Shown piece after piece: positions 1 through 51,451 of a DNA stretch of 51,451 nt. Every line of letters begins with the position of its first letter. Positions within the stretch are counted from its first letter, which is position 1. The DNA comes from Bacilli bacterium. GTDB lineage: Bacteria > Bacillota_I > Bacilli_A > RF39 > UBA660. The notes under the pieces are model-generated. The model was not told the origin of the DNA. It made no database searches and saw only the letters and a list, made by a program, of their open reading frames with translations. The DNA lies in assembly GCA_017964405.1 (NCBI GenBank), contig JAGCSA010000031.1, forward strand, positions 1-51,451, given 5' to 3'. The translations under genes and the position numbers were made by a program.

Positions 1-1106
1 GTGCTTCTGGTGGAGGATCTGGTGCTCCTGCTGCAGAAGAGACTCCTGCTGAGGAGTCTACCGATGATGCATCAGAAACGGATGATACAGAAGCAGAGGG
101 AATTGCAACACCTGATTCTGAAATAACGGATGAGACAGAGGAAAATCTTCCAATGCCACAACCAACCCCACCACCTCAAGAAGAGGAGTCTGAGGAAGAA
201 GCAGAAGAGGAAGCACCTCCTGAACCACAGCCAGGACCTGGACCATCTCCAGAGCCAACTCCAACACCAACTCCTGCTCCTGAACAAACAGAAGCAGATG
301 ATGTCCCTGCTGAGTCAGAAATACCAGTAGAACAGGGAGCACAAGAAGAGCCAGAGATTCCACAACCACAACCAACCCCACCGCCACCTGAAGAAGAAAC
401 TGCTGAACCAGTAGCGGAGGCAACTCCAGAACCTACCCCTACAGAAGAACCTGCTCCAGCAGAGGAAACTCCAGCACCAACACCTACACCAACCCCAACC
501 CCTGCTCCTGCAGCAGAAGAACAAGCTGCAGAACCAGAAGCCGTTGCGGCAACAGGATCTATTCCAAATGATTCGAATGTCGTTAGTGTAAGTGAATCTG
601 GTGTTAATAATGAATTAGGAGAAACGATTGGAGAACATGTTGAATTCTCTAATCCATATAATAATGAGACGGAAACGTTCTTTAAAGTGAAAGCTGATTT
701 CAATGATGGAAAAGGGGAAGCTGATCATTATTTCTACAATGAAGATACTTACATTGATTATTACAATCAATCTCAATTGGCATCTCAGATGCATGCTGCT
801 GCACAATCTAGTACGGGAGAAATGACTGTTATGATGCCAGTTAATGGTAGTTATGAACCAGTTACTGTTTACTATGAATACGGTAACTGTCCAGATTCTT
901 TCGATGTCAATGTTAACCAATCTTGGGTTTCTGAATCTTTACAAGATCCAAATGTTACCCCTGTTTCTGGTTGGGATACCGGAGGTTTTAGAAATATTCA
1001 ATTCAGTTATGAAGTTGATGGTGAATGGATGGATGCTACTGGAGAAGAATTATTAAGAGATTGTCTTCCTGAATTAGATCCAGAACACAATTTGGGTCAC
1101 GGATAA
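1..1106 (+). CDS. Pro/Glu-rich surface-type protein, 5' truncated by window edge
   Basis: The reading frame is open from base 3, so the start lies outside the window. About 185 residues of low-complexity sequence (EEPAPAEE, PTPTPTPTP, PQPTPPPPEEE types) are followed by a C-terminal region of about 180 residues that is not low complexity and has four or five Tyr/Asn-rich beta-type stretches. Two Cys are visible in it (CPDSF and RDCLPE). No membrane segment or LPXTG is seen in the visible part. Such a stalk plus a small terminal domain would suit a wall-spanning or exported protein, but export cannot be shown without the N-terminus. A terminator follows directly. I do not recognise the C-terminal domain. 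Confidence 0.75.
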   Translation, partial: ASGGGSGAPAAEETPAEESTDDASETDDTEAEGIATPDSEITDETEENLPMPQPTPPPQEEESEEEAEEEAPPEPQPGPGPSPEPTPTPTPAPEQTEADDVPAESEIPVEQGAQEEPEIPQPQPTPPPPEEETAEPVAEATPEPTPTEEPAPAEETPAPTPTPTPTPAPAAEEQAAEPEAVAATGSIPNDSNVVSVSESGVNNELGETIGEHVEFSNPYNNETETFFKVKADFNDGKGEADHYFYNEDTYIDYYNQSQLASQMHAAAQSSTGEMTVMMPVNGSYEPVTVYYEYGNCPDSFDVNVNQSWVSESLQDPNVTPVSGWDTGGFRNIQFSYEVDGEWMDATGEELLRDCLPELDPEHNLGHG

Positions 1107-1119
1107 AATAACCAATAAA

Positions 1120-1153
1120 ATAAGTATGTTTTCTTTGCATACTTATTTTTTTA
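1120..1153 (+). terminator. Rho-independent terminator after the Pro/Glu-rich gene
   Basis: A 9-bp perfect stem (1120-1128 with 1138-1146) and a 9-nt loop are followed by a run of seven T. The -35 element of the tRNA promoter lies inside its loop and right arm. Confidence 0.85.
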
Positions 1154-1162
1154 TGCTATAAT
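1135..1162 (+). promoter_or_regulatory. Promoter of tRNA-Leu
   Basis: TTGCAT (1135-1140), a 16-nt spacer and TATAAT (1157-1162) with an extended TG at 1154-1155. It starts about 12 nt before the tRNA and overlaps the upstream terminator. Confidence 0.75.
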
Positions 1163-1173
1163 GTTTATGTGTT

Positions 1174-1260
1174 GCTCCCATGGCGGAATTGGTAGACGCG
1201 ACAGACTCAAAATCTGTTTCTAGCGATAGAGTTCCGGTTCAAGTCCGGATGGGAGCACCA
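1174..1260 (+). tRNA. tRNA-Leu, anticodon CAA
   Basis: A 7-bp acceptor stem pairs 1174-1180 with 1250-1256, followed by discriminator A and an encoded CCA (1258-1260). The anticodon stem ACAGA/TCTGT holds the loop CTCAAAA, giving anticodon CAA, which reads UUG. A long variable arm (class II) and the T arm with GGTTCAAGTCC fit tRNA-Leu. It stands alone between its own promoter and terminator. Confidence 0.95.
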
Positions 1261-1269
1261 TTTGTATTT

Positions 1270-1292
1270 ACTAACAGAAATGTTAGTTTTTT
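1270..1292 (+). terminator. Terminator of tRNA-Leu
   Basis: A 7-bp stem ACTAACA/TGTTAGT with a GAAA tetraloop is followed by six T. Confidence 0.85.
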
Positions 1293-1314
1293 CATCATAT
1301 AGGAGATGAATTTT

Positions 1315-2046
1315 ATGGGGTTATTGATTACTTTTCTTTTAGGGTTATTCTTTTTGATTGGAGTATTATTTGTTCATTTTCAAAAGAATACAAAAACAGT
1401 AGAAATCTTATCCATTTCTATCGCTTTAGGGACTATGTCTTCTTTAATTATTTTTGATTTAATACCAGAGATGTTGGAACATATGGAAGGAATTTCTTTT
1501 ATTTGGATTGTTCTCTTTATCTTATTAGGAATTGTTCTTCTAAAGGGATTAGATTTCTTTGTACCCGATCATGATGATCATGAAGCTCCTCATAAATGTA
1601 GTGAAGAGAATTTGATTCATATTGGAATTGTCTCTTTGATTGCGATTGTTCTTCATAATATTATAGAAGGAATGGCTGTCTATAGTTTAACCGTTGAATC
1701 TTTGAAAACTGGACTCTTAATTGCTTTGGGAGTAGGGCTTCATAATATTCCTATGGGAATGGTAATTGCTACTACAATGGAACATGAGAAGAACAGTCAT
1801 AAAATTCTTTCTTATTCCCTAGCTATTATCTCTACTTTTGTTGGAGGTTTATTAATGATACTTATTCATTCTCTTATTAATGAATTTGTGATTGGAGTAT
1901 TAATTTGTATTACATTAGGTATGATTTTATATATTGTATTATTTGAATTGATTCCTCATATCATTCATTCGAAAGATCAAAAGATTTCTTTGATAGGATT
2001 TCTCATTGGGATTGGTATCATTATTATTAGTACATTGTTTGAGTAA
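1315..2046 (+). CDS. ZIP-family divalent metal transporter
   Basis: A 243-residue membrane protein with about seven or eight hydrophobic segments and a His-rich cytoplasmic loop (PDHDDHEAPH) between TM3 and TM4, as in ZIP/ZupT/GufA transporters that import zinc, iron or manganese. The TM4 metal motif reads HNIIEGM (H114, E118). The TM5 motif reads HNIPMGM, where ZupT-type proteins usually have HNIPEG, so one metal-ligand Glu is replaced by Met. ATG 1315 is preferred over ATG 1306 because AGGAG at 1301-1305 abuts 1306 but lies 9 nt from 1315. It is a single gene with its own terminator. The metal specificity cannot be read from sequence. Confidence 0.9.
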   Translation: MGLLITFLLGLFFLIGVLFVHFQKNTKTVEILSISIALGTMSSLIIFDLIPEMLEHMEGISFIWIVLFILLGIVLLKGLDFFVPDHDDHEAPHKCSEENLIHIGIVSLIAIVLHNIIEGMAVYSLTVESLKTGLLIALGVGLHNIPMGMVIATTMEHEKNSHKILSYSLAIISTFVGGLLMILIHSLINEFVIGVLICITLGMILYIVLFELIPHIIHSKDQKISLIGFLIGIGIIIISTLFE

Positions 2047-2071
2047 AGCGAAGAATCCTTCGCTTTTTTTA
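2045..2071 (+). terminator. Terminator of the ZIP transporter gene
   Basis: Stem AAGCGAAG/CTTCGCTT (2046-2053 with 2058-2065) followed by T residues to 2070. It begins on the stop codon. Confidence 0.85.
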
Positions 2072-2100
2072 TTGAATAAAAATAGAAAAAATGGTACGAT
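2072..2100 (+). promoter_or_regulatory. Promoter for the acidic membrane protein
   Basis: TTGAAT (2072-2077), a 17-nt spacer and TACGAT (2095-2100), directly after the previous terminator. Confidence 0.55.
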
Positions 2101-2122
2101 TGGGATGATAGAGGTGTGTGAA

Positions 2123-3715
2123 ATGGAAGAAAAAGAAGAGGTTGTTTCAGAAGAAACAAAAGTGATAGATAATTTGGAAGATATTTCTTCTGAAGAAGTT
2201 ATTCCTGAACAACCAGAGGAAGAAGTTTCTGAACCACCAGAAGATGTTTCTGAACAACTAGAGGAAGAAGTTTCTAAAGAAACAGAAGAAGTTGTGGAAG
2301 ATGTTCCTAAAAAGAAAAAATCCAAAAAATGGATTATCATTATTGGAATTGTTCTATTCCTATTCATCCTATTGGCTGTTTTTCTATTATTCTTTTTTGT
2401 AATACGACCTAAGGATCAGAAATCTGAAACAAAAGTTATGAGTGATGAAGAGATTATTAAGGATTATGGAAAACAATTAGAAAAAGTGATTGCTGATTAT
2501 AAGAAGGAAGAAGGAGCTTTATTAGAATATGAGGAAGCAAATACTGTATTAGGCTATCCTTATAATATAAAGTGTAGTGTTCATGAGATTTATTTAGATG
2601 CGACGATTTATCTTAATAAATGTAAGATTGATCAAAGAAAAGTAACTTTCTCTTATGGAAAAAAACAAGAAGAAAAGGAAGAAGAAGATAATTCAGAAGA
2701 AGCATCTAGTGATTTAGAGGAAGTATCTGTTTATGTATCAAAGTCTACTGGAAAAGCAATACTTGATGAACCTAAGAATCAATCTGACTATCAAGAATAT
2801 AAAATTCATTTAGAGAAGGGATTCACTAATATAGAATTGTTGAGTGAAACTAGTGACTTTGTAGTATATTCTATTAGAAATAATAATGATGTAGAGATCA
2901 AAATCCATAATTATAAAAAAGATCAAAAAGCTTTCTTAGATGAGAAATATGTAGTTACCATTCCTATTCGTTATGAAGGAAAGTATGATGATGAATATGC
3001 TGTTGTTGCGATTCGTGAGACTCATTTCTCTAATGGTCATGAGTACTATACTGATTCCTATGGAATTAATAATTTGAAAACAGGAGAGGAAGCTGTTCCT
3101 TGTATCTATAATAGAATTACATCGAGTTATGGAACGGCATTTTTCTATCGAGCAGCGGGAGATGGCTATATCGATGTTGTGAAAGAGGGAAAACATGGCA
3201 TTCTCAATTATCGTACGAATGAATTCAGTGTTCCTTTGAAATATGAAACTCTTCAACAAAGTGATACTTATCTTTATGGAAAAGAAAAATATGGAGATAC
3301 CTATTATAAAGTGTTTGATGCGAAGGGAAACTACTATTTAGAAGATCAACAAGTGGCAGAAATTCTATCAGGAGGATATGCCATCGTAGAGGATTCTATA
3401 GAAACTAGTAGTGAAGATGAGACAAAACCTAAACAAACGACTGCTCCAAATCCTAGCCCTTTGAATCGAAATGTTGTTCTCCGTTTAGTGACAATAGAGG
3501 GGGAAGAACTATACAATTTTGGGAATCGGTTTATTTCTCACTATTATAATCATGCGAAAGTGATTCGCAATTCGATTGTTTTTCAAATTGAATATGTTGA
3601 TGCTCCGAATCATTCTCAATGTGTGCATTTAGAATATTCTATTTCTGCGAAGAAGGGTTATGTAGATCCTGTTAATCGATGTGAATATAATGTAGAACTA
3701 TTACATGAATCTTAG
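2123..3715 (+). CDS. Single-pass membrane protein with acidic cytoplasmic tail, function unknown
   Basis: 530 residues. Residues 1-61 are a Glu/Val/Ser-rich acidic tail. KKKKSKK (63-69) precedes one membrane helix (70-94). By the positive-inside rule the remaining 435 residues face outward. The outer part has repeated beta stretches (YGKKQEEKEE, GINNLKTGEEAVPCIYNR, GKHGILNYRTN, YYKVFDAKGNYYLED) that resemble WG-type repeats, but I cannot assign the family firmly. ATG 2123 is chosen over upstream in-frame starts because GAGGTG at 2111-2116 is correctly spaced. It is monocistronic, between a promoter at 2072 and a terminator at 3716. A possible role in wall sensing is speculation. Confidence 0.85.
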   Translation: MEEKEEVVSEETKVIDNLEDISSEEVIPEQPEEEVSEPPEDVSEQLEEEVSKETEEVVEDVPKKKKSKKWIIIIGIVLFLFILLAVFLLFFFVIRPKDQKSETKVMSDEEIIKDYGKQLEKVIADYKKEEGALLEYEEANTVLGYPYNIKCSVHEIYLDATIYLNKCKIDQRKVTFSYGKKQEEKEEEDNSEEASSDLEEVSVYVSKSTGKAILDEPKNQSDYQEYKIHLEKGFTNIELLSETSDFVVYSIRNNNDVEIKIHNYKKDQKAFLDEKYVVTIPIRYEGKYDDEYAVVAIRETHFSNGHEYYTDSYGINNLKTGEEAVPCIYNRITSSYGTAFFYRAAGDGYIDVVKEGKHGILNYRTNEFSVPLKYETLQQSDTYLYGKEKYGDTYYKVFDAKGNYYLEDQQVAEILSGGYAIVEDSIETSSEDETKPKQTTAPNPSPLNRNVVLRLVTIEGEELYNFGNRFISHYYNHAKVIRNSIVFQIEYVDAPNHSQCVHLEYSISAKKGYVDPVNRCEYNVELLHES

Positions 3716-3745
3716 AAAGATACGAATTGTTTCGTATCTTTTTTA
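3716..3745 (+). terminator. Terminator
   Basis: An 11-bp perfect stem (3716-3726 with 3731-3741), a TTGT loop and a T-run. It starts immediately after the stop codon. Confidence 0.9.
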
Positions 3746-3782
3746 TTTTATGATATACTGTTAATGAATAGGAGAGAGATAC

Positions 3783-5048
3783 ATGGAATTTGTTACTTTA
3801 ACAGAAAAAGAGTTTTTAGATTATTCAGAAAAAAGTCCTTATACGAGTTTCTTTCAAATGCCATTGTGGGCAGAAGTAAAGAAAGAAAATGGATGGGATT
3901 CCTATTATGTTGGATTAAAAGATGGAAAAAAGGTAGTAGCAGCTACTTTGCTATTATCTAAGAAAATAAAATTTTTTAAGAATATGTTTTATGCTCCTCG
4001 TGGATTCTTGTTAGATTATTCTAACTTAGATATCTTGGAAGAGTTTGTGAAAGGAATTAAAGATTTTTTAAAAGATAAGAATGCTTTGTTCTTAAAAATT
4101 AATCCTTATGTAGATTATCAAGAAAGAACGGTGGATGGTGAAATTGTTCCTGGTACTGCTAGGGATGATTTGATGAACAAATTAAAAGAATTGGAATTTA
4201 TTCATAATGGGTTTTATATTGATCAAGATAAGAAAACGGATTTGGAACCTAGGTGGATTTCTGTATTAGATTTAGAGAATTTATCTTCTATGGATGATGC
4301 TTATAAGAATATGAGAAAGAGTTGTAAGTGGAGAATTAATAATTCTCGGAAGAATTCTTTAAAAATCATAGAAGCTGATGAAGAGAATTTGTTTGAATTT
4401 AAAAATTTAATGAAACATACGGCAGAGAGAAGAGAATTTGTTGATCGACCTTTATCTTATTATTTAAATATGTTTAAGATCTTAAAAAGAGAAAATCTTG
4501 TTAAAGTATTGTTAGTAGAGATTAACTTCCAAGAATTATTAGATACTTCTAAGAAGAACTTAGAAGAGAATGAAAAGCAACAAGAGGAATTCAAAGGAAA
4601 GGGTAATAAAGAAAAACAATTAAAGGAATTAGAGTTAGAAAAAGAGAGACTTGTTGATAAGATTGGAATTTTAGAATCTACGATTCAAGAGTATGGAGAG
4701 AAGAAGATTATTGCTGGTGGATGGTATATGCTTTATGGTAGAGAGATCAATTATTTATTTGGAGCTAGTTATAAACAATTTATGAAATATAATTCTCAAT
4801 ACTTATTACAATATGAAATGATTGATTATGCCATTCAGAATGGATATCATGCTTTTAACTTTTATGGAATTGATGGTAATTTTGATGAGAATTCTAAAGG
4901 ATTTGGTTTATTTGATTTTAAGAGAGGATTTAATGCTTGTGTTCATGAATTAATTGGAGAGTTTGATCTCATTATTGATAAACCAAGGTATTCTATTTAC
5001 CGATTTGCCTTTTCATTGTATAAGAAAGTAAAGAAGATTAAGAATTAA
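3783..5048 (+). CDS. FemAB/MurM-like peptidoglycan-branching aminoacyltransferase
   Basis: 421 residues, the usual length of the FemABX family, which uses aminoacyl-tRNA to add the first or later residues of the peptide cross-bridge to lipid II in the cytoplasm. Supporting stretches are the N-terminal SPYTSFFQMPLWAEVK segment, the APRGFLLDY segment, the WISVLDL beta strand, and the GNAT-like C-terminal part with YLFGAS, a YLLQYEMIDYA helix, FNFYGI and GLFDFKRGF. Residues about 240-300 form a charged coiled coil, the helical arm typical of FemA/FemX. AGGAG at 3770-3774 sets the start. Cross-bridge chemistry cannot be predicted. It implies that the organism makes a peptidoglycan wall. Confidence 0.92.
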   Translation: MEFVTLTEKEFLDYSEKSPYTSFFQMPLWAEVKKENGWDSYYVGLKDGKKVVAATLLLSKKIKFFKNMFYAPRGFLLDYSNLDILEEFVKGIKDFLKDKNALFLKINPYVDYQERTVDGEIVPGTARDDLMNKLKELEFIHNGFYIDQDKKTDLEPRWISVLDLENLSSMDDAYKNMRKSCKWRINNSRKNSLKIIEADEENLFEFKNLMKHTAERREFVDRPLSYYLNMFKILKRENLVKVLLVEINFQELLDTSKKNLEENEKQQEEFKGKGNKEKQLKELELEKERLVDKIGILESTIQEYGEKKIIAGGWYMLYGREINYLFGASYKQFMKYNSQYLLQYEMIDYAIQNGYHAFNFYGIDGNFDENSKGFGLFDFKRGFNACVHELIGEFDLIIDKPRYSIYRFAFSLYKKVKKIKN

Positions 5049-5070
5049 ACGATGTTTAATTCTTTTTTTG
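5041..5070 (+). terminator. Terminator of the FemAB-like gene
   Basis: A 10-bp stem AGAATTAAAC/GTTTAATTCT (5041-5050 with 5054-5063) overlaps the stop codon and is followed by a T-run. Confidence 0.85.
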
Positions 5071-5088
5071 TTGTGATGGTTTGTTTTA

Positions 5089-5097
5089 TGTTATAAT
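5089..5097 (+). promoter_or_regulatory. Extended -10 promoter
   Basis: TG-T-TATAAT, 25 nt before the start at 5122. No good -35 is visible. Confidence 0.6.
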
Positions 5098-5121
5098 CAA
5101 ATCAGGATAGGAGTGTTTGAC

Positions 5122-5646
5122 TTGAAGAAAATCTATATTGTTTTATCTTATACGGGAACGATTCTTTCTCGGATTGTAAAGGTTTATACTCGAAAAGAAT
5201 ATTCTCATGTTTCTATTTCATTAGATAAAGACTTGAGTCATATGTATAGTTTTGGAAGATTAAATCCCTATAATCCTGTATGGGGTGGGTTTGTACAAGA
5301 ATCTCCTCATTATGGTACTTTTAAGAGATTTAAAAATACAAAGGCATTGATTTATTCTTTAGAAGTAGAAGAAAAGGATTATGAAAAAATAAAACATACA
5401 ATTGAAGAGATTCAAAACAATAAAAAGAATTATCGTTTTAATGTAATGGGTTTAATTGCAGTGATGGCTCATTATCATTTAAAGAGAGAAAAATGTTTTT
5501 ATTGTGCTGAGTTTGTGAAGTATGTATTAGATTGTTCTGATGTAGAGTTAGATTTACCGGATATGATTAAGCCAGATGATTTTCGAAATGTTCAAGGAAT
5601 TGACATTATTTATACCGGAAGATTAAGTGAATATCCTACATTGTAA
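5122..5646 (+). CDS. Permuted NlpC/P60-like (YiiX-type) cysteine peptidase/amidase
   Basis: 174 residues. His29 lies in YSHVSI near the N-terminus and Cys128 in FYCAEFVKYVL near the C-terminus. This is the His-before-Cys order of the circularly permuted NlpC/P60 fold (YiiX/YebB group), whose members act as hydrolases or acyltransferases on peptides or lipids. There is no signal peptide, so it may be cytosolic. TTG at 5122 is preferred as start because AGGAG (5109-5113) lies 8 nt upstream, whereas the in-frame GTG at 5113 overlaps that site. It follows the FemAB-like gene but has its own promoter. The substrate is unknown. Confidence 0.7.
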   Translation: MKKIYIVLSYTGTILSRIVKVYTRKEYSHVSISLDKDLSHMYSFGRLNPYNPVWGGFVQESPHYGTFKRFKNTKALIYSLEVEEKDYEKIKHTIEEIQNNKKNYRFNVMGLIAVMAHYHLKREKCFYCAEFVKYVLDCSDVELDLPDMIKPDDFRNVQGIDIIYTGRLSEYPTL

Positions 5647-5674
5647 GAATCTGTAAACTTTTTTATTTAAAGTA

Positions 5675-5703
5675 TTGTGTTTTTTGAAATCTTTGTCTAT
5701 AAT
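5675..5703 (+). promoter_or_regulatory. Promoter of the fibre-protein operon
   Basis: TTGTGT (5675-5680), a 17-nt spacer and TATAAT (5698-5703). It heads the operon of the 5779 and 6499 genes with a leader of roughly 70 nt. Confidence 0.65.
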
Positions 5704-5734
5704 GGTTATTAGATAGATAGTAGGGAAGGTGGAT

Positions 5735-5770
5735 TTGGCGAACACTGTTAAAATTAAAAATAGATGGTAG
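5735..5770 (+). CDS. Possible 11-codon leader ORF
   Basis: A TTG start behind AAGGTGG (5726-5732) opens a short frame, MANTVKIKNRW, that ends in TAG just before the SD of the next gene. It lies in the 5' leader of the fibre operon. The SD is strong but close to the start, so translation is uncertain. It could be a leader peptide or chance. Confidence 0.25.
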   Translation: MANTVKIKNRW

Positions 5771-5778
5771 GTTGAGTT

Positions 5779-6483
5779 ATGAGCGAAGTAGAAGTAAAAG
5801 CAGAGAAAATTTATAAAAGAGATTTAATCAAAAAGATAACGAAGATTGCCTTGTTACTTTTACTTATCATTATATCTGTTATCTATTTGGTTTTATATGT
5901 GGCTTATCAGAGTGGACGGTTTACTGTTTCACTGGATAAGAACTTGTCAAATCAAAAAAATGTGTACTTATCTGAAAATGGAGACATTAAAGAAAGAACA
6001 CGTCATCTTGCTGCGGAAACTGTCAATTATATGGACAACATCTCCATAAAATGGTTGCCAGAAGAGATTGATACAGAAGCGGATGGATCTCACAATGGGG
6101 ACAATTACATTGCCTATACCTTTTATGTAGTAAATGGTGGCAATGAATCAGTTCACTATTGGTTTGAGATTGATGTGGATGATACGATTAAACGTGTCGA
6201 TGAAGCAATCCGTATTATGATCTATCGAAATGGAGAACCAGTCGTTTATGCAAAGAAAAACGAGAAGACAGGAGAGGCTGAGCCAGATACAAAAATGTTT
6301 GTTTCTGATACAGTAGCTGTATTGGAACAACGAAAGAATTTCAAACCAAAAAGCAAAGATCGCTACACGGTTGTTGTTTGGATTGAAGGTGATGATCCTG
6401 AGTGTAAAAATGATTTGCTTGGGGGAGAAATTAAGATGCACATTGATATTACAGAAGAGCATCTGAGTGGAAAGAAAAAATAG
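5779..6483 (+). CDS. TasA/camelysin-like single-pass surface protein (minor subunit?)
   Basis: 234 residues: a basic N-terminus, one membrane helix at about 20-43, then an extracellular beta-rich domain. The C-terminus carries VVVWIEGDDPECKNDLLGG, a motif that returns in the next gene as IYMWIEGQDYDCEDRASGG, so the two proteins share a C-terminal fold. Unlike its neighbour it lacks a clear Tyr-Ala-Trp-Phe cleavage segment (it has YVAYQSGRF) and may stay anchored. Codon use is ordinary, while the next gene looks more expression-biased. A role as an anchor or minor subunit for the 6499 protein is inference. Confidence 0.75.
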   Translation: MSEVEVKAEKIYKRDLIKKITKIALLLLLIIISVIYLVLYVAYQSGRFTVSLDKNLSNQKNVYLSENGDIKERTRHLAAETVNYMDNISIKWLPEEIDTEADGSHNGDNYIAYTFYVVNGGNESVHYWFEIDVDDTIKRVDEAIRIMIYRNGEPVVYAKKNEKTGEAEPDTKMFVSDTVAVLEQRKNFKPKSKDRYTVVVWIEGDDPECKNDLLGGEIKMHIDITEEHLSGKKK

Positions 6484-6498
6484 TGAGGAGTTTTATTT

Positions 6499-7506
6499 AT
6501 GAGTAAGAAAAGTAAAAAAGAAAAACAAAGAAAAAAAAGAAGACTATTTTTAGCAATTATCATGATTTTATTTGTCGGTGTAGTGTTAACGACAAGTACT
6601 TATGCATGGTTTACTGCCAATAGAACAGTTACCGTTGAATCTATCGATGTTACTGTTACAACTTCTGAAGGTTTGCAAATCTCTACAGATGCTACAAACT
6701 GGAAATCTGTTGTAACGAACACAGATATCACGAGTGCTGCTTGGAGTGGAGTTAATAACCAATTACCACAAGGTACGAACTTATTATCTCCAGTATCTAC
6801 AGATGGTACAATTGATTCTAATGGTTACATGGAAATGTTCAAAGGTACTATTAAATCTGATGGTACTACTGGTAACAACATTTTAACAGCTATTAAATCA
6901 ACAGAAACAAATGGTACAAGTGGAGACTTCGTTGTATTCGATTTATTCTTCCAATCAACGAATGCTCAAACGATCTATTTAACTAGTAATTCATCAGTAG
7001 TTGCAAAAGGAACTTCTACTGGTATTGAAAATGCTGCCCGTGTTGCTTTAATTAAAGAGGGTAGTGTAGCTTATGGTTCTGCTGCTAGTGCTGCTTATGC
7101 TATTAAAGGTAGCCAAGCTAAATTTATTTGGGAACCAAATTATGATGTACATACAACAGCTGCTATTGCAAATGCATTAAATAACTATGGTACGACTATT
7201 CCAGCAACTGGAGATTCTAAGAGAAGCTATAAAGGTGTTACTGCTGCTATCCCTGAATCTGCTGGTGTTGCATTAAATAGTACTGATACTGCTTACTTTG
7301 CAGATGTTAACCCTGCTACAACAGGAAGTGTTACTTCTGGTATTCCATCTTCTGCATACTTAAGTATATTCCAAGTTGATGCTGGTATTACAAAAGTTAG
7401 AATTTATATGTGGATTGAAGGACAAGATTACGACTGTGAAGACCGTGCTTCAGGTGGAAGCTTAACTTATAGCTTACAATTCAGTATTGATGACAAAGCT
7501 GGTTAG
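6499..7506 (+). CDS. Major TasA/camelysin-like fibre protein with SipW-type signal
   Basis: 335 residues. A Lys/Arg-rich start and a hydrophobic core (16-33) end in TSTYAWFTANRTVTVESIDV. The Tyr-Ala-Trp-Phe segment is the hallmark of signal peptides cut by SipW-type peptidases, as in TasA and camelysin, which form extracellular fibres and biofilm matrix. The mature part is Ser/Thr/Ala/Gly-rich and ends with the WIEGQDYDC motif and a last beta strand. Enrichment in AAC, TTC and GGT codons against neighbours suggests high expression, and a strong terminator follows 20 nt after the stop. It sits in one operon with the 5779 gene. The likely processing enzyme is at 9421 or 26493. Confidence 0.88.
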   Translation: MSKKSKKEKQRKKRRLFLAIIMILFVGVVLTTSTYAWFTANRTVTVESIDVTVTTSEGLQISTDATNWKSVVTNTDITSAAWSGVNNQLPQGTNLLSPVSTDGTIDSNGYMEMFKGTIKSDGTTGNNILTAIKSTETNGTSGDFVVFDLFFQSTNAQTIYLTSNSSVVAKGTSTGIENAARVALIKEGSVAYGSAASAAYAIKGSQAKFIWEPNYDVHTTAAIANALNNYGTTIPATGDSKRSYKGVTAAIPESAGVALNSTDTAYFADVNPATTGSVTSGIPSSAYLSIFQVDAGITKVRIYMWIEGQDYDCEDRASGGSLTYSLQFSIDDKAG

Positions 7507-7523
7507 AATATAAGTGTATTTTA

Positions 7524-7549
7524 AAAGCCTTCTTATTAGAAGGCTTTTT
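7524..7549 (+). terminator. Terminator after the major fibre gene
   Basis: A 10-bp stem AAAGCCTTCT/AGAAGGCTTT with a TATT loop and T-run. The next start codon is only 18 nt away and no promoter fits between, so it probably acts as an attenuator. Confidence 0.88.
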
Positions 7550-7567
7550 ATTCTATGAGGTGATGAG

Positions 7568-7717
7568 ATGGTAGATGCAATGGAAATTCAAGAATTAGAT
7601 GATGAAACTTTATTAGATTTATATCAACAAGTCGTTGATCATATCCATTTTCTAGATAGTTCTATCATAGAAGTTATTGAAGAAACAGAAGATGAAGAAG
7701 GTGATTCTGATGAGTAA
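7568..7717 (+). CDS. Small acidic protein, 49 residues, coupled to the next gene
   Basis: ATG 7568 follows AGGTGATG at good spacing. The 49-residue product is strongly acidic with an amphipathic first half (LDDETLLDLYQQVVDHI) and an EETEDEEGDSDE tail. It has no membrane segment. Its stop overlaps the start of the 7710 gene by 8 nt, and the SD of that gene lies inside this frame, so the two are translationally coupled. Function unknown. A chaperone-like or partner role for the 7710 protein is inference. Confidence 0.7.
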   Translation: MVDAMEIQELDDETLLDLYQQVVDHIHFLDSSIIEVIEETEDEEGDSDE

Positions 7718-9329
7718 TTTAGAACACTATCCTATTGTTTCTGAGATGAAGGGTGATAGAGACTATATTGAAAATTATGAGTTAGAGACGGATAAAGGTA
7801 CGAAACGGATGAAAGAACGTTTCTATGAGACTGCTGCTACAAGTTTAAATCAGTTTATTTATGATAAAAGGAAAAATTACGTTCTAGTAGAAAAAGCTCT
7901 CTATGATGAGATTGCTAGAAGATTTCCTCTTTTAATGCCAGTTGATTCTTCTGAAGTATATGAGAAGATGAATCATACGGTTTCTGATTTATTGTATTTA
8001 GTACAATTAAATTCTAATTGTTCTAACTCTTTTAAATTAAAGATTGATTATATTATCGCTTCTATTAATGATTTAACTTCTTTAGAAGATTTAAATCAAA
8101 AGATCAATTTCTTTATTCATCGTTTTAAAGAATTTGGTATTGGCCTTAATATTAGTGATTTTACTTATACAATGTTTACAGAAATGTATATGAATACCTT
8201 CTTTGAGAATCCTGATTATGATGCTGTTAAAGAGACATTTGAAGATATTTATTTTAAATGCCCTGATATTAAATTACAATTAAAGATGAACTTAAAGAAT
8301 ATTGTTGAAAAATATGATAAGCAATTAGGGGAATATGTTATCTTATTAAAGAATAAGATGATGAATGATTATTCCATTCCTCCTACTACGGATATTATTT
8401 CTCACTATGTTCAAAATCGTTTTGAACTAGGAGATGGTATGGCTACGGATGCTTATTATAATACGAAGGCATTTATTGATGGTAAAAAGAAAATTGTTGA
8501 TTATTTAGAGGGATCTACTACGAGAGTAAAGATCTATAACTCTTTTGCATTAAATGATGATTATTATTCTTATAATGATGAAGAAAAGAAATTATATAAT
8601 GAATCTTTAATGAGTTTTTATCTTACTTTAAATGAATTAAAGAAATTCTATAAATATGAGTTTATTTTACAAGATTTGATATCTTTCTATAAAGATAAAG
8701 CATCTGCAAAAGGAGCTTATACGAGTAAGAAGAAAGAGATTGAGAAGGAAGAGAAGAAGAGAATTGCTCTTAACAATCAATATAAGAAAGCTTGTGGAAT
8801 TGGATTCTTAGCAAAGGTATCTCCTAATAAACAAAAGTTTGTTATGTTACAGATGAATAATCATATTCGTCATTTAAGAGATTTATATCAAGAATTAGAT
8901 GATTTAGAGATTCGTTATCAAGTTAGTAATTTAACAGATTCTTCTAGTATTTATGATTTATTCTTAGTATCATTATCTTCTTTTGCATTCCTTGAGAAAT
9001 GCTTTCAAACAGAAGGTTTTGACACGATTGATTTAGAAGAAAATATTGTAGAATATTTAAGGTTTATCTATAATCCGAATAATAGTTTCTTACGAAAAGT
9101 AAATGGACTAGTGGATTATAATATTACAGATATTGTTGCGGATAAATATCGATTATTGAATGTCGATGTTACAGCAGAGTTAATTCAAGCAGAAAACATT
9201 GATTCTACACTGCAAGATGTTCAATTTATTAATTTAATTCAGAATATTGAAAGAAGTAAAATTACACTCTCCCAGATTCATAATTTATGTCGAATGCATG
9301 AAATTATCGTAAAGAGTGAAAATGAATAA
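7710..9329 (+). CDS. Large helical cytosolic protein of unknown function
   Basis: 539 residues, almost entirely alpha-helical, charged, with no signal peptide or membrane helix. Residues about 355-375 are a Lys/Glu-rich coiled coil followed by a KKACGIGFLAKVSPNKQ segment. ATG 7710 is chosen over upstream in-frame codons because AAGGTGA lies 6-8 nt before it, inside the small acidic gene. I recognise no family. Its place between the fibre gene and the first SipW-like peptidase suggests a cytoplasmic factor of the fibre locus, but this is only context. Confidence 0.85.
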   Translation: MSNLEHYPIVSEMKGDRDYIENYELETDKGTKRMKERFYETAATSLNQFIYDKRKNYVLVEKALYDEIARRFPLLMPVDSSEVYEKMNHTVSDLLYLVQLNSNCSNSFKLKIDYIIASINDLTSLEDLNQKINFFIHRFKEFGIGLNISDFTYTMFTEMYMNTFFENPDYDAVKETFEDIYFKCPDIKLQLKMNLKNIVEKYDKQLGEYVILLKNKMMNDYSIPPTTDIISHYVQNRFELGDGMATDAYYNTKAFIDGKKKIVDYLEGSTTRVKIYNSFALNDDYYSYNDEEKKLYNESLMSFYLTLNELKKFYKYEFILQDLISFYKDKASAKGAYTSKKKEIEKEEKKRIALNNQYKKACGIGFLAKVSPNKQKFVMLQMNNHIRHLRDLYQELDDLEIRYQVSNLTDSSSIYDLFLVSLSSFAFLEKCFQTEGFDTIDLEENIVEYLRFIYNPNNSFLRKVNGLVDYNITDIVADKYRLLNVDVTAELIQAENIDSTLQDVQFINLIQNIERSKITLSQIHNLCRMHEIIVKSENE

Positions 9330-9332
9330 GAG

Positions 9333-9374
9333 AAAACTATAAAAAGTGACTAAAAAGGCTTTTATAGTTTTTTT
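9333..9374 (+). terminator. Terminator
   Basis: A 12-bp stem (9333-9344 with 9360-9371), a 15-nt loop and a T-run. Confidence 0.8.
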
Positions 9375-9380
9375 ATATTG

Positions 9381-9389
9381 TGGTATAAT
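9381..9389 (+). promoter_or_regulatory. Extended -10 promoter of the SipW/giant-protein operon
   Basis: TGG-TATAAT right after the terminator and about 30 nt before the start at 9421. The -35 region is poor. Confidence 0.6.
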
Positions 9390-9420
9390 GTAATATGAGA
9401 ATAGATTGGTGGTGACTAAG

Positions 9421-10644
9421 ATGAGTAGAATTAAAAAAATATTCAAAATAATCGCAACATCCTTTCTAGTAGTCTTAGTTTTATTATGTATCTATACATT
9501 TGTTGTTACAGATATCATGAAAAAAGACTATGTGAATGTATTTGGGTATACTTATTTTGTAGTTGCTTCTGGATCTATGTCTGGAACGATTGAGGTTGAT
9601 GATATCATCTTTGTTAAGATTACAAAAGATGTTAAAAATGATGATATTATTACGTTTATTGATGAAGATGGCAATTTAATTACCCATCGTTTAGTCAATC
9701 GAAATGGAGATCGGTATATTACCAAGGGTGACGTCAATAATGTTAGTGATGATCCAATTACCGAAGATCAAATTATTGGAAAGGTATCTTTGGTTGTATC
9801 TCCTAGCTTTATATTAAAATCGATTGCGATATTCTTAATTATTTTTATTTTACTTGCATTGGTTAATTTCGATCAAATTATTAAAAAATTTATTGTAAAA
9901 GCACCTCAAAAACCAGAGGAAAAGTTACCGGATGATATTTTTGCAAATCCAAAGAAAAAATATGAAGAACCTTCTTCTGGATTAACGGTTACGATTAATA
10001 TGGAAGAGTTGGATAAATTAAACAAAGATCATGATGATCAATCTAAAAAAGAAGAGGAATCTGAAATCTTCCAATGTGATGATTACTTTGTTTTTGAACC
10101 AACGACTTCTAAGAAAAAGACTGTTTTTGAAAAAGAAACAATTGATTTAGTGATTTCTGTTTTGAAATGTAAAAGTAGTAATCTAGCAAGTGCTCGTATG
10201 AATAAGAAATGGTTAACGAGATATCAATATATTTATAAATTATGTCAGATGATTTTATATAGCGATATTCAAGATTTAAGCGATGAGATTAATAATCCAC
10301 CATTCCGTGAAATCTTTGATTATGATTTAGATAAGTCTGGTTTAACAGAGACCATTCGAAATCGTATTTATGATTTACCAATTCATTTATTCTTAAGAGT
10401 ATTGACTTATTGTATTTTATATAATGATGATGAAATGTTTGATGGTGTTTATAAGATTATGAAATATAAGATTGCAGTGGATAAAGACGATAGTTTTAAA
10501 CAGATTGCTAGTACCGATCGTCATTCGATGCAAGAGTTAAAATCTTTGATTGCTTTTATGAAGAATGTATCCAATCGGTTTGATAAAAAACATGTATTTG
10601 ATTTAGATAAAATAGAAAAAATGGTAAAGATTAAAAATTATTAA
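9421..10644 (+). CDS. SipW-like signal peptidase I (S26B) with long cytoplasmic extension
   Basis: 407 residues, about twice the usual SipW length. TM1 is at about 9-30. The catalytic Ser52 is in VVASGSMSG, His89 in LITHRLV (His replaces the Lys of bacterial-type LepB, as in the ER/archaeal/SipW group) and Asp104 or Asp110 in TKGDVNNVSDD. TM2 is at about 130-150. Residues about 160-407 are a predicted cytosolic helical domain (LTRYQYIYKLCQMILYSD, FREIFDYDLDKSG, HLFLRVLTYCILYND) that I do not recognise. It should cut TasA-type precursors at the outer membrane face. ATG 9421 has GGTGGTG at 9408-9414. The giant protein gene follows 18 nt later, so it is a likely client. Confidence 0.92.
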   Translation: MSRIKKIFKIIATSFLVVLVLLCIYTFVVTDIMKKDYVNVFGYTYFVVASGSMSGTIEVDDIIFVKITKDVKNDDIITFIDEDGNLITHRLVNRNGDRYITKGDVNNVSDDPITEDQIIGKVSLVVSPSFILKSIAIFLIIFILLALVNFDQIIKKFIVKAPQKPEEKLPDDIFANPKKKYEEPSSGLTVTINMEELDKLNKDHDDQSKKEEESEIFQCDDYFVFEPTTSKKKTVFEKETIDLVISVLKCKSSNLASARMNKKWLTRYQYIYKLCQMILYSDIQDLSDEINNPPFREIFDYDLDKSGLTETIRNRIYDLPIHLFLRVLTYCILYNDDEMFDGVYKIMKYKIAVDKDDSFKQIASTDRHSMQELKSLIAFMKNVSNRFDKKHVFDLDKIEKMVKIKNY

Positions 10645-10662
10645 TGATAGGAAGTGAGAACA

Positions 10663-13600
10663 ATGAAGAAAAATATAGAACCAAAGAAAACTTTTTCTCT
10701 TCTTGTTCTTGCTTTTTTTGTTGTTTTCTTTGCTTTTTCTATCTTTACAGTATTATCTGGAATCCTTTCTTTTGCGGAATTAGAGGGATGGGATGGAAAG
10801 ACCATTGCAACCGAGTTTGCTTCTGGTAATGGTAGTGAAGAAAATCCTTATGTGATTCATAATGCAGCTCAATTTATGTACTTTAAGTCTCTTGTAGAAG
10901 GAGATACTTTTTCTTCTTATCAGGATAAATATTATGTATTAGATTCTGATATTGATTTTGGTGGATATGATATTACTCCTATTGGAATAGAGGTTTCGAA
11001 AGAAGTAGTAGAGATGCCAGTAGAAGAGAATGGGGAAGAAACTTCTATTGAAGAGACGGAAACAGAAGAGGCTGCAGTAGAAGAAGTTAAAAATGTAGAA
11101 GATAGAATCTTCAAAGGTACTTTGGATGGAAAAGGTTATTCTTTGATGAATTTTAAGATCAGAGAAGGTACTGCTTTAGAGGGAAAGACTTATTATGCTT
11201 TCTTTAGTAAAGTAGAAGAGGGTACCATTACAAGAATTAATCTTGATAATTACCGGATTGAAGTTCCTGAAGATGTGGATGCTGTTATTTCTGGACTAGT
11301 TGGTAATCAACAAAAGGGAATGATTGAGGATGTTACTCTTCGTAATTTTTATATTCATACGCATAATAATGCAGATTCTGTTGTTGGTATTATTGCAGGA
11401 GAATCAGATGAAGTTAAAATTACAAAAGTTTATGTAGATGGAGAAGTCAATGGTTCTTCTCAAGGATTTGTACGTTATTTTGATAAAGGAGAATCTACTT
11501 TTATTCTTTCTCGATTGACGTATGATGGTATTTTAGAACATGAGAATGTAAAAGATTTATATTTTGTAAAAGATGGAAAGATTCTTTTAGAGGATACAGA
11601 AGTATCCGAAGTTTCTTTACTTGCTTTATTGAATGATGGATTAGAAGCTGATTATTATTGGGCTTTTGATCAAGGAGTCTTTAAATTCTCTACTCATGAA
11701 TTAGATGTTGTAGAAGTTCCAGAAGAGTCTAAGGAATTTGCTTTTTCGATTCAGGATGCTCCTAGTATTACTGTTCATGATACTGGTAGAGACGGAACTT
11801 CTGTTTATGTTAATGATTTAGTAGCAGATTACAATTACTATATGGGTCTTAACTATACAGAGTTAACTAGTACGAATGGTACTCTTCCCAATGGAGAGAA
11901 TCAAGGATTATACAGTAATAGTAATTTAGCAACGGTTTATATTCGTTATAGTGCTTATGATATTAATGATTCTAGTATTTATGGTGCGATTAGTACAACA
12001 GAGAATTATCGTGAGATGTATTATTACAAACGTTATCCTGTTGTCAATGGATATGTTGAATTTGATTTAATTGATAGTCCTTGGGGAAGTAGACCGAATA
12101 ATCGTGCTTTCAATGGATGGGTTACAGATGATCCAAATGCAGTTATTACGTTAGATATTGAAACTTATACAAGACATGTTAAAATCCCTGTTACGAATGT
12201 AAGTTCAGTAGTTTCTATTACGTTCTATTCTAGTTGGACTACTGCTACAGTTGCTACTACAACGGGTAGTTTAGGGGATTTAAAAGTAGTTGGAATGAAT
12301 TCGATTCCAAGTTCTTGGGAAGATGTATCTGGTTACTTTATTACAGCTCATGTAAATAATGGTAATAATTATCCAAATGTTGCGAATTTATATGATATGA
12401 GTGGAAATTCCATTACAGCTGGTAGTGCTTGTAATACAACGGGTGGATGTGATTTCTATCGTAGAAATACAACATCTACTTATAATGCTTCTACGGTATA
12501 TTATATGATTACTCCTGGAACAGGAGGAAATCATGCTACGATTGAGATCTATGCTCCTAAGAAATATCCAATTACGTATTATAGTGAGAATGCTCGCGCT
12601 GCCGGATACTTTAAGGCAGTTACTTCTGGAACAGAGAATATTTATAATTCTTCTGGAGAAAAATTAGCTTCTTGTTCCTATGGTACTTGTTATCAATTAT
12701 TACAATATAGTGATGGAATTGTTGATCCAAATACGACGTATTATTATTTAACAACTCGTGATACGAATTTATTCGTTCCTTCTACTACGAATACGATTAA
12801 TACCAGTAACATTTCTACTTCTCGTCCTATGACGATTACAGGAATGCATAATGGTTCTAATAATGCTAATAATCGTACGATTTATTTAAATGGTGACTGG
12901 ACGATTAATTCGGATTTAAGAATTGAACATATTCGTTTTTATACCAATACTACTTCTACGACGGTTACCAATTTAACAACTGATAACTATGAAATTATTG
13001 GTAATTACCATAACTTAAAGATTGGTAGAGGATTGGTTCGCTACACTGCGAATGGACGAACATATTTGACGGCCGGTTCTTTCATTGGAGGATCTAGTTC
13101 GAGTGCTACTTCCTTAAGAAGATATACGACGATTATTGAATCTGGTTGGTATCAAGCAGGTTCTGGTATTGGATATTATTCTACCCAGACACATCGTGTT
13201 AATGCGAATGTTGTCTTAGGAAATGATTATGACCGTGTTGTTGGTACGAATGATGCTTTAATTGTTTATTACTGCTATGCAGGATCTTGGGCTTCGAACT
13301 TATATAATAGTTCTTCTAGTTCCAATACGTATGATTTCCCTGCGATTGTTACAACGGTTAAGAGTGGTAGCTTTGGTACGAATCAAGGAGATTATGCTGC
13401 TGGTGTTTATGCTGGTGGACGTGGTTCTGGTACTCACTATGCTCTTCGTTCTGTCATTGTAGAAGGTGGATATATCTTCAACTTAATCGGTGGACCGGTT
13501 TCTGCGGATGGACGTGCCGGAAAGAACGATGTTATCCTAAATGTTAAAGGTGGAACGGTTAGTTTAATTGTTGGTGGAGCAGGTGCTTCTGATACTGTTG

Positions 13601-16600
13601 GTAATCGTATCTTAAATATTACGGGTGGTACGATTGAATATGGAATCCTTGGTGGAAGTAATGCTTACACAAGTGGAAATAGTAGTAACCCATATGGTAA
13701 AATTGATGGAGATACTTTAGTCTACGTCGGTGGTAATGTTACTGTTGGAAATCAAACGGATTCTTTATATAACGTTGCGAGTGGAAATGTATTTGGAGCT
13801 GGTAACGGACGTCAAGGAGAATTAGATGTTGGTTCAGTCAACAATTCGAATGTTATTATTGGACCTTCTGCTACGATTAAAGGTAGTGTTTATGGAGGAG
13901 GTAACTTCGGAGCTGTTGGTGGAAGTACTGCTACGAATGCTACGTATGATGGTAATACCAGTGGTGGAGGAGATACTCCTACGGATACTGGTGGTGTCTA
14001 TATTGATAGTACGGCAGATGCCAATATTCGTTATTATGGAACGAACCCAGACAACTATATTCGTTTCAATAATGAGACTTATCGTATTGTTGGTTTATTC
14101 TATAACGTAGAAACCAATAATGGTACAGAAGATTTAGTTCGTCTTGTTAAGACAACAAGAAATGGTAATGGTAACTATGGATGGATTACCAATAACTCTT
14201 ATATTACAAATGGAAATAACCGTGTTTATTCTAACTACTTTGTTCGTAATGATAATGATGATAAATCTAATATGTATAACTATTTGAATACGACTTACTA
14301 TGGAGCATTGAATGCAACTTCTCAAGGATACATTCAAGCTGTCAATTGGCCAATGGGTGCGATTGCCAGTAACGTGAATACGGCTCCAACGTTCTATTCT
14401 GCCGAACATGGTAGTACTCCAGGTAGTAGTTATTCTGTTACATCTTATAATTCGAATGTTGGATTATTATATGCTTCAGACTTTGGATTTGCGAATAATT
14501 CTAGTACTTGTTTAACGACAAATTTATCTGCTTATGCTGGAACTTGTGCGAATAGTAACTGGATTAGTAGTATGATTACGAATAATGCTTGGACGATGAC
14601 TCCATCTACTTATTCAGAAAATATTTATCAGAGAACTGGTCGTACGTATGATAGTTATCATGTGTTCTATATTGGTACGGCTCATAACTTGTATCGTAAC
14701 AATGTAGCTTACTATAGTGGTGGTTATGTTGCTCGTACGTATGCCGTTTATCCATCTTTCTATTTGAAGAGTGATTTAACGATTGCAAGTGGTACTGGTA
14801 CTCAGGGAGATCCTTATGTCATCGGAACAGGTGATCAATTATTAACGGATATCATCTATGGTTTAGCCCATCCTGATAATCCAGAAATTCCAGATGATTA
14901 TGAACCAGTAGAAGATGATGGTATTTATCAAGAAGCTACGGATTATGTAGGACGTACTCATGTTCAGATCTTAGGTGGTACGATTCAACAATCTGTTTAT
15001 GGTGCTGGTAACAATAATGGTTCTGGTACGATCGGTAATAATAACCGTATTGCTTTAACAAAAGTAACCATTGATATGGATGGTGGTACTGTTGGAGACT
15101 CTGTTTATGGAGGAGCCAACGAAATGGGTACCGTTTATGGAGACGTATTAATTAATATTAACAATGGAACGGTTACGAATTCTGTTTACGGTGGAGGTAA
15201 AGGAGGTTACTCCGGTACTTCTAACGGAACGTATGTTTCTCGTGATGTAGATGTTAATATTGGTAGTGCCTCTACAACAGCTCTTTCGATTGGAAGAAAC
15301 GTTTATGGTGGATCTGCTTTTGGTACGGTTAATGGTATCGGACAAAATGAAGGAGAGAATTCTCATCATGTTCGTGTAACGGTTAATGCTGGTGTTGTTA
15401 CGGGATCTGTCTTTGGTGGTGGTGAAGGAGATAGCACTTACGTACCAAAGGAATATGGAAACATTTATGTTCACGTTAATGGTGGAAGCATGACCAATGT
15501 ATTTGGTGGTAATGATTCCCGTGGTGAACCAGGTAATATTGATATTGTTTATTTAAATGGAGGAACCATTGGTAATGCCTTTGGTGGTGGTAATAATACT
15601 GGTCAGACGTATTCGGATATTCGTCTACAAGGAAGTACCATCTCTGGTAATTTATATGGTGGTTCTAATAATTCAGGAGAAGTTGCTAGTACGCATGTTA
15701 CGGTATCTTCTGGAATGGTTACTGAAGTATTTGGAGGTAACAACTTAGGAGGATCTGCTGGAAATACCCATGTTAATGTAACGGGTGGTATGATTACTAC
15801 CGCTGTCTATGGTGGTGGAAAACAAGCAGAAGCTACGACAACAGCAACGACAGTTACCGGATGTACGGTTCCATCTGTCTACGGTGGAGGTAAGAATGCT
15901 GGTGTTGATGCGACTACGACTGTTATTATGAATAATGCGACTGCTACAGCTGTCTTTGGAGGTTCAAATGCTTCTGGAGATGTTGCTAACAGTAGTGTTC
16001 GCTGTATTGGATCTACGATTGGATCTGTTTATGGAGGTAATAACTCTGGTGGAGAAACCGATGCCGCTCACGTTCGATTAGAAACTTCTACTATCGGAAA
16101 TGTATTCGGTGGTGGAGATAATGCAACGACCGGTACTTCTTCTGTGATTGTCGATAGTGGTTTAATTACCAATGTATTCGGTGGAGGAAATGAAGCCGGT
16201 GTCACGACAACTGATGTAAAAATCAATGGTGGTACGATTGCTAATGTCTATGGTGGTTCTAATACCCAAGGAGATATTGATTCTGCGAATGTTGCTATCA
16301 ATGGTGGTACGATTACAACTGCCTTTGGTGGAAATAACTTAGGTGGAGAAACTGATGTTGCTACGATTACTTCTACTGGTGGTTCTGTTGGAACCCTTTA
16401 TGGTGGAGGAAACGAAGCTATAGTAGGAGAGACAACACTTTCTCTTGATTCTCTAACAGCCGGAACTATCTATGGTGGAGGAAATCAAGCAATTGTTAGA
16501 GGAGATGTCACTTGTGGAATCTCTAATTCGACTGCTTCTGGCCATGTCTATGGTGGTGGAAATGCTGCTGGTGTCAATGGTGGTGTTTCATTAGAGATTG

Positions 16601-19600
16601 ATTCTTCTACCATTACGGGAAATGTCTATGGTGGAGGAAATGAAGGTGTTGTTCAACACAACACAGATGTTCATGTATCTGATACGACTGTTTCTTCTAA
16701 TATCTTTGCAGGAGGAAATGGTGCGACTGCCATTGTTTATGGAAATTCTACTGTTACGATTGATGGATCAACGGTCGTTGGTAATAGTACGACTGTTGCT
16801 CCGAATGCTGGATGTGTCTTTGGATCTGGAAATGCTGCTGCTACGGGATCCGATGGTCATCCATCAGTTGCTACTGTCAACATTGTAGGAGGAGAAATCT
16901 TCGGAAATGTTTATGGTGGAGCTAAGATGTCTGTTGTTTATGGAGTAACGGATACCAATATTGGTACAGCTGCTGTTAATAAGAATGGTTTAGTGGAAGA
17001 TGATATTCATATTCACGGAACTGTCTTTGGTGGAGGAGAATCGAATGCTTCTGGTAGTGAAGTTTACGACTATACCTTCATCTCTGTAACGGATGGTATT
17101 ACGGTTGATATTGATGGTACTGGTTATATTGATCATAGCCATGACTTCATTATTAACGGAAGTATCTTTGGTTCTGGTAATGCTTCTTCTTCTGCAGGAG
17201 ATTCTGATATTACGATTAAGAACCTAGGTACGATGGCTCAACCAAATAGAGCAATCTCTATTCAAAGAGTTACGAACTTAGTGATTGATTCTTCTGTCAT
17301 TGAACTAATGGGTGCAACCGACAGAACCAATGACTTAGTTGATTTCTTATATTCATTTAACCAAATTGATTATTTGGTCATTAAAAATAACACAACTTTA
17401 TTCTTACAACACAATGCCAACTTATTGAAGGAAATTTATAGTGGTGTTGATGTAGGAGGTACGTTAACAAAAGCAACTGTTACAATCGATGATGATACGA
17501 AAACAGTTACGAAAAATGTTGATAATCGTATCTACATGGTACCAGGAGAAAACTTACATATTGCCGTTAACCAATCTGCTACGGCTTATGGACGTGTTAA
17601 TGGTATGACCTTCTATGGAATGTATACTTCTGGTGATAGTAATAACTATCGTTTAGGATTATATGATCCTCAATATGACTATGGAGATAGTGGTAATGCA
17701 AGCTTAGAGCTTGTTGGTGGTAGTTATGTTGTTGGTTTAAAATATACCAATCATAATATTAAAGTAGATGGATTCTATACGAATATCTTGGATGATGAAA
17801 CGTATTCTGAGATTGTTACGAAGTATATTGATCCTAGCCGTATCGGTGATACCGGTTATCGTTGGATTATCGGTTTCGAAGCCATTAACTATACGGTTCC
17901 ATTAATTATTTCTAAATATTCTTCTTTAGGTACGTATGAACTTTCTATGATCGATTTTGCCGAAGGTAATACAACCTTTACCATCTTAGGATTTGATGCG
18001 ACTGGATTAGAAAATGATGTTCAATTAATTGATTCTAATTTGGTACCAAGAATTGCCGATACCGAAGAAGAAGCGAATAGTATCTTAGGACTTTCTATGA
18101 AGGTTGAAACTCAAGAGTGGACCAGTACCGGTACTACGAAATTCTATAGTGCTGGTGGGGGAGATTACTCTGGTGGAGACGAGTATGTTACCGATAGTCG
18201 TCAGGTAGCTCCTTCTGCGATGTTCTATGCTTACCATGCAAAGAACTTCTCTCGTACGACAGGAGATATGGGTGACTGTATCATTACGATGCAAGTTGCG
18301 ATTCCAAAGAATGAAATTGAGTTTGATATTAAGTTCGTTACGATTACGGTAGAACTTTCTGCTCGTAGCCATGATGAAGGACCTTTCTATGATGCTTCTA
18401 TTACCTATGATAAGAAGTATGAAATGCCTGCTGCTACCGATGTTTATATTACGAACCAAAGCCAATTTACTGCTTATTTCTCACTAACAGATTTCTTTGA
18501 TAACTATGCAGCTGCTTATGGTCAGAATAATGAGTTCTATCGTGTCCTTACTTTCTCAAATCCACTTCCTGCCAATACGATGATTACCATGATGGATTTT
18601 GGTTCGAATAGTAGTAGACCAGAATATTATTACTATCGTATTTCGCAAGCAGATTATACAGCTTCTGTTACGGAGTGGGAGACCTATGGTGAAGTTGCTT
18701 ATCCATTGTCGAGATTTATTAAGATGGATAGTACTTCTACGAATAATACCTATAACGATGCTGCTGCAAACTTGTTGTATTATGATACGACAACAGACAT
18801 GGTCGATGAGGAATTCTTATTCATTGTCGATATGAAGGAAACGACTGCAACGGGAGAACATTTAGATAACCACGTTTCTTTCGAACTTCGAAATGCTGAT
18901 AACTGGGCTGTTATTAACGTCGTTTCTGGACGTGATGCTTTGATGGTTTATAATACATTTGATAGTTCAAATGTTGTCTTAAGGCAAACCTTTGCAGATG
19001 TCGATTCTTACTTGTATTACAACGTTCCAGATGTCATTAATTATTCTACGGAAATCTTATATAATGAGACTGAAAATAGACAGTCTATTATCGATACAAA
19101 TTATGAGTTTAGTAGTATGGGTCTTAATGTTACGATTATTGATCGTACCGGAGAACCTGTTAGTTCCAGCTTGTTAGTTGGTACAAACATCGTGGTAGGA
19201 AACCATGAATACTATGCAGATGGAAAAGGTGTCTTTCGAATTAAATTAGCGAATAAAGTATCGAATATTAACAGGAACTTGAATCTTGTTATTGGTAGAA
19301 ACTTACCTGCTGGTAATTATACCGTTCGTTATACCTTATTTGCTTCTGAAGATGGACTTCATAATTCAACGTATCAAAATTCTGTTACGGAAGAATTTAA
19401 TGTTACAGTTGTATCTTCTTCTAGTTACATAGCTGTTTCTTGTGAGGATGAGACAAAACTTGTTTATGGAGAAACAGGATTGAATCATGGAGAGACTCGT
19501 ATTAATACCTATACGGTTGAATATGTATCTGAATTAAGTAATCCTAACTTTAGGGTAGAGATCTACAAGAGAAATACAGATAATATTAATTCTACGGTTT

Positions 19601-19827
19601 ATCAATCTGTTGCCTTCAGTACTTTATTTACGAATAACTATACTTCTGCAGGAAACGGAAATGAAGTCATTTTACCAGTTGTGGAAGATGATGAAGAAGA
19701 TTTTGATTTCCAACTTGCGACGAATTTAACGAGTGGTACTTATCGAGTAGTCTTTAGACTTTACGATAACAATCAGTTAATTGATGAAGATATCAAAAAC
19801 GTGATTGTTCAGAAAAAGATAGATTAA
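10663..19827 (+). CDS. Giant VYGGGN-repeat beta-helix surface protein, 3054 residues
   Basis: A signal segment at about 9-36 ends LSFAELEGW, a possible Ser-x-Ala cut. Residues about 50-280 look like an entry beta-helix (NPYVIHNAAQF, DSDIDFGGYDITPIG, FKGTLDGKGYSL, GLUG-like turns). About 380-560 look like a B-repeat region (AFNGWV). From about 890 a long VYGGGN/VFGGGN repeat helix begins. It is interrupted at about 1107-1395 by a DUF6273-like domain (YIRFNNETYRIVGLF, YPSFYLKSDLTI, GDPYVIGT) and resumes to about 2185. The rest (2190-3054) is beta-rich with Ig-like parts. No LPXTG or C-terminal anchor is seen. The start is ATG 10663 behind AGGAAG, not GTG 10654. It is probably a secreted or wall-associated adhesin or fibre. 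Confidence 0.9.
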   Translation: MKKNIEPKKTFSLLVLAFFVVFFAFSIFTVLSGILSFAELEGWDGKTIATEFASGNGSEENPYVIHNAAQFMYFKSLVEGDTFSSYQDKYYVLDSDIDFGGYDITPIGIEVSKEVVEMPVEENGEETSIEETETEEAAVEEVKNVEDRIFKGTLDGKGYSLMNFKIREGTALEGKTYYAFFSKVEEGTITRINLDNYRIEVPEDVDAVISGLVGNQQKGMIEDVTLRNFYIHTHNNADSVVGIIAGESDEVKITKVYVDGEVNGSSQGFVRYFDKGESTFILSRLTYDGILEHENVKDLYFVKDGKILLEDTEVSEVSLLALLNDGLEADYYWAFDQGVFKFSTHELDVVEVPEESKEFAFSIQDAPSITVHDTGRDGTSVYVNDLVADYNYYMGLNYTELTSTNGTLPNGENQGLYSNSNLATVYIRYSAYDINDSSIYGAISTTENYREMYYYKRYPVVNGYVEFDLIDSPWGSRPNNRAFNGWVTDDPNAVITLDIETYTRHVKIPVTNVSSVVSITFYSSWTTATVATTTGSLGDLKVVGMNSIPSSWEDVSGYFITAHVNNGNNYPNVANLYDMSGNSITAGSACNTTGGCDFYRRNTTSTYNASTVYYMITPGTGGNHATIEIYAPKKYPITYYSENARAAGYFKAVTSGTENIYNSSGEKLASCSYGTCYQLLQYSDGIVDPNTTYYYLTTRDTNLFVPSTTNTINTSNISTSRPMTITGMHNGSNNANNRTIYLNGDWTINSDLRIEHIRFYTNTTSTTVTNLTTDNYEIIGNYHNLKIGRGLVRYTANGRTYLTAGSFIGGSSSSATSLRRYTTIIESGWYQAGSGIGYYSTQTHRVNANVVLGNDYDRVVGTNDALIVYYCYAGSWASNLYNSSSSSNTYDFPAIVTTVKSGSFGTNQGDYAAGVYAGGRGSGTHYALRSVIVEGGYIFNLIGGPVSADGRAGKNDVILNVKGGTVSLIVGGAGASDTVGNRILNITGGTIEYGILGGSNAYTSGNSSNPYGKIDGDTLVYVGGNVTVGNQTDSLYNVASGNVFGAGNGRQGELDVGSVNNSNVIIGPSATIKGSVYGGGNFGAVGGSTATNATYDGNTSGGGDTPTDTGGVYIDSTADANIRYYGTNPDNYIRFNNETYRIVGLFYNVETNNGTEDLVRLVKTTRNGNGNYGWITNNSYITNGNNRVYSNYFVRNDNDDKSNMYNYLNTTYYGALNATSQGYIQAVNWPMGAIASNVNTAPTFYSAEHGSTPGSSYSVTSYNSNVGLLYASDFGFANNSSTCLTTNLSAYAGTCANSNWISSMITNNAWTMTPSTYSENIYQRTGRTYDSYHVFYIGTAHNLYRNNVAYYSGGYVARTYAVYPSFYLKSDLTIASGTGTQGDPYVIGTGDQLLTDIIYGLAHPDNPEIPDDYEPVEDDGIYQEATDYVGRTHVQILGGTIQQSVYGAGNNNGSGTIGNNNRIALTKVTIDMDGGTVGDSVYGGANEMGTVYGDVLININNGTVTNSVYGGGKGGYSGTSNGTYVSRDVDVNIGSASTTALSIGRNVYGGSAFGTVNGIGQNEGENSHHVRVTVNAGVVTGSVFGGGEGDSTYVPKEYGNIYVHVNGGSMTNVFGGNDSRGEPGNIDIVYLNGGTIGNAFGGGNNTGQTYSDIRLQGSTISGNLYGGSNNSGEVASTHVTVSSGMVTEVFGGNNLGGSAGNTHVNVTGGMITTAVYGGGKQAEATTTATTVTGCTVPSVYGGGKNAGVDATTTVIMNNATATAVFGGSNASGDVANSSVRCIGSTIGSVYGGNNSGGETDAAHVRLETSTIGNVFGGGDNATTGTSSVIVDSGLITNVFGGGNEAGVTTTDVKINGGTIANVYGGSNTQGDIDSANVAINGGTITTAFGGNNLGGETDVATITSTGGSVGTLYGGGNEAIVGETTLSLDSLTAGTIYGGGNQAIVRGDVTCGISNSTASGHVYGGGNAAGVNGGVSLEIDSSTITGNVYGGGNEGVVQHNTDVHVSDTTVSSNIFAGGNGATAIVYGNSTVTIDGSTVVGNSTTVAPNAGCVFGSGNAAATGSDGHPSVATVNIVGGEIFGNVYGGAKMSVVYGVTDTNIGTAAVNKNGLVEDDIHIHGTVFGGGESNASGSEVYDYTFISVTDGITVDIDGTGYIDHSHDFIINGSIFGSGNASSSAGDSDITIKNLGTMAQPNRAISIQRVTNLVIDSSVIELMGATDRTNDLVDFLYSFNQIDYLVIKNNTTLFLQHNANLLKEIYSGVDVGGTLTKATVTIDDDTKTVTKNVDNRIYMVPGENLHIAVNQSATAYGRVNGMTFYGMYTSGDSNNYRLGLYDPQYDYGDSGNASLELVGGSYVVGLKYTNHNIKVDGFYTNILDDETYSEIVTKYIDPSRIGDTGYRWIIGFEAINYTVPLIISKYSSLGTYELSMIDFAEGNTTFTILGFDATGLENDVQLIDSNLVPRIADTEEEANSILGLSMKVETQEWTSTGTTKFYSAGGGDYSGGDEYVTDSRQVAPSAMFYAYHAKNFSRTTGDMGDCIITMQVAIPKNEIEFDIKFVTITVELSARSHDEGPFYDASITYDKKYEMPAATDVYITNQSQFTAYFSLTDFFDNYAAAYGQNNEFYRVLTFSNPLPANTMITMMDFGSNSSRPEYYYYRISQADYTASVTEWETYGEVAYPLSRFIKMDSTSTNNTYNDAAANLLYYDTTTDMVDEEFLFIVDMKETTATGEHLDNHVSFELRNADNWAVINVVSGRDALMVYNTFDSSNVVLRQTFADVDSYLYYNVPDVINYSTEILYNETENRQSIIDTNYEFSSMGLNVTIIDRTGEPVSSSLLVGTNIVVGNHEYYADGKGVFRIKLANKVSNINRNLNLVIGRNLPAGNYTVRYTLFASEDGLHNSTYQNSVTEEFNVTVVSSSSYIAVSCEDETKLVYGETGLNHGETRINTYTVEYVSELSNPNFRVEIYKRNTDNINSTVYQSVAFSTLFTNNYTSAGNGNEVILPVVEDDEEDFDFQLATNLTSGTYRVVFRLYDNNQLIDEDIKNVIVQKKID
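13340..17210 (+). repeat. VYGGGN protein-repeat region with inserted module
   Basis: More than two dozen copies of a V-(Y/F)-G-G-(G/S/N) turn, each followed by a strand-turn-strand with GGTI or similar, at a period of roughly 20-25 residues. A few copies lie before the insertion (about 13980-14850) and the rest after it. The copies are similar in protein but not identical in DNA, so the array is old. Confidence 0.85.
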
Positions 19828-19842
19828 TCTTTGAATTTATTG

Positions 19843-19848
19843 TATAAT
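19843..19848 (+). promoter_or_regulatory. Candidate -10 element (TATAAT)
   Basis: TATAAT about 29 nt before ATG 19877, preceded directly by TG but with no convincing -35. The gene may also be read from the giant-protein operon. Confidence 0.35.
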
Positions 19849-19876
19849 TATGATAACATTAGGATGGTGAAATAAA

Positions 19877-20443
19877 ATGAAAAAAGTTTTACATTTTATC
19901 TGGTCTGTTTTAGAGTTTATTATCATTATTTATGTCATTGTTATGACCTCTGTTTTACTAAGTAAAAATAAATATGGATATACTCAATTTGGAACCTATA
20001 CAATCAGTTCTGTTAACTTAGTTAGCGAACGTGGAATGGCAGGTGCCCAAGCAGGAGACTTATTGATTGTTAAAAATACCAATAAAATAAAAGTAGGAGA
20101 TTTAATCTATTACTATGTGGTATACAATGAGTCTTATATGATTCAAAGTGACAAAGTTGTTCGAATGGAATCAGATGATTATAGTGCTTTGTATACGATT
20201 GATCATGATGGGGAACTTAATATTGCTAGTAACCGTGTTTTAGGAAAAGATGCTAAAATCTACCATCACATGGGAAGTGTATTAGATGTTCTTGAAAGTA
20301 AACTTGGATTCTTATTCTTAGTTTTATTACCAATCCTAGTTATTTTCATTTATCAAATTTATGAATTAGTCATGATTTTCCGTTATGAAAGTGTATCAGA
20401 AAATGATTCTGACGATGAAGAAGACGAGAAAGATAAAAAATAG
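19877..20443 (+). CDS. Catalytically dead signal-peptidase homologue (S26B fold)
   Basis: 188 residues with TM1 (about 9-29) and TM2 (about 143-165) as in SipW. The middle follows the family pattern (QAGDLLIVKNTNKIKVGDLIYYY). Where active members have Ser-Gly-Ser-Met, this protein has Glu-Arg-Gly-Met (51-54), so the catalytic Ser is Gly. Where they have Thr-His-Arg, it has Ser-Asp-Lys (91-93), so the His is Asp. The Gly-Asp-x-Asn motif is also gone. It has an acidic C-terminal tail. Likely roles are substrate binding, regulation of the active peptidases or assembly, all inference. Good SD (AGGATGG) and own terminator. Confidence 0.8.
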   Translation: MKKVLHFIWSVLEFIIIIYVIVMTSVLLSKNKYGYTQFGTYTISSVNLVSERGMAGAQAGDLLIVKNTNKIKVGDLIYYYVVYNESYMIQSDKVVRMESDDYSALYTIDHDGELNIASNRVLGKDAKIYHHMGSVLDVLESKLGFLFLVLLPILVIFIYQIYELVMIFRYESVSENDSDDEEDEKDKK

Positions 20444-20465
20444 GTAAAAAAAACGTATAATTAAC

Positions 20466-20493
20466 AAAAAGGATTATTTCAATAATCCTTTTT
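20466..20493 (+). terminator. Terminator
   Basis: A 12-bp stem (20466-20477 with 20482-20493) whose A and T tails would let it work in both directions. Confidence 0.85.
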
Positions 20494-20496
20494 CTA

Positions 20497-20505
20497 TGTT
20501 ATACT
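20497..20505 (+). promoter_or_regulatory. Extended -10 promoter of the 20525-22684 operon
   Basis: TGT-TATACT, 19 nt before the SD of the 20525 gene. Confidence 0.55.
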
Positions 20506-20524
20506 ATTGATAGTAGGAGAGAGT

Positions 20525-21127
20525 ATGAAAGTAGTATTTAATAAAAAAATTGTTATCTTTCTCATTGTTGCTTTCAGTATTGCTTTTTTATACTTTGGAG
20601 CAAAGGGTACTTATACGGCCTATGAGTCTATTGTCAATGGAAAAGTAGGAAATAAAATCTCTCAGATTCATTTAAAAGTGAATGGTGAAGAGTTAGAGAG
20701 CAATGATAATGTCATTGTGATTGATGATGTTACTTGGACTTCTACACATACAAGAACAGGAAAACTTTCTCCGGGATCAACGGGAAACTTTCAATTTGAA
20801 TTAGATCCAACGGGTAGTGAAGTTGCTATTCTATATGAGATTGAATTGATTGATAAGACAGTTGATTCTACTAAAATGGTTACCTTTCAAAATGTTACTT
20901 GTGACAGAACACTTGTTAGAACTAGTGCCAATGTCTATAGTGGTATTATTTCTTTATCCGATATTCAAAGTTCCTTAAAGACACATGTTACTGTTTACTT
21001 TGCCTTTTTGGATGATGGAGATATCGAAGGAATTCAGGAAGATAACCAAGTATTTGATGACTTCTTTGAAGTACATCTACATGTTTTACAATATCAAGGA
21101 GAAGAGTTGGTTGCTTATACAGGGTAG
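20525..21127 (+). CDS. TasA-like single-pass surface protein
   Basis: 200 residues. One hydrophobic segment (about 9-25) ends FGAKGTYTAYESIVNGKVGN. A beta-sandwich-like domain follows with IHLKVNGEEL, a GKLSPGSTGNFQFELD segment and YEIEL. The same order (KVNGE, APGSSGYFDI.ID, YT) is present in the minus-strand protein at 27843, so the two are homologues of the SipW-exported TasA/camelysin type. ATG 20525 follows AGGAGAG. It is first of three surface-protein genes read together. Which peptidase handles it is not known. Confidence 0.78.
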   Translation: MKVVFNKKIVIFLIVAFSIAFLYFGAKGTYTAYESIVNGKVGNKISQIHLKVNGEELESNDNVIVIDDVTWTSTHTRTGKLSPGSTGNFQFELDPTGSEVAILYEIELIDKTVDSTKMVTFQNVTCDRTLVRTSANVYSGIISLSDIQSSLKTHVTVYFAFLDDGDIEGIQEDNQVFDDFFEVHLHVLQYQGEELVAYTG

Positions 21128-21135
21128 TGGTGTTT

Positions 21136-21741
21136 ATGAATCAAACTAAAACTCGTCGTATTTCATATTTCAGTGAGAAAGGAAGGTTTCTCCTTTTTGC
21201 GTTGTTTTTAATTTTTGTTTTATTTGTAGCTTATTACTTATTTCAAATGGCTTATGCAAGATATGAGATGAATGCTAGCCTAGTAGCAAATATTGATAAA
21301 GCTTTGTATATTTTTGATACAGATGAGATTCGTTTTAATCTAGATCCAGATGGTATTATTCCTAGTAATGAACCTTATACTTATCGTTTTAGTGTTGCGA
21401 ACTTTAATGAATCGAACGATAGTGATGTCGATATTTCTTATCATGTAACGATTCGTACGACTACGAATTTACCCCTTACGATTCAATTGTATCGTAATCA
21501 ATTACCTACTGACTCAGGTGCTGTTAGTATTATCGGTAGTGCACAAGATGTACAAGATGAAGATGGTGCTTGGTATCATGTTTATGATGTTGCTACGGAT
21601 TATGAAATGTATTATGCCAATGAGACAACGGATTACTATACATTAGTCATTAATTTCCCTGCGATTTATGCAGCAGATATGACGTATGTCAATTCGATTG
21701 AGAATATCGAAGTAACCCTAAACTCAGAACAGATGATATAG
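21136..21741 (+). CDS. TasA-like single-pass surface protein
   Basis: 201 residues: a basic start, a hydrophobic segment (about 18-38), then QMAYARYEMNASLVANIDKA, where Tyr-Ala-Arg-Tyr stands in the place of the Tyr-Ala-Trp-Phe signal. The outer part is beta-rich (YRFSVANFNESNDSDVDIS, YHVTIRTTTNLPLTI). ATG 21136 is preferred over GTG 21127, which overlaps the stop of the previous gene; the SD is weak. It is second of three linked genes. Confidence 0.78.
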   Translation: MNQTKTRRISYFSEKGRFLLFALFLIFVLFVAYYLFQMAYARYEMNASLVANIDKALYIFDTDEIRFNLDPDGIIPSNEPYTYRFSVANFNESNDSDVDISYHVTIRTTTNLPLTIQLYRNQLPTDSGAVSIIGSAQDVQDEDGAWYHVYDVATDYEMYYANETTDYYTLVINFPAIYAADMTYVNSIENIEVTLNSEQMI

Positions 21742-21751
21742 GAGGGATTTT

Positions 21752-22684
21752 ATGAAATTTATTCGAAAACATAAAACACTCAGTATCGTCCTATTGAGTG
21801 TGTTGATTGTATTTGTCATTATTGCAACGGTATTTGGTCGTTATATTCGTAATATTATTCATAACTATATTTTAGAGACGAAAAATTTCTATTTTAATAG
21901 TTCCATCTTGCATATTAATGGAAAAAATTATTCCATTACAAACTGGGATGGTGTTAATGCTTATACATTGACAATTGATTTGAATAATCGTAAGACCGAT
22001 GAGATTTATACGACTTCGGATATTAATTATACGATTCAGGTTAGTTGTCCTAGTACGGTAATTTGTACTTTGAGTAAGAATTCTGGAACTCTTCATCCGC
22101 AAGACTCTACCGATTCTTATCAAATTACGGTCAATCCCATTCAAAGTTTTGGAGAAAATGATAATGTTACTTTAACAACAACAGTTGAATCATCGACACC
22201 TTATCATAAGACCATGAGTGCGACTTATACGATTGGAGTAGAAAGAAGTAACTTCTCTTATGAGATTGTCGATGGTGTAAATGAAAAATACTTAACTTTA
22301 AATCTAACCAATGCGGTTACTTTCTATCAAGTCAGTGAAGCATTTGGAGATTATGCGGTAGATGACTATGTTAGTGTTGATGATTATACATTGTTATCTC
22401 CTACGGATCAGGCAAAATGTTATTCAGCGATTGTTAGTCTTCGTTATGATCCAGAAGTGTTATTTGTCGATATGAGTAATAAATATTATATTAATCGACT
22501 TCCAACGAATTACTATGAGGAAACAGTAGGAGGATACCAATGGGTATCGGGATTCTCCTTTAAAATGAATGCTAGTTCTAGTAGTGCCATTAATTTTTAT
22601 AAAGATGATATCACGGAGAATTTTACGTATCCTATCGTCAATAGTACTCCTGTGATTCAAGTTAGTGTACAACTTGCAAATTAA
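21752..22684 (+). CDS. TasA-like single-pass surface protein, longer variant
   Basis: 310 residues: a basic start, a hydrophobic segment (about 10-28) ending FGRYIRN, then TKNFYFNSSILHINGKN and two beta domains (about 45-150 and 155-310). A strong SD (AGGAGGG) lies 10 nt after the previous stop, so it is co-transcribed. It has one CPSTVIC Cys pair. It fits the set of SipW-associated surface proteins through its signal region and position, though the similarity is weaker than for its neighbours. Confidence 0.72.
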   Translation: MKFIRKHKTLSIVLLSVLIVFVIIATVFGRYIRNIIHNYILETKNFYFNSSILHINGKNYSITNWDGVNAYTLTIDLNNRKTDEIYTTSDINYTIQVSCPSTVICTLSKNSGTLHPQDSTDSYQITVNPIQSFGENDNVTLTTTVESSTPYHKTMSATYTIGVERSNFSYEIVDGVNEKYLTLNLTNAVTFYQVSEAFGDYAVDDYVSVDDYTLLSPTDQAKCYSAIVSLRYDPEVLFVDMSNKYYINRLPTNYYEETVGGYQWVSGFSFKMNASSSSAINFYKDDITENFTYPIVNSTPVIQVSVQLAN

Positions 22685-22748
22685 TAGATTTCTTCTAGGA
22701 AATATGATATGATATATAAGATAGGAATAAGATAGAAAGGGTGATTTT

Positions 22749-23804
22749 ATGGACAATTTAATATCTGTATTTATGAACTACAAACTAAATCGCCTTGTAG
22801 AATATGGAGTAACGATTTTTCAACAGGATTCTCCTTTTATTCGTAGTGTTCTATCCAATTATTTTCAAACCTATATTGATAATTACTATTATGGTGTTTT
22901 TAATACCATAGAAGATGAAAATATTTATAATCGTAAGAATTTAAAAACAGAATTTATGGGTATCATGGAAGAGATGCTTTACGATTATCAGAACTTTGAA
23001 GGGCAAGTTTCCAATGAAGAGTTTCAAAATAATAAAAAGACGATTCGAGAATTAAGAGATCTATCTTATGAGATTGTAAAAATTGATACTTTGGAAATTC
23101 CTAATCGAGAAGAACTTCCAGAATTTGTTCATCAATTCTTATTATCGAATGAAGTCTTTCAACATTATCTAGAGGGAAAGACAGAAAAGATGATTCGATT
23201 GATTCGAGAAACGTATACCAATGAAAATAAAATCCTTTCTTATGAAAATCAGTATTATCAAATAGGAGAAAGACATTTTGTAGAAAGAGATGATTGTGTT
23301 TGGTATAACCTACAACATTCGATTCGATCATTAGATGTTTATCGAAAAGGATTAGTTGGAAAGGTTTTTGAGGATGAGAGATTTGATTTTCTAAAAACGG
23401 AATGTTTGATTCAAAAAATTTCTTATCAGTTATTAGTGAATTTTTTAAATCATAAAGAGAATAAAAAGATTTTTATAGATTTACCTAGTTCCTTAGTCAG
23501 TAGGGGAAGTATTGATGAGAGAATTCTTTCTTTGATTGATAATCCAATGTTTCAAAGAAATGTATGGTTATCCGTTCCTTACAATACGTATTTAAGTAAT
23601 AAGAATGCATTCTCAGATGATTATCATTTTGCTTTTATGCAGGATTTCCGGCATATTAATGATATTTATCAAAAGACGGAAGGAATTTATAATGAAGGAA
23701 TTACTCATTTCTTGATTATGTTAGATTGTAAAGAAGATGATCGGGATTTCTTCCAAAACTATAAAAATGATGTAATGAGTATATTGATATTTGAGGAGGA
23801 ATAG
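22749..23804 (+). CDS. Cytosolic protein of unknown function next to the McrB-like ATPase
   Basis: 351 residues, helical, charged, no signal or membrane helix. The first half holds LVEYGVTIFQQDSPF and FMGIMEEMLYDYQNF, the second LPSSLVSRGSIDERIL and HFLIMLDCKEDDRDFF, the latter like an alpha/beta core strand. I know no family. A 64-nt gap separates it from the surface genes, with only weak TATGAT-type -10 candidates near 22703. The SD of the ATPase gene lies in its last codons, so the two are coupled. It is probably a component of the ATPase module. Confidence 0.82.
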   Translation: MDNLISVFMNYKLNRLVEYGVTIFQQDSPFIRSVLSNYFQTYIDNYYYGVFNTIEDENIYNRKNLKTEFMGIMEEMLYDYQNFEGQVSNEEFQNNKKTIRELRDLSYEIVKIDTLEIPNREELPEFVHQFLLSNEVFQHYLEGKTEKMIRLIRETYTNENKILSYENQYYQIGERHFVERDDCVWYNLQHSIRSLDVYRKGLVGKVFEDERFDFLKTECLIQKISYQLLVNFLNHKENKKIFIDLPSSLVSRGSIDERILSLIDNPMFQRNVWLSVPYNTYLSNKNAFSDDYHFAFMQDFRHINDIYQKTEGIYNEGITHFLIMLDCKEDDRDFFQNYKNDVMSILIFEEE

Positions 23805-23805
23805 T

Positions 23806-25341
23806 ATGGATACTTATGTAAGATTTTTATTTGAATTTATGTCTGTATTTTTTAAAGGTGTCGGTACTATTTTTGGCGGTATCTTTAAGGGATTCATTCA
23901 GATGTTCAATATTCGGGAATATTTATATGTCATTGATTTTTATAAGAAAGACTTTACACCAGGAGAATGGGTATTAGCGATTATTTCGATTATCGTTATG
24001 ATTATTATCTTGGTATTGATTGTTGCGGTGATTATCTTCTTATTTAGAAAATACTTCAAATTCCGTAAGACATTAGTAGAACAAGAATCTATGTTGAAGG
24101 AGATTGGAGAATTAAATCAAGAAGTTAAGAACTTAGTAGAAGAGAAAGAAAAGATTCTTGCGATGAAGGTTTCTCAACTTGGTTTAAAACCAGGAGAGAG
24201 TCCTACGATTGAGGGTGAAGAGAGTCCTGAAGAAGAGAAGAATCTTGATGGTAATTTGGATGGTTACCGATTCTCTAAACTTCATGCGATCGACTTAGAA
24301 TATCGTGATTACAAAGTACAGAATTACAACAATACCTTTACGTTGGAAGAGTTGGTTGGATTATTTAGAAACTTCTGTGCTTCTCAATTAAGACTTTACT
24401 ATACAGAAAAAATGATTCGTTTATTTATCTCTGGTTTAAGTGCTACCAAGTTAGTTATCTTACAAGGTATTTCTGGTACCGGTAAAACTTCGTTAGCTTA
24501 TGCTTGGGGTAAATTTATCAGAAACGATGCGATTATTGCATCTGTACAACCATCTTGGCGTGATAGAACTGAGTTGTTTGGTTACTTCAACGAGTTCACA
24601 AAGAAATTTAATGAAACCGATGTATTAAAAGGTTTATATGTAGCTGGATATACAGATGATGTCTATGTTACCGTACTAGATGAAATGAACATTGCACGTG
24701 TTGAGTACTACTTCGCTGAAATGTTATCTATTTTGGAAATGCCTTCTCGTGATGAGTGGATTGTTGAGTTAGTTCCAAGTGCTTGGGATAATGACCCAAT
24801 TCATTTAAAGAATGGTAAATTACAGATTCCTGGTAATATGTGGTATATCGGTACCATCAATAACGATGATTCAACCTTTGCTGTTACTGATAAAGTGTAC
24901 GACCGTGCTATGCCAATTGATATCAACGATAAAGGAGAACCTTTTGATCCAATTGAAACAGAATCTATGAATATCAATAGTTCTTATTTAGAAGGATTAT
25001 TTGAAGTTGCAAAAGAGAGACATCCTTTAACGAGTGAGATGGAACAAAAGATTGCCGATATGGATGATTATGTTATTAAACATTTCCGTATTGCTTTCGG
25101 TAACCGTATCGTTAAACAGTTAAGAGATTTCGTTGCAACTTATATTGAAGCAGGTGGAACAGAAGTAGATGCAGTAGACTATTATATTGCTCGTAAGATT
25201 TTAAGAAAGTTTGAACAATTGAACTTAGCTTATATCCGTGATGAAATTGATCCATTTGTAGAATACTTAGATAAGAGTTTTGGAAAAGAAAACTTTATGG
25301 AGTGTAAAGAGTACTTATTAAGACTTAAGAAATTAATTTAA
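23806..25341 (+). CDS. Membrane-anchored McrB-like AAA+ ATPase
   Basis: 511 residues. Two amphipathic N-terminal helices (about 7-34), a strong membrane helix (54-80), a coiled coil (about 84-122) and an acidic Pro/Glu linker lead to an AAA+ core. Walker A is GISGTGKTS (221-229). Walker B is VTVLDEMNIARVEYYFAE (288-304), the signature of McrB-family motors. IGTINNDDST (348-357) matches the McrB NTxD-type motif, and DRAMPI supplies the arginine region. McrB uses GTP to drive a partner nuclease, but here the motor is tethered to the membrane. Start ATG 23806 (GAGGAGG), not the upstream in-frame TTG. It is tightly linked to the 25357 gene and SipW. Confidence 0.9.
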   Translation: MDTYVRFLFEFMSVFFKGVGTIFGGIFKGFIQMFNIREYLYVIDFYKKDFTPGEWVLAIISIIVMIIILVLIVAVIIFLFRKYFKFRKTLVEQESMLKEIGELNQEVKNLVEEKEKILAMKVSQLGLKPGESPTIEGEESPEEEKNLDGNLDGYRFSKLHAIDLEYRDYKVQNYNNTFTLEELVGLFRNFCASQLRLYYTEKMIRLFISGLSATKLVILQGISGTGKTSLAYAWGKFIRNDAIIASVQPSWRDRTELFGYFNEFTKKFNETDVLKGLYVAGYTDDVYVTVLDEMNIARVEYYFAEMLSILEMPSRDEWIVELVPSAWDNDPIHLKNGKLQIPGNMWYIGTINNDDSTFAVTDKVYDRAMPIDINDKGEPFDPIETESMNINSSYLEGLFEVAKERHPLTSEMEQKIADMDDYVIKHFRIAFGNRIVKQLRDFVATYIEAGGTEVDAVDYYIARKILRKFEQLNLAYIRDEIDPFVEYLDKSFGKENFMECKEYLLRLKKLI

Positions 25342-25356
25342 TAGGAGGTGAGTGAC

Positions 25357-26496
25357 ATGAACGAGGAGTTAGAACAAGAAGAGATCGAGGAAGAAGAACA
25401 ATTAGAAGATGATGACTTGTTCCTTCATAATTTGAATTCTACTTTGTATGTTAAAAAAGATTATGACATGAAAGAATTCAATTATGAATGGTTAGATATT
25501 ATTGAAGATTGTATTCCTTATATTCAAAATATTTTACGTAACCCTAGACGTTTCATTATTAATGAAGAAGAGATTGTTAAGGTTGAACTTGCTCGTCGTG
25601 TTACGGTAGAATCTGTTATTCACTTATCTCAACATACCAATTTAATTCAAAAGATAGAGGATAATGGAGATGTTAAACCTTCTAAGATTTTAAATATTAA
25701 TAAAGAGGAAAGTATGGATACCTATGAAAATAGATTTATCTATACATTAGTTAATAACTTACGTATTTTCTTTGAACAGAGACTAGAGGTATCTGGTGGT
25801 AATAGTTATTGTTTTGATAAGAACAATTTAAAATATGAAGCGAATACCAAAGTCTATGGAGAAAATTTAAAGATTAGTATTGATGTAAGTGATGTCACAA
25901 GAGATGTTATGGAACATACAGGAGACAAAGGTGGCCTTACTTTAAGTGAGAGAATTCGAAAAGCAAAGACACAAATTGATGGTTTCTTTGGAACAGAATT
26001 AATTCAAATTCTTGGTAAATTACATGTATCTCCTGTTAGAAGTCCGATTAAGAAAACAAACGTTATTTTAAAGAACCCTAACTTTAGAAAGGCTGAGGAA
26101 TTATGGAACTATATTCAGTCTTTTGAAAGTAAAGATCGCAGAAAGAAAGAAAATCGTGAATTCTTTGATAAGGGTATTTTAAAAGAGGAATATGATCAAG
26201 CATTTTTAATGGCCTTTATTGCGAATAAGAACTTTATTAGTAGTAGTTCTACGGCAACAGAGACCAATATGATTCAACAGATGACGCAGCGATTGATCGA
26301 TAACTTATTGGAGACAGATCCGAATATTACCGAAGATAAATTAGATGAGTTATTTCATAAACAAGTGATGCTTACAAAAGATAAGAATACACAGAGAAAA
26401 GCAAGAGTCTTTGATGTGATGCAGAGTCGTTTAGAGAAAGAAAATAAAACGATTTCTGATTTGTTGGATCATCTTAGGAAAGAGGGTACGGCGTGA
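25357..26496 (+). CDS. DUF2357/McrC-like partner protein without visible nuclease motif
   Basis: 379 residues. An acidic N-terminus (EEIEEEEQLEDDD) leads to a domain with RRFIINEEEIVKVELARRV, a STYENRF-like segment (MDTYENRFIYTLVNNLR), and SPIKKTNVILKNPNFRKAEELW. These resemble DUF2357 proteins, which pair with McrB-type ATPases as McrC does. The C-terminal third (LIDNLLETDPNITEDKLDELF) is helical, and I see no PD-(D/E)xK pattern there. AGGAGGTGAG gives a near-perfect SD for ATG 25357. The stop overlaps the GTG of the SipW gene by 4 nt. Assignment to DUF2357 is from remembered motifs, not a search. Confidence 0.75.
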   Translation: MNEELEQEEIEEEEQLEDDDLFLHNLNSTLYVKKDYDMKEFNYEWLDIIEDCIPYIQNILRNPRRFIINEEEIVKVELARRVTVESVIHLSQHTNLIQKIEDNGDVKPSKILNINKEESMDTYENRFIYTLVNNLRIFFEQRLEVSGGNSYCFDKNNLKYEANTKVYGENLKISIDVSDVTRDVMEHTGDKGGLTLSERIRKAKTQIDGFFGTELIQILGKLHVSPVRSPIKKTNVILKNPNFRKAEELWNYIQSFESKDRRKKENREFFDKGILKEEYDQAFLMAFIANKNFISSSSTATETNMIQQMTQRLIDNLLETDPNITEDKLDELFHKQVMLTKDKNTQRKARVFDVMQSRLEKENKTISDLLDHLRKEGTA

Positions 26497-27074
26497 AAAA
26501 AGTATTTGATAGTAAGATCTTTCGTATTACGACGGGAATTGTAAAAACATTTATTATTTTGGTGATGGTTTTCTATGTTGGATTTGTCATTGTTCAACGA
26601 GCAACCGGAAACAGAAGTATTATGAGTTATCGTTTCTTTACCGTAGCAACGGGTTCTATGAACGGTGTCTATGATATTAATGATGTGATTGCCGTAAAAG
26701 ATTGTAGTACAAATGATTTAAAAGTAGGGGATGATATTGCTTATCTTGGATCTCGTTCAGGATTAGAAGGTAAGATTATTGTTCACCGTATTATAAGAAT
26801 TGAAGATGCTTCCGATGGTGGAAAAATCTTCACAACAAAAGGTGTTAATACGAATGTAGAAGATCCTATTATTAAGGATCAACAAGTGATGGGAATTGTG
26901 GTTGGCAAAATACCAATCATTACTCAGATTAATCATTTGGTTCGTAGCCAATTAGGATTTTTCTCATTGATTTTTTGTCCATTAGTCGTTATTATTGTGT
27001 TAGAAATATTACAAACGATTACGGACTATCAATTAGATAAAAGACAAATTCAAGCCATTGAAAAAGAAAGATAG
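26493..27074 (+). CDS. sipW: SipW-like signal peptidase I (S26B)
   Basis: 193 residues, standard SipW size. TM1 is at about 15-35, the catalytic Ser55 in VATGSMNG, His98 in IIVHRII, Asp124 in NVEDPI, and TM2 at about 150-172. The Lys of LepB-type enzymes is replaced by His as in SipW and the ER complex. GTG 26493 shares 4 nt (GTGA) with the preceding stop, so translation is coupled to the DUF2357-like gene. The next gene, 15 nt on, encodes a protein with an Ala-Phe-Ala-Trp-Phe signal that is its likely substrate. It appears fully active. Confidence 0.92.
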   Translation: MKKVFDSKIFRITTGIVKTFIILVMVFYVGFVIVQRATGNRSIMSYRFFTVATGSMNGVYDINDVIAVKDCSTNDLKVGDDIAYLGSRSGLEGKIIVHRIIRIEDASDGGKIFTTKGVNTNVEDPIIKDQQVMGIVVGKIPIITQINHLVRSQLGFFSLIFCPLVVIIVLEILQTITDYQLDKRQIQAIEKER

Positions 27075-27088
27075 TAGAGGATGAGTGT

Positions 27089-27823
27089 ATGGATCTACAA
27101 ACTAGAAAGGAAAAACTAGACGCTCTTAATAGTCGTTTAAGACGTAAGAAGTTTGTGGCAATTTTATTGGCACTTTTTACGTTGGGTGTTAATGCTTTCG
27201 CATGGTTTGTATTCTCTACACATTCTGATTATACTTATGATGGTAGGGTAGCTGCTTGGGATGTAGAAGTAAAAGAAGGAGAACAGTTAGTTAATAATGT
27301 CATTGTGGCAGTTGATATGAAGCCAGGAATGACGGATTTCTCTAAAACCTATACAATTAATAACTTAGGAGAGGTTACGGCAAAAGTGTCTTATGCCGTT
27401 AAGAGTTTTACGATTTTGGGTAGAACGGTTAATATGTCTTCTATTTCGAATGTAGATAATTACTTACAAAATTATTATCCATTCTCCATTCAAGTATCTA
27501 CGAATAAAACAACAATTGCTCCTGGAGAATCTGCTACTTTCAATGTAGTGGTTCATTGGGATTTTGAAGATAGTACTGCTTATTATCAGTTAAATGATAT
27601 CTATGATTTTAATGAGACATTCTCTTATTATACAAAGTCTGGATCAACGTATAATGTCTTTAATGCCACTTCAGAGAATTATGCAGCCAATCGTAATTCT
27701 TTATACTTAGAGAAAGATGATGCCGATACTTACTTTGGTATGGAATGTGGTACTTATCAAGATACAACACATTTAACTTGTTTAGAGTTAAAATTAGTAC
27801 TAACAGTAGAACAAAATAGTTAA
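27089..27823 (+). CDS. TasA/camelysin-like protein with SipW-type signal
   Basis: 244 residues. Basic start, hydrophobic segment about 20-36, then VNAFAWFVFSTHSDYTYDG, a clear Ala-Trp-Phe SipW-type cleavage site, then GRVAAWDVEVKEGEQ, as in TasA-like proteins. The outer domain is beta-rich (TIAPGESATFNVVVHWDF, SRNSLYLEKD-like). A Cys pair (MECGTY, HLTCLEL) lies near the end. It is last in the ATPase/SipW operon and ends in a two-way terminator. It is the best candidate for the cargo of the whole module. Confidence 0.85.
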   Translation: MDLQTRKEKLDALNSRLRRKKFVAILLALFTLGVNAFAWFVFSTHSDYTYDGRVAAWDVEVKEGEQLVNNVIVAVDMKPGMTDFSKTYTINNLGEVTAKVSYAVKSFTILGRTVNMSSISNVDNYLQNYYPFSIQVSTNKTTIAPGESATFNVVVHWDFEDSTAYYQLNDIYDFNETFSYYTKSGSTYNVFNATSENYAANRNSLYLEKDDADTYFGMECGTYQDTTHLTCLELKLVLTVEQNS

Positions 27824-27825
27824 TA

Positions 27826-27853
27826 AAAAAAGATAGCAAATGCTATCTTTTTT
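27826..27853. terminator. Bidirectional terminator between convergent genes
   Basis: A 13-bp perfect palindrome (27826-27838 with 27841-27853) with A-run and T-run on opposite sides. It serves the + operon and the - strand gene, whose stop codon is within it. Confidence 0.85.
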
Positions 27854-28433
27854 GTTCGAAGTGGATTGTTATGTTTACTTCGGTATCAATATAATCATCT
27901 TCTTGTGCATAAGCTGTATCTTCTTGATTATCCATGGTGTTTGTTGCACTGTCGTTCCATTCAAAATACATTCGAATGGTCGTACGAGAGGTATTCATAG
28001 GAATATCTCCTACAATTCCTGTTGTGGAATTATAAGCGGTTGTCGAACCGTTATTAACTTTGTAATTTTTAATAATTAAATCTTCCAAAGGAGTATCATC
28101 ATCGACTTCTCCTGTTACGGTATAGGTGAAATCTACATCTACGTTGGTAGCATCTATGATGATATCAAAATATCCGGATGATCCAGGAGCAATTGTTCCT
28201 GCTTTTACATAGGGATTGGAATCAATCGTAGGAGTAATGGAATTGGTTAAGGTCGTAGAAGAAGAAATATCTTCATTATTGACTTTTAAATTCCAACTGG
28301 CAACTCTTGCCTGTACGGTTGTTTCTGTCTGCCTTCGATACTTCGCATAGGAAGACTGAAACATGTACATTAAGGTAATTCCTACTATGACTGTAAAAAG
28401 AACTAAAAAGTAAACATCATTTTTCTTTTTCAT
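27843..28433 (-). CDS. TasA-like single-pass surface protein (only minus-strand gene)
   Basis: 196 residues from ATG at 28433, which has AGGTGAG 4 nt upstream on this strand; the in-frame upstream ATG has no SD. Hydrophobic segment about 7-25, then MFQSSYAKYRRQTETTVQAR. Tyr-Ala-Lys-Tyr sits in the signal position. The domain has WNLKVNNEDI, GTIAPGSSGYFDIIID and YTVTGEV and matches the 20525 protein, so the two are paralogues. It ends in a bidirectional terminator shared with the ATPase/SipW operon. It is the only gene in the window on this strand, which may reflect a local inversion or separate control. Confidence 0.8.
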   Translation of the reverse strand: MKKKNDVYFLVLFTVIVGITLMYMFQSSYAKYRRQTETTVQARVASWNLKVNNEDISSSTTLTNSITPTIDSNPYVKAGTIAPGSSGYFDIIIDATNVDVDFTYTVTGEVDDDTPLEDLIIKNYKVNNGSTTAYNSTTGIVGDIPMNTSRTTIRMYFEWNDSATNTMDNQEDTAYAQEDDYIDTEVNITIHFEQKR

Positions 28434-28520
28434 AGTCTCACCTATTATTATTTTAACATAATGCATTTATTTTTGATAGTATTTTCTTTCTTATGATACA
28501 CTAATAGTAGGTGAATGTTT

Positions 28521-28817
28521 ATGACATTAGAAGATGAATATCGAATTTTAATTGGTGGGTATTATGGGATTTCTTATCTAGATGAATATCCATTAAAAGA
28601 ATTTTTATTGAAAGATATCGAAAAATATATACAAGATTATTTAGAAGAGAATCCTTTGGAAGGCTTTGATTTTCAAAGAGAAAGTGAGATTTTAAAAGAG
28701 AGTCTTCCTCCCAAGAGAAAACTACAGGATGCTTATCTTTTGATGAATCGTATGAAAGGACCTATGGATGTTGTGTTTTTGATTCAGAAGAAATTAAAGG
28801 AAATGGATTCAAAATAA
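28521..28817 (+). CDS. Small soluble protein of unknown function
   Basis: 98 residues, helical and charged, without signal peptide. ATG 28521 is preferred over ATG 28515 because AGGTGA lies 7 nt upstream. It has a tandem of short helices (PLKEFLLKDIEKYIQDYLEEN, PPKRKLQDAYLLMNRMKGP). The gene is divergent from the 28433 gene and faces a 86-nt intergenic region that must hold both promoters. I recognise no family. Confidence 0.7.
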   Translation: MTLEDEYRILIGGYYGISYLDEYPLKEFLLKDIEKYIQDYLEENPLEGFDFQRESEILKESLPPKRKLQDAYLLMNRMKGPMDVVFLIQKKLKEMDSK

Positions 28818-28829
28818 TTGACATTGACA
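28818..28829 (+). promoter_or_regulatory. Tandem TTGACA -35-like hexamers
   Basis: Two perfect TTGACA hexamers lie head to tail (28818-28823, 28824-28829). TACAAC at 28847 is 17 nt from the second. A better extended -10, TGG-TATATT, lies at 28873-28881, next to the SD of the lipoprotein gene. Confidence 0.4.
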
Positions 28830-28872
28830 CTTTACAGAAAACAAAATACAACTTTCCATTCTTTTTTAGATA

Positions 28873-28881
28873 TGGTATATT
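28873..28881 (+). promoter_or_regulatory. Extended -10 promoter of the lipoprotein gene
   Basis: TGG-TATATT, 23 nt before ATG 28904. Confidence 0.5.
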
Positions 28882-28903
28882 TTAAGTATAAGGTAGGGAT
28901 AGA

Positions 28904-29725
28904 ATGAAAAAGATTTTTAAATTATCTATTTTATTATTATTTGTTTTAGTCATTTGTACTGCTTGTGAAGGGGATGTAACGAGAGCTCTTCGACATGAAG
29001 GATTTTCGGTAGGAGGAGAGTTTGTCTGTGATGCTTTCTTTGATGAGAATTATACGGATAAGATTAAGTATTTAACGGCTTCTAGAATTATTACGACTTC
29101 TGGTAGAATTTATGAGGTTAATTTAGGACAAAAATTCTCGAATAATGCGAATTGTAAAGTAGCAGATACTTCTTTAAAGGTTGTTTCTATTTTTGATGAT
29201 CGTATTTTTAAAGCAGATGATGGAAAACTATATACTTTGAATGAAGAAAATAATGCGAATGCTTTTACAGAGGTTACTTCTGCTGATAATAGTTATGCGA
29301 TTTATCAATTGTTATTGGAACCAGAAGGTACGATTAAAGCAATGACTGCGGATAGTGGAAATGGTATTTATTATGTATTAAAGAGTGATGGAAATGTCTA
29401 TGGAATTACGATCTCTCAAGAAGACCGAAATGCACCTCCTATTATTGTAGGATCTGTCTTAGTTTATAGTCGTGATGATTATGGATCTAATATTGTGGAT
29501 TTTGGATATCATGGAGATAATGCGACTACGTTTGTTCGTACCGAAAATAAAGTATTCCATATGAGTGCAAGTAACCGGGATGAATGTTCTAAATATGCAG
29601 ATATTCCTTGTAATTATCAAATGGTAGAAGCGACTGTTTTTGAAGAGTATAAAGATTATATTTTAGTCTTTAATGGTAGTACGGTTATTACGACCTATAA
29701 GAGAGTATTCTCTATGTCAGGATAA
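28904..29725 (+). CDS. Probable lipoprotein, beta-propeller-like
   Basis: 273 residues. The signal ends VLVICTACEGD, where Cys21 would be lipidated. The lipobox is imperfect because position -3 is Cys rather than Leu/Val/Ile. The rest has repeated strands of a display type (TTSGRIYEVNLGQ, DRIFKADDGKLYTLNEE, IYYVLKSDGNVYGITIS, NKVFHMSASN), which suggests a propeller of RCC1 or similar repeats. AGGTAGGG gives a good SD. It is monocistronic between an extended -10 and a terminator at 29724. Likely a surface-bound binding protein. Confidence 0.72.
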   Translation: MKKIFKLSILLLFVLVICTACEGDVTRALRHEGFSVGGEFVCDAFFDENYTDKIKYLTASRIITTSGRIYEVNLGQKFSNNANCKVADTSLKVVSIFDDRIFKADDGKLYTLNEENNANAFTEVTSADNSYAIYQLLLEPEGTIKAMTADSGNGIYYVLKSDGNVYGITISQEDRNAPPIIVGSVLVYSRDDYGSNIVDFGYHGDNATTFVRTENKVFHMSASNRDECSKYADIPCNYQMVEATVFEEYKDYILVFNGSTVITTYKRVFSMSG

Positions 29726-29753
29726 GCAAAAGCAATTGTCTTTTGCTTTTTTT
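29724..29753 (+). terminator. Terminator of the lipoprotein gene
   Basis: Stem AAGCAAAAG/CTTTTGCTT with a 7-nt loop and T-run, overlapping the stop codon. Confidence 0.85.
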
Positions 29754-29756
29754 ATG

Positions 29757-29765
29757 TGTTATAAT
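29757..29765 (+). promoter_or_regulatory. Extended -10 promoter of the RNA-modification operon
   Basis: TGT-TATAAT, 23 nt before ATG 29788. Confidence 0.65.
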
Positions 29766-29787
29766 ATGTTCGAATTGAGGTGGCTTT

Positions 29788-30657
29788 ATGTTTATTAGTG
29801 AGGATTGGAAAGACTATGAATGTATCGATGCTTCTTGTGGAATGAAGTATGAAAGATGGGGAGATGTCTTTTTGTTAAGACCAGATCCTCAAGTTATTTG
29901 GGATCATGGGGATTTAGAAGAAAAATATCGTGGAAAAATCGATGCCATTTATCATAGAAGTAATAAAGGAGGAGGAAGTTGGGAAAATTTAAAACCGGTT
30001 CCTGCTTCTTGGATGATTCATTATCAAAATCTTACTTTTCATATTAAACAAATGGGATTTAAACATACGGGTTTATTTCCAGAACAAGCTGTGAATTGGA
30101 ACTGGATGATTTCTAAAATTCGAAATTCTGGTAGAGAAATTAAAGTATTAAATTTATTTGCTTATACAGGAGGAGCTACTGTTGCTTGTCTATCGGCAGG
30201 AGCTCATGTTACCCATGTGGATTCTTCTCGTGGAATGGTTGATTGGTGTAAAGAAAATGTAGAGAATAGTGGTTATCAAGGAGATCATGTTCGCTATATT
30301 GTCGATGATGTTGTGAAGTTTGTTCAAAGAGAAATTCGTAGAGGAAACAAGTATGATGCCATTATCATGGATCCTCCTAGTTATGGAAGGGGAGCGAATG
30401 GAGAAGTATGGGATATTGAGAGAGATCTTTCTTATTTAGTATCGATTTGTAAGGAAGTTTTATCAGAAAATCCTTTGTTTTTCCAAATTAATTCGTATAC
30501 GACCGGTCTTTCTTCTACGGTTCTTGCTAATTTATTGGAATTACAAATTGCTTCTTCTTATGAGGGGGTTGTCTCTTGTGGAGAAGTAGGACTTCCTATT
30601 ACCAGTGATTCTTTGATTTTACCTTGTGGTATTTTTGGAAGATGGGAGAAAAAATGA
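29788..30657 (+). CDS. RlmI-like class I SAM-dependent methyltransferase
   Basis: 289 residues. SAM-binding motif I is LNLFAYTGGATVA (about 121-133), the acidic loop is THVDSSRGMVDW, and the catalytic motif is IMDPPSYGRG (193-202), as in COG1092 enzymes that methylate cytosine or similar bases of 23S rRNA. It lacks the N-terminal PUA domain of RlmI, as do shorter family members in other Bacillota. GAGGTGG sets the start. Its stop overlaps the next start by 4 nt (ATGA), and the partner is a pseudouridine synthase, so both act in RNA modification. The exact target base is unknown. Confidence 0.9.
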   Translation: MFISEDWKDYECIDASCGMKYERWGDVFLLRPDPQVIWDHGDLEEKYRGKIDAIYHRSNKGGGSWENLKPVPASWMIHYQNLTFHIKQMGFKHTGLFPEQAVNWNWMISKIRNSGREIKVLNLFAYTGGATVACLSAGAHVTHVDSSRGMVDWCKENVENSGYQGDHVRYIVDDVVKFVQREIRRGNKYDAIIMDPPSYGRGANGEVWDIERDLSYLVSICKEVLSENPLFFQINSYTTGLSSTVLANLLELQIASSYEGVVSCGEVGLPITSDSLILPCGIFGRWEKK

Positions 30658-31310
30658 GTAAGTTAACTGTTTTATATGAAGATAATCATATTATTGTCGT
30701 AGTGAAGCCTTTCAATGTTTTGAGTCAAGGTGATGCGACAGGAGATCCTTCTATTATGGATACTGTTAAAGACTACATTAAAAAGAAATATCATAAACCG
30801 GGAAATGTTTATTTAGGACTGGTTCATCGACTAGATCGACCTGTGGGTGGAATCATGGTTTTTGCAAGAAGTAGTAAGGCTGCTAGTCGATTAACGAAAG
30901 CTTTTCAAGAACATTCAATTGTGAAAAAATATCTAGCGATTGTTCATGGAAAAATGGAAGGTTCTGGAGAATTTGTGGATCTCCTTGAAAAGGGGAAAGA
31001 TGGAAATTCTTTTGTGAGTAAAAATGGAAAAGAAGCCATTTTAGATTATGAAGTTTTAGATTATAATCAAGAGAAAGATTGTTCCCTAGTATCCATTACT
31101 TTGCAGACAGGAAGACATCACCAGATTCGGGTTCAATTTGCTTCTCGTGGACATGCGTTAGTTGGAGATCAACGGTATGGAGAATTGGATCATAAACAGA
31201 TTTGTCTCTTCTCTTATTACTTATCTTTTTCTCATCCTGTTACGAAAGAAATCTTAACCTTTCAAACGTATCCGGAAAAGGAAGGAGATTGGACAATTTT
31301 TACACTGTAA
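30654..31310 (+). CDS. RluA-family pseudouridine synthase
   Basis: 218 residues. The catalytic Asp61 is in LVHRLDRPVGG, the RluA/RluD signature. LYEDNHIIVVVKP is the typical start, and QTGRHHQIRVQFASRGH follows at about 150-166. There is no S4 domain, so it belongs to the short RluA-type group that modifies 23S rRNA or tRNA. ATG 30654 overlaps the previous stop and has GGGAG upstream; in-frame upstream codons would lie inside the methyltransferase gene. Confidence 0.93.
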   Translation: MSKLTVLYEDNHIIVVVKPFNVLSQGDATGDPSIMDTVKDYIKKKYHKPGNVYLGLVHRLDRPVGGIMVFARSSKAASRLTKAFQEHSIVKKYLAIVHGKMEGSGEFVDLLEKGKDGNSFVSKNGKEAILDYEVLDYNQEKDCSLVSITLQTGRHHQIRVQFASRGHALVGDQRYGELDHKQICLFSYYLSFSHPVTKEILTFQTYPEKEGDWTIFTL

Positions 31311-31328
31311 AAAATATGTACAAAAAAT

Positions 31329-31356
31329 AAAACATTTGCAATTGCAGATGTTTTTT
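31329..31356 (+). terminator. Terminator of the RNA-modification operon
   Basis: Stem AAAACATTTGCA/TGCAGATGTTTT with one T-G wobble, a 2-nt loop that can open, and a T-run. Confidence 0.7.
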
Positions 31357-31400
31357 GTTATTATATTTATAGATTATAGAATAAAGGGAGTAGATTCAAA

Positions 31401-32084
31401 ATGGGATTTGATTTAGGATGGTTTACCACTGTACCAGGATTATTAATTACTGGTGGAGTTTTAGCATTATTTATTGCGTTAATTTTATTAATTGTTACTG
31501 CAAAAAAATCGAAGAAAGAGAAGAAGGCAAAAGCAGAAGCTGCTGCAGCACCTGCTAATCAGGCTGCTGCTATGACAGTTCCTGGGGCTCCTGCTCCAGT
31601 TGCTCAACCAGCGCCTGCACCAGCACAACCTGCTGCTATGGAACCTGCTCCAGTAGCTGCTGTTCCAGCACAACCAGCACCTGTTGCTGCTATGCCTGCA
31701 CAACCAGCACCTGTAGCTGCTGCTACACCTGAGGCTGCACCTGTTACACCAGCACCCGTTGCTCCTGCAACACCTGCAACACCAGTGATTACGGCTGCTG
31801 AACCTGTTACAACACCAGCTGCACCTGCACCTGTAGCTGTTACTCCAGTAGCTGCTGTACCAGCACAACCTGCTGCTTCTCAAGATCCAGTTATTTATGG
31901 AGGAGCTAACCCTGCTGCTCCAGCACCTGTAGCACCTGTTGCCCCTGTGGCACCTGTTGCTCCTTATGGAGGAGCTGATCCTGCTACACCTGTTGCTGTT
32001 GCCCCTGTAGCACCTGTTGCTCCTGTTGCCCCTGCTGCTGTCGTACCTGTGGCACCCGTTGCACCAGTACCACCTCAACAATAG
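31401..32084 (+). CDS. Single-pass membrane protein with Pro/Ala/Val-rich tail
   Basis: 227 residues. FTTVPGLLITGG and a membrane helix (about 11-34) are followed by TAKKSKKEKKAKAE. The positive charges after the helix place the long tail in the cytoplasm. The tail (45-227) is nearly only Pro, Ala, Val, Thr and Gln, with PAPVA and VAPVAP blocks and the motif YGGA(N/D)P twice. Such tails can be elongated linkers or disordered docking regions. GGGAG precedes ATG 31401. It has its own terminator. Function unknown. Confidence 0.82.
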   Translation: MGFDLGWFTTVPGLLITGGVLALFIALILLIVTAKKSKKEKKAKAEAAAAPANQAAAMTVPGAPAPVAQPAPAPAQPAAMEPAPVAAVPAQPAPVAAMPAQPAPVAAATPEAAPVTPAPVAPATPATPVITAAEPVTTPAAPAPVAVTPVAAVPAQPAASQDPVIYGGANPAAPAPVAPVAPVAPVAPYGGADPATPVAVAPVAPVAPVAPAAVVPVAPVAPVPPQQ

Positions 32085-32090
32085 TTCTTA

Positions 32091-32120
32091 AAAAAGTATA
32101 AAAGATTTATACTTTTTTTT
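32091..32120 (+). terminator. Terminator
   Basis: Stem AAAAAGTATAAA/TTTATACTTTTT with a 3-nt loop and a long T-run. Confidence 0.85.
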
Positions 32121-32130
32121 TGCTTTGATA

Positions 32131-32159
32131 TTGGTCTTATTTGTAAAAAATGATATAAT
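32131..32159 (+). promoter_or_regulatory. Promoter of the glycosyltransferase/pilin operon
   Basis: TTGGTC (32131-32136), a 17-nt spacer and TATAAT (32154-32159) with extended TG. It would drive 32177-39949 up to the terminator at 39948. Confidence 0.65.
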
Positions 32160-32176
32160 TTGAATAGGGTGGTATT

Positions 32177-33328
32177 ATGAAGAAAATATCCATATTATCC
32201 TTGCATTTAGGATATGGTGGTATTGAAAAATCAATCGTGTCATTAGCCAATGTATTATGTGAACGATATGAGGTTGAAATCGCGACCTGTTATAAGTTGT
32301 TTGATCAATGTGTATTTGATTTAGATAAAAGGGTTCATGTTCTCTATTTGAACCGAGATGAGATTGTTCCGAATCATGAATCTCTTCGGAATGCAGCTCG
32401 TTCTAAAAATGTTTTTCATTTGATGAAAGAGGGATCTTTCTCTTTAAAAGTTTTATATTATCGTCGAAAAAGTATGATTCAATATCTTCGAAATTGTGAT
32501 AGTGATGTCATTATTTCTACTCGGGATATTTTTAATACTTGGTCTGGATTATATGCAAGAGAAGAAGCTATCAAGATTGGATGGGAACATAACCACTTTC
32601 ATGATGATGAAAAGTATGCTCAAAAGATTTGTGATAGTGTGAAAAATTTGGATTATTTAGTACTCGTTTCTTCTGAATTACAAAAATACTATAGTAAACG
32701 TCTATCTGGTAAGAAATGTATGTGTCTTTATATTCCGAATTGTATCGATAAAATTCCTGAGAAGAAATCTTCTTTAAGAGCTAAGAGATTAATCAGTGTA
32801 GGAAGATTATCTCCGGAAAAAGGATATCTCGATTTACTTCGTATTTATCATATCCTTTATAAAAAATATCCTGATTGGAAACTAGATATTATTGGGGATG
32901 GAAAAGAGAGAAGATTATTAGAAGAGTATATTCATGTTCATAATATGGAAAAATATGTTACTCTTCATGGATATCAAAAGAAAGATTATATTGATAAGAT
33001 GATGCAGGATTCTTCTATTTATTTGATGACTTCTCATACAGAATCTTTTGGAATTGTCTTAATCGAAGCTATGAGTCATGGACTTCCTTGTATTGCGATG
33101 GATTCTGCTGAGGGAGCTAGAGAACTTATCAATAGTGGAGAAAATGGTTATTTAATTAAGAATCGTAATTATGATATTATGATTAAAAAAATTGGAGATT
33201 TGATTAAAGATCGAAAGGAAAGAGTAAGATTAGGGGAGAATGCTCGCAAAAGTGTTGAGAAGTATACTAGTGATGCCGTAGGCGAGGAGTGGTTTACTTT
33301 GATAGAAGAGAGTGATGTTTATGAGTAA
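32177..33328 (+). CDS. GT4-family glycosyltransferase
   Basis: 383 residues with two Rossmann-like halves. The N-terminal LGYGGIEKSI glycine loop, RLISVGRLSPEKG at mid-length, IIGDGKERRLLEEY and TESFGIVLIEAMSHGLP (about 287-303) are the GT-B/GT4 hallmarks; the two Glu of the last motif bind the nucleotide sugar. It should act at the inner membrane face in assembling an exopolysaccharide or wall glycan. Its end overlaps the ALG14-like gene by 8 nt, so they form one operon. The sugar cannot be predicted. Confidence 0.93.
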   Translation: MKKISILSLHLGYGGIEKSIVSLANVLCERYEVEIATCYKLFDQCVFDLDKRVHVLYLNRDEIVPNHESLRNAARSKNVFHLMKEGSFSLKVLYYRRKSMIQYLRNCDSDVIISTRDIFNTWSGLYAREEAIKIGWEHNHFHDDEKYAQKICDSVKNLDYLVLVSSELQKYYSKRLSGKKCMCLYIPNCIDKIPEKKSSLRAKRLISVGRLSPEKGYLDLLRIYHILYKKYPDWKLDIIGDGKERRLLEEYIHVHNMEKYVTLHGYQKKDYIDKMMQDSSIYLMTSHTESFGIVLIEAMSHGLPCIAMDSAEGARELINSGENGYLIKNRNYDIMIKKIGDLIKDRKERVRLGENARKSVEKYTSDAVGEEWFTLIEESDVYE

Positions 33329-33797
33329 AAAACATGTAATGTTTATTGCATCGACAGGAGGACATTTAGAAGAGTTGTTGCAACTTTCTCCTATGTTTGA
33401 TCGTTATGATTATCAATTAATAACAGAGAAGACAAAGTCTAATCTATTTTTAAAAGAGAAATATAAAGGAAAAGTCTTTTATTTAGTATATGGTACAAAG
33501 CACCATTTTTTGACGTATCCTTTTAAGTTGTTGTGGAATTGCTTTAAGAGTTTATTTTATTATTTACAATTTAGTCCTGATTATATTATTACAACAGGAA
33601 CTCATACAGCAGGTCCTATGTGTTGTATTGGAAAAATATTTGGTAGTAAAGTCATCTATATTGAGACATTTGCCAATATGGTTACCAAGACTTCTACGGG
33701 ACGTTTGATTTATCCGATTAGTGATAAATTTATTGTGCAATGGGATAGTATGAAGAAATTATACCCTAAGGCTGATGTCGGGGGGTGGATTTTCTAA
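33321..33797 (+). CDS. ALG14-like (PssD/Cps14F) glycosyltransferase subunit
   Basis: 158 residues. VMFIASTGGHLEELLQL at the start, an N-terminal membrane-associating helix pair (FKLLWNCFKSLFYYL), and PDYIITTGTHTAGPMCCIGK, VIYIETFAN are the landmarks of ALG14-type subunits. They anchor an ALG13-type catalytic subunit to the membrane to form a two-part GT-B enzyme. ATG 33321 lies in the end of the GT4 gene, and its stop TAA shares one A with the next ATG. The protein ends KADVGGWIF, close to the usual end of such proteins. Confidence 0.88.
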   Translation: MSKKHVMFIASTGGHLEELLQLSPMFDRYDYQLITEKTKSNLFLKEKYKGKVFYLVYGTKHHFLTYPFKLLWNCFKSLFYYLQFSPDYIITTGTHTAGPMCCIGKIFGSKVIYIETFANMVTKTSTGRLIYPISDKFIVQWDSMKKLYPKADVGGWIF

Positions 33798-34675
33798 TGA
33801 TATTTGTTGTATTAGGAACGCAAGATAAACAGTTTACTCGATTACTAGAAGCAGTTGATCGAGAAATTGAAAAGGGAACCATCAAAGAGAGAGTGGTTGT
33901 GCAAGCAGGACAGACTAAGTATGAATCTAAAAATATGGAGATTTTTGATTTATTACCTTCTCCTGAATTTAGTCGGTTAATGGATGAGGCAGATCTCATT
34001 ATTACTCATGGAGGGGCAGGAACGATTCTTACAGGAATAAAAAAAGGAAAAAAGATTATTGCAGCTGCTCGATTAGCAAAGTATAAAGAACATCATAATG
34101 ATCATCAAAAACAGATTATTGGAGAATTTGCTTCGAAGGGATATATTCTAGAACTACGTGATTTCAATAAATTGGGAACGATGATTCAAAAAATGAAAAA
34201 TTTTAAGCCTAAAAGGTTTGAAAGTAATACCCAAAATATGATAAAATTAATTGATGATTATATTCAAGATAGCGACCATACCTCTTGGTATCATAAATAC
34301 AAAGAAGGACTTCTGTATTTATTCTTTGGAGGATGTACGACTCTTGTCAATATTATCTCTTTTATGATTCTTCGATTCTTTCAAATCGATACGTATGTTA
34401 GTAATGCCCTTGCTTGGGTCTTTGCCGTATTGTTTGCTTTTATTACGAATAAGTTATTTGTATTTGAAAGTAGAGGAAAAGGAGCAAAAAAAGCTTTCAA
34501 GGAAGGAGTTTCTTTCTTTGCTTTTCGTTTGTTATCCTTATTATTTGACATGGGAATAATGTATTTGTTGATTGATATTATCAATTGCCCAGAGTTAGTA
34601 TCGAAGATTATATCTAATATTTTTGTTATTATTATTAATTATGTATTTAGTAAATTATTTATTTTTAAAAAATAA
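33797..34675 (+). CDS. ALG13-like (PssE/Cps14G) subunit fused to a GtrA domain
   Basis: 292 residues. Residues 1-155 match ALG13/PssE: MIFVVLGTQDKQFTRLL, VVVQAGQTKYE, FDLLPSPEFSRLMDEADLIITHGGAGT, which hold the donor-binding half of the split enzyme. Residues about 163-292 form a GtrA domain with four membrane helices (LLYLFFGGCTTLVNIISF, NALAWVFAVLFAFITNKLFVF, SFFAFRLLSLLFD, ISNIFVIIINYVFSKLFIF), a family linked to transfer of lipid-bound sugars across the membrane. ATG 33797 (TAATG overlap) is the right start. The fusion may link sugar transfer and flipping. Confidence 0.9.
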   Translation: MIFVVLGTQDKQFTRLLEAVDREIEKGTIKERVVVQAGQTKYESKNMEIFDLLPSPEFSRLMDEADLIITHGGAGTILTGIKKGKKIIAAARLAKYKEHHNDHQKQIIGEFASKGYILELRDFNKLGTMIQKMKNFKPKRFESNTQNMIKLIDDYIQDSDHTSWYHKYKEGLLYLFFGGCTTLVNIISFMILRFFQIDTYVSNALAWVFAVLFAFITNKLFVFESRGKGAKKAFKEGVSFFAFRLLSLLFDMGIMYLLIDIINCPELVSKIISNIFVIIINYVFSKLFIFKK

Positions 34676-34689
34676 TAGGAGGATGCATT

Positions 34690-37600
34690 ATGGTTAGAAA
34701 GAATAATAAAGGGTTTACCCTTGTAGAAGTCATTGCTGTTGTTGCTTTGCTTGGTATTCTTACTTTTATGGTAGTACCAAGAATCTATACATTGGTAACG
34801 GATAGCCGTAAAGATATTTATGTGCAAGATGCGATTCGTTTAATTTCACAAGCACAATATACGATGAATTCCAAGAGCGTTAAGATTGATAAACCGGATG
34901 ATGGACAGTGTATTGTCTTTAGTATGAAGTATTTGAGTACGAATGACTTCCAAAATCCTCCAAATGGTGGAACTTATTTACCAGAAGCTTCCTTTGTTGT
35001 TGTAAAAAATGATGGAGGAAATTATATCTATTCTACGATGCTGGTAGAAAAGACAAAAGATAAGGCTTATATTGGTGTTGAGTTCTCTACCGAAAAGGAA
35101 TTGAATGCGAAGAATGCGATTAAGCATGTCCGTGTTTTTAAAGAAGATGAGATTGTTTATATTGACCAAGATGCGAGAGATTTGAATCATGGTAATATGT
35201 ATGTTAACTCGACTTTCATCAATAATTTCTTAAATGGAGACGATGATGATGACTGGGATGTTACGAATGATAATCAAATCGTTGGTTATTACAACAATGA
35301 GACAGAAGAAGAGGATGTATTAACGGATACTGTTACTCCTAAGATTAGTGCGAAGTTTAGTACGAGTGGATCTTTGGTTACAACTTTAAGTGTTTCTGCA
35401 ACCGATGGTGATGATCCAAAGAATAAGTTAAAAGTATGTGTTAAGATTTCTCGGAATGCGAATGATTCTTATCCAGATCCTACGAATGCTACCGATTATT
35501 CTAAATACTGTGCTAACTATGGAAATGGTAGCTTCTTTACGAAGGAAATCGATTTTTCTCAAGCTGCTAATGGTGGATTCTCTTATGAGGTAAAAGAGAC
35601 TGCTTATGTCTTCATTTCTGTATCCGATCCAAGTAATAATATTGCTCATAAGAAAGTTGCTTATGATATTCATGAAAATGAACAACCAGTTATTGCAGGA
35701 TTCAATGTTACTCAATTAGATTCTGATCCTCATAATTTACCAACCGCGAAAGTAACTTTGTCTATTTCTGATGATATGGATAATCAAGAAAACATTGATG
35801 TATGTTTTGTACAAGATGATCGAGATGCTACAGAATGTAGTAATTATCGTCCATATTCTGATTATTTTGGTAATACGGGAACGTATCTTTATACCTTTAC
35901 CAATGACAATGGACAACCAATTGGAGAACCTGATGGATCTACCCATAATTTAAAAGTCTTTATTCGAGATTCTATGGGATTAATTAATACACAAGATATT
36001 ACTTATGATATTTATCAAAATAGAGGACCAACCCTTTCTTTACAAGATTTGGGAACCTTCTGTATGTATGAGAATGCCAATGGTACTTGTGTTTGTACTT
36101 ATGGATGTTATCAATTGACGGTTTTAGTTGATTTAACAGCAACGGATGATTTGACGTATGATGATAGTATTACAATTAAATTCTATGAGTTAGATAGTAA
36201 TGAACAACGTATCAATGAATCGATTATGACATATGGTCAATATCGAGTTGGTGAAAAGAAGTATACGTTTAGTGGTTCTTATGAAGGAGGAACCAAAACA
36301 CTTTATGTCGATGCTGTCGATGAATATGGCAGAACGACAACTGCTTCGAAAACATTGAGTAGAGTCTATAATGACCAAGCACCTACGATTCAGTTAATAA
36401 AAGATTCTGAAGGAGAGGATATTCCTTTCGTATCGAGTGCTGAGGATCCATGTAATGGAGCATCTACTTGTAGTAATCGTCGATATGGTGGTAGTTATAA
36501 TGCTACTTTAAGTTTTGATGTTAATGATGATTTATCTGATAAGAGTTTACTAAAAGTTTGTGTATCTGATGTAGAAGCTGATTGTGCTCAAACAAATGTT
36601 GCTACTTCTAACTTTGTTCGTTTCAACGATTTAGGAACTAACTTTACGTTTAGAGAAGATGATACAATCCAAGATGGATTGATCTATCCAAGTTCTCAGA
36701 TTACGAAACGTTTATATGCAGCTGCAGTAGATGATAAAGGCCATTATTCTACTTATGGACCTGTTAATTATCGTTTATATGCTAATCAAAGTCCAAGCAC
36801 TACTGGAAGCTTTGAGATGAATTCTTCTTTGACAGGAAGAAATTTAACGACGGTTTCCTTTGATTTTTCTGAATTTACGATTACGGATGACTTTAATGAT
36901 TATGAGGTTCGTATGTGTTATAGTCTGAAAACAAATGATCCTGATATTTGTACAGATTATTATCGTTATGATGACATTATGCCTCAATTAGAAGAGTTGT
37001 ATGAATTCCGTACGGCTGATGGTGGAAGAATTCCTTATAATGGACAATCTATTCGTGTTCACTTTGAAGTTCGCGATAATTATGGATTGGATGCTAGTTC
37101 TGATACATTCAACTATCGTCTATATCGTGATGCAGAACCTGAGATTACAACAGCTAGTATTTCTTCTGGAGAAGTGGGATTTAACAGTTATTTGATTCGA
37201 GTATCTTTTGGTATTACCGATCCTGAGGATACCTACCGAGTTTGTATTACAGATCAAGATACTTGTGCGGAAGCTGATTATATCTTTAATGATGATGGAT
37301 CTCCATTTATTGGGTCTTTACAAGAAGTTGATGGAGAGATGCAAGTTATTACATATACAGTTAATCTAGATGGACATTCTTTGTTTAACTGGAGTTCTGA
37401 TTATAATGATGCTTCTCCAAGCAAAACTTTGAATTTATTTGTATTAGATTCCAATGGACATACTAGTAGTACGGAAATTGGACCCTATATTTTATATTCT
37501 TCTTGTGGAGATATTGAGAATATGACCTTAACGGATTCAGAACCTGTTATGGAATATGATACGAATGCTACAGAAGGAGGAAGAATTACTACTAGTTATT

Positions 37601-39405
37601 GTGAGGGAGCTTGTTATCAATCTTATGAGACGACAGCTGATACCACTCACACCAATCATTTGACAGGAACCAATGACAAATTTGGTAACTATAAGAAGAC
37701 TCTTATGTATGAAGATAATAATGTTGGATTAACTTGTCCTGTTACTACTCCAGAAACATTAAAATGTAATTATGTATCTTGTTTTGATACTTTTGAAAAT
37801 GGATCTTCTGAAAACCCTAATATTATTGGAATGAAACTAGTGGATGAAAATCTTACATGGAATTATACGAATTCTCATGTTGTAAAAGAAGTTGTCGTTG
37901 ATAAACCTTACTGTGAGAATTTAGGAGACGATGATTATTTCCATCCTGATGATAGACGATGTGATGGAGAAGATATCTGTGATGGAAAAGCTCATTTAAA
38001 ATGTGATGCAGAAGCTGATCAAGGACAAGCTGAAGTTGATGCAGCGAATGAACTTGCTCAATTAGAATATGAACTTCGTAAGCAAATCTATGAAATAGAA
38101 GAAGCAGAAGCTTGGAGACAATATTTACTTGTTAAATATTATGTTTCAGAAGAGGAAGAACCAAGTCCATCTCCAAGTGAGGAACCTTCTCCAAGTGAGG
38201 AACCAAGCCCATCTCCAAGTGATACTGGAGAACCAGGAGGCGAAGGCGGTGAAGGTGGAGACGATGAAGAACCTACCTTTATCTGTGCCATGATCGATGA
38301 TGGAGAAGGAAATATTACTTACTATGATACGAATGGGGAACCAATGGATGATGAAGCAGAATACTATCGTCTATGTCATAGTTGTGAATTGAGAGACGAT
38401 GTTTATTATGGTATTGATGGTACTCCTGTTACAGAAGAAGAATTCGAAGAACAGTGTGTGGAATCACCACCAGTTACGTTTAGCTGTGATGCCATCGAAA
38501 ATGAAGAAACCGGTGAAATTGTTTACTACGATTTGGAAGGTAATGTAGTTGATCAAGCTACTTATGAAGCACAATGTACGATTTATAATGTATATGATGC
38601 TATTAATACCTGTGTATTTGTTTCTCTTCATATCAATGATAATGATTGGTTATTGGAAAAGGCAGCTATGTGTAGTGCTTATTCCGATTGTGTTCAATGT
38701 AAGAACAATCCAGGTAATTTACCACCTGCCACTTGTAATCCTTATCTTGAAGCAGAAAGCTGTGATCCTTTCATGGCTGCGACTCAACATGATGCTCAAA
38801 TTTGTGATGTATTAAATGATTCTTCTGTTTTGGGAAATTGTATGATGTTTGAGACCCATGTGGCAGAAGATAAAGCAACTTTCTTAACTGCTTATGCTGC
38901 TCAACATACTTATCCAAGAGCACCTGTTGAGGAAGTATATGATTGGCAAGGATATGTTGATGCTTGTGTTGAAACTTATGTTAATGCTTGTATGCCATCT
39001 TATGATTTCTGTAATGAAGAATTTACTTCTTATAAGAAATCTGTTAGTTGTGAAGATAATCCAGATATTACTCCAATTAATTGTCGATTAAGTGGATATT
39101 TGGATGGTTATTGTTTAGAAAATGATACTACCTGTGATGATGCAGATGATGACTGTGTTCAAGTATGTTATCAGGATGTTAATTGTGAAGAAGAAACAGA
39201 AATTCGTCCGATTACTTTTACTTGTCATGGATATTTCAAATTGTATCAAGCCTCTCCAAATGAAGATTCTATTCAATTACTACCAACGGAGATGAGAATT
39301 TGTCCTGATTTCTATCAGTTGTATCCACAATTCTTTAGTTATGACTCCGATGCATTTACTCCGTTTATCCAATTTAATCCAACAGAAGTGGAGGAGAGAT
39401 CATAA
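34690..39405 (+). CDS. Giant type IV pilin-like protein, 1571 residues
   Basis: MVRKNNKGFTLVEVIAVVAL is a canonical class III-type prepilin start: cleavage after Gly8, N-methyl Phe, and Glu at position 5 of the mature chain. A pilin-like helix and head fill residues 1-150. About 200-950 hold five or six tandem beta domains of 115-135 residues, each closed by a Tyr-(Asp/Arg)-(Ile/Leu)-(Tyr/His) linker (35660, 36004, 36361, 36769, 37114, 37485). The C-terminal third is Cys-rich, with a PSPSEEPSPS linker at 38160-38220. Pilins usually have 130-300 residues. No prepilin peptidase or assembly ATPase is in this window. It has a strong SD, AGGAGG, 15 nt after the glycan gene. Confidence 0.88.
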   Translation: MVRKNNKGFTLVEVIAVVALLGILTFMVVPRIYTLVTDSRKDIYVQDAIRLISQAQYTMNSKSVKIDKPDDGQCIVFSMKYLSTNDFQNPPNGGTYLPEASFVVVKNDGGNYIYSTMLVEKTKDKAYIGVEFSTEKELNAKNAIKHVRVFKEDEIVYIDQDARDLNHGNMYVNSTFINNFLNGDDDDDWDVTNDNQIVGYYNNETEEEDVLTDTVTPKISAKFSTSGSLVTTLSVSATDGDDPKNKLKVCVKISRNANDSYPDPTNATDYSKYCANYGNGSFFTKEIDFSQAANGGFSYEVKETAYVFISVSDPSNNIAHKKVAYDIHENEQPVIAGFNVTQLDSDPHNLPTAKVTLSISDDMDNQENIDVCFVQDDRDATECSNYRPYSDYFGNTGTYLYTFTNDNGQPIGEPDGSTHNLKVFIRDSMGLINTQDITYDIYQNRGPTLSLQDLGTFCMYENANGTCVCTYGCYQLTVLVDLTATDDLTYDDSITIKFYELDSNEQRINESIMTYGQYRVGEKKYTFSGSYEGGTKTLYVDAVDEYGRTTTASKTLSRVYNDQAPTIQLIKDSEGEDIPFVSSAEDPCNGASTCSNRRYGGSYNATLSFDVNDDLSDKSLLKVCVSDVEADCAQTNVATSNFVRFNDLGTNFTFREDDTIQDGLIYPSSQITKRLYAAAVDDKGHYSTYGPVNYRLYANQSPSTTGSFEMNSSLTGRNLTTVSFDFSEFTITDDFNDYEVRMCYSLKTNDPDICTDYYRYDDIMPQLEELYEFRTADGGRIPYNGQSIRVHFEVRDNYGLDASSDTFNYRLYRDAEPEITTASISSGEVGFNSYLIRVSFGITDPEDTYRVCITDQDTCAEADYIFNDDGSPFIGSLQEVDGEMQVITYTVNLDGHSLFNWSSDYNDASPSKTLNLFVLDSNGHTSSTEIGPYILYSSCGDIENMTLTDSEPVMEYDTNATEGGRITTSYCEGACYQSYETTADTTHTNHLTGTNDKFGNYKKTLMYEDNNVGLTCPVTTPETLKCNYVSCFDTFENGSSENPNIIGMKLVDENLTWNYTNSHVVKEVVVDKPYCENLGDDDYFHPDDRRCDGEDICDGKAHLKCDAEADQGQAEVDAANELAQLEYELRKQIYEIEEAEAWRQYLLVKYYVSEEEEPSPSPSEEPSPSEEPSPSPSDTGEPGGEGGEGGDDEEPTFICAMIDDGEGNITYYDTNGEPMDDEAEYYRLCHSCELRDDVYYGIDGTPVTEEEFEEQCVESPPVTFSCDAIENEETGEIVYYDLEGNVVDQATYEAQCTIYNVYDAINTCVFVSLHINDNDWLLEKAAMCSAYSDCVQCKNNPGNLPPATCNPYLEAESCDPFMAATQHDAQICDVLNDSSVLGNCMMFETHVAEDKATFLTAYAAQHTYPRAPVEEVYDWQGYVDACVETYVNACMPSYDFCNEEFTSYKKSVSCEDNPDITPINCRLSGYLDGYCLENDTTCDDADDDCVQVCYQDVNCEEETEIRPITFTCHGYFKLYQASPNEDSIQLLPTEMRICPDFYQLYPQFFSYDSDAFTPFIQFNPTEVEERS

Positions 39406-39406
39406 T

Positions 39407-39949
39407 ATGGAAAAGAAAAATAATAAAGATAAAAAAAGAACATTCATTATTATTGGATGTGTAGCATTGATATTAATTCTCTTGATTGTTATCCTTCTTT
39501 CTATTTCTCATCATGGAAAAACGGATAAGGGAAAAGTAGAAGAGAAAGAAAGATATAAGGGAGTTTATATTGATCCAAACACTGTTGTTGCGGGAAGTGT
39601 TCATCCTATTTCAGAAGAACACTGTACGGCAGGAAATATTATTTGTATTCATGATATTAATATTGTCTATGATGGTAACAAAGGAGTTATTAATTATGGA
39701 ATTGATAATAATACCAATCGACAGATTAATGGAGCTATTCGATTAACATTAGGAGATCGGTACTTTATCTTAACTTATGATTTGGCTCCTTTTGCTGAAA
39801 CCACTGGATATTTTGGTTATGATGGATATGATTTTGATTTATCAGACTTAGGTACTTTTGAAGTAGAGGATGCACAAGCAAGTGATATTTCGAATATCTA
39901 TGATAACTTTACAGAAGAAGATAAAGAGTCTATTGCTGTAAACCCATAA
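39407..39949 (+). CDS. Small single-pass membrane protein, function unknown
   Basis: 180 residues with a Lys/Asn-rich start, one membrane helix (about 12-35), and an outer beta-rich domain that includes VYIDPNTVVAG, a Cys pair in EEHCTAGNIICIHD, and YDLAPFAETTGYFGYD. ATG 39407 is 1 nt after the pilin gene stop; GGAGGAGAG lies in the end of that gene, which points to translational coupling and perhaps a partner of the giant pilin. No family is recognised. Confidence 0.8.
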   Translation: MEKKNNKDKKRTFIIIGCVALILILLIVILLSISHHGKTDKGKVEEKERYKGVYIDPNTVVAGSVHPISEEHCTAGNIICIHDINIVYDGNKGVINYGIDNNTNRQINGAIRLTLGDRYFILTYDLAPFAETTGYFGYDGYDFDLSDLGTFEVEDAQASDISNIYDNFTEEDKESIAVNP

Positions 39950-39976
39950 AAAAGACATTGTAAAATGTCTTTTTTT
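39948..39976 (+). terminator. Terminator of the glycan/pilin operon
   Basis: Stem AAAAAAGACATT/AATGTCTTTTTT with a GTAA loop and T-run, overlapping the stop codon. Confidence 0.85.
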
Positions 39977-39989
39977 CTTGACAGTTTTC

Positions 39990-40018
39990 ATGACAAACAG
40001 CTTGTTTTTTGCTACAAT
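39990..40018 (+). promoter_or_regulatory. Promoter of the 40036-43933 operon
   Basis: ATGACA (39990-39995), a 17-nt spacer and TACAAT (40013-40018) with extended TG. A second TTGACA lies at 39978. Confidence 0.6.
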
Positions 40019-40035
40019 TATAATTAGGTGATACT

Positions 40036-40599
40036 ATGAACATTCGAAAGATTGCATATGGATTATTATGCTTGAGTTTTGTTTTATTATTTTCAGGAGG
40101 ATTTTCGTCTTTTTTAGCGAGTCTTCGTAATGATCATCAACAAGTACTTCGTCGTATGGATGATGTATCTGGAACGTTTGAAAGTTTCAGTACGAAAACT
40201 ACTCATTTTGAAGAATTTCGTGATGAGTTATATACCGAAGTATTAGGAAATGTTTATTATGATACGATGTTTGTAACTGATGAAAAAGTAAAAGAAACTC
40301 TTACGGAATATGAAGGAATTGTGGATGATATTACCAAAGATGCTAGAATCCTAGATGGATGGTGTGGAAATGTTTATTATCCAGAAGCTACGATTAATAA
40401 TATGTGTATCAACTATAAAAGTATTTATGAACAAGTAATTAATTATTATGTAACCGATATTCATACCTATAATGAGAATGTTCAAAAGTATAATGAATAT
40501 CAAAGCGCTATTCAATCTACTTTCTTAGTAGATCCATTTCAAACGAAATATCAGTACATTGATTATAATCATGATAATACATACGATGGTAGGGAATAG
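40036..40599 (+). CDS. Exported or membrane-anchored protein of unknown function
   Basis: 187 residues. A short basic start and hydrophobic segment (about 6-29) lead to a helical outer part (LRNDHQQVLRRMDDVSGTF, KVKETLTEYEGIVDDI, QVINYYVTDIHTYNEN). Two Cys (GWCGNVY, NMCINY) may form a disulfide. AGGTGATACT gives the SD. It heads a run of envelope genes and ends 2 nt before the NAGPA gene at 40602. No family is recognised. Confidence 0.78.
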   Translation: MNIRKIAYGLLCLSFVLLFSGGFSSFLASLRNDHQQVLRRMDDVSGTFESFSTKTTHFEEFRDELYTEVLGNVYYDTMFVTDEKVKETLTEYEGIVDDITKDARILDGWCGNVYYPEATINNMCINYKSIYEQVINYYVTDIHTYNENVQKYNEYQSAIQSTFLVDPFQTKYQYIDYNHDNTYDGRE

Positions 40600-40601
40600 A
40601 T

Positions 40602-41645
40602 ATGTTTCAAAAAAAGAAGAGGGATAATACTTATAAATGGCCTCTGAAACGCAAGATTCTTGCGGGAGGTTGTATTCTTTATATTGTTTCTTTTTCTTGT
40701 TTTTTATTTCTTTTCTATGGACCATTTACTAGTTTCCATGAATTTTGGATTACGAGTGCTATGACGACTATGTCTCATCAATATTTAGCGACATGGATTT
40801 ATAGTGATGACTATATTCAGAAAGTACTATCCAATAATACAATTGAGGAAGTAAATGAGATTAGTGATCCGAATCAAATAAAATTTCGAAAGTATTCGGC
40901 AACGATTTATCGAAATCAATATGAGAAAGAATTATTAACAAGAGATCCAGATGATCTATATAAAGTTATCAATATTACTGGTTCTGGATACCAAGGTTTT
41001 TTGATTGCGATTTATGATCCTTCTCGGATTCATATTGCGACGACTGCTTACTTGGGAGAAAGAGGAGAATCAATCTTAACGGTCAGTGAAAGAGAAAATG
41101 CTGTTATTGCGATGAATGCCGGTGGATTCTTTGATCCAGAATGGAATAGTAATGGAGCACTTCCACATGGTACGGTTATTTCGAGAGGAAAAATTGTCAG
41201 TGACTTTCGAGATGCTGAATTTGGGGGAGGATTCATTGGTTTTACCAATGAAGATAAATTCATTTTAGGAAATATGTCCAAAGAGGAAGCCATTGCGATG
41301 GGATATCGGGATGCGATTGAATTTGGACCTTATTTAATTGTCAATGGAAAAAGAAGCTTTATTCGTGGAAATGGTGGATGGGGGGTTGCTCCTCGATCTG
41401 CGATTGGGCAAAGACAAGACGGAATTGTTTTGTTCTTAGTTATTAATGGTAGAAGTGCTTCTAGTTTAGGAGCAGACATGATTGATTTATGTGATATCAT
41501 GGAGCGATATGGTGCTTTTAATGCTGCTAATCTAGATGGAGGAAGTTCTTCTGAATTAGTCATCAACCATCAAATTGTCAATTCTCCTGTTGCGGGAGGA
41601 GCAAATGGACTAAGAGATATGTCCACTTTCTGGGTAGTTGTATAG
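40602..41645 (+). CDS. Membrane-anchored NAGPA-type phosphodiester glycosidase domain protein
   Basis: 347 residues. TM at about 18-40, then FHEFWITSAMTTMSHQYLATW, a segment shared with the 45430 protein, and then the NAGPA domain (about 125-347), with AMNAGGFFD (about 171-179), GVAPRSAIGQ and NLDGGSSSELV (about 310-320), the family landmarks. The family cleaves GlcNAc-1-phosphodiester links and is found with bacterial exopolysaccharide and wall genes. The active site faces outward. Its true substrate here is unknown. Confidence 0.88.
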   Translation: MFQKKKRDNTYKWPLKRKILAGGCILYIVSFSCFLFLFYGPFTSFHEFWITSAMTTMSHQYLATWIYSDDYIQKVLSNNTIEEVNEISDPNQIKFRKYSATIYRNQYEKELLTRDPDDLYKVINITGSGYQGFLIAIYDPSRIHIATTAYLGERGESILTVSERENAVIAMNAGGFFDPEWNSNGALPHGTVISRGKIVSDFRDAEFGGGFIGFTNEDKFILGNMSKEEAIAMGYRDAIEFGPYLIVNGKRSFIRGNGGWGVAPRSAIGQRQDGIVLFLVINGRSASSLGADMIDLCDIMERYGAFNAANLDGGSSSELVINHQIVNSPVAGGANGLRDMSTFWVVV

Positions 41646-41665
41646 AATAGAGAGGAGGTAGTATT

Positions 41666-42922
41666 ATGTTTTTATTAGATGTTGCTTCTAGTTGTAGTGA
41701 TCCTGGACTACAATCCATTTTAGCAACGGTAAAACGTATTCTATCTCTTTTTCAAATTATAGGGCCAATTTTGGCTCTTGTTAGTTTTTCGATTCATTTA
41801 ACGCATTTGGTAAGAGATCCAGATGATAAAAAAAGACTTCCTAAATTAAGAAATAGTGCGATTGCTCTTTTGGTTTTATTTTTTATTCCAATGAGTATCA
41901 ATGTTCTTTTTGGATGGTTAGATGATTCTACTGTTTTTAGTAGTTGTTGGAATAGTGCGAATTTTAATACAGGAGGAAGTGGTACTTATCAACCGATTGA
42001 TGATCCTGATAAATCGCAAATGATTATCAATCCGGGAGATTATGAAAAAGGAACACCAAAACCTTCTTATAGTCCAACACCTTATTCTCCTGGTACTTCT
42101 AGTTCTCCAGGACCTGGTGCTACGAGTGGAACTTTAGTCAAACAAGAAAATAAAGAAACTCTTAAGGTTTCTATTTATAAAGTTAATACTTATTATATTA
42201 CAGAGATTTGGGTCAAAAATGCTTATTTGCAGTTGAATAAATATGATTCTCCTAACTATGGATCTTCTTTGTATCGACCAGGAGATTTATTATCGAAGGC
42301 TGTTAGTCAAGATAATCTTTCGAATAAACTTGTCGTTGGATTTAATGCGAGTGGTTTCTATTTAAAAAATACGTATGATAATGCGAGTGTACAAGCATAT
42401 CCTGCTTATGATCGGACGAGTGTTGGATCTTTAGTCATTACCAATGGAAGAGTAGTTCGTAATGCTTATAGTCATGCCGTAAAGACATGGTATATTGCGG
42501 GAGTTGATACTTCCAATCGTCTTCAAATCTATGAAGATGCTGCTACGAAAGATGCTTCTGCTAAAAAAGCATGGTCAGAATCTGTCATTGGAAATATTCG
42601 AAATACTTTTACGTTTGCTTCTCCTTTAGTAACCAATGGACAAGCTTCTTCTGTTACGACTTCTATGCCTTCTCCTGGTTCTTCCCTAAATCGACAAGCA
42701 ATTTGTCAGATCGATTACAATAATTTTATTTTAATTACCGGTAGTAATCTATCTCGACAAGATATGATTAATATTATGTTGAATTATCATTGTCAAACAG
42801 GAACGAATTTTGATGGAGGAGGATCTATTGCTTTATTATATAAGGGTAGTGGTTCTTCTAATATTGAGACGATTATTGGAAATCGTAGATCTTTAACAGA
42901 GGTTGGTTATTTTACAGAATAG
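41666..42922 (+). CDS. VirB2-like two-helix module fused to a NAGPA domain
   Basis: 418 residues. Residues 1-97 hold two membrane helices (ILSLFQIIGPILALVSFSIHL, NSAIALLVLFFIPMSINVLF) in a TrbC/VirB2-like arrangement, with Cys residues at CSD and SCWN. A Pro/Ser linker (PSYSPTPYSPGTSSSPGPG) joins a NAGPA-type domain (about 160-418) with VVGFNASGFYL and GTNFDGGGSIAL. The second motif has Phe-Asp-Gly-Gly-Gly in place of Leu-Asp-Gly-Gly-Ser, so it is a divergent member. The first 97 residues are nearly identical to the next gene, down to the nucleotide level, which marks a recent duplication with swapped catalytic domains. Confidence 0.88.
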   Translation: MFLLDVASSCSDPGLQSILATVKRILSLFQIIGPILALVSFSIHLTHLVRDPDDKKRLPKLRNSAIALLVLFFIPMSINVLFGWLDDSTVFSSCWNSANFNTGGSGTYQPIDDPDKSQMIINPGDYEKGTPKPSYSPTPYSPGTSSSPGPGATSGTLVKQENKETLKVSIYKVNTYYITEIWVKNAYLQLNKYDSPNYGSSLYRPGDLLSKAVSQDNLSNKLVVGFNASGFYLKNTYDNASVQAYPAYDRTSVGSLVITNGRVVRNAYSHAVKTWYIAGVDTSNRLQIYEDAATKDASAKKAWSESVIGNIRNTFTFASPLVTNGQASSVTTSMPSPGSSLNRQAICQIDYNNFILITGSNLSRQDMINIMLNYHCQTGTNFDGGGSIALLYKGSGSSNIETIIGNRRSLTEVGYFTE

Positions 42923-42934
42923 GGAAGTGAGTTT

Positions 42935-43933
42935 ATGTCTTTATTATGGATTGCTTCTAGTTGTAGTGATCCGGGATTACAATCTATTTTAGCCATTGTA
43001 AAACGGATTTTATCACTGATTCAAATTATAGGACCTATCTTAGCTCTTGTTAGTTTTTCCATTCATTTAACCCATTTGGTGAGAGATCCAGATGATAAAA
43101 AAAGACTTCCTAAATTAAGAAATAGTGCAATTGCTCTTTTGGTTTTATTTTTTATTCCAATGAGTGTGAATGTTCTCTGTGGATGGTTAGATGATTCTAC
43201 TGTATTTAGCAGTTGCTGGAATAGTGCCAATTATCAAGCACCTTCTGGAGGAGGTAGTTATGTTTCTCCCAATGGAGACGATTCTAAATCTCCTATTTTA
43301 TCCGATTCTGGAGACTATCAAAAAGGTGATAAAAAGAAGAGTAATAGTAATCAATCTTCTACGGGAAATGGAACAGGTGATCGTGTGGGAGATGGCAACT
43401 CTTCTTCTAGCAAAGTTGTTTTTATTGGAGATAGTCGTACGGTTCAAATGTATGCTTATCTCAAAGGAAGCTGGAGTGGAGCTAATTACTCGAGTGGAGG
43501 AGTTCATGTCGTAGGGGAAGATGTCTTTGTATCAGAAGGTGGTATGGGACTTAATTGGATGCGAAGTACAGGAATTCCTGCTGCACAACCTTATTTTCAA
43601 TCGGGAACAGCTATTGTCATTTTGATGGGAGTTAATGATTTAGGAAATATCGATCAATACATTTCCTATGTGAATGCGAATGTCAGTAGCTGGAAGAAAA
43701 ATGGTAGTTCTCTCTACTATGTATCTGTGAATCCTTGTGATGGAAAGTATAGTCATTTGAATTCTAAAATCAATACTTTTAATGAAAAAGCTAAAAATGG
43801 ATTGTCGAGTGAAGTGGGATGGATTGATACTTATGGAGAATTATCTCGTGTTGGATTTAAGACAACCGATGGTCTACATTATGATAAAGCAACCTATCAG
43901 ACGATTTATAATTATATAAAAAGTAAAGTGTAA
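42935..43933 (+). CDS. VirB2-like two-helix module fused to an SGNH hydrolase
   Basis: 332 residues. Residues 1-97 repeat the membrane module of the 41666 protein. After a Ser/Asn linker comes an SGNH/GDSL hydrolase: FIGDSRTV with the nucleophile Ser at about 164, GVND at about 231 and DGLHYDK with Asp312 and His315. SGNH enzymes remove or move acyl groups on glycans and lipids. Since the module also carries a NAGPA domain next door, both enzymes are probably shown on the same platform outside the membrane. A weak hairpin with a T-rich tail follows at 43930. AGGGAAG sets the start. Confidence 0.9.
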   Translation: MSLLWIASSCSDPGLQSILAIVKRILSLIQIIGPILALVSFSIHLTHLVRDPDDKKRLPKLRNSAIALLVLFFIPMSVNVLCGWLDDSTVFSSCWNSANYQAPSGGGSYVSPNGDDSKSPILSDSGDYQKGDKKKSNSNQSSTGNGTGDRVGDGNSSSSKVVFIGDSRTVQMYAYLKGSWSGANYSSGGVHVVGEDVFVSEGGMGLNWMRSTGIPAAQPYFQSGTAIVILMGVNDLGNIDQYISYVNANVSSWKKNGSSLYYVSVNPCDGKYSHLNSKINTFNEKAKNGLSSEVGWIDTYGELSRVGFKTTDGLHYDKATYQTIYNYIKSKV

Positions 43934-43936
43934 GTC

Positions 43937-43965
43937 TTGTACTTACTCTTTTATTTTGATATAAT
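43937..43965 (+). promoter_or_regulatory. Promoter of the 43988-46755 operon
   Basis: TTGTAC (43937-43942), a 17-nt spacer and TATAAT (43960-43965) with extended TG. Confidence 0.65.
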
Positions 43966-43987
43966 TTCATAAGATGGAGTGTTAACT

Positions 43988-45430
43988 ATGGCAAGAACAA
44001 AAGAAGAAAAAAGACAGTTAAAAGAAGAGAAAAAAATTGCTAAAGAGAACAAAAAAAAGAAACCGAAAAAGGACAAAAAAAACAAAGAACATCATTACTA
44101 TGGTCCTATTGAGTTTTCTTTTAATTTTGTTAGTTTAGTTGTTGTCATTTGTATTGGTCTTTATTTTGGAGGCCGTAGTTTCTATTACTATAGTTTGCAA
44201 AATCAAAAGACAAGAGAAACAGCTATGACATTAAATGGACTGATCTTGAATAATAATAAAATAGTAAAAGAGGAAACAGAAGGACTTCATCAAGATGAAG
44301 AAGGATATTTCTTTAAAGGAAATGTTCAAAATAATTATGTATGGTTTGCGAATCGTATGTTCCGTATTATGAGATTAAATGATGATGATACGGTCAAATT
44401 AATCAGTGAAGATTTAGTAGCTTCTTTTATGTGGGGAGAAGATACTTCCTATGAAAAATCGAATTTAAGAATTTGGTTAAATCCTGTTGAGAAAATTGGA
44501 GTATCTGGTGTTTACTACAAGACGATTCCTTCTCAAGATTATTTTGTTACGAAAACAAAATATACGATTGATAAAATGAATGAGTCTAAGATTGAGAGTG
44601 GAGATATTCCTTTTGAAGATGATGTTGTAACAATAACCTTAAATGATTATATTATGGCTGGTGGAAAAAACAGTTATTTAAATAATGGAAAATTGTTCTT
44701 TATTCTTGGATACAATATGGAAGGAGAAAACCTTTATATTGAAGAAGATGGAAGTATTATGAATTGTGATAGTATGGATGGTTATGGTGTTCGTAGTGTA
44801 TTCACGATGAGTAAGAATATTCCTGTTTCTCAAGGAGATGGAACGAAAGATAATCCTTATGTGATTGAACAAGGAGATAAAACTAACTATGTCGATAGTT
44901 ATGTAAAACTTGGAGAAGATACTTGGAAAGTTTATGAAGATAATAAGGGATTATTAAAGATGTATTTGAATGGGTATATTACGATTAATGGAAATGAACT
45001 TGTTCGTAATTATAGTTCTCATGATAGTAAGTTTAATTATTTTGCAGGAGATAATGTTGGCTATTATTTATATCATGATTATTTACCTAATTTAAGTTAC
45101 AAAGATGTTATTGTTTCCAATAAGTATCCTTATGGAGAATTAAGTGCTGAGGTTGGATATTATTTTCCAAATGTTTATTCAGAAGAATATGATGAAAGAA
45201 TTGGATTGTTAAATATATTTGATTATGTTTCAAATAATGAATTAAGTGATTTCTTCCGTGATAATACGGGCGCTAACATGAGTACTAGACAGTATTCTGT
45301 TGCAGCCAATGGATTACTAGAAGAAGCAGAAGTTACTGAACAAAAACATATTGTTCCTGTTATTTCTATTCAAGCTAGTTCGATTAAAGGTGGAAATGGA
45401 AGAATTGATAATCCTTATGTTGTGGAGTGA
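43988..45430 (+). CDS. Membrane-anchored DUF6273-like protein
   Basis: 480 residues. A Lys/Glu-rich cytosolic start (1-35), TM at about 48-70, then a domain with YVWFANRMFRIMRL, YEKSNLRIWLN, a VRSVFTMSKNIPV end strand and GDGTKDNPYVIEQ (about 290). A second partial copy ends GGNGRIDNPYVVE. The same pattern (NNETYRIVGLFY, YPSFYLKSDL, GDPYVIGT) is inserted in the giant 10663 protein. This suits the DUF6273 group of surface domains, whose function is not known to me. ATG 43988 follows GATGGAG; GTG 43979 is less likely. Its stop overlaps the next start (TGATG). Confidence 0.82.
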   Translation: MARTKEEKRQLKEEKKIAKENKKKKPKKDKKNKEHHYYGPIEFSFNFVSLVVVICIGLYFGGRSFYYYSLQNQKTRETAMTLNGLILNNNKIVKEETEGLHQDEEGYFFKGNVQNNYVWFANRMFRIMRLNDDDTVKLISEDLVASFMWGEDTSYEKSNLRIWLNPVEKIGVSGVYYKTIPSQDYFVTKTKYTIDKMNESKIESGDIPFEDDVVTITLNDYIMAGGKNSYLNNGKLFFILGYNMEGENLYIEEDGSIMNCDSMDGYGVRSVFTMSKNIPVSQGDGTKDNPYVIEQGDKTNYVDSYVKLGEDTWKVYEDNKGLLKMYLNGYITINGNELVRNYSSHDSKFNYFAGDNVGYYLYHDYLPNLSYKDVIVSNKYPYGELSAEVGYYFPNVYSEEYDERIGLLNIFDYVSNNELSDFFRDNTGANMSTRQYSVAANGLLEEAEVTEQKHIVPVISIQASSIKGGNGRIDNPYVVE

Positions 45431-46755
45431 TGGTTGTGAAGAAAAAAGAACGTGAAAATGTTTCAGACACTAAGGAAGAAAAGAAAAAAGATAAAGAAGA
45501 AAAGCAACAAGAAAAACAACAAGAAAAAGTAGAGAAAACAAAACAAACGAAAGTAGAAAAGAAAGCTCAAAAAGAAGAAAAAAGAGAACAGAAAAAACTA
45601 GAAAAAGAGGCAAAAAAAGAAAATAAGAAAAAAGCCAAAGAAGAAAAAAAAGAGCTTAAAAAAGAAGCAAAAGAAGAAAAGAAAACAAAAGGTAAAAAGA
45701 AAATTCGTTTAAAAATTAGTTTCTTTACCATTCTTGTCTTTTTAATGGATCTTTGTGTGATTGCAGGACTTTATGTAATCCAAAGAGAAGAGTTTAAAAC
45801 TTTTTGGATTCCTTCTGCTATGACGACAATGTCTCATAAGTATTTAGCTTATACCTTGTATGATGAAGAGACTGTCAATCGTGTCATGAGTGAAAACTAT
45901 ATTGAACAAAGTACCGAAGAAGTAAACTTAGATGATATTGTCATCAATGAAGGAGATTTATTTTCTAAGAGATATACAAATCCTTATGATAAAGAAATCT
46001 TTACGAAGACACCTGGAAATGATGTTTATAAATTAATTCGTATTAATGAAAGTAAATTTAAAGGATGGTTAACGGTTATTTATGATCCAAGTGATGTAGA
46101 ACTTGCTGTCAGCAGTAAATTAGGAAGATCTGGACAATCTGTTAATACCCTTGTCAAGGATAATGGTGGATTAGTTGGAATTAATGGTGGAGGTTTCGAA
46201 GACTTAGATGGTTGGGGAAACGGATCCATTCCTTATGGAGCCATTATTAAAAACGGAGAAGTCATCTGGAACCATTCTGGTGGATGGGGAAGTCTCGTTG
46301 GATTTAATAAAGATCATAAGATGGTTCTTACGTATCGTTCTCCTGATGAAGCAGTTGCTGATGGTATGATGGATGCTGTTGATTTTGGACCTTTCTTAAT
46401 TGTCAATGGAAATGTTTCTAAAATCCATGGTGATGGAGGATGGGGAACAGCTCCTAGAAGTATTATTGCTCAAAGAAAAGATGGAGTTGTCTTATTCCTA
46501 ATTATCGATGGTAGAATGCCTGGTTACAGTATTGGTGCTACGATGAATGATGTTATTGAAGTTCTTCTTCGCTATAAAGCTTATAATGCGGCTAACTTAG
46601 ATGGGGGAGCTTCTACTACGATGAGTGTTAATGGTAGTCTATGGAATAATCCATATGTAGGAGGAGAATATGGTGGGAGAACTGTATCCAATGCTTGGAT
46701 TGTTACCAATAGACAAGGAAAAGCTGTAACGATTCCCAATAAGAATGATTATTAA
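45430..46755 (+). CDS. NAGPA-domain protein with Lys/Glu-rich cytosolic tail
   Basis: 441 residues. Residues 1-95 are nearly all Lys, Glu, Gln and Ala, probably one long charged helix in the cytosol. TM is at about 96-118. FKTFWIPSAMTTMSHKYLAY matches the 40602 protein, so the two are paralogues. The NAGPA domain shows GINGGGFED, GTAPRSIIAQ and NLDGGASTTMS (about 389-399). It is co-translated with the 43988 gene, whose tail has the same Lys/Glu type. The shared tails may hold both proteins in one membrane patch, which is inference. Confidence 0.88.
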   Translation: MVVKKKERENVSDTKEEKKKDKEEKQQEKQQEKVEKTKQTKVEKKAQKEEKREQKKLEKEAKKENKKKAKEEKKELKKEAKEEKKTKGKKKIRLKISFFTILVFLMDLCVIAGLYVIQREEFKTFWIPSAMTTMSHKYLAYTLYDEETVNRVMSENYIEQSTEEVNLDDIVINEGDLFSKRYTNPYDKEIFTKTPGNDVYKLIRINESKFKGWLTVIYDPSDVELAVSSKLGRSGQSVNTLVKDNGGLVGINGGGFEDLDGWGNGSIPYGAIIKNGEVIWNHSGGWGSLVGFNKDHKMVLTYRSPDEAVADGMMDAVDFGPFLIVNGNVSKIHGDGGWGTAPRSIIAQRKDGVVLFLIIDGRMPGYSIGATMNDVIEVLLRYKAYNAANLDGGASTTMSVNGSLWNNPYVGGEYGGRTVSNAWIVTNRQGKAVTIPNKNDY

Positions 46756-46777
46756 AAGTAGATTTCATCTACTTTTT
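46754..46777 (+). terminator. Terminator
   Basis: Stem AAAAGTAGAT/ATCTACTTTT with a TTC loop and T-run. Confidence 0.88.
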
Positions 46778-46781
46778 TTAT

Positions 46782-46787
46782 TATAAT
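46782..46787 (+). promoter_or_regulatory. Candidate -10 (TATAAT) of the phosphoesterase gene
   Basis: TATAAT just after the terminator and 16 nt before the start at 46804. The very short leader leaves room for the AGGTGA SD only. No -35 is evident. Confidence 0.35.
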
Positions 46788-46803
46788 AAAAATAGGTGAT
46801 TTG

Positions 46804-47742
46804 ATGAGAAAATTTATTGTAAGTGACCTACATGGAAATGGGGATGTATACGACTCTATCATGGCTTATCTCGATCATAGGAGTCAATCTGAAAAGGTTT
46901 TGTTGTATATTAATGGAGATTTAATTGATCGTGGATTAGATGGATATCGTATGTTGATGGATGTGAAAGATAGAATGGAACATCCGGGTAATTTAGAGAT
47001 TCATTATCTTGGGGGAAATCGAGAACTTATGATGTATCAAGCTCTTTTAGAAAGAGAGTCTGGTAAAAATGTAGATCCATGGTGTAATTGGATGATCAAT
47101 GGTGGATGGAGAGTTGCTTATCAAATAGAAGATCAAGATAATTCAGAGGAATTATTTGAATCTTTCAAGCATTTTTTGGGAGAATTAAAAATTTATCATG
47201 TTTTTGAGGAAACGATTAAAGGAAAACCGATGGTACTCGTTCATGCACAAGTTCCGAAGAGAGTTTCTAAAAATCAAAATATGAAAATATCGGATAATCA
47301 TATCGAGGTAGAAAAAGCGGTATGGACTCGAAAACATGAAGATTATTCGGGAATTTTAGGAGTAGCAGCACCTTTGACTCATACGAGAAGAATTGGTCTT
47401 CCCGGATATTTTGCGATTGTAGGACATACTCCTGTTTTGCATCCTCAAGGTTTTTCTTTTGATGCAGAAGAAAATTCGATTGATATTGATGGTAATTGTT
47501 CTATGTATGCTCAAGGAGAGTTTCAATTGAATCAAGTTCCTTTGGTAGAAGTAAAGAATGATTCTATTGATTTAATTCTCTTCAATCATGATAATGAGAT
47601 TCCTTGTGGATATCATTATGATGGAGATCTTTCTCCCATGACAGAGGAATTATTAGAAGAACATCGAAGTCATTTAAATCATCAATATGATCATCAAGCA
47701 GAGGCTTATCAAAAAGAATTGTTGTATCAATTAGAATTATAA
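46804..47742 (+). CDS. Metallophosphoesterase (PPP/ApaH-type)
   Basis: 312 residues, cytosolic. Motifs in order are VSDLHGN, NGDLIDRG, LGGNREL, VLVHAQ and VGHTPV, the metal-binding set of calcineurin-like phosphoesterases such as protein phosphatases and ApaH. Motif 3 normally reads GNHD/E; here His is Arg (GGNRE), which would remove the general acid while leaving the metal-binding Asn. The protein could thus be slow or altered in specificity. ATG 46804 is preferred over TTG 46801 by SD spacing. The natural substrate is unknown. Confidence 0.88.
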   Translation: MRKFIVSDLHGNGDVYDSIMAYLDHRSQSEKVLLYINGDLIDRGLDGYRMLMDVKDRMEHPGNLEIHYLGGNRELMMYQALLERESGKNVDPWCNWMINGGWRVAYQIEDQDNSEELFESFKHFLGELKIYHVFEETIKGKPMVLVHAQVPKRVSKNQNMKISDNHIEVEKAVWTRKHEDYSGILGVAAPLTHTRRIGLPGYFAIVGHTPVLHPQGFSFDAEENSIDIDGNCSMYAQGEFQLNQVPLVEVKNDSIDLILFNHDNEIPCGYHYDGDLSPMTEELLEEHRSHLNHQYDHQAEAYQKELLYQLEL

Positions 47743-47769
47743 AAACAGAAGACAACTTCTGTTTTTTTT
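47742..47769 (+). terminator. Terminator
   Basis: Stem AAAACAGAAG/CTTCTGTTTT with an ACAA loop and a run of eight T. Confidence 0.9.
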
Positions 47770-47777
47770 GTTATAAT
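47769..47777 (+). promoter_or_regulatory. Extended -10 promoter of the DUF4176 operon
   Basis: TGT-TATAAT, 22 nt before ATG 47800 and starting in the T-run of the terminator. Confidence 0.6.
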
Positions 47778-47799
47778 GATAATAGAGAAGGTGTTTGCC

Positions 47800-48201
47800 A
47801 TGGGATTAGTAGAGCCTTATAAGGGAACATATTGCAGTGCTCGGTCAGCGAATGAAGAACTAGATATTCAAACCATCATGAGTGGTTGTGATGCAGTAGA
47901 CAGTGCTGCTAGTCATCTCAGTGATCATTCTGCTCATTTAAGTTGGAGTTCTGGTACGTTGACAGCTGATAATTTTTCTGTCAACGAGAAAACCATTTTG
48001 GGAACCGTTGATGAATGCTGTAACAATATTGAAAATGTAGAGTCTTTTATTTTAGGAGCTACTTCTCAAATTAGAGGGAATGCAGAAGCAGCTTATAATC
48101 AAATCCAGAATGATTTAAATGATGAAGCTTATCAAAAAGACATGGCAGAACGTAATCGAAGAAATGCAAAATCAGAAAAGGAAAGTGATTCAAATGAATG
48201 A
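47800..48201 (+). CDS. Helical protein, possible type VII secretion (WXG100-like) component
   Basis: 133 residues, helical, no signal peptide. Two helices flank a central SWSSGTLTADNFS turn, a loose match to the helix-Trp-x-Gly-helix plan of WXG100/LXG-type proteins. The C-terminal helix (AAYNQIQNDLNDEAYQKDMAERN) is charged. ATG 47800 has GAAGGTG upstream, and the in-frame ATA-rich region before it is the promoter. It overlaps the DUF4176-like gene, and that domain is commonly found with ESX/Yuk genes. No EssC or other T7SS part is in the window, so the link is tentative. Confidence 0.6.
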   Translation: MGLVEPYKGTYCSARSANEELDIQTIMSGCDAVDSAASHLSDHSAHLSWSSGTLTADNFSVNEKTILGTVDECCNNIENVESFILGATSQIRGNAEAAYNQIQNDLNDEAYQKDMAERNRRNAKSEKESDSNE

Positions 48202-48475
48202 GGAATTTTTACCACTAGGAAGTATTGTTTTATTAAAGGGAGGAACGGTACCAGTTGTTGTCATTGGATATACCGTTATTGAAGAAGGTAGTAGTGAATT
48301 ATGGGATTATTTAGGATGTGCTTATCCGATTGGTGTTATGGATCCAGAGAGAAATCTATTATTTAAGAGAAATCAAATTGAGAAAGTCCTTTTTGTTGGA
48401 TATATTGATGATGATGGAAAGAAGTTTTTAAATCAATTGACAGAAAGTTATAAAAAAATAACTGAAAATCAATAA
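48194..48475 (+). CDS. DUF4176-domain protein
   Basis: 93 residues. LPLGSIVLLKGGTVPVVVIGY, WDYLGCAYPIGV, FKRNQIEKVLFVGYIDDDGKKF follow the DUF4176 pattern closely (LP-GS-V-LKGG, DYLG-YP-G, I--V---GY). The family is small and often encoded with type VII secretion genes; its role is not known. ATG 48194 overlaps the previous stop by 8 nt, and AAGGAAAG is the SD. Cytosolic. It ends in its own terminator. Confidence 0.82.
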   Translation: MNEEFLPLGSIVLLKGGTVPVVVIGYTVIEEGSSELWDYLGCAYPIGVMDPERNLLFKRNQIEKVLFVGYIDDDGKKFLNQLTESYKKITENQ

Positions 48476-48503
48476 AAACACATATGTTTATGTGTTTTTT
48501 TTT
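48475..48503 (+). terminator. Terminator
   Basis: Stem AAAACACATA/TATGTGTTTT with a TGTT loop and a T-run. Confidence 0.88.
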
Positions 48504-48513
48504 CTTTTTTTTA

Positions 48514-48522
48514 TGTTATAAT
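48514..48522 (+). promoter_or_regulatory. Extended -10 promoter of nifJ
   Basis: TGT-TATAAT, 25 nt before ATG 48548. Confidence 0.6.
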
Positions 48523-48547
48523 TGATATAGTATGGAGAGTGATGATT

Positions 48548-51451
48548 ATGATGAAAATAATGGATGGTAATGAAGCTGCTGCCCAAGTATCTTATGGATT
48601 TACAGAAGTAGCAGGGATCTATCCAATTACTCCAGCAAGTCCCATGGCAGAACTTACGGATAAATGGAGTAGTGAAGGGAAATTAAATTATTTTGATACC
48701 CCTGTCAAAGTAGTAGAAATGGAGTCTGAAGCAGGTGCTGCTGGTATGGTACATGGTTCTTTACAAGCAGGTGCTTTGACAACGACTTATACAGCTTCTC
48801 AAGGATTATTATTGATGATTCCTAATATGTATAAGATTGCAGGAGAATTGCTTCCTTGTGTTATTCATGTTGCTGCTAGAAGTTTAGCATCTCATGCTTT
48901 AAGTATCTTTGGAGATCATCAAGATGTTTATGCTTGCCGTTCTACTGGTTTTGCAATGCTTGCAGAAAGTTCTGTACAGGAAGTCATGGATTTAACCGGT
49001 GTTGCTCATTTAAGTGCTATCAAAGGAAGTGTTCCTTTTATCAATTTCTTTGATGGATTCCGTACTAGTCATGAACTTCAAAAAGTAGAAGTGATTGATA
49101 CCGAAAAATTAAGAAAATTAATTGATGAAAAGGCATTAGCTGCTTTTAGAGATAGAGCAATGAATCCTAATAAACCTACGATTCGTGGTACTGCTCAAAA
49201 CGGAGATGTATATTTCCAAGCAGTAGAAGTTCGTAATAAATATTATGATGCCATTCCTGATATTGTTAATCAATACATGGGAGAGATTAATAAATTAACA
49301 GGAAAAGATTATAAACCATTTAATTATTATGGTAGTCCTAATGCGACAAAGGTTATTGTTGCGATGGGATCTGTTTGTGAAACGATTAAGGAAACAGTTG
49401 ATTATTTATATAAAGAAAAAGGAGAAAATGTTGGTTTAATGGAAGTTCACTTATATCGTCCATTTAGTACCAAATATTTCTTAAAAGAATTACCAAAAAC
49501 AGTTAAGAAGATCGCTGTTCTTGATCGTACCAAAGAAGCAGGAAGTAATGGAGAACCATTATTCTTGGATGTTGTAAAAACGATTAAAGAAATTGATGCG
49601 AGAGTCAATGTTTATGGAGGAAGATATGGATTATCTTCTAAGAATACCACTCCTGCTATGATTAAAGGTGTATTTGATTTCCTAGATACAAGAGATGTAC
49701 ATTCTAACTTTACCATTGGTATTGAAGATGACGTTACGAACTTAAGTGTTAAATACGATGAAGAATTTATGTTACCTTCTAAGAATGTAGAATTCTTAAT
49801 CTATGGTTATGGTAGTGATGGAATGGTTTCTGCTTCTAAAGATATAATGAAGATTACAGGAACATATACCAATGCTTATGTACAAGGTTATTATCAATAT
49901 GACTCTAAGAAGAGTGGAGGTATTACCATTTCTCATTTAAGATTTGGAAAGAAACCAATTAATTCCACTTATTATGTAGAAAGAGCTAGTATTGTTGTAT
50001 GTACCAAAGACAGTTATATTAAGAGAATGAAAATGCTTGATAAGATTAAAGAGAAGGGTGTATTCATTTTAAATACTGCTATGTCTCCTGATGAAGTGCT
50101 TGCTGCTATGACGAATCATGATAAAGAGATCTTACAGAAGAAAGAAGTTAAGATGTTTATTGTAGATGCTAGTAAAATTGCTAGTGATGCTGGTCTTCCT
50201 GGAAAGATTAGTACGATTATGGAGACGATTATCTTTAAGTTAGGAAAGATTGTTGATTTTGATTTTGCTGTTGGTAAAATTAAAGAAAATTTAAATACAA
50301 AATTTGCTAATAAAGGTGGAGATGTTATTAAGAAGAACATCACTGCCATTGATAATGCTTTAGAAGGATTAACTCCTGTTAAAGTACCATATGTTGATTT
50401 TGATAAAGAATATGTAAAGAAGAAGAGTGTATTTGAAATCATTGATTGTATGGATGGAGATAGTTTACCAGTTAGTACCTTCTTAAAATGTCCACATGGG
50501 GAAGCAGAAGCTGGTACTTCTAAATTCGATAAGAGAGATAGTAGTGATGTTGCTCCAAGTTATTCGAGTGAAAACTGTATTGGATGTAATCAATGTGCAT
50601 TGGTATGTCCTCATGCAGTTGTTCGTCCATTCTTATTAGATGAGAAAGAGACGTTAGATGCTCCTGAGTCTGTATCTCGTAATTTGACAGATGCTAATAT
50701 TAAAGATAAAGATTATAAGTTTACGATTGGTGTTAGTATTGAAGATTGTACAGGATGTGGATTATGTGCAGAGATGTGTCCTGGTAAACAAGGAAGTAAA
50801 GCTCTTGTGATGAAGATGAAACATGAATTGTTAGAGGACAAGAAGGATGAAGAAGCTAAATACTTATTCAACGAAGTAAAACCAAAAGAAAATGTAATGC
50901 CTACGAATACGGTTAAAGGTAGTCAATTTGTTCCTCCTAAATTTGAGTTTCCTGGAGCTTGTGGTGGATGTGGAGAGACTCCTTACTTAAAACTATTAAC
51001 ACAATTATTTGGAGATAGAATGATTGTTGCGAATGCAACGGGATGTTCTTCTATTTATGGAGCAAGTACCCCATCTATGCCATATAGTATTCCTTGGGCA
51101 AACTCTTTATTTGAAGATAATGCTGAATTTGGATTTGGTATGAAGATTGCTGATGAAACGATGAAAAATCAAATCGTTACCTTAATCCAAAATAATAGTA
51201 GTTTGATTAAACGTAGTGAGAAAGAAATTTATGATAACTATTGTAAAGAACAAAATGAAGAAAATGCTCGTGCATTATTAGCTATTATTGATGATACTAA
51301 GATTGAAAGATTATTAAAATTAAAAGAATTCATTTTACCAAAATCTGTATGGATGATTGGTGGAGATGGATGGGCTTATGATATTGGTTATAATGGAATT
51401 GATCATGTTCTTGCCAATAAGAGAAATATTAATATCTTAGTACTTGATACA
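48548..51451 (+). CDS. nifJ: Pyruvate:ferredoxin (flavodoxin) oxidoreductase, 3' truncated by window edge
   Basis: 968 codons are present of a usual 1170-1200, with no stop before the edge. The enzyme oxidises pyruvate to acetyl-CoA, CO2 and reduced ferredoxin in anaerobes. Domains in order: the pyruvate-binding domain (AGIYPITPASPMAE at about 20-33, EMESEAGAAGMVHG), the transketolase-like domain, a CoA-binding middle part, two 4Fe-4S clusters CIGCNQCALVCP (about 677-688) and CTGCGLCAEMCP (about 734-745), and the start of the ThDP domain with GACGGCGETPY and NATGCSSIYG. GGAGAG lies 8 nt before ATG 48548. It marks an anaerobic energy metabolism. Confidence 0.96.
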   Translation, partial: MMKIMDGNEAAAQVSYGFTEVAGIYPITPASPMAELTDKWSSEGKLNYFDTPVKVVEMESEAGAAGMVHGSLQAGALTTTYTASQGLLLMIPNMYKIAGELLPCVIHVAARSLASHALSIFGDHQDVYACRSTGFAMLAESSVQEVMDLTGVAHLSAIKGSVPFINFFDGFRTSHELQKVEVIDTEKLRKLIDEKALAAFRDRAMNPNKPTIRGTAQNGDVYFQAVEVRNKYYDAIPDIVNQYMGEINKLTGKDYKPFNYYGSPNATKVIVAMGSVCETIKETVDYLYKEKGENVGLMEVHLYRPFSTKYFLKELPKTVKKIAVLDRTKEAGSNGEPLFLDVVKTIKEIDARVNVYGGRYGLSSKNTTPAMIKGVFDFLDTRDVHSNFTIGIEDDVTNLSVKYDEEFMLPSKNVEFLIYGYGSDGMVSASKDIMKITGTYTNAYVQGYYQYDSKKSGGITISHLRFGKKPINSTYYVERASIVVCTKDSYIKRMKMLDKIKEKGVFILNTAMSPDEVLAAMTNHDKEILQKKEVKMFIVDASKIASDAGLPGKISTIMETIIFKLGKIVDFDFAVGKIKENLNTKFANKGGDVIKKNITAIDNALEGLTPVKVPYVDFDKEYVKKKSVFEIIDCMDGDSLPVSTFLKCPHGEAEAGTSKFDKRDSSDVAPSYSSENCIGCNQCALVCPHAVVRPFLLDEKETLDAPESVSRNLTDANIKDKDYKFTIGVSIEDCTGCGLCAEMCPGKQGSKALVMKMKHELLEDKKDEEAKYLFNEVKPKENVMPTNTVKGSQFVPPKFEFPGACGGCGETPYLKLLTQLFGDRMIVANATGCSSIYGASTPSMPYSIPWANSLFEDNAEFGFGMKIADETMKNQIVTLIQNNSSLIKRSEKEIYDNYCKEQNEENARALLAIIDDTKIERLLKLKEFILPKSVWMIGGDGWAYDIGYNGIDHVLANKRNINILVLDT

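Follow-up and report, generated by a model that had tools for sequence, protein, structure and literature searches.

We consider it somewhat probable, on balance, that the gene cassette described here encodes a nuclease-free, membrane-anchored motor derived from McrB and McrC, of the CoCoPALM type, that serves the biogenesis of surface proteins processed by signal peptidase. McrB-type motors are familiar for cutting modified DNA. The present one probably builds or releases surface proteins and does not cut phage DNA, since it has no DNA-cutting part and is adjoined by a signal peptidase, a likely cargo and a relative of EAL enzymes. The cassette lies in a 51,451-nucleotide stretch of a Bacilli genome (the window), and all five ORFs that the initial annotation had placed at 22749-27823 are present (Table 1). 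The overlap it had described is also there, the start GTG (26493) of the peptidase gene and the stop TGA (26494-26496) of the DUF2357 gene having the four bases GTGA in common. Because the five-gene arrangement recurs in dozens of genera, it is far beyond chance. A promoter scan of the locus gave no more matches than shuffled sequences, and a search of the sister genome found no homologue of the third upstream exported protein (21752-22684).

Table 1. Genes of the cassette and its surroundings in the window
Feature	Coordinates	Strand	Remarks
Signal-peptidase-like paralogue without catalytic Ser/His	19877..20443	+	weak SipW match
Predicted exported/membrane-anchored protein	20507-21127	+	first of three directly upstream of gene U
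Predicted exported/membrane-anchored protein	21127-21741	+	second of three directly upstream of gene U
Predicted exported/membrane-anchored protein	21752-22684	+	third of three; kept in 33 related loci
Gene U	22749..23804	+	351 aa; helical N-terminal part, EAL-like C-terminal fold
Membrane-anchored McrB-like AAA+	23806..25341	+	McrB 6hz4 PDB profile; motifs
DUF2357/McrC-like protein without nuclease domain	25357..26496	+	PF09823; structure model
SipW/ER-type signal peptidase I	26493..27074	+	TIGR02228; Ser-His pair
Predicted exported protein, likely cargo	27089..27823	+	N-terminal membrane segment, then AWF; conserved PGM
Second predicted exported protein, convergent	27843..28466	-	kept in ~35 related loci

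The ORF of the AAA+ protein opens at TTG 23791, and the likelier start is ATG 23806, which is preceded by GAGGAGG. From the N-terminus, the protein consists of a membrane helix, a coiled coil and an AAA+ domain with intact Walker A and B motifs and NNDD; in a PDB profile search this domain matches McrB (6hz4, E=1.1e-6). The McrB signatures reported initially (GISGTGKTS, LDEMN, ARVEYYFA and NNDD) are in place, and across 49 homologues they vary little or not at all. The membrane helix was likewise recovered, hydropathy predicting a segment near residues 50-70 in 24 of 24 class relatives of the same size. The FtsL and ftsL_broad models match weakly at residues 66-121, over the helix and coiled coil, and the FtsB model gave no match to the N-terminus. 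No DNA- or modified-base-binding family was matched in this N-terminal region, where the helix and coiled coil are found instead.

For the DUF2357 protein, the ORF opens at GTG 25348, with ATG 25357, preceded by AGGAGGTGA, as the likelier start. The protein matches PF09823 (DUF2357; E=2.1e-11), and its structure model resembles the DUF2357 part of McrC (6ut5_G, Z 7.7). Past this match the model consists mostly of helices, and the C-terminus is a predicted long helix of ~50 residues (324-376). That a PD-(D/E)xK nuclease is missing, as first proposed, agrees with the model, which contains no nuclease fold, and with the Pfam searches, which detected no nuclease family in this protein or in 36 relatives. 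The McrB match, the invariant ATPase motifs and an McrC-like partner in which no nuclease was detected together argue for the motor reading.

The signal peptidase matches TIGR02228 above the cut-off (E=1.7e-17), and its Ser, Met and His are kept in 46 of 46 homologues. The earlier designation as an active SipW is thus upheld as regards the Ser-His pair, but a score of 61.7 bits against NF046067 (Bacillus SipW equivalog; cut-off 190) shows that it is no equivalog of B. subtilis SipW. The upstream paralogue shares 26% identity with it and has other residues at the dyad positions. In the exported protein at 27089, residues A38, W39, F40, P79 and M81 are invariant in 40 homologues, and searches of Pfam, NCBIfam and PDB profiles yielded no family match, which counts against a motor for surface proteins. 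Its description as TasA-like received no support from these searches, the TasA/camelysin model PF12389 matching neither this protein nor any other in its own genome. The locus resembles the SipW-TasA operon of Bacillus subtilis in that a Ser-His signal peptidase adjoins exported proteins, and departs from it in that the present cargo matches no TasA/camelysin model; to our knowledge, the B. subtilis operon is also without an McrB/DUF2357-type motor.

Since SipW-type genes are present in 138 of 145 genomes of the family, their co-occurrence with the motor says little by itself. A signal-peptidase gene lies at most four genes from the AAA gene in 46 of 50 same-family loci and in all 24 single-helix loci elsewhere in the class, and AWF-type exported proteins are enriched near the motor (26% vs 3%), so that the proposed stable linkage of the motor to both is borne out by the neighbourhood scan. 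At Sip-less loci, a membrane-anchored repeat protein still adjoins the motor, and aligns with the exported-protein family weakly and in the membrane segment and following part only. The peptidase linkage, the AWF enrichment, the dyad kept in every homologue and the repeat protein of the Sip-less loci all favour the surface-protein motor; the tandem and twelve-helix AAA relatives, which have no signal peptidase, count against it. Counting every layout, about one third of the sampled class genomes (100 of 296) contain membrane McrB-AAA relatives.

The initial annotation knew of no described system with this make-up. That statement has to be withdrawn, as the make-up corresponds to the CoCoPALM type, named without functional study in one paragraph of the main text of Bell et al. 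(2024, eLife, PMC11090510). As outlined there, CoCoPALM comprises an McrB GTPase fused to an FtsB-like membrane helix and coiled coil, an McrC homologue and signal-peptidase genes, with NxD replacing NxxD and a coiled coil in the McrC homologue as further traits. The cassette agrees with this outline in the McrB GTPase domain, the helix and coiled coil, and the signal peptidase; the invariant NNDD of its AAA protein can be read as NxD or as NxxD. Unlike the present findings, the main text of that paper includes no EAL, c-di-GMP or Sip-U fusion, and the EAL-like U, the Sip-U fusions and the linked EAL genes are new beyond it. With McrBC type IV restriction systems (E. coli, T. gammatolerans) the cassette has in common the McrB AAA+ domain and the McrC DUF2357 domain, whereas it lacks a nuclease and a recognisable DNA-binding domain and possesses a membrane anchor. 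The MoxR/VWA remodelers (NorQ/NorD), whose authors draw a comparison with McrBC, resemble the proposed motor in having an AAA+ ring with a partner finger in its pore and in remodelling a membrane target, although their partner is a VWA protein and the cassette sequences match McrB and DUF2357. This precedent of a pore-inserted partner that remodels a membrane protein supports the motor reading.

In the motor model, for which we infer the hexamer, stalk, cargo, direction of action and gating, the AAA+ domains would assemble into a hexamer, which the N-terminal helices would tether to the inner side of the membrane, and the DUF2357 protein, like McrC, would put a stalk into this ring and pass on NTP-driven motion through its C-terminal helix. 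Such motion may remodel, release or assemble a complex of precursor and peptidase, with AWF-type proteins being processed or assembled at the surface as a result, and the EAL-like U would contact the peptidase and gate the machine as a pseudo-EAL. If this is true, the nuclease-free membrane McrB branch, which is conserved and linked to signal peptidases, EAL regulators and exported proteins, would represent an energy-driven machine for surface proteins. The one-paragraph annotation of CoCoPALM becomes a testable model whose parts are named, and with these data one can ask in which direction recruitment of the motors went, from restriction to surface biogenesis or from surface biogenesis to restriction.

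A defence function, in which a membrane motor derived from type IV restriction reacts to phage infection, the surface proteins serving as its sensor or as a barrier and the effector being something other than a nuclease, appears unlikely. It would accord with the McrB ancestry, with the placement of the CoCoPALM clade beside the CoCoNuT restriction systems in the main text of PMC11090510, with the match of the AAA protein to the PADLOC candidate-defence model PDC-M26A, and with the patchy presence of the system, which is found in 42 of 145 family genomes and is absent from a genome of the same genus. The last two points count against the surface-protein motor, patchiness fitting a defence or accessory role as well. 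However, neither a nuclease nor another toxic effector was found, and the AAA protein is conserved, with 49-92% identity across genera. Defence genes are not enriched among 123 neighbours, PADLOC giving scattered matches only on these and on the flanks of the cassette, and the genes that are linked to the motor encode signal peptidases, exported proteins and EAL proteins; the scarcity of defence neighbours favours the surface-protein motor. A nuclease fold, or neighbours that are mostly defence genes with SipW absent, had been named initially as observations that would speak against an export role, and neither was found.

Less probable still is a role in quality control or turnover, in which the membrane AAA+ would extract or unfold the signal peptidase, or those of its substrates that have stalled, and build no structure. 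The proximity of the AAA+ gene to SipW and the fusion of U to peptidases would suit such a role, but no protease domain was found in the operon, cargo genes share the operon, and the partner plugs the pore of McrBC-type rings, for which threading has been argued against (PMC9976466).

Gating of the motor for surface proteins would involve gene U, whose AlphaFold2 model (pLDDT 92.8) has a predicted EAL-like fold in residues 166-351. In a VIA fold search, the 50 best listed entries are all EAL (Z 9.6-12.7), led by 4rnj_A (Z 12.7; 174 residues superposed with an rmsd of 3.3). U has no recognisable EAL catalytic residues and no Pfam match, and three hhalign attempts with EAL and pseudo-EAL profiles did not reach significance (P between about 0.004 and 0.4); the case for relating U to EAL is thus built on the predicted fold and the place in the operon. 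FimX and LapD, which are degenerate EAL proteins, are among the fold matches, and U differs from them in having no significant sequence similarity to EAL. Neither is a phosphodiesterase; they act as regulators of pili or of a surface adhesin. The U family had no match in the first 40 class loci searched. Fusions of U with a signal peptidase occur at 10 of 50 related loci, and true EAL genes lie within seven genes of the AAA gene in 12 of 24 related operons, versus 0 of 16 relatives with other membrane layouts; these fusions and linked genes further support the surface-protein motor. As a tentative extension, possible though by no means favoured, (pseudo-)EAL proteins might act as sensors of c-di-GMP, or of a signal derived from it, and as switches of the membrane McrB/DUF2357 ring that would drive surface-protein processing or assembly; in the literature searched, there is no description of such a second-messenger-gated use of restriction machinery. 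It is distinctly improbable that U is a barrel-like protein whose fold is convergent and which has no kinship with c-di-GMP enzymes, the nearby EAL genes serving separate regulation of biofilm genes: the profile comparisons, and an own genome in which Pfam EAL is absent and a single GGDEF gene (DGNEF motif) is present, are compatible with this, but the listed VIA entries are EAL throughout, and at loci L144-L150 recognisable EAL relatives without catalytic residues fill the same slot as U, directly upstream of the AAA gene.

The five contiguous genes described in the initial annotation, encoding a cytosolic protein (U), an McrB-like AAA+ ATPase (AAA), a DUF2357/McrC-like partner, a SipW-type signal peptidase and an exported protein, are all present at the coordinates assigned to them, and the GTGA overlap between the DUF2357 and SipW genes is real. 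Judged by ribosome-binding sites, the likely starts of AAA and DUF2357 are the ATG codons at 23806 and 25357. Between the exported-protein gene and the convergent gene, direct reading of the sequence reveals a perfect stem (AGATAGCA-AA-TGCTATCT) trailed by a run of T, pointing to the end of the operon at this site; the scanner listing lacks this stem because its loop is too short for the scanner. The window comes from a low-GC assembly of 1.28 Mb, in which it forms contig 5; contigs bearing close relatives are labeled Bacilli, Bacillales or Erysipelotrichaceae.

Features of the window
Feature	Position	Strand	Remarks
Signal peptidase with cytosolic extension	9406-10644		Extension ~240 aa; PF00717 match; N-terminal part related to Sip-U fusion proteins
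Predicted surface protein	10654-19827		3057 aa; many VYGGxN-type repeats; adjoins signal-peptidase genes; relatives in ~30 related loci
U	22749-23804	+	351 aa
AAA	23806-25341	+	McrB-like
DUF2357	25357-26496	+	McrC-like
SipW	26493-27074	+	Signal peptidase
Exported protein	27089-27823	+	
Convergent gene	27843-28466		

The observation as a whole was confirmed, but the claim that no such system had been described was not. The type already bears the name CoCoPALM, which makes the novelty smaller; one paragraph of Bell et al. 2024 (PMC11090510) gives this name to a clade of McrB GTPases that carry a fused FtsB-like domain and are linked to signal peptidases. Those authors leave CoCoPALM to a later paper, and none was found in the literature searched, which includes only a minority of subscription journals and preprints. 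Three elements are new: the link to EAL, the Sip-U fusions and the variants that lack a signal peptidase. Neither "EAL domain" nor "c-di-GMP" is present in the main text of PMC11090510, and no paper combining DUF2357 with an EAL domain was found in the same literature.

A profile from 49 AAA homologues matched McrB in the PDB at ~1e-6, and the Walker A, Walker B and NNDD motifs are all invariant in 49 homologues. By prediction and direct reading, AAA has a membrane segment, then a basic run and a coiled-coil-like stretch; given the positive-inside rule, this would give the AAA domain a cytosolic location. Conservation is higher in AAA than in its partners (mean column identity 64%, versus 43% for DUF2357, 26% for the exported protein and 25% for U). 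The absence of a nuclease from the DUF2357 protein, proposed at the outset, is borne out: no nuclease fold is seen in its AlphaFold2 model (pLDDT 78.7), and Pfam gave no nuclease match for any of 36 class relatives. The best structural matches of the model are to the DUF2357 part of McrC (6ut5_G, with Z 7.7 across 137 residues, followed by 6ut7_G and 6ut6_G); after residue 254 it consists of one strand and then helices, the last of ~50 residues.

The U model (pLDDT 92.8) is helical in its N-terminal part and mixed alpha/beta in its C-terminal part. The top VIA match is the EAL domain of MorA (Z 12.7), and the 50 listed entries, FimX and LapD included, are EAL domains without exception; Foldseek agrees, with less significance (E 2.8e-3), and no profile comparison of U with EAL was significant. 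In ten loci U is fused to a signal peptidase, as the C-terminal portion of a protein of 668-811 residues; a profile from unfused U proteins only recovers these fused proteins with E-values, over the whole protein, of 1e-34 to 1e-44. Because of these fusions, the most likely contact of U is the peptidase.

EAL is also the most frequent Pfam family among 123 class neighbors (8, followed by GGDEF and two lactamase models with 4 each). By a local EAL profile, a same-strand EAL gene lies no more than seven genes away in 12 of the 24 single-helix class loci versus 0 of 16 in which AAA has another membrane layout (Fisher p = 0.0009, a figure that takes loci as independent despite shared ancestry), and the genomes of the single-helix loci have just 1 to 8 EAL matches each. 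A hand count of coordinates places an EAL within ~20 kb of an AAA, on its contig and strand, in 17 of 24 genomes; in the remaining seven, AAA mostly lies close to the end of a contig or on a short one. Twelve further loci were fetched, three (from genomes G251, G210 and G304) picked for a known EAL match and nine without such knowledge. In seven of them (L144-L150) the gene directly upstream of AAA encodes 419-467 residues; the EAL profile matches three of the seven (E 1e-16 to 1e-30), and their combined profile matches EAL at 3e-21. Catalytic positions in these pseudo-EALs are largely lost, the conserved Asn being replaced by Pro in all seven. No signal peptidase occurs within the fetched stretch of L144-L150, so the pseudo-EAL slot does not invariably go with the peptidase; in L151, L152 and L154, also among the twelve, the signal peptidase is immediately followed by a true EAL gene. 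c-di-GMP sensing has its weakest case in the genome of the window itself, which has no Pfam EAL and whose only GGDEF gene (L143 3787-5826, contig 27), with a solute-binding-like sensor part, reads DGNEF at the GGDEF motif.

A protein of 1570-2176 aa precedes the pseudo-EAL gene in L144-L150, where AAA is single-helix. In L089, L090, L094, L099, L100, L105 and L120 an adjacent EAL gene pair, mostly ~780-860 plus 460-510 aa, recurs upstream of the operon; in several of the pairs the second protein is missing the latter Asp of DDFG.

The usual order in 50 loci of the same family is U-AAA-DUF2357-SipW-exported protein. A signal peptidase lies within four genes of AAA in 46 of these, and in all 24 single-helix class loci; it accompanies five-helix AAA genes in 7/7 class loci, and none was found near tandem (6) or twelve-helix (3) AAA genes. 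Since SipW-type genes are common as such (138/145 family genomes), the evidence for the peptidase link lies in adjacency, not co-occurrence. An AWF-type N-terminus is found in 26% of other genes near class loci versus 3% of more distant genes, and PADLOC gave only scattered defense matches among 123 neighbors. An export-side reading, in which the motor would act on export or assembly of surface proteins, is favored but unproven. Its proposed ring, stalk and docking are drawn from McrBC and NorQ/NorD; in the latter the partner's finger occupies the pore, and the paper argues against target threading (PMC9976466). The output could be processing, release or polymerization, the sequence being compatible with each.

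Four variant loci (L075-L078) keep U-AAA-DUF2357 and lack a nearby signal peptidase; a ~425-residue membrane protein with DINIDxNGDGxPD-type repeats follows, so that even without the peptidase the motor adjoins a predicted surface protein. In the same-genus genome G013, which has no AAA, the syntenic site holds two signal-peptidase-like genes, after which comes a flank shared with the right-hand side of the window, from 28515 on; the motor block is thus a unit that can be replaced.

Membrane proteins of 318-441 aa with these repeats, which are probably calcium-binding, lie directly 3' of DUF2357 in L075-L078, L080 and L081. In L112-L116, L122 and L123, AAA (~600 aa) is predicted to have about five membrane helices, the gene directly or nearly directly upstream encodes a signal peptidase, and the partner is a divergent DUF2357-like protein, in some with a C-terminal zinc-ribbon-like motif. 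L117, L118 and L119 encode McrB-AAA relatives of ~900 aa with ~12 predicted membrane helices and a DUF2357 partner of ~520 aa, without a nearby signal peptidase. L106-L111, also without one, have a single DUF2357 gene amid two or three AAA genes (~390-510 aa), followed by very large proteins of up to ~2200 aa.
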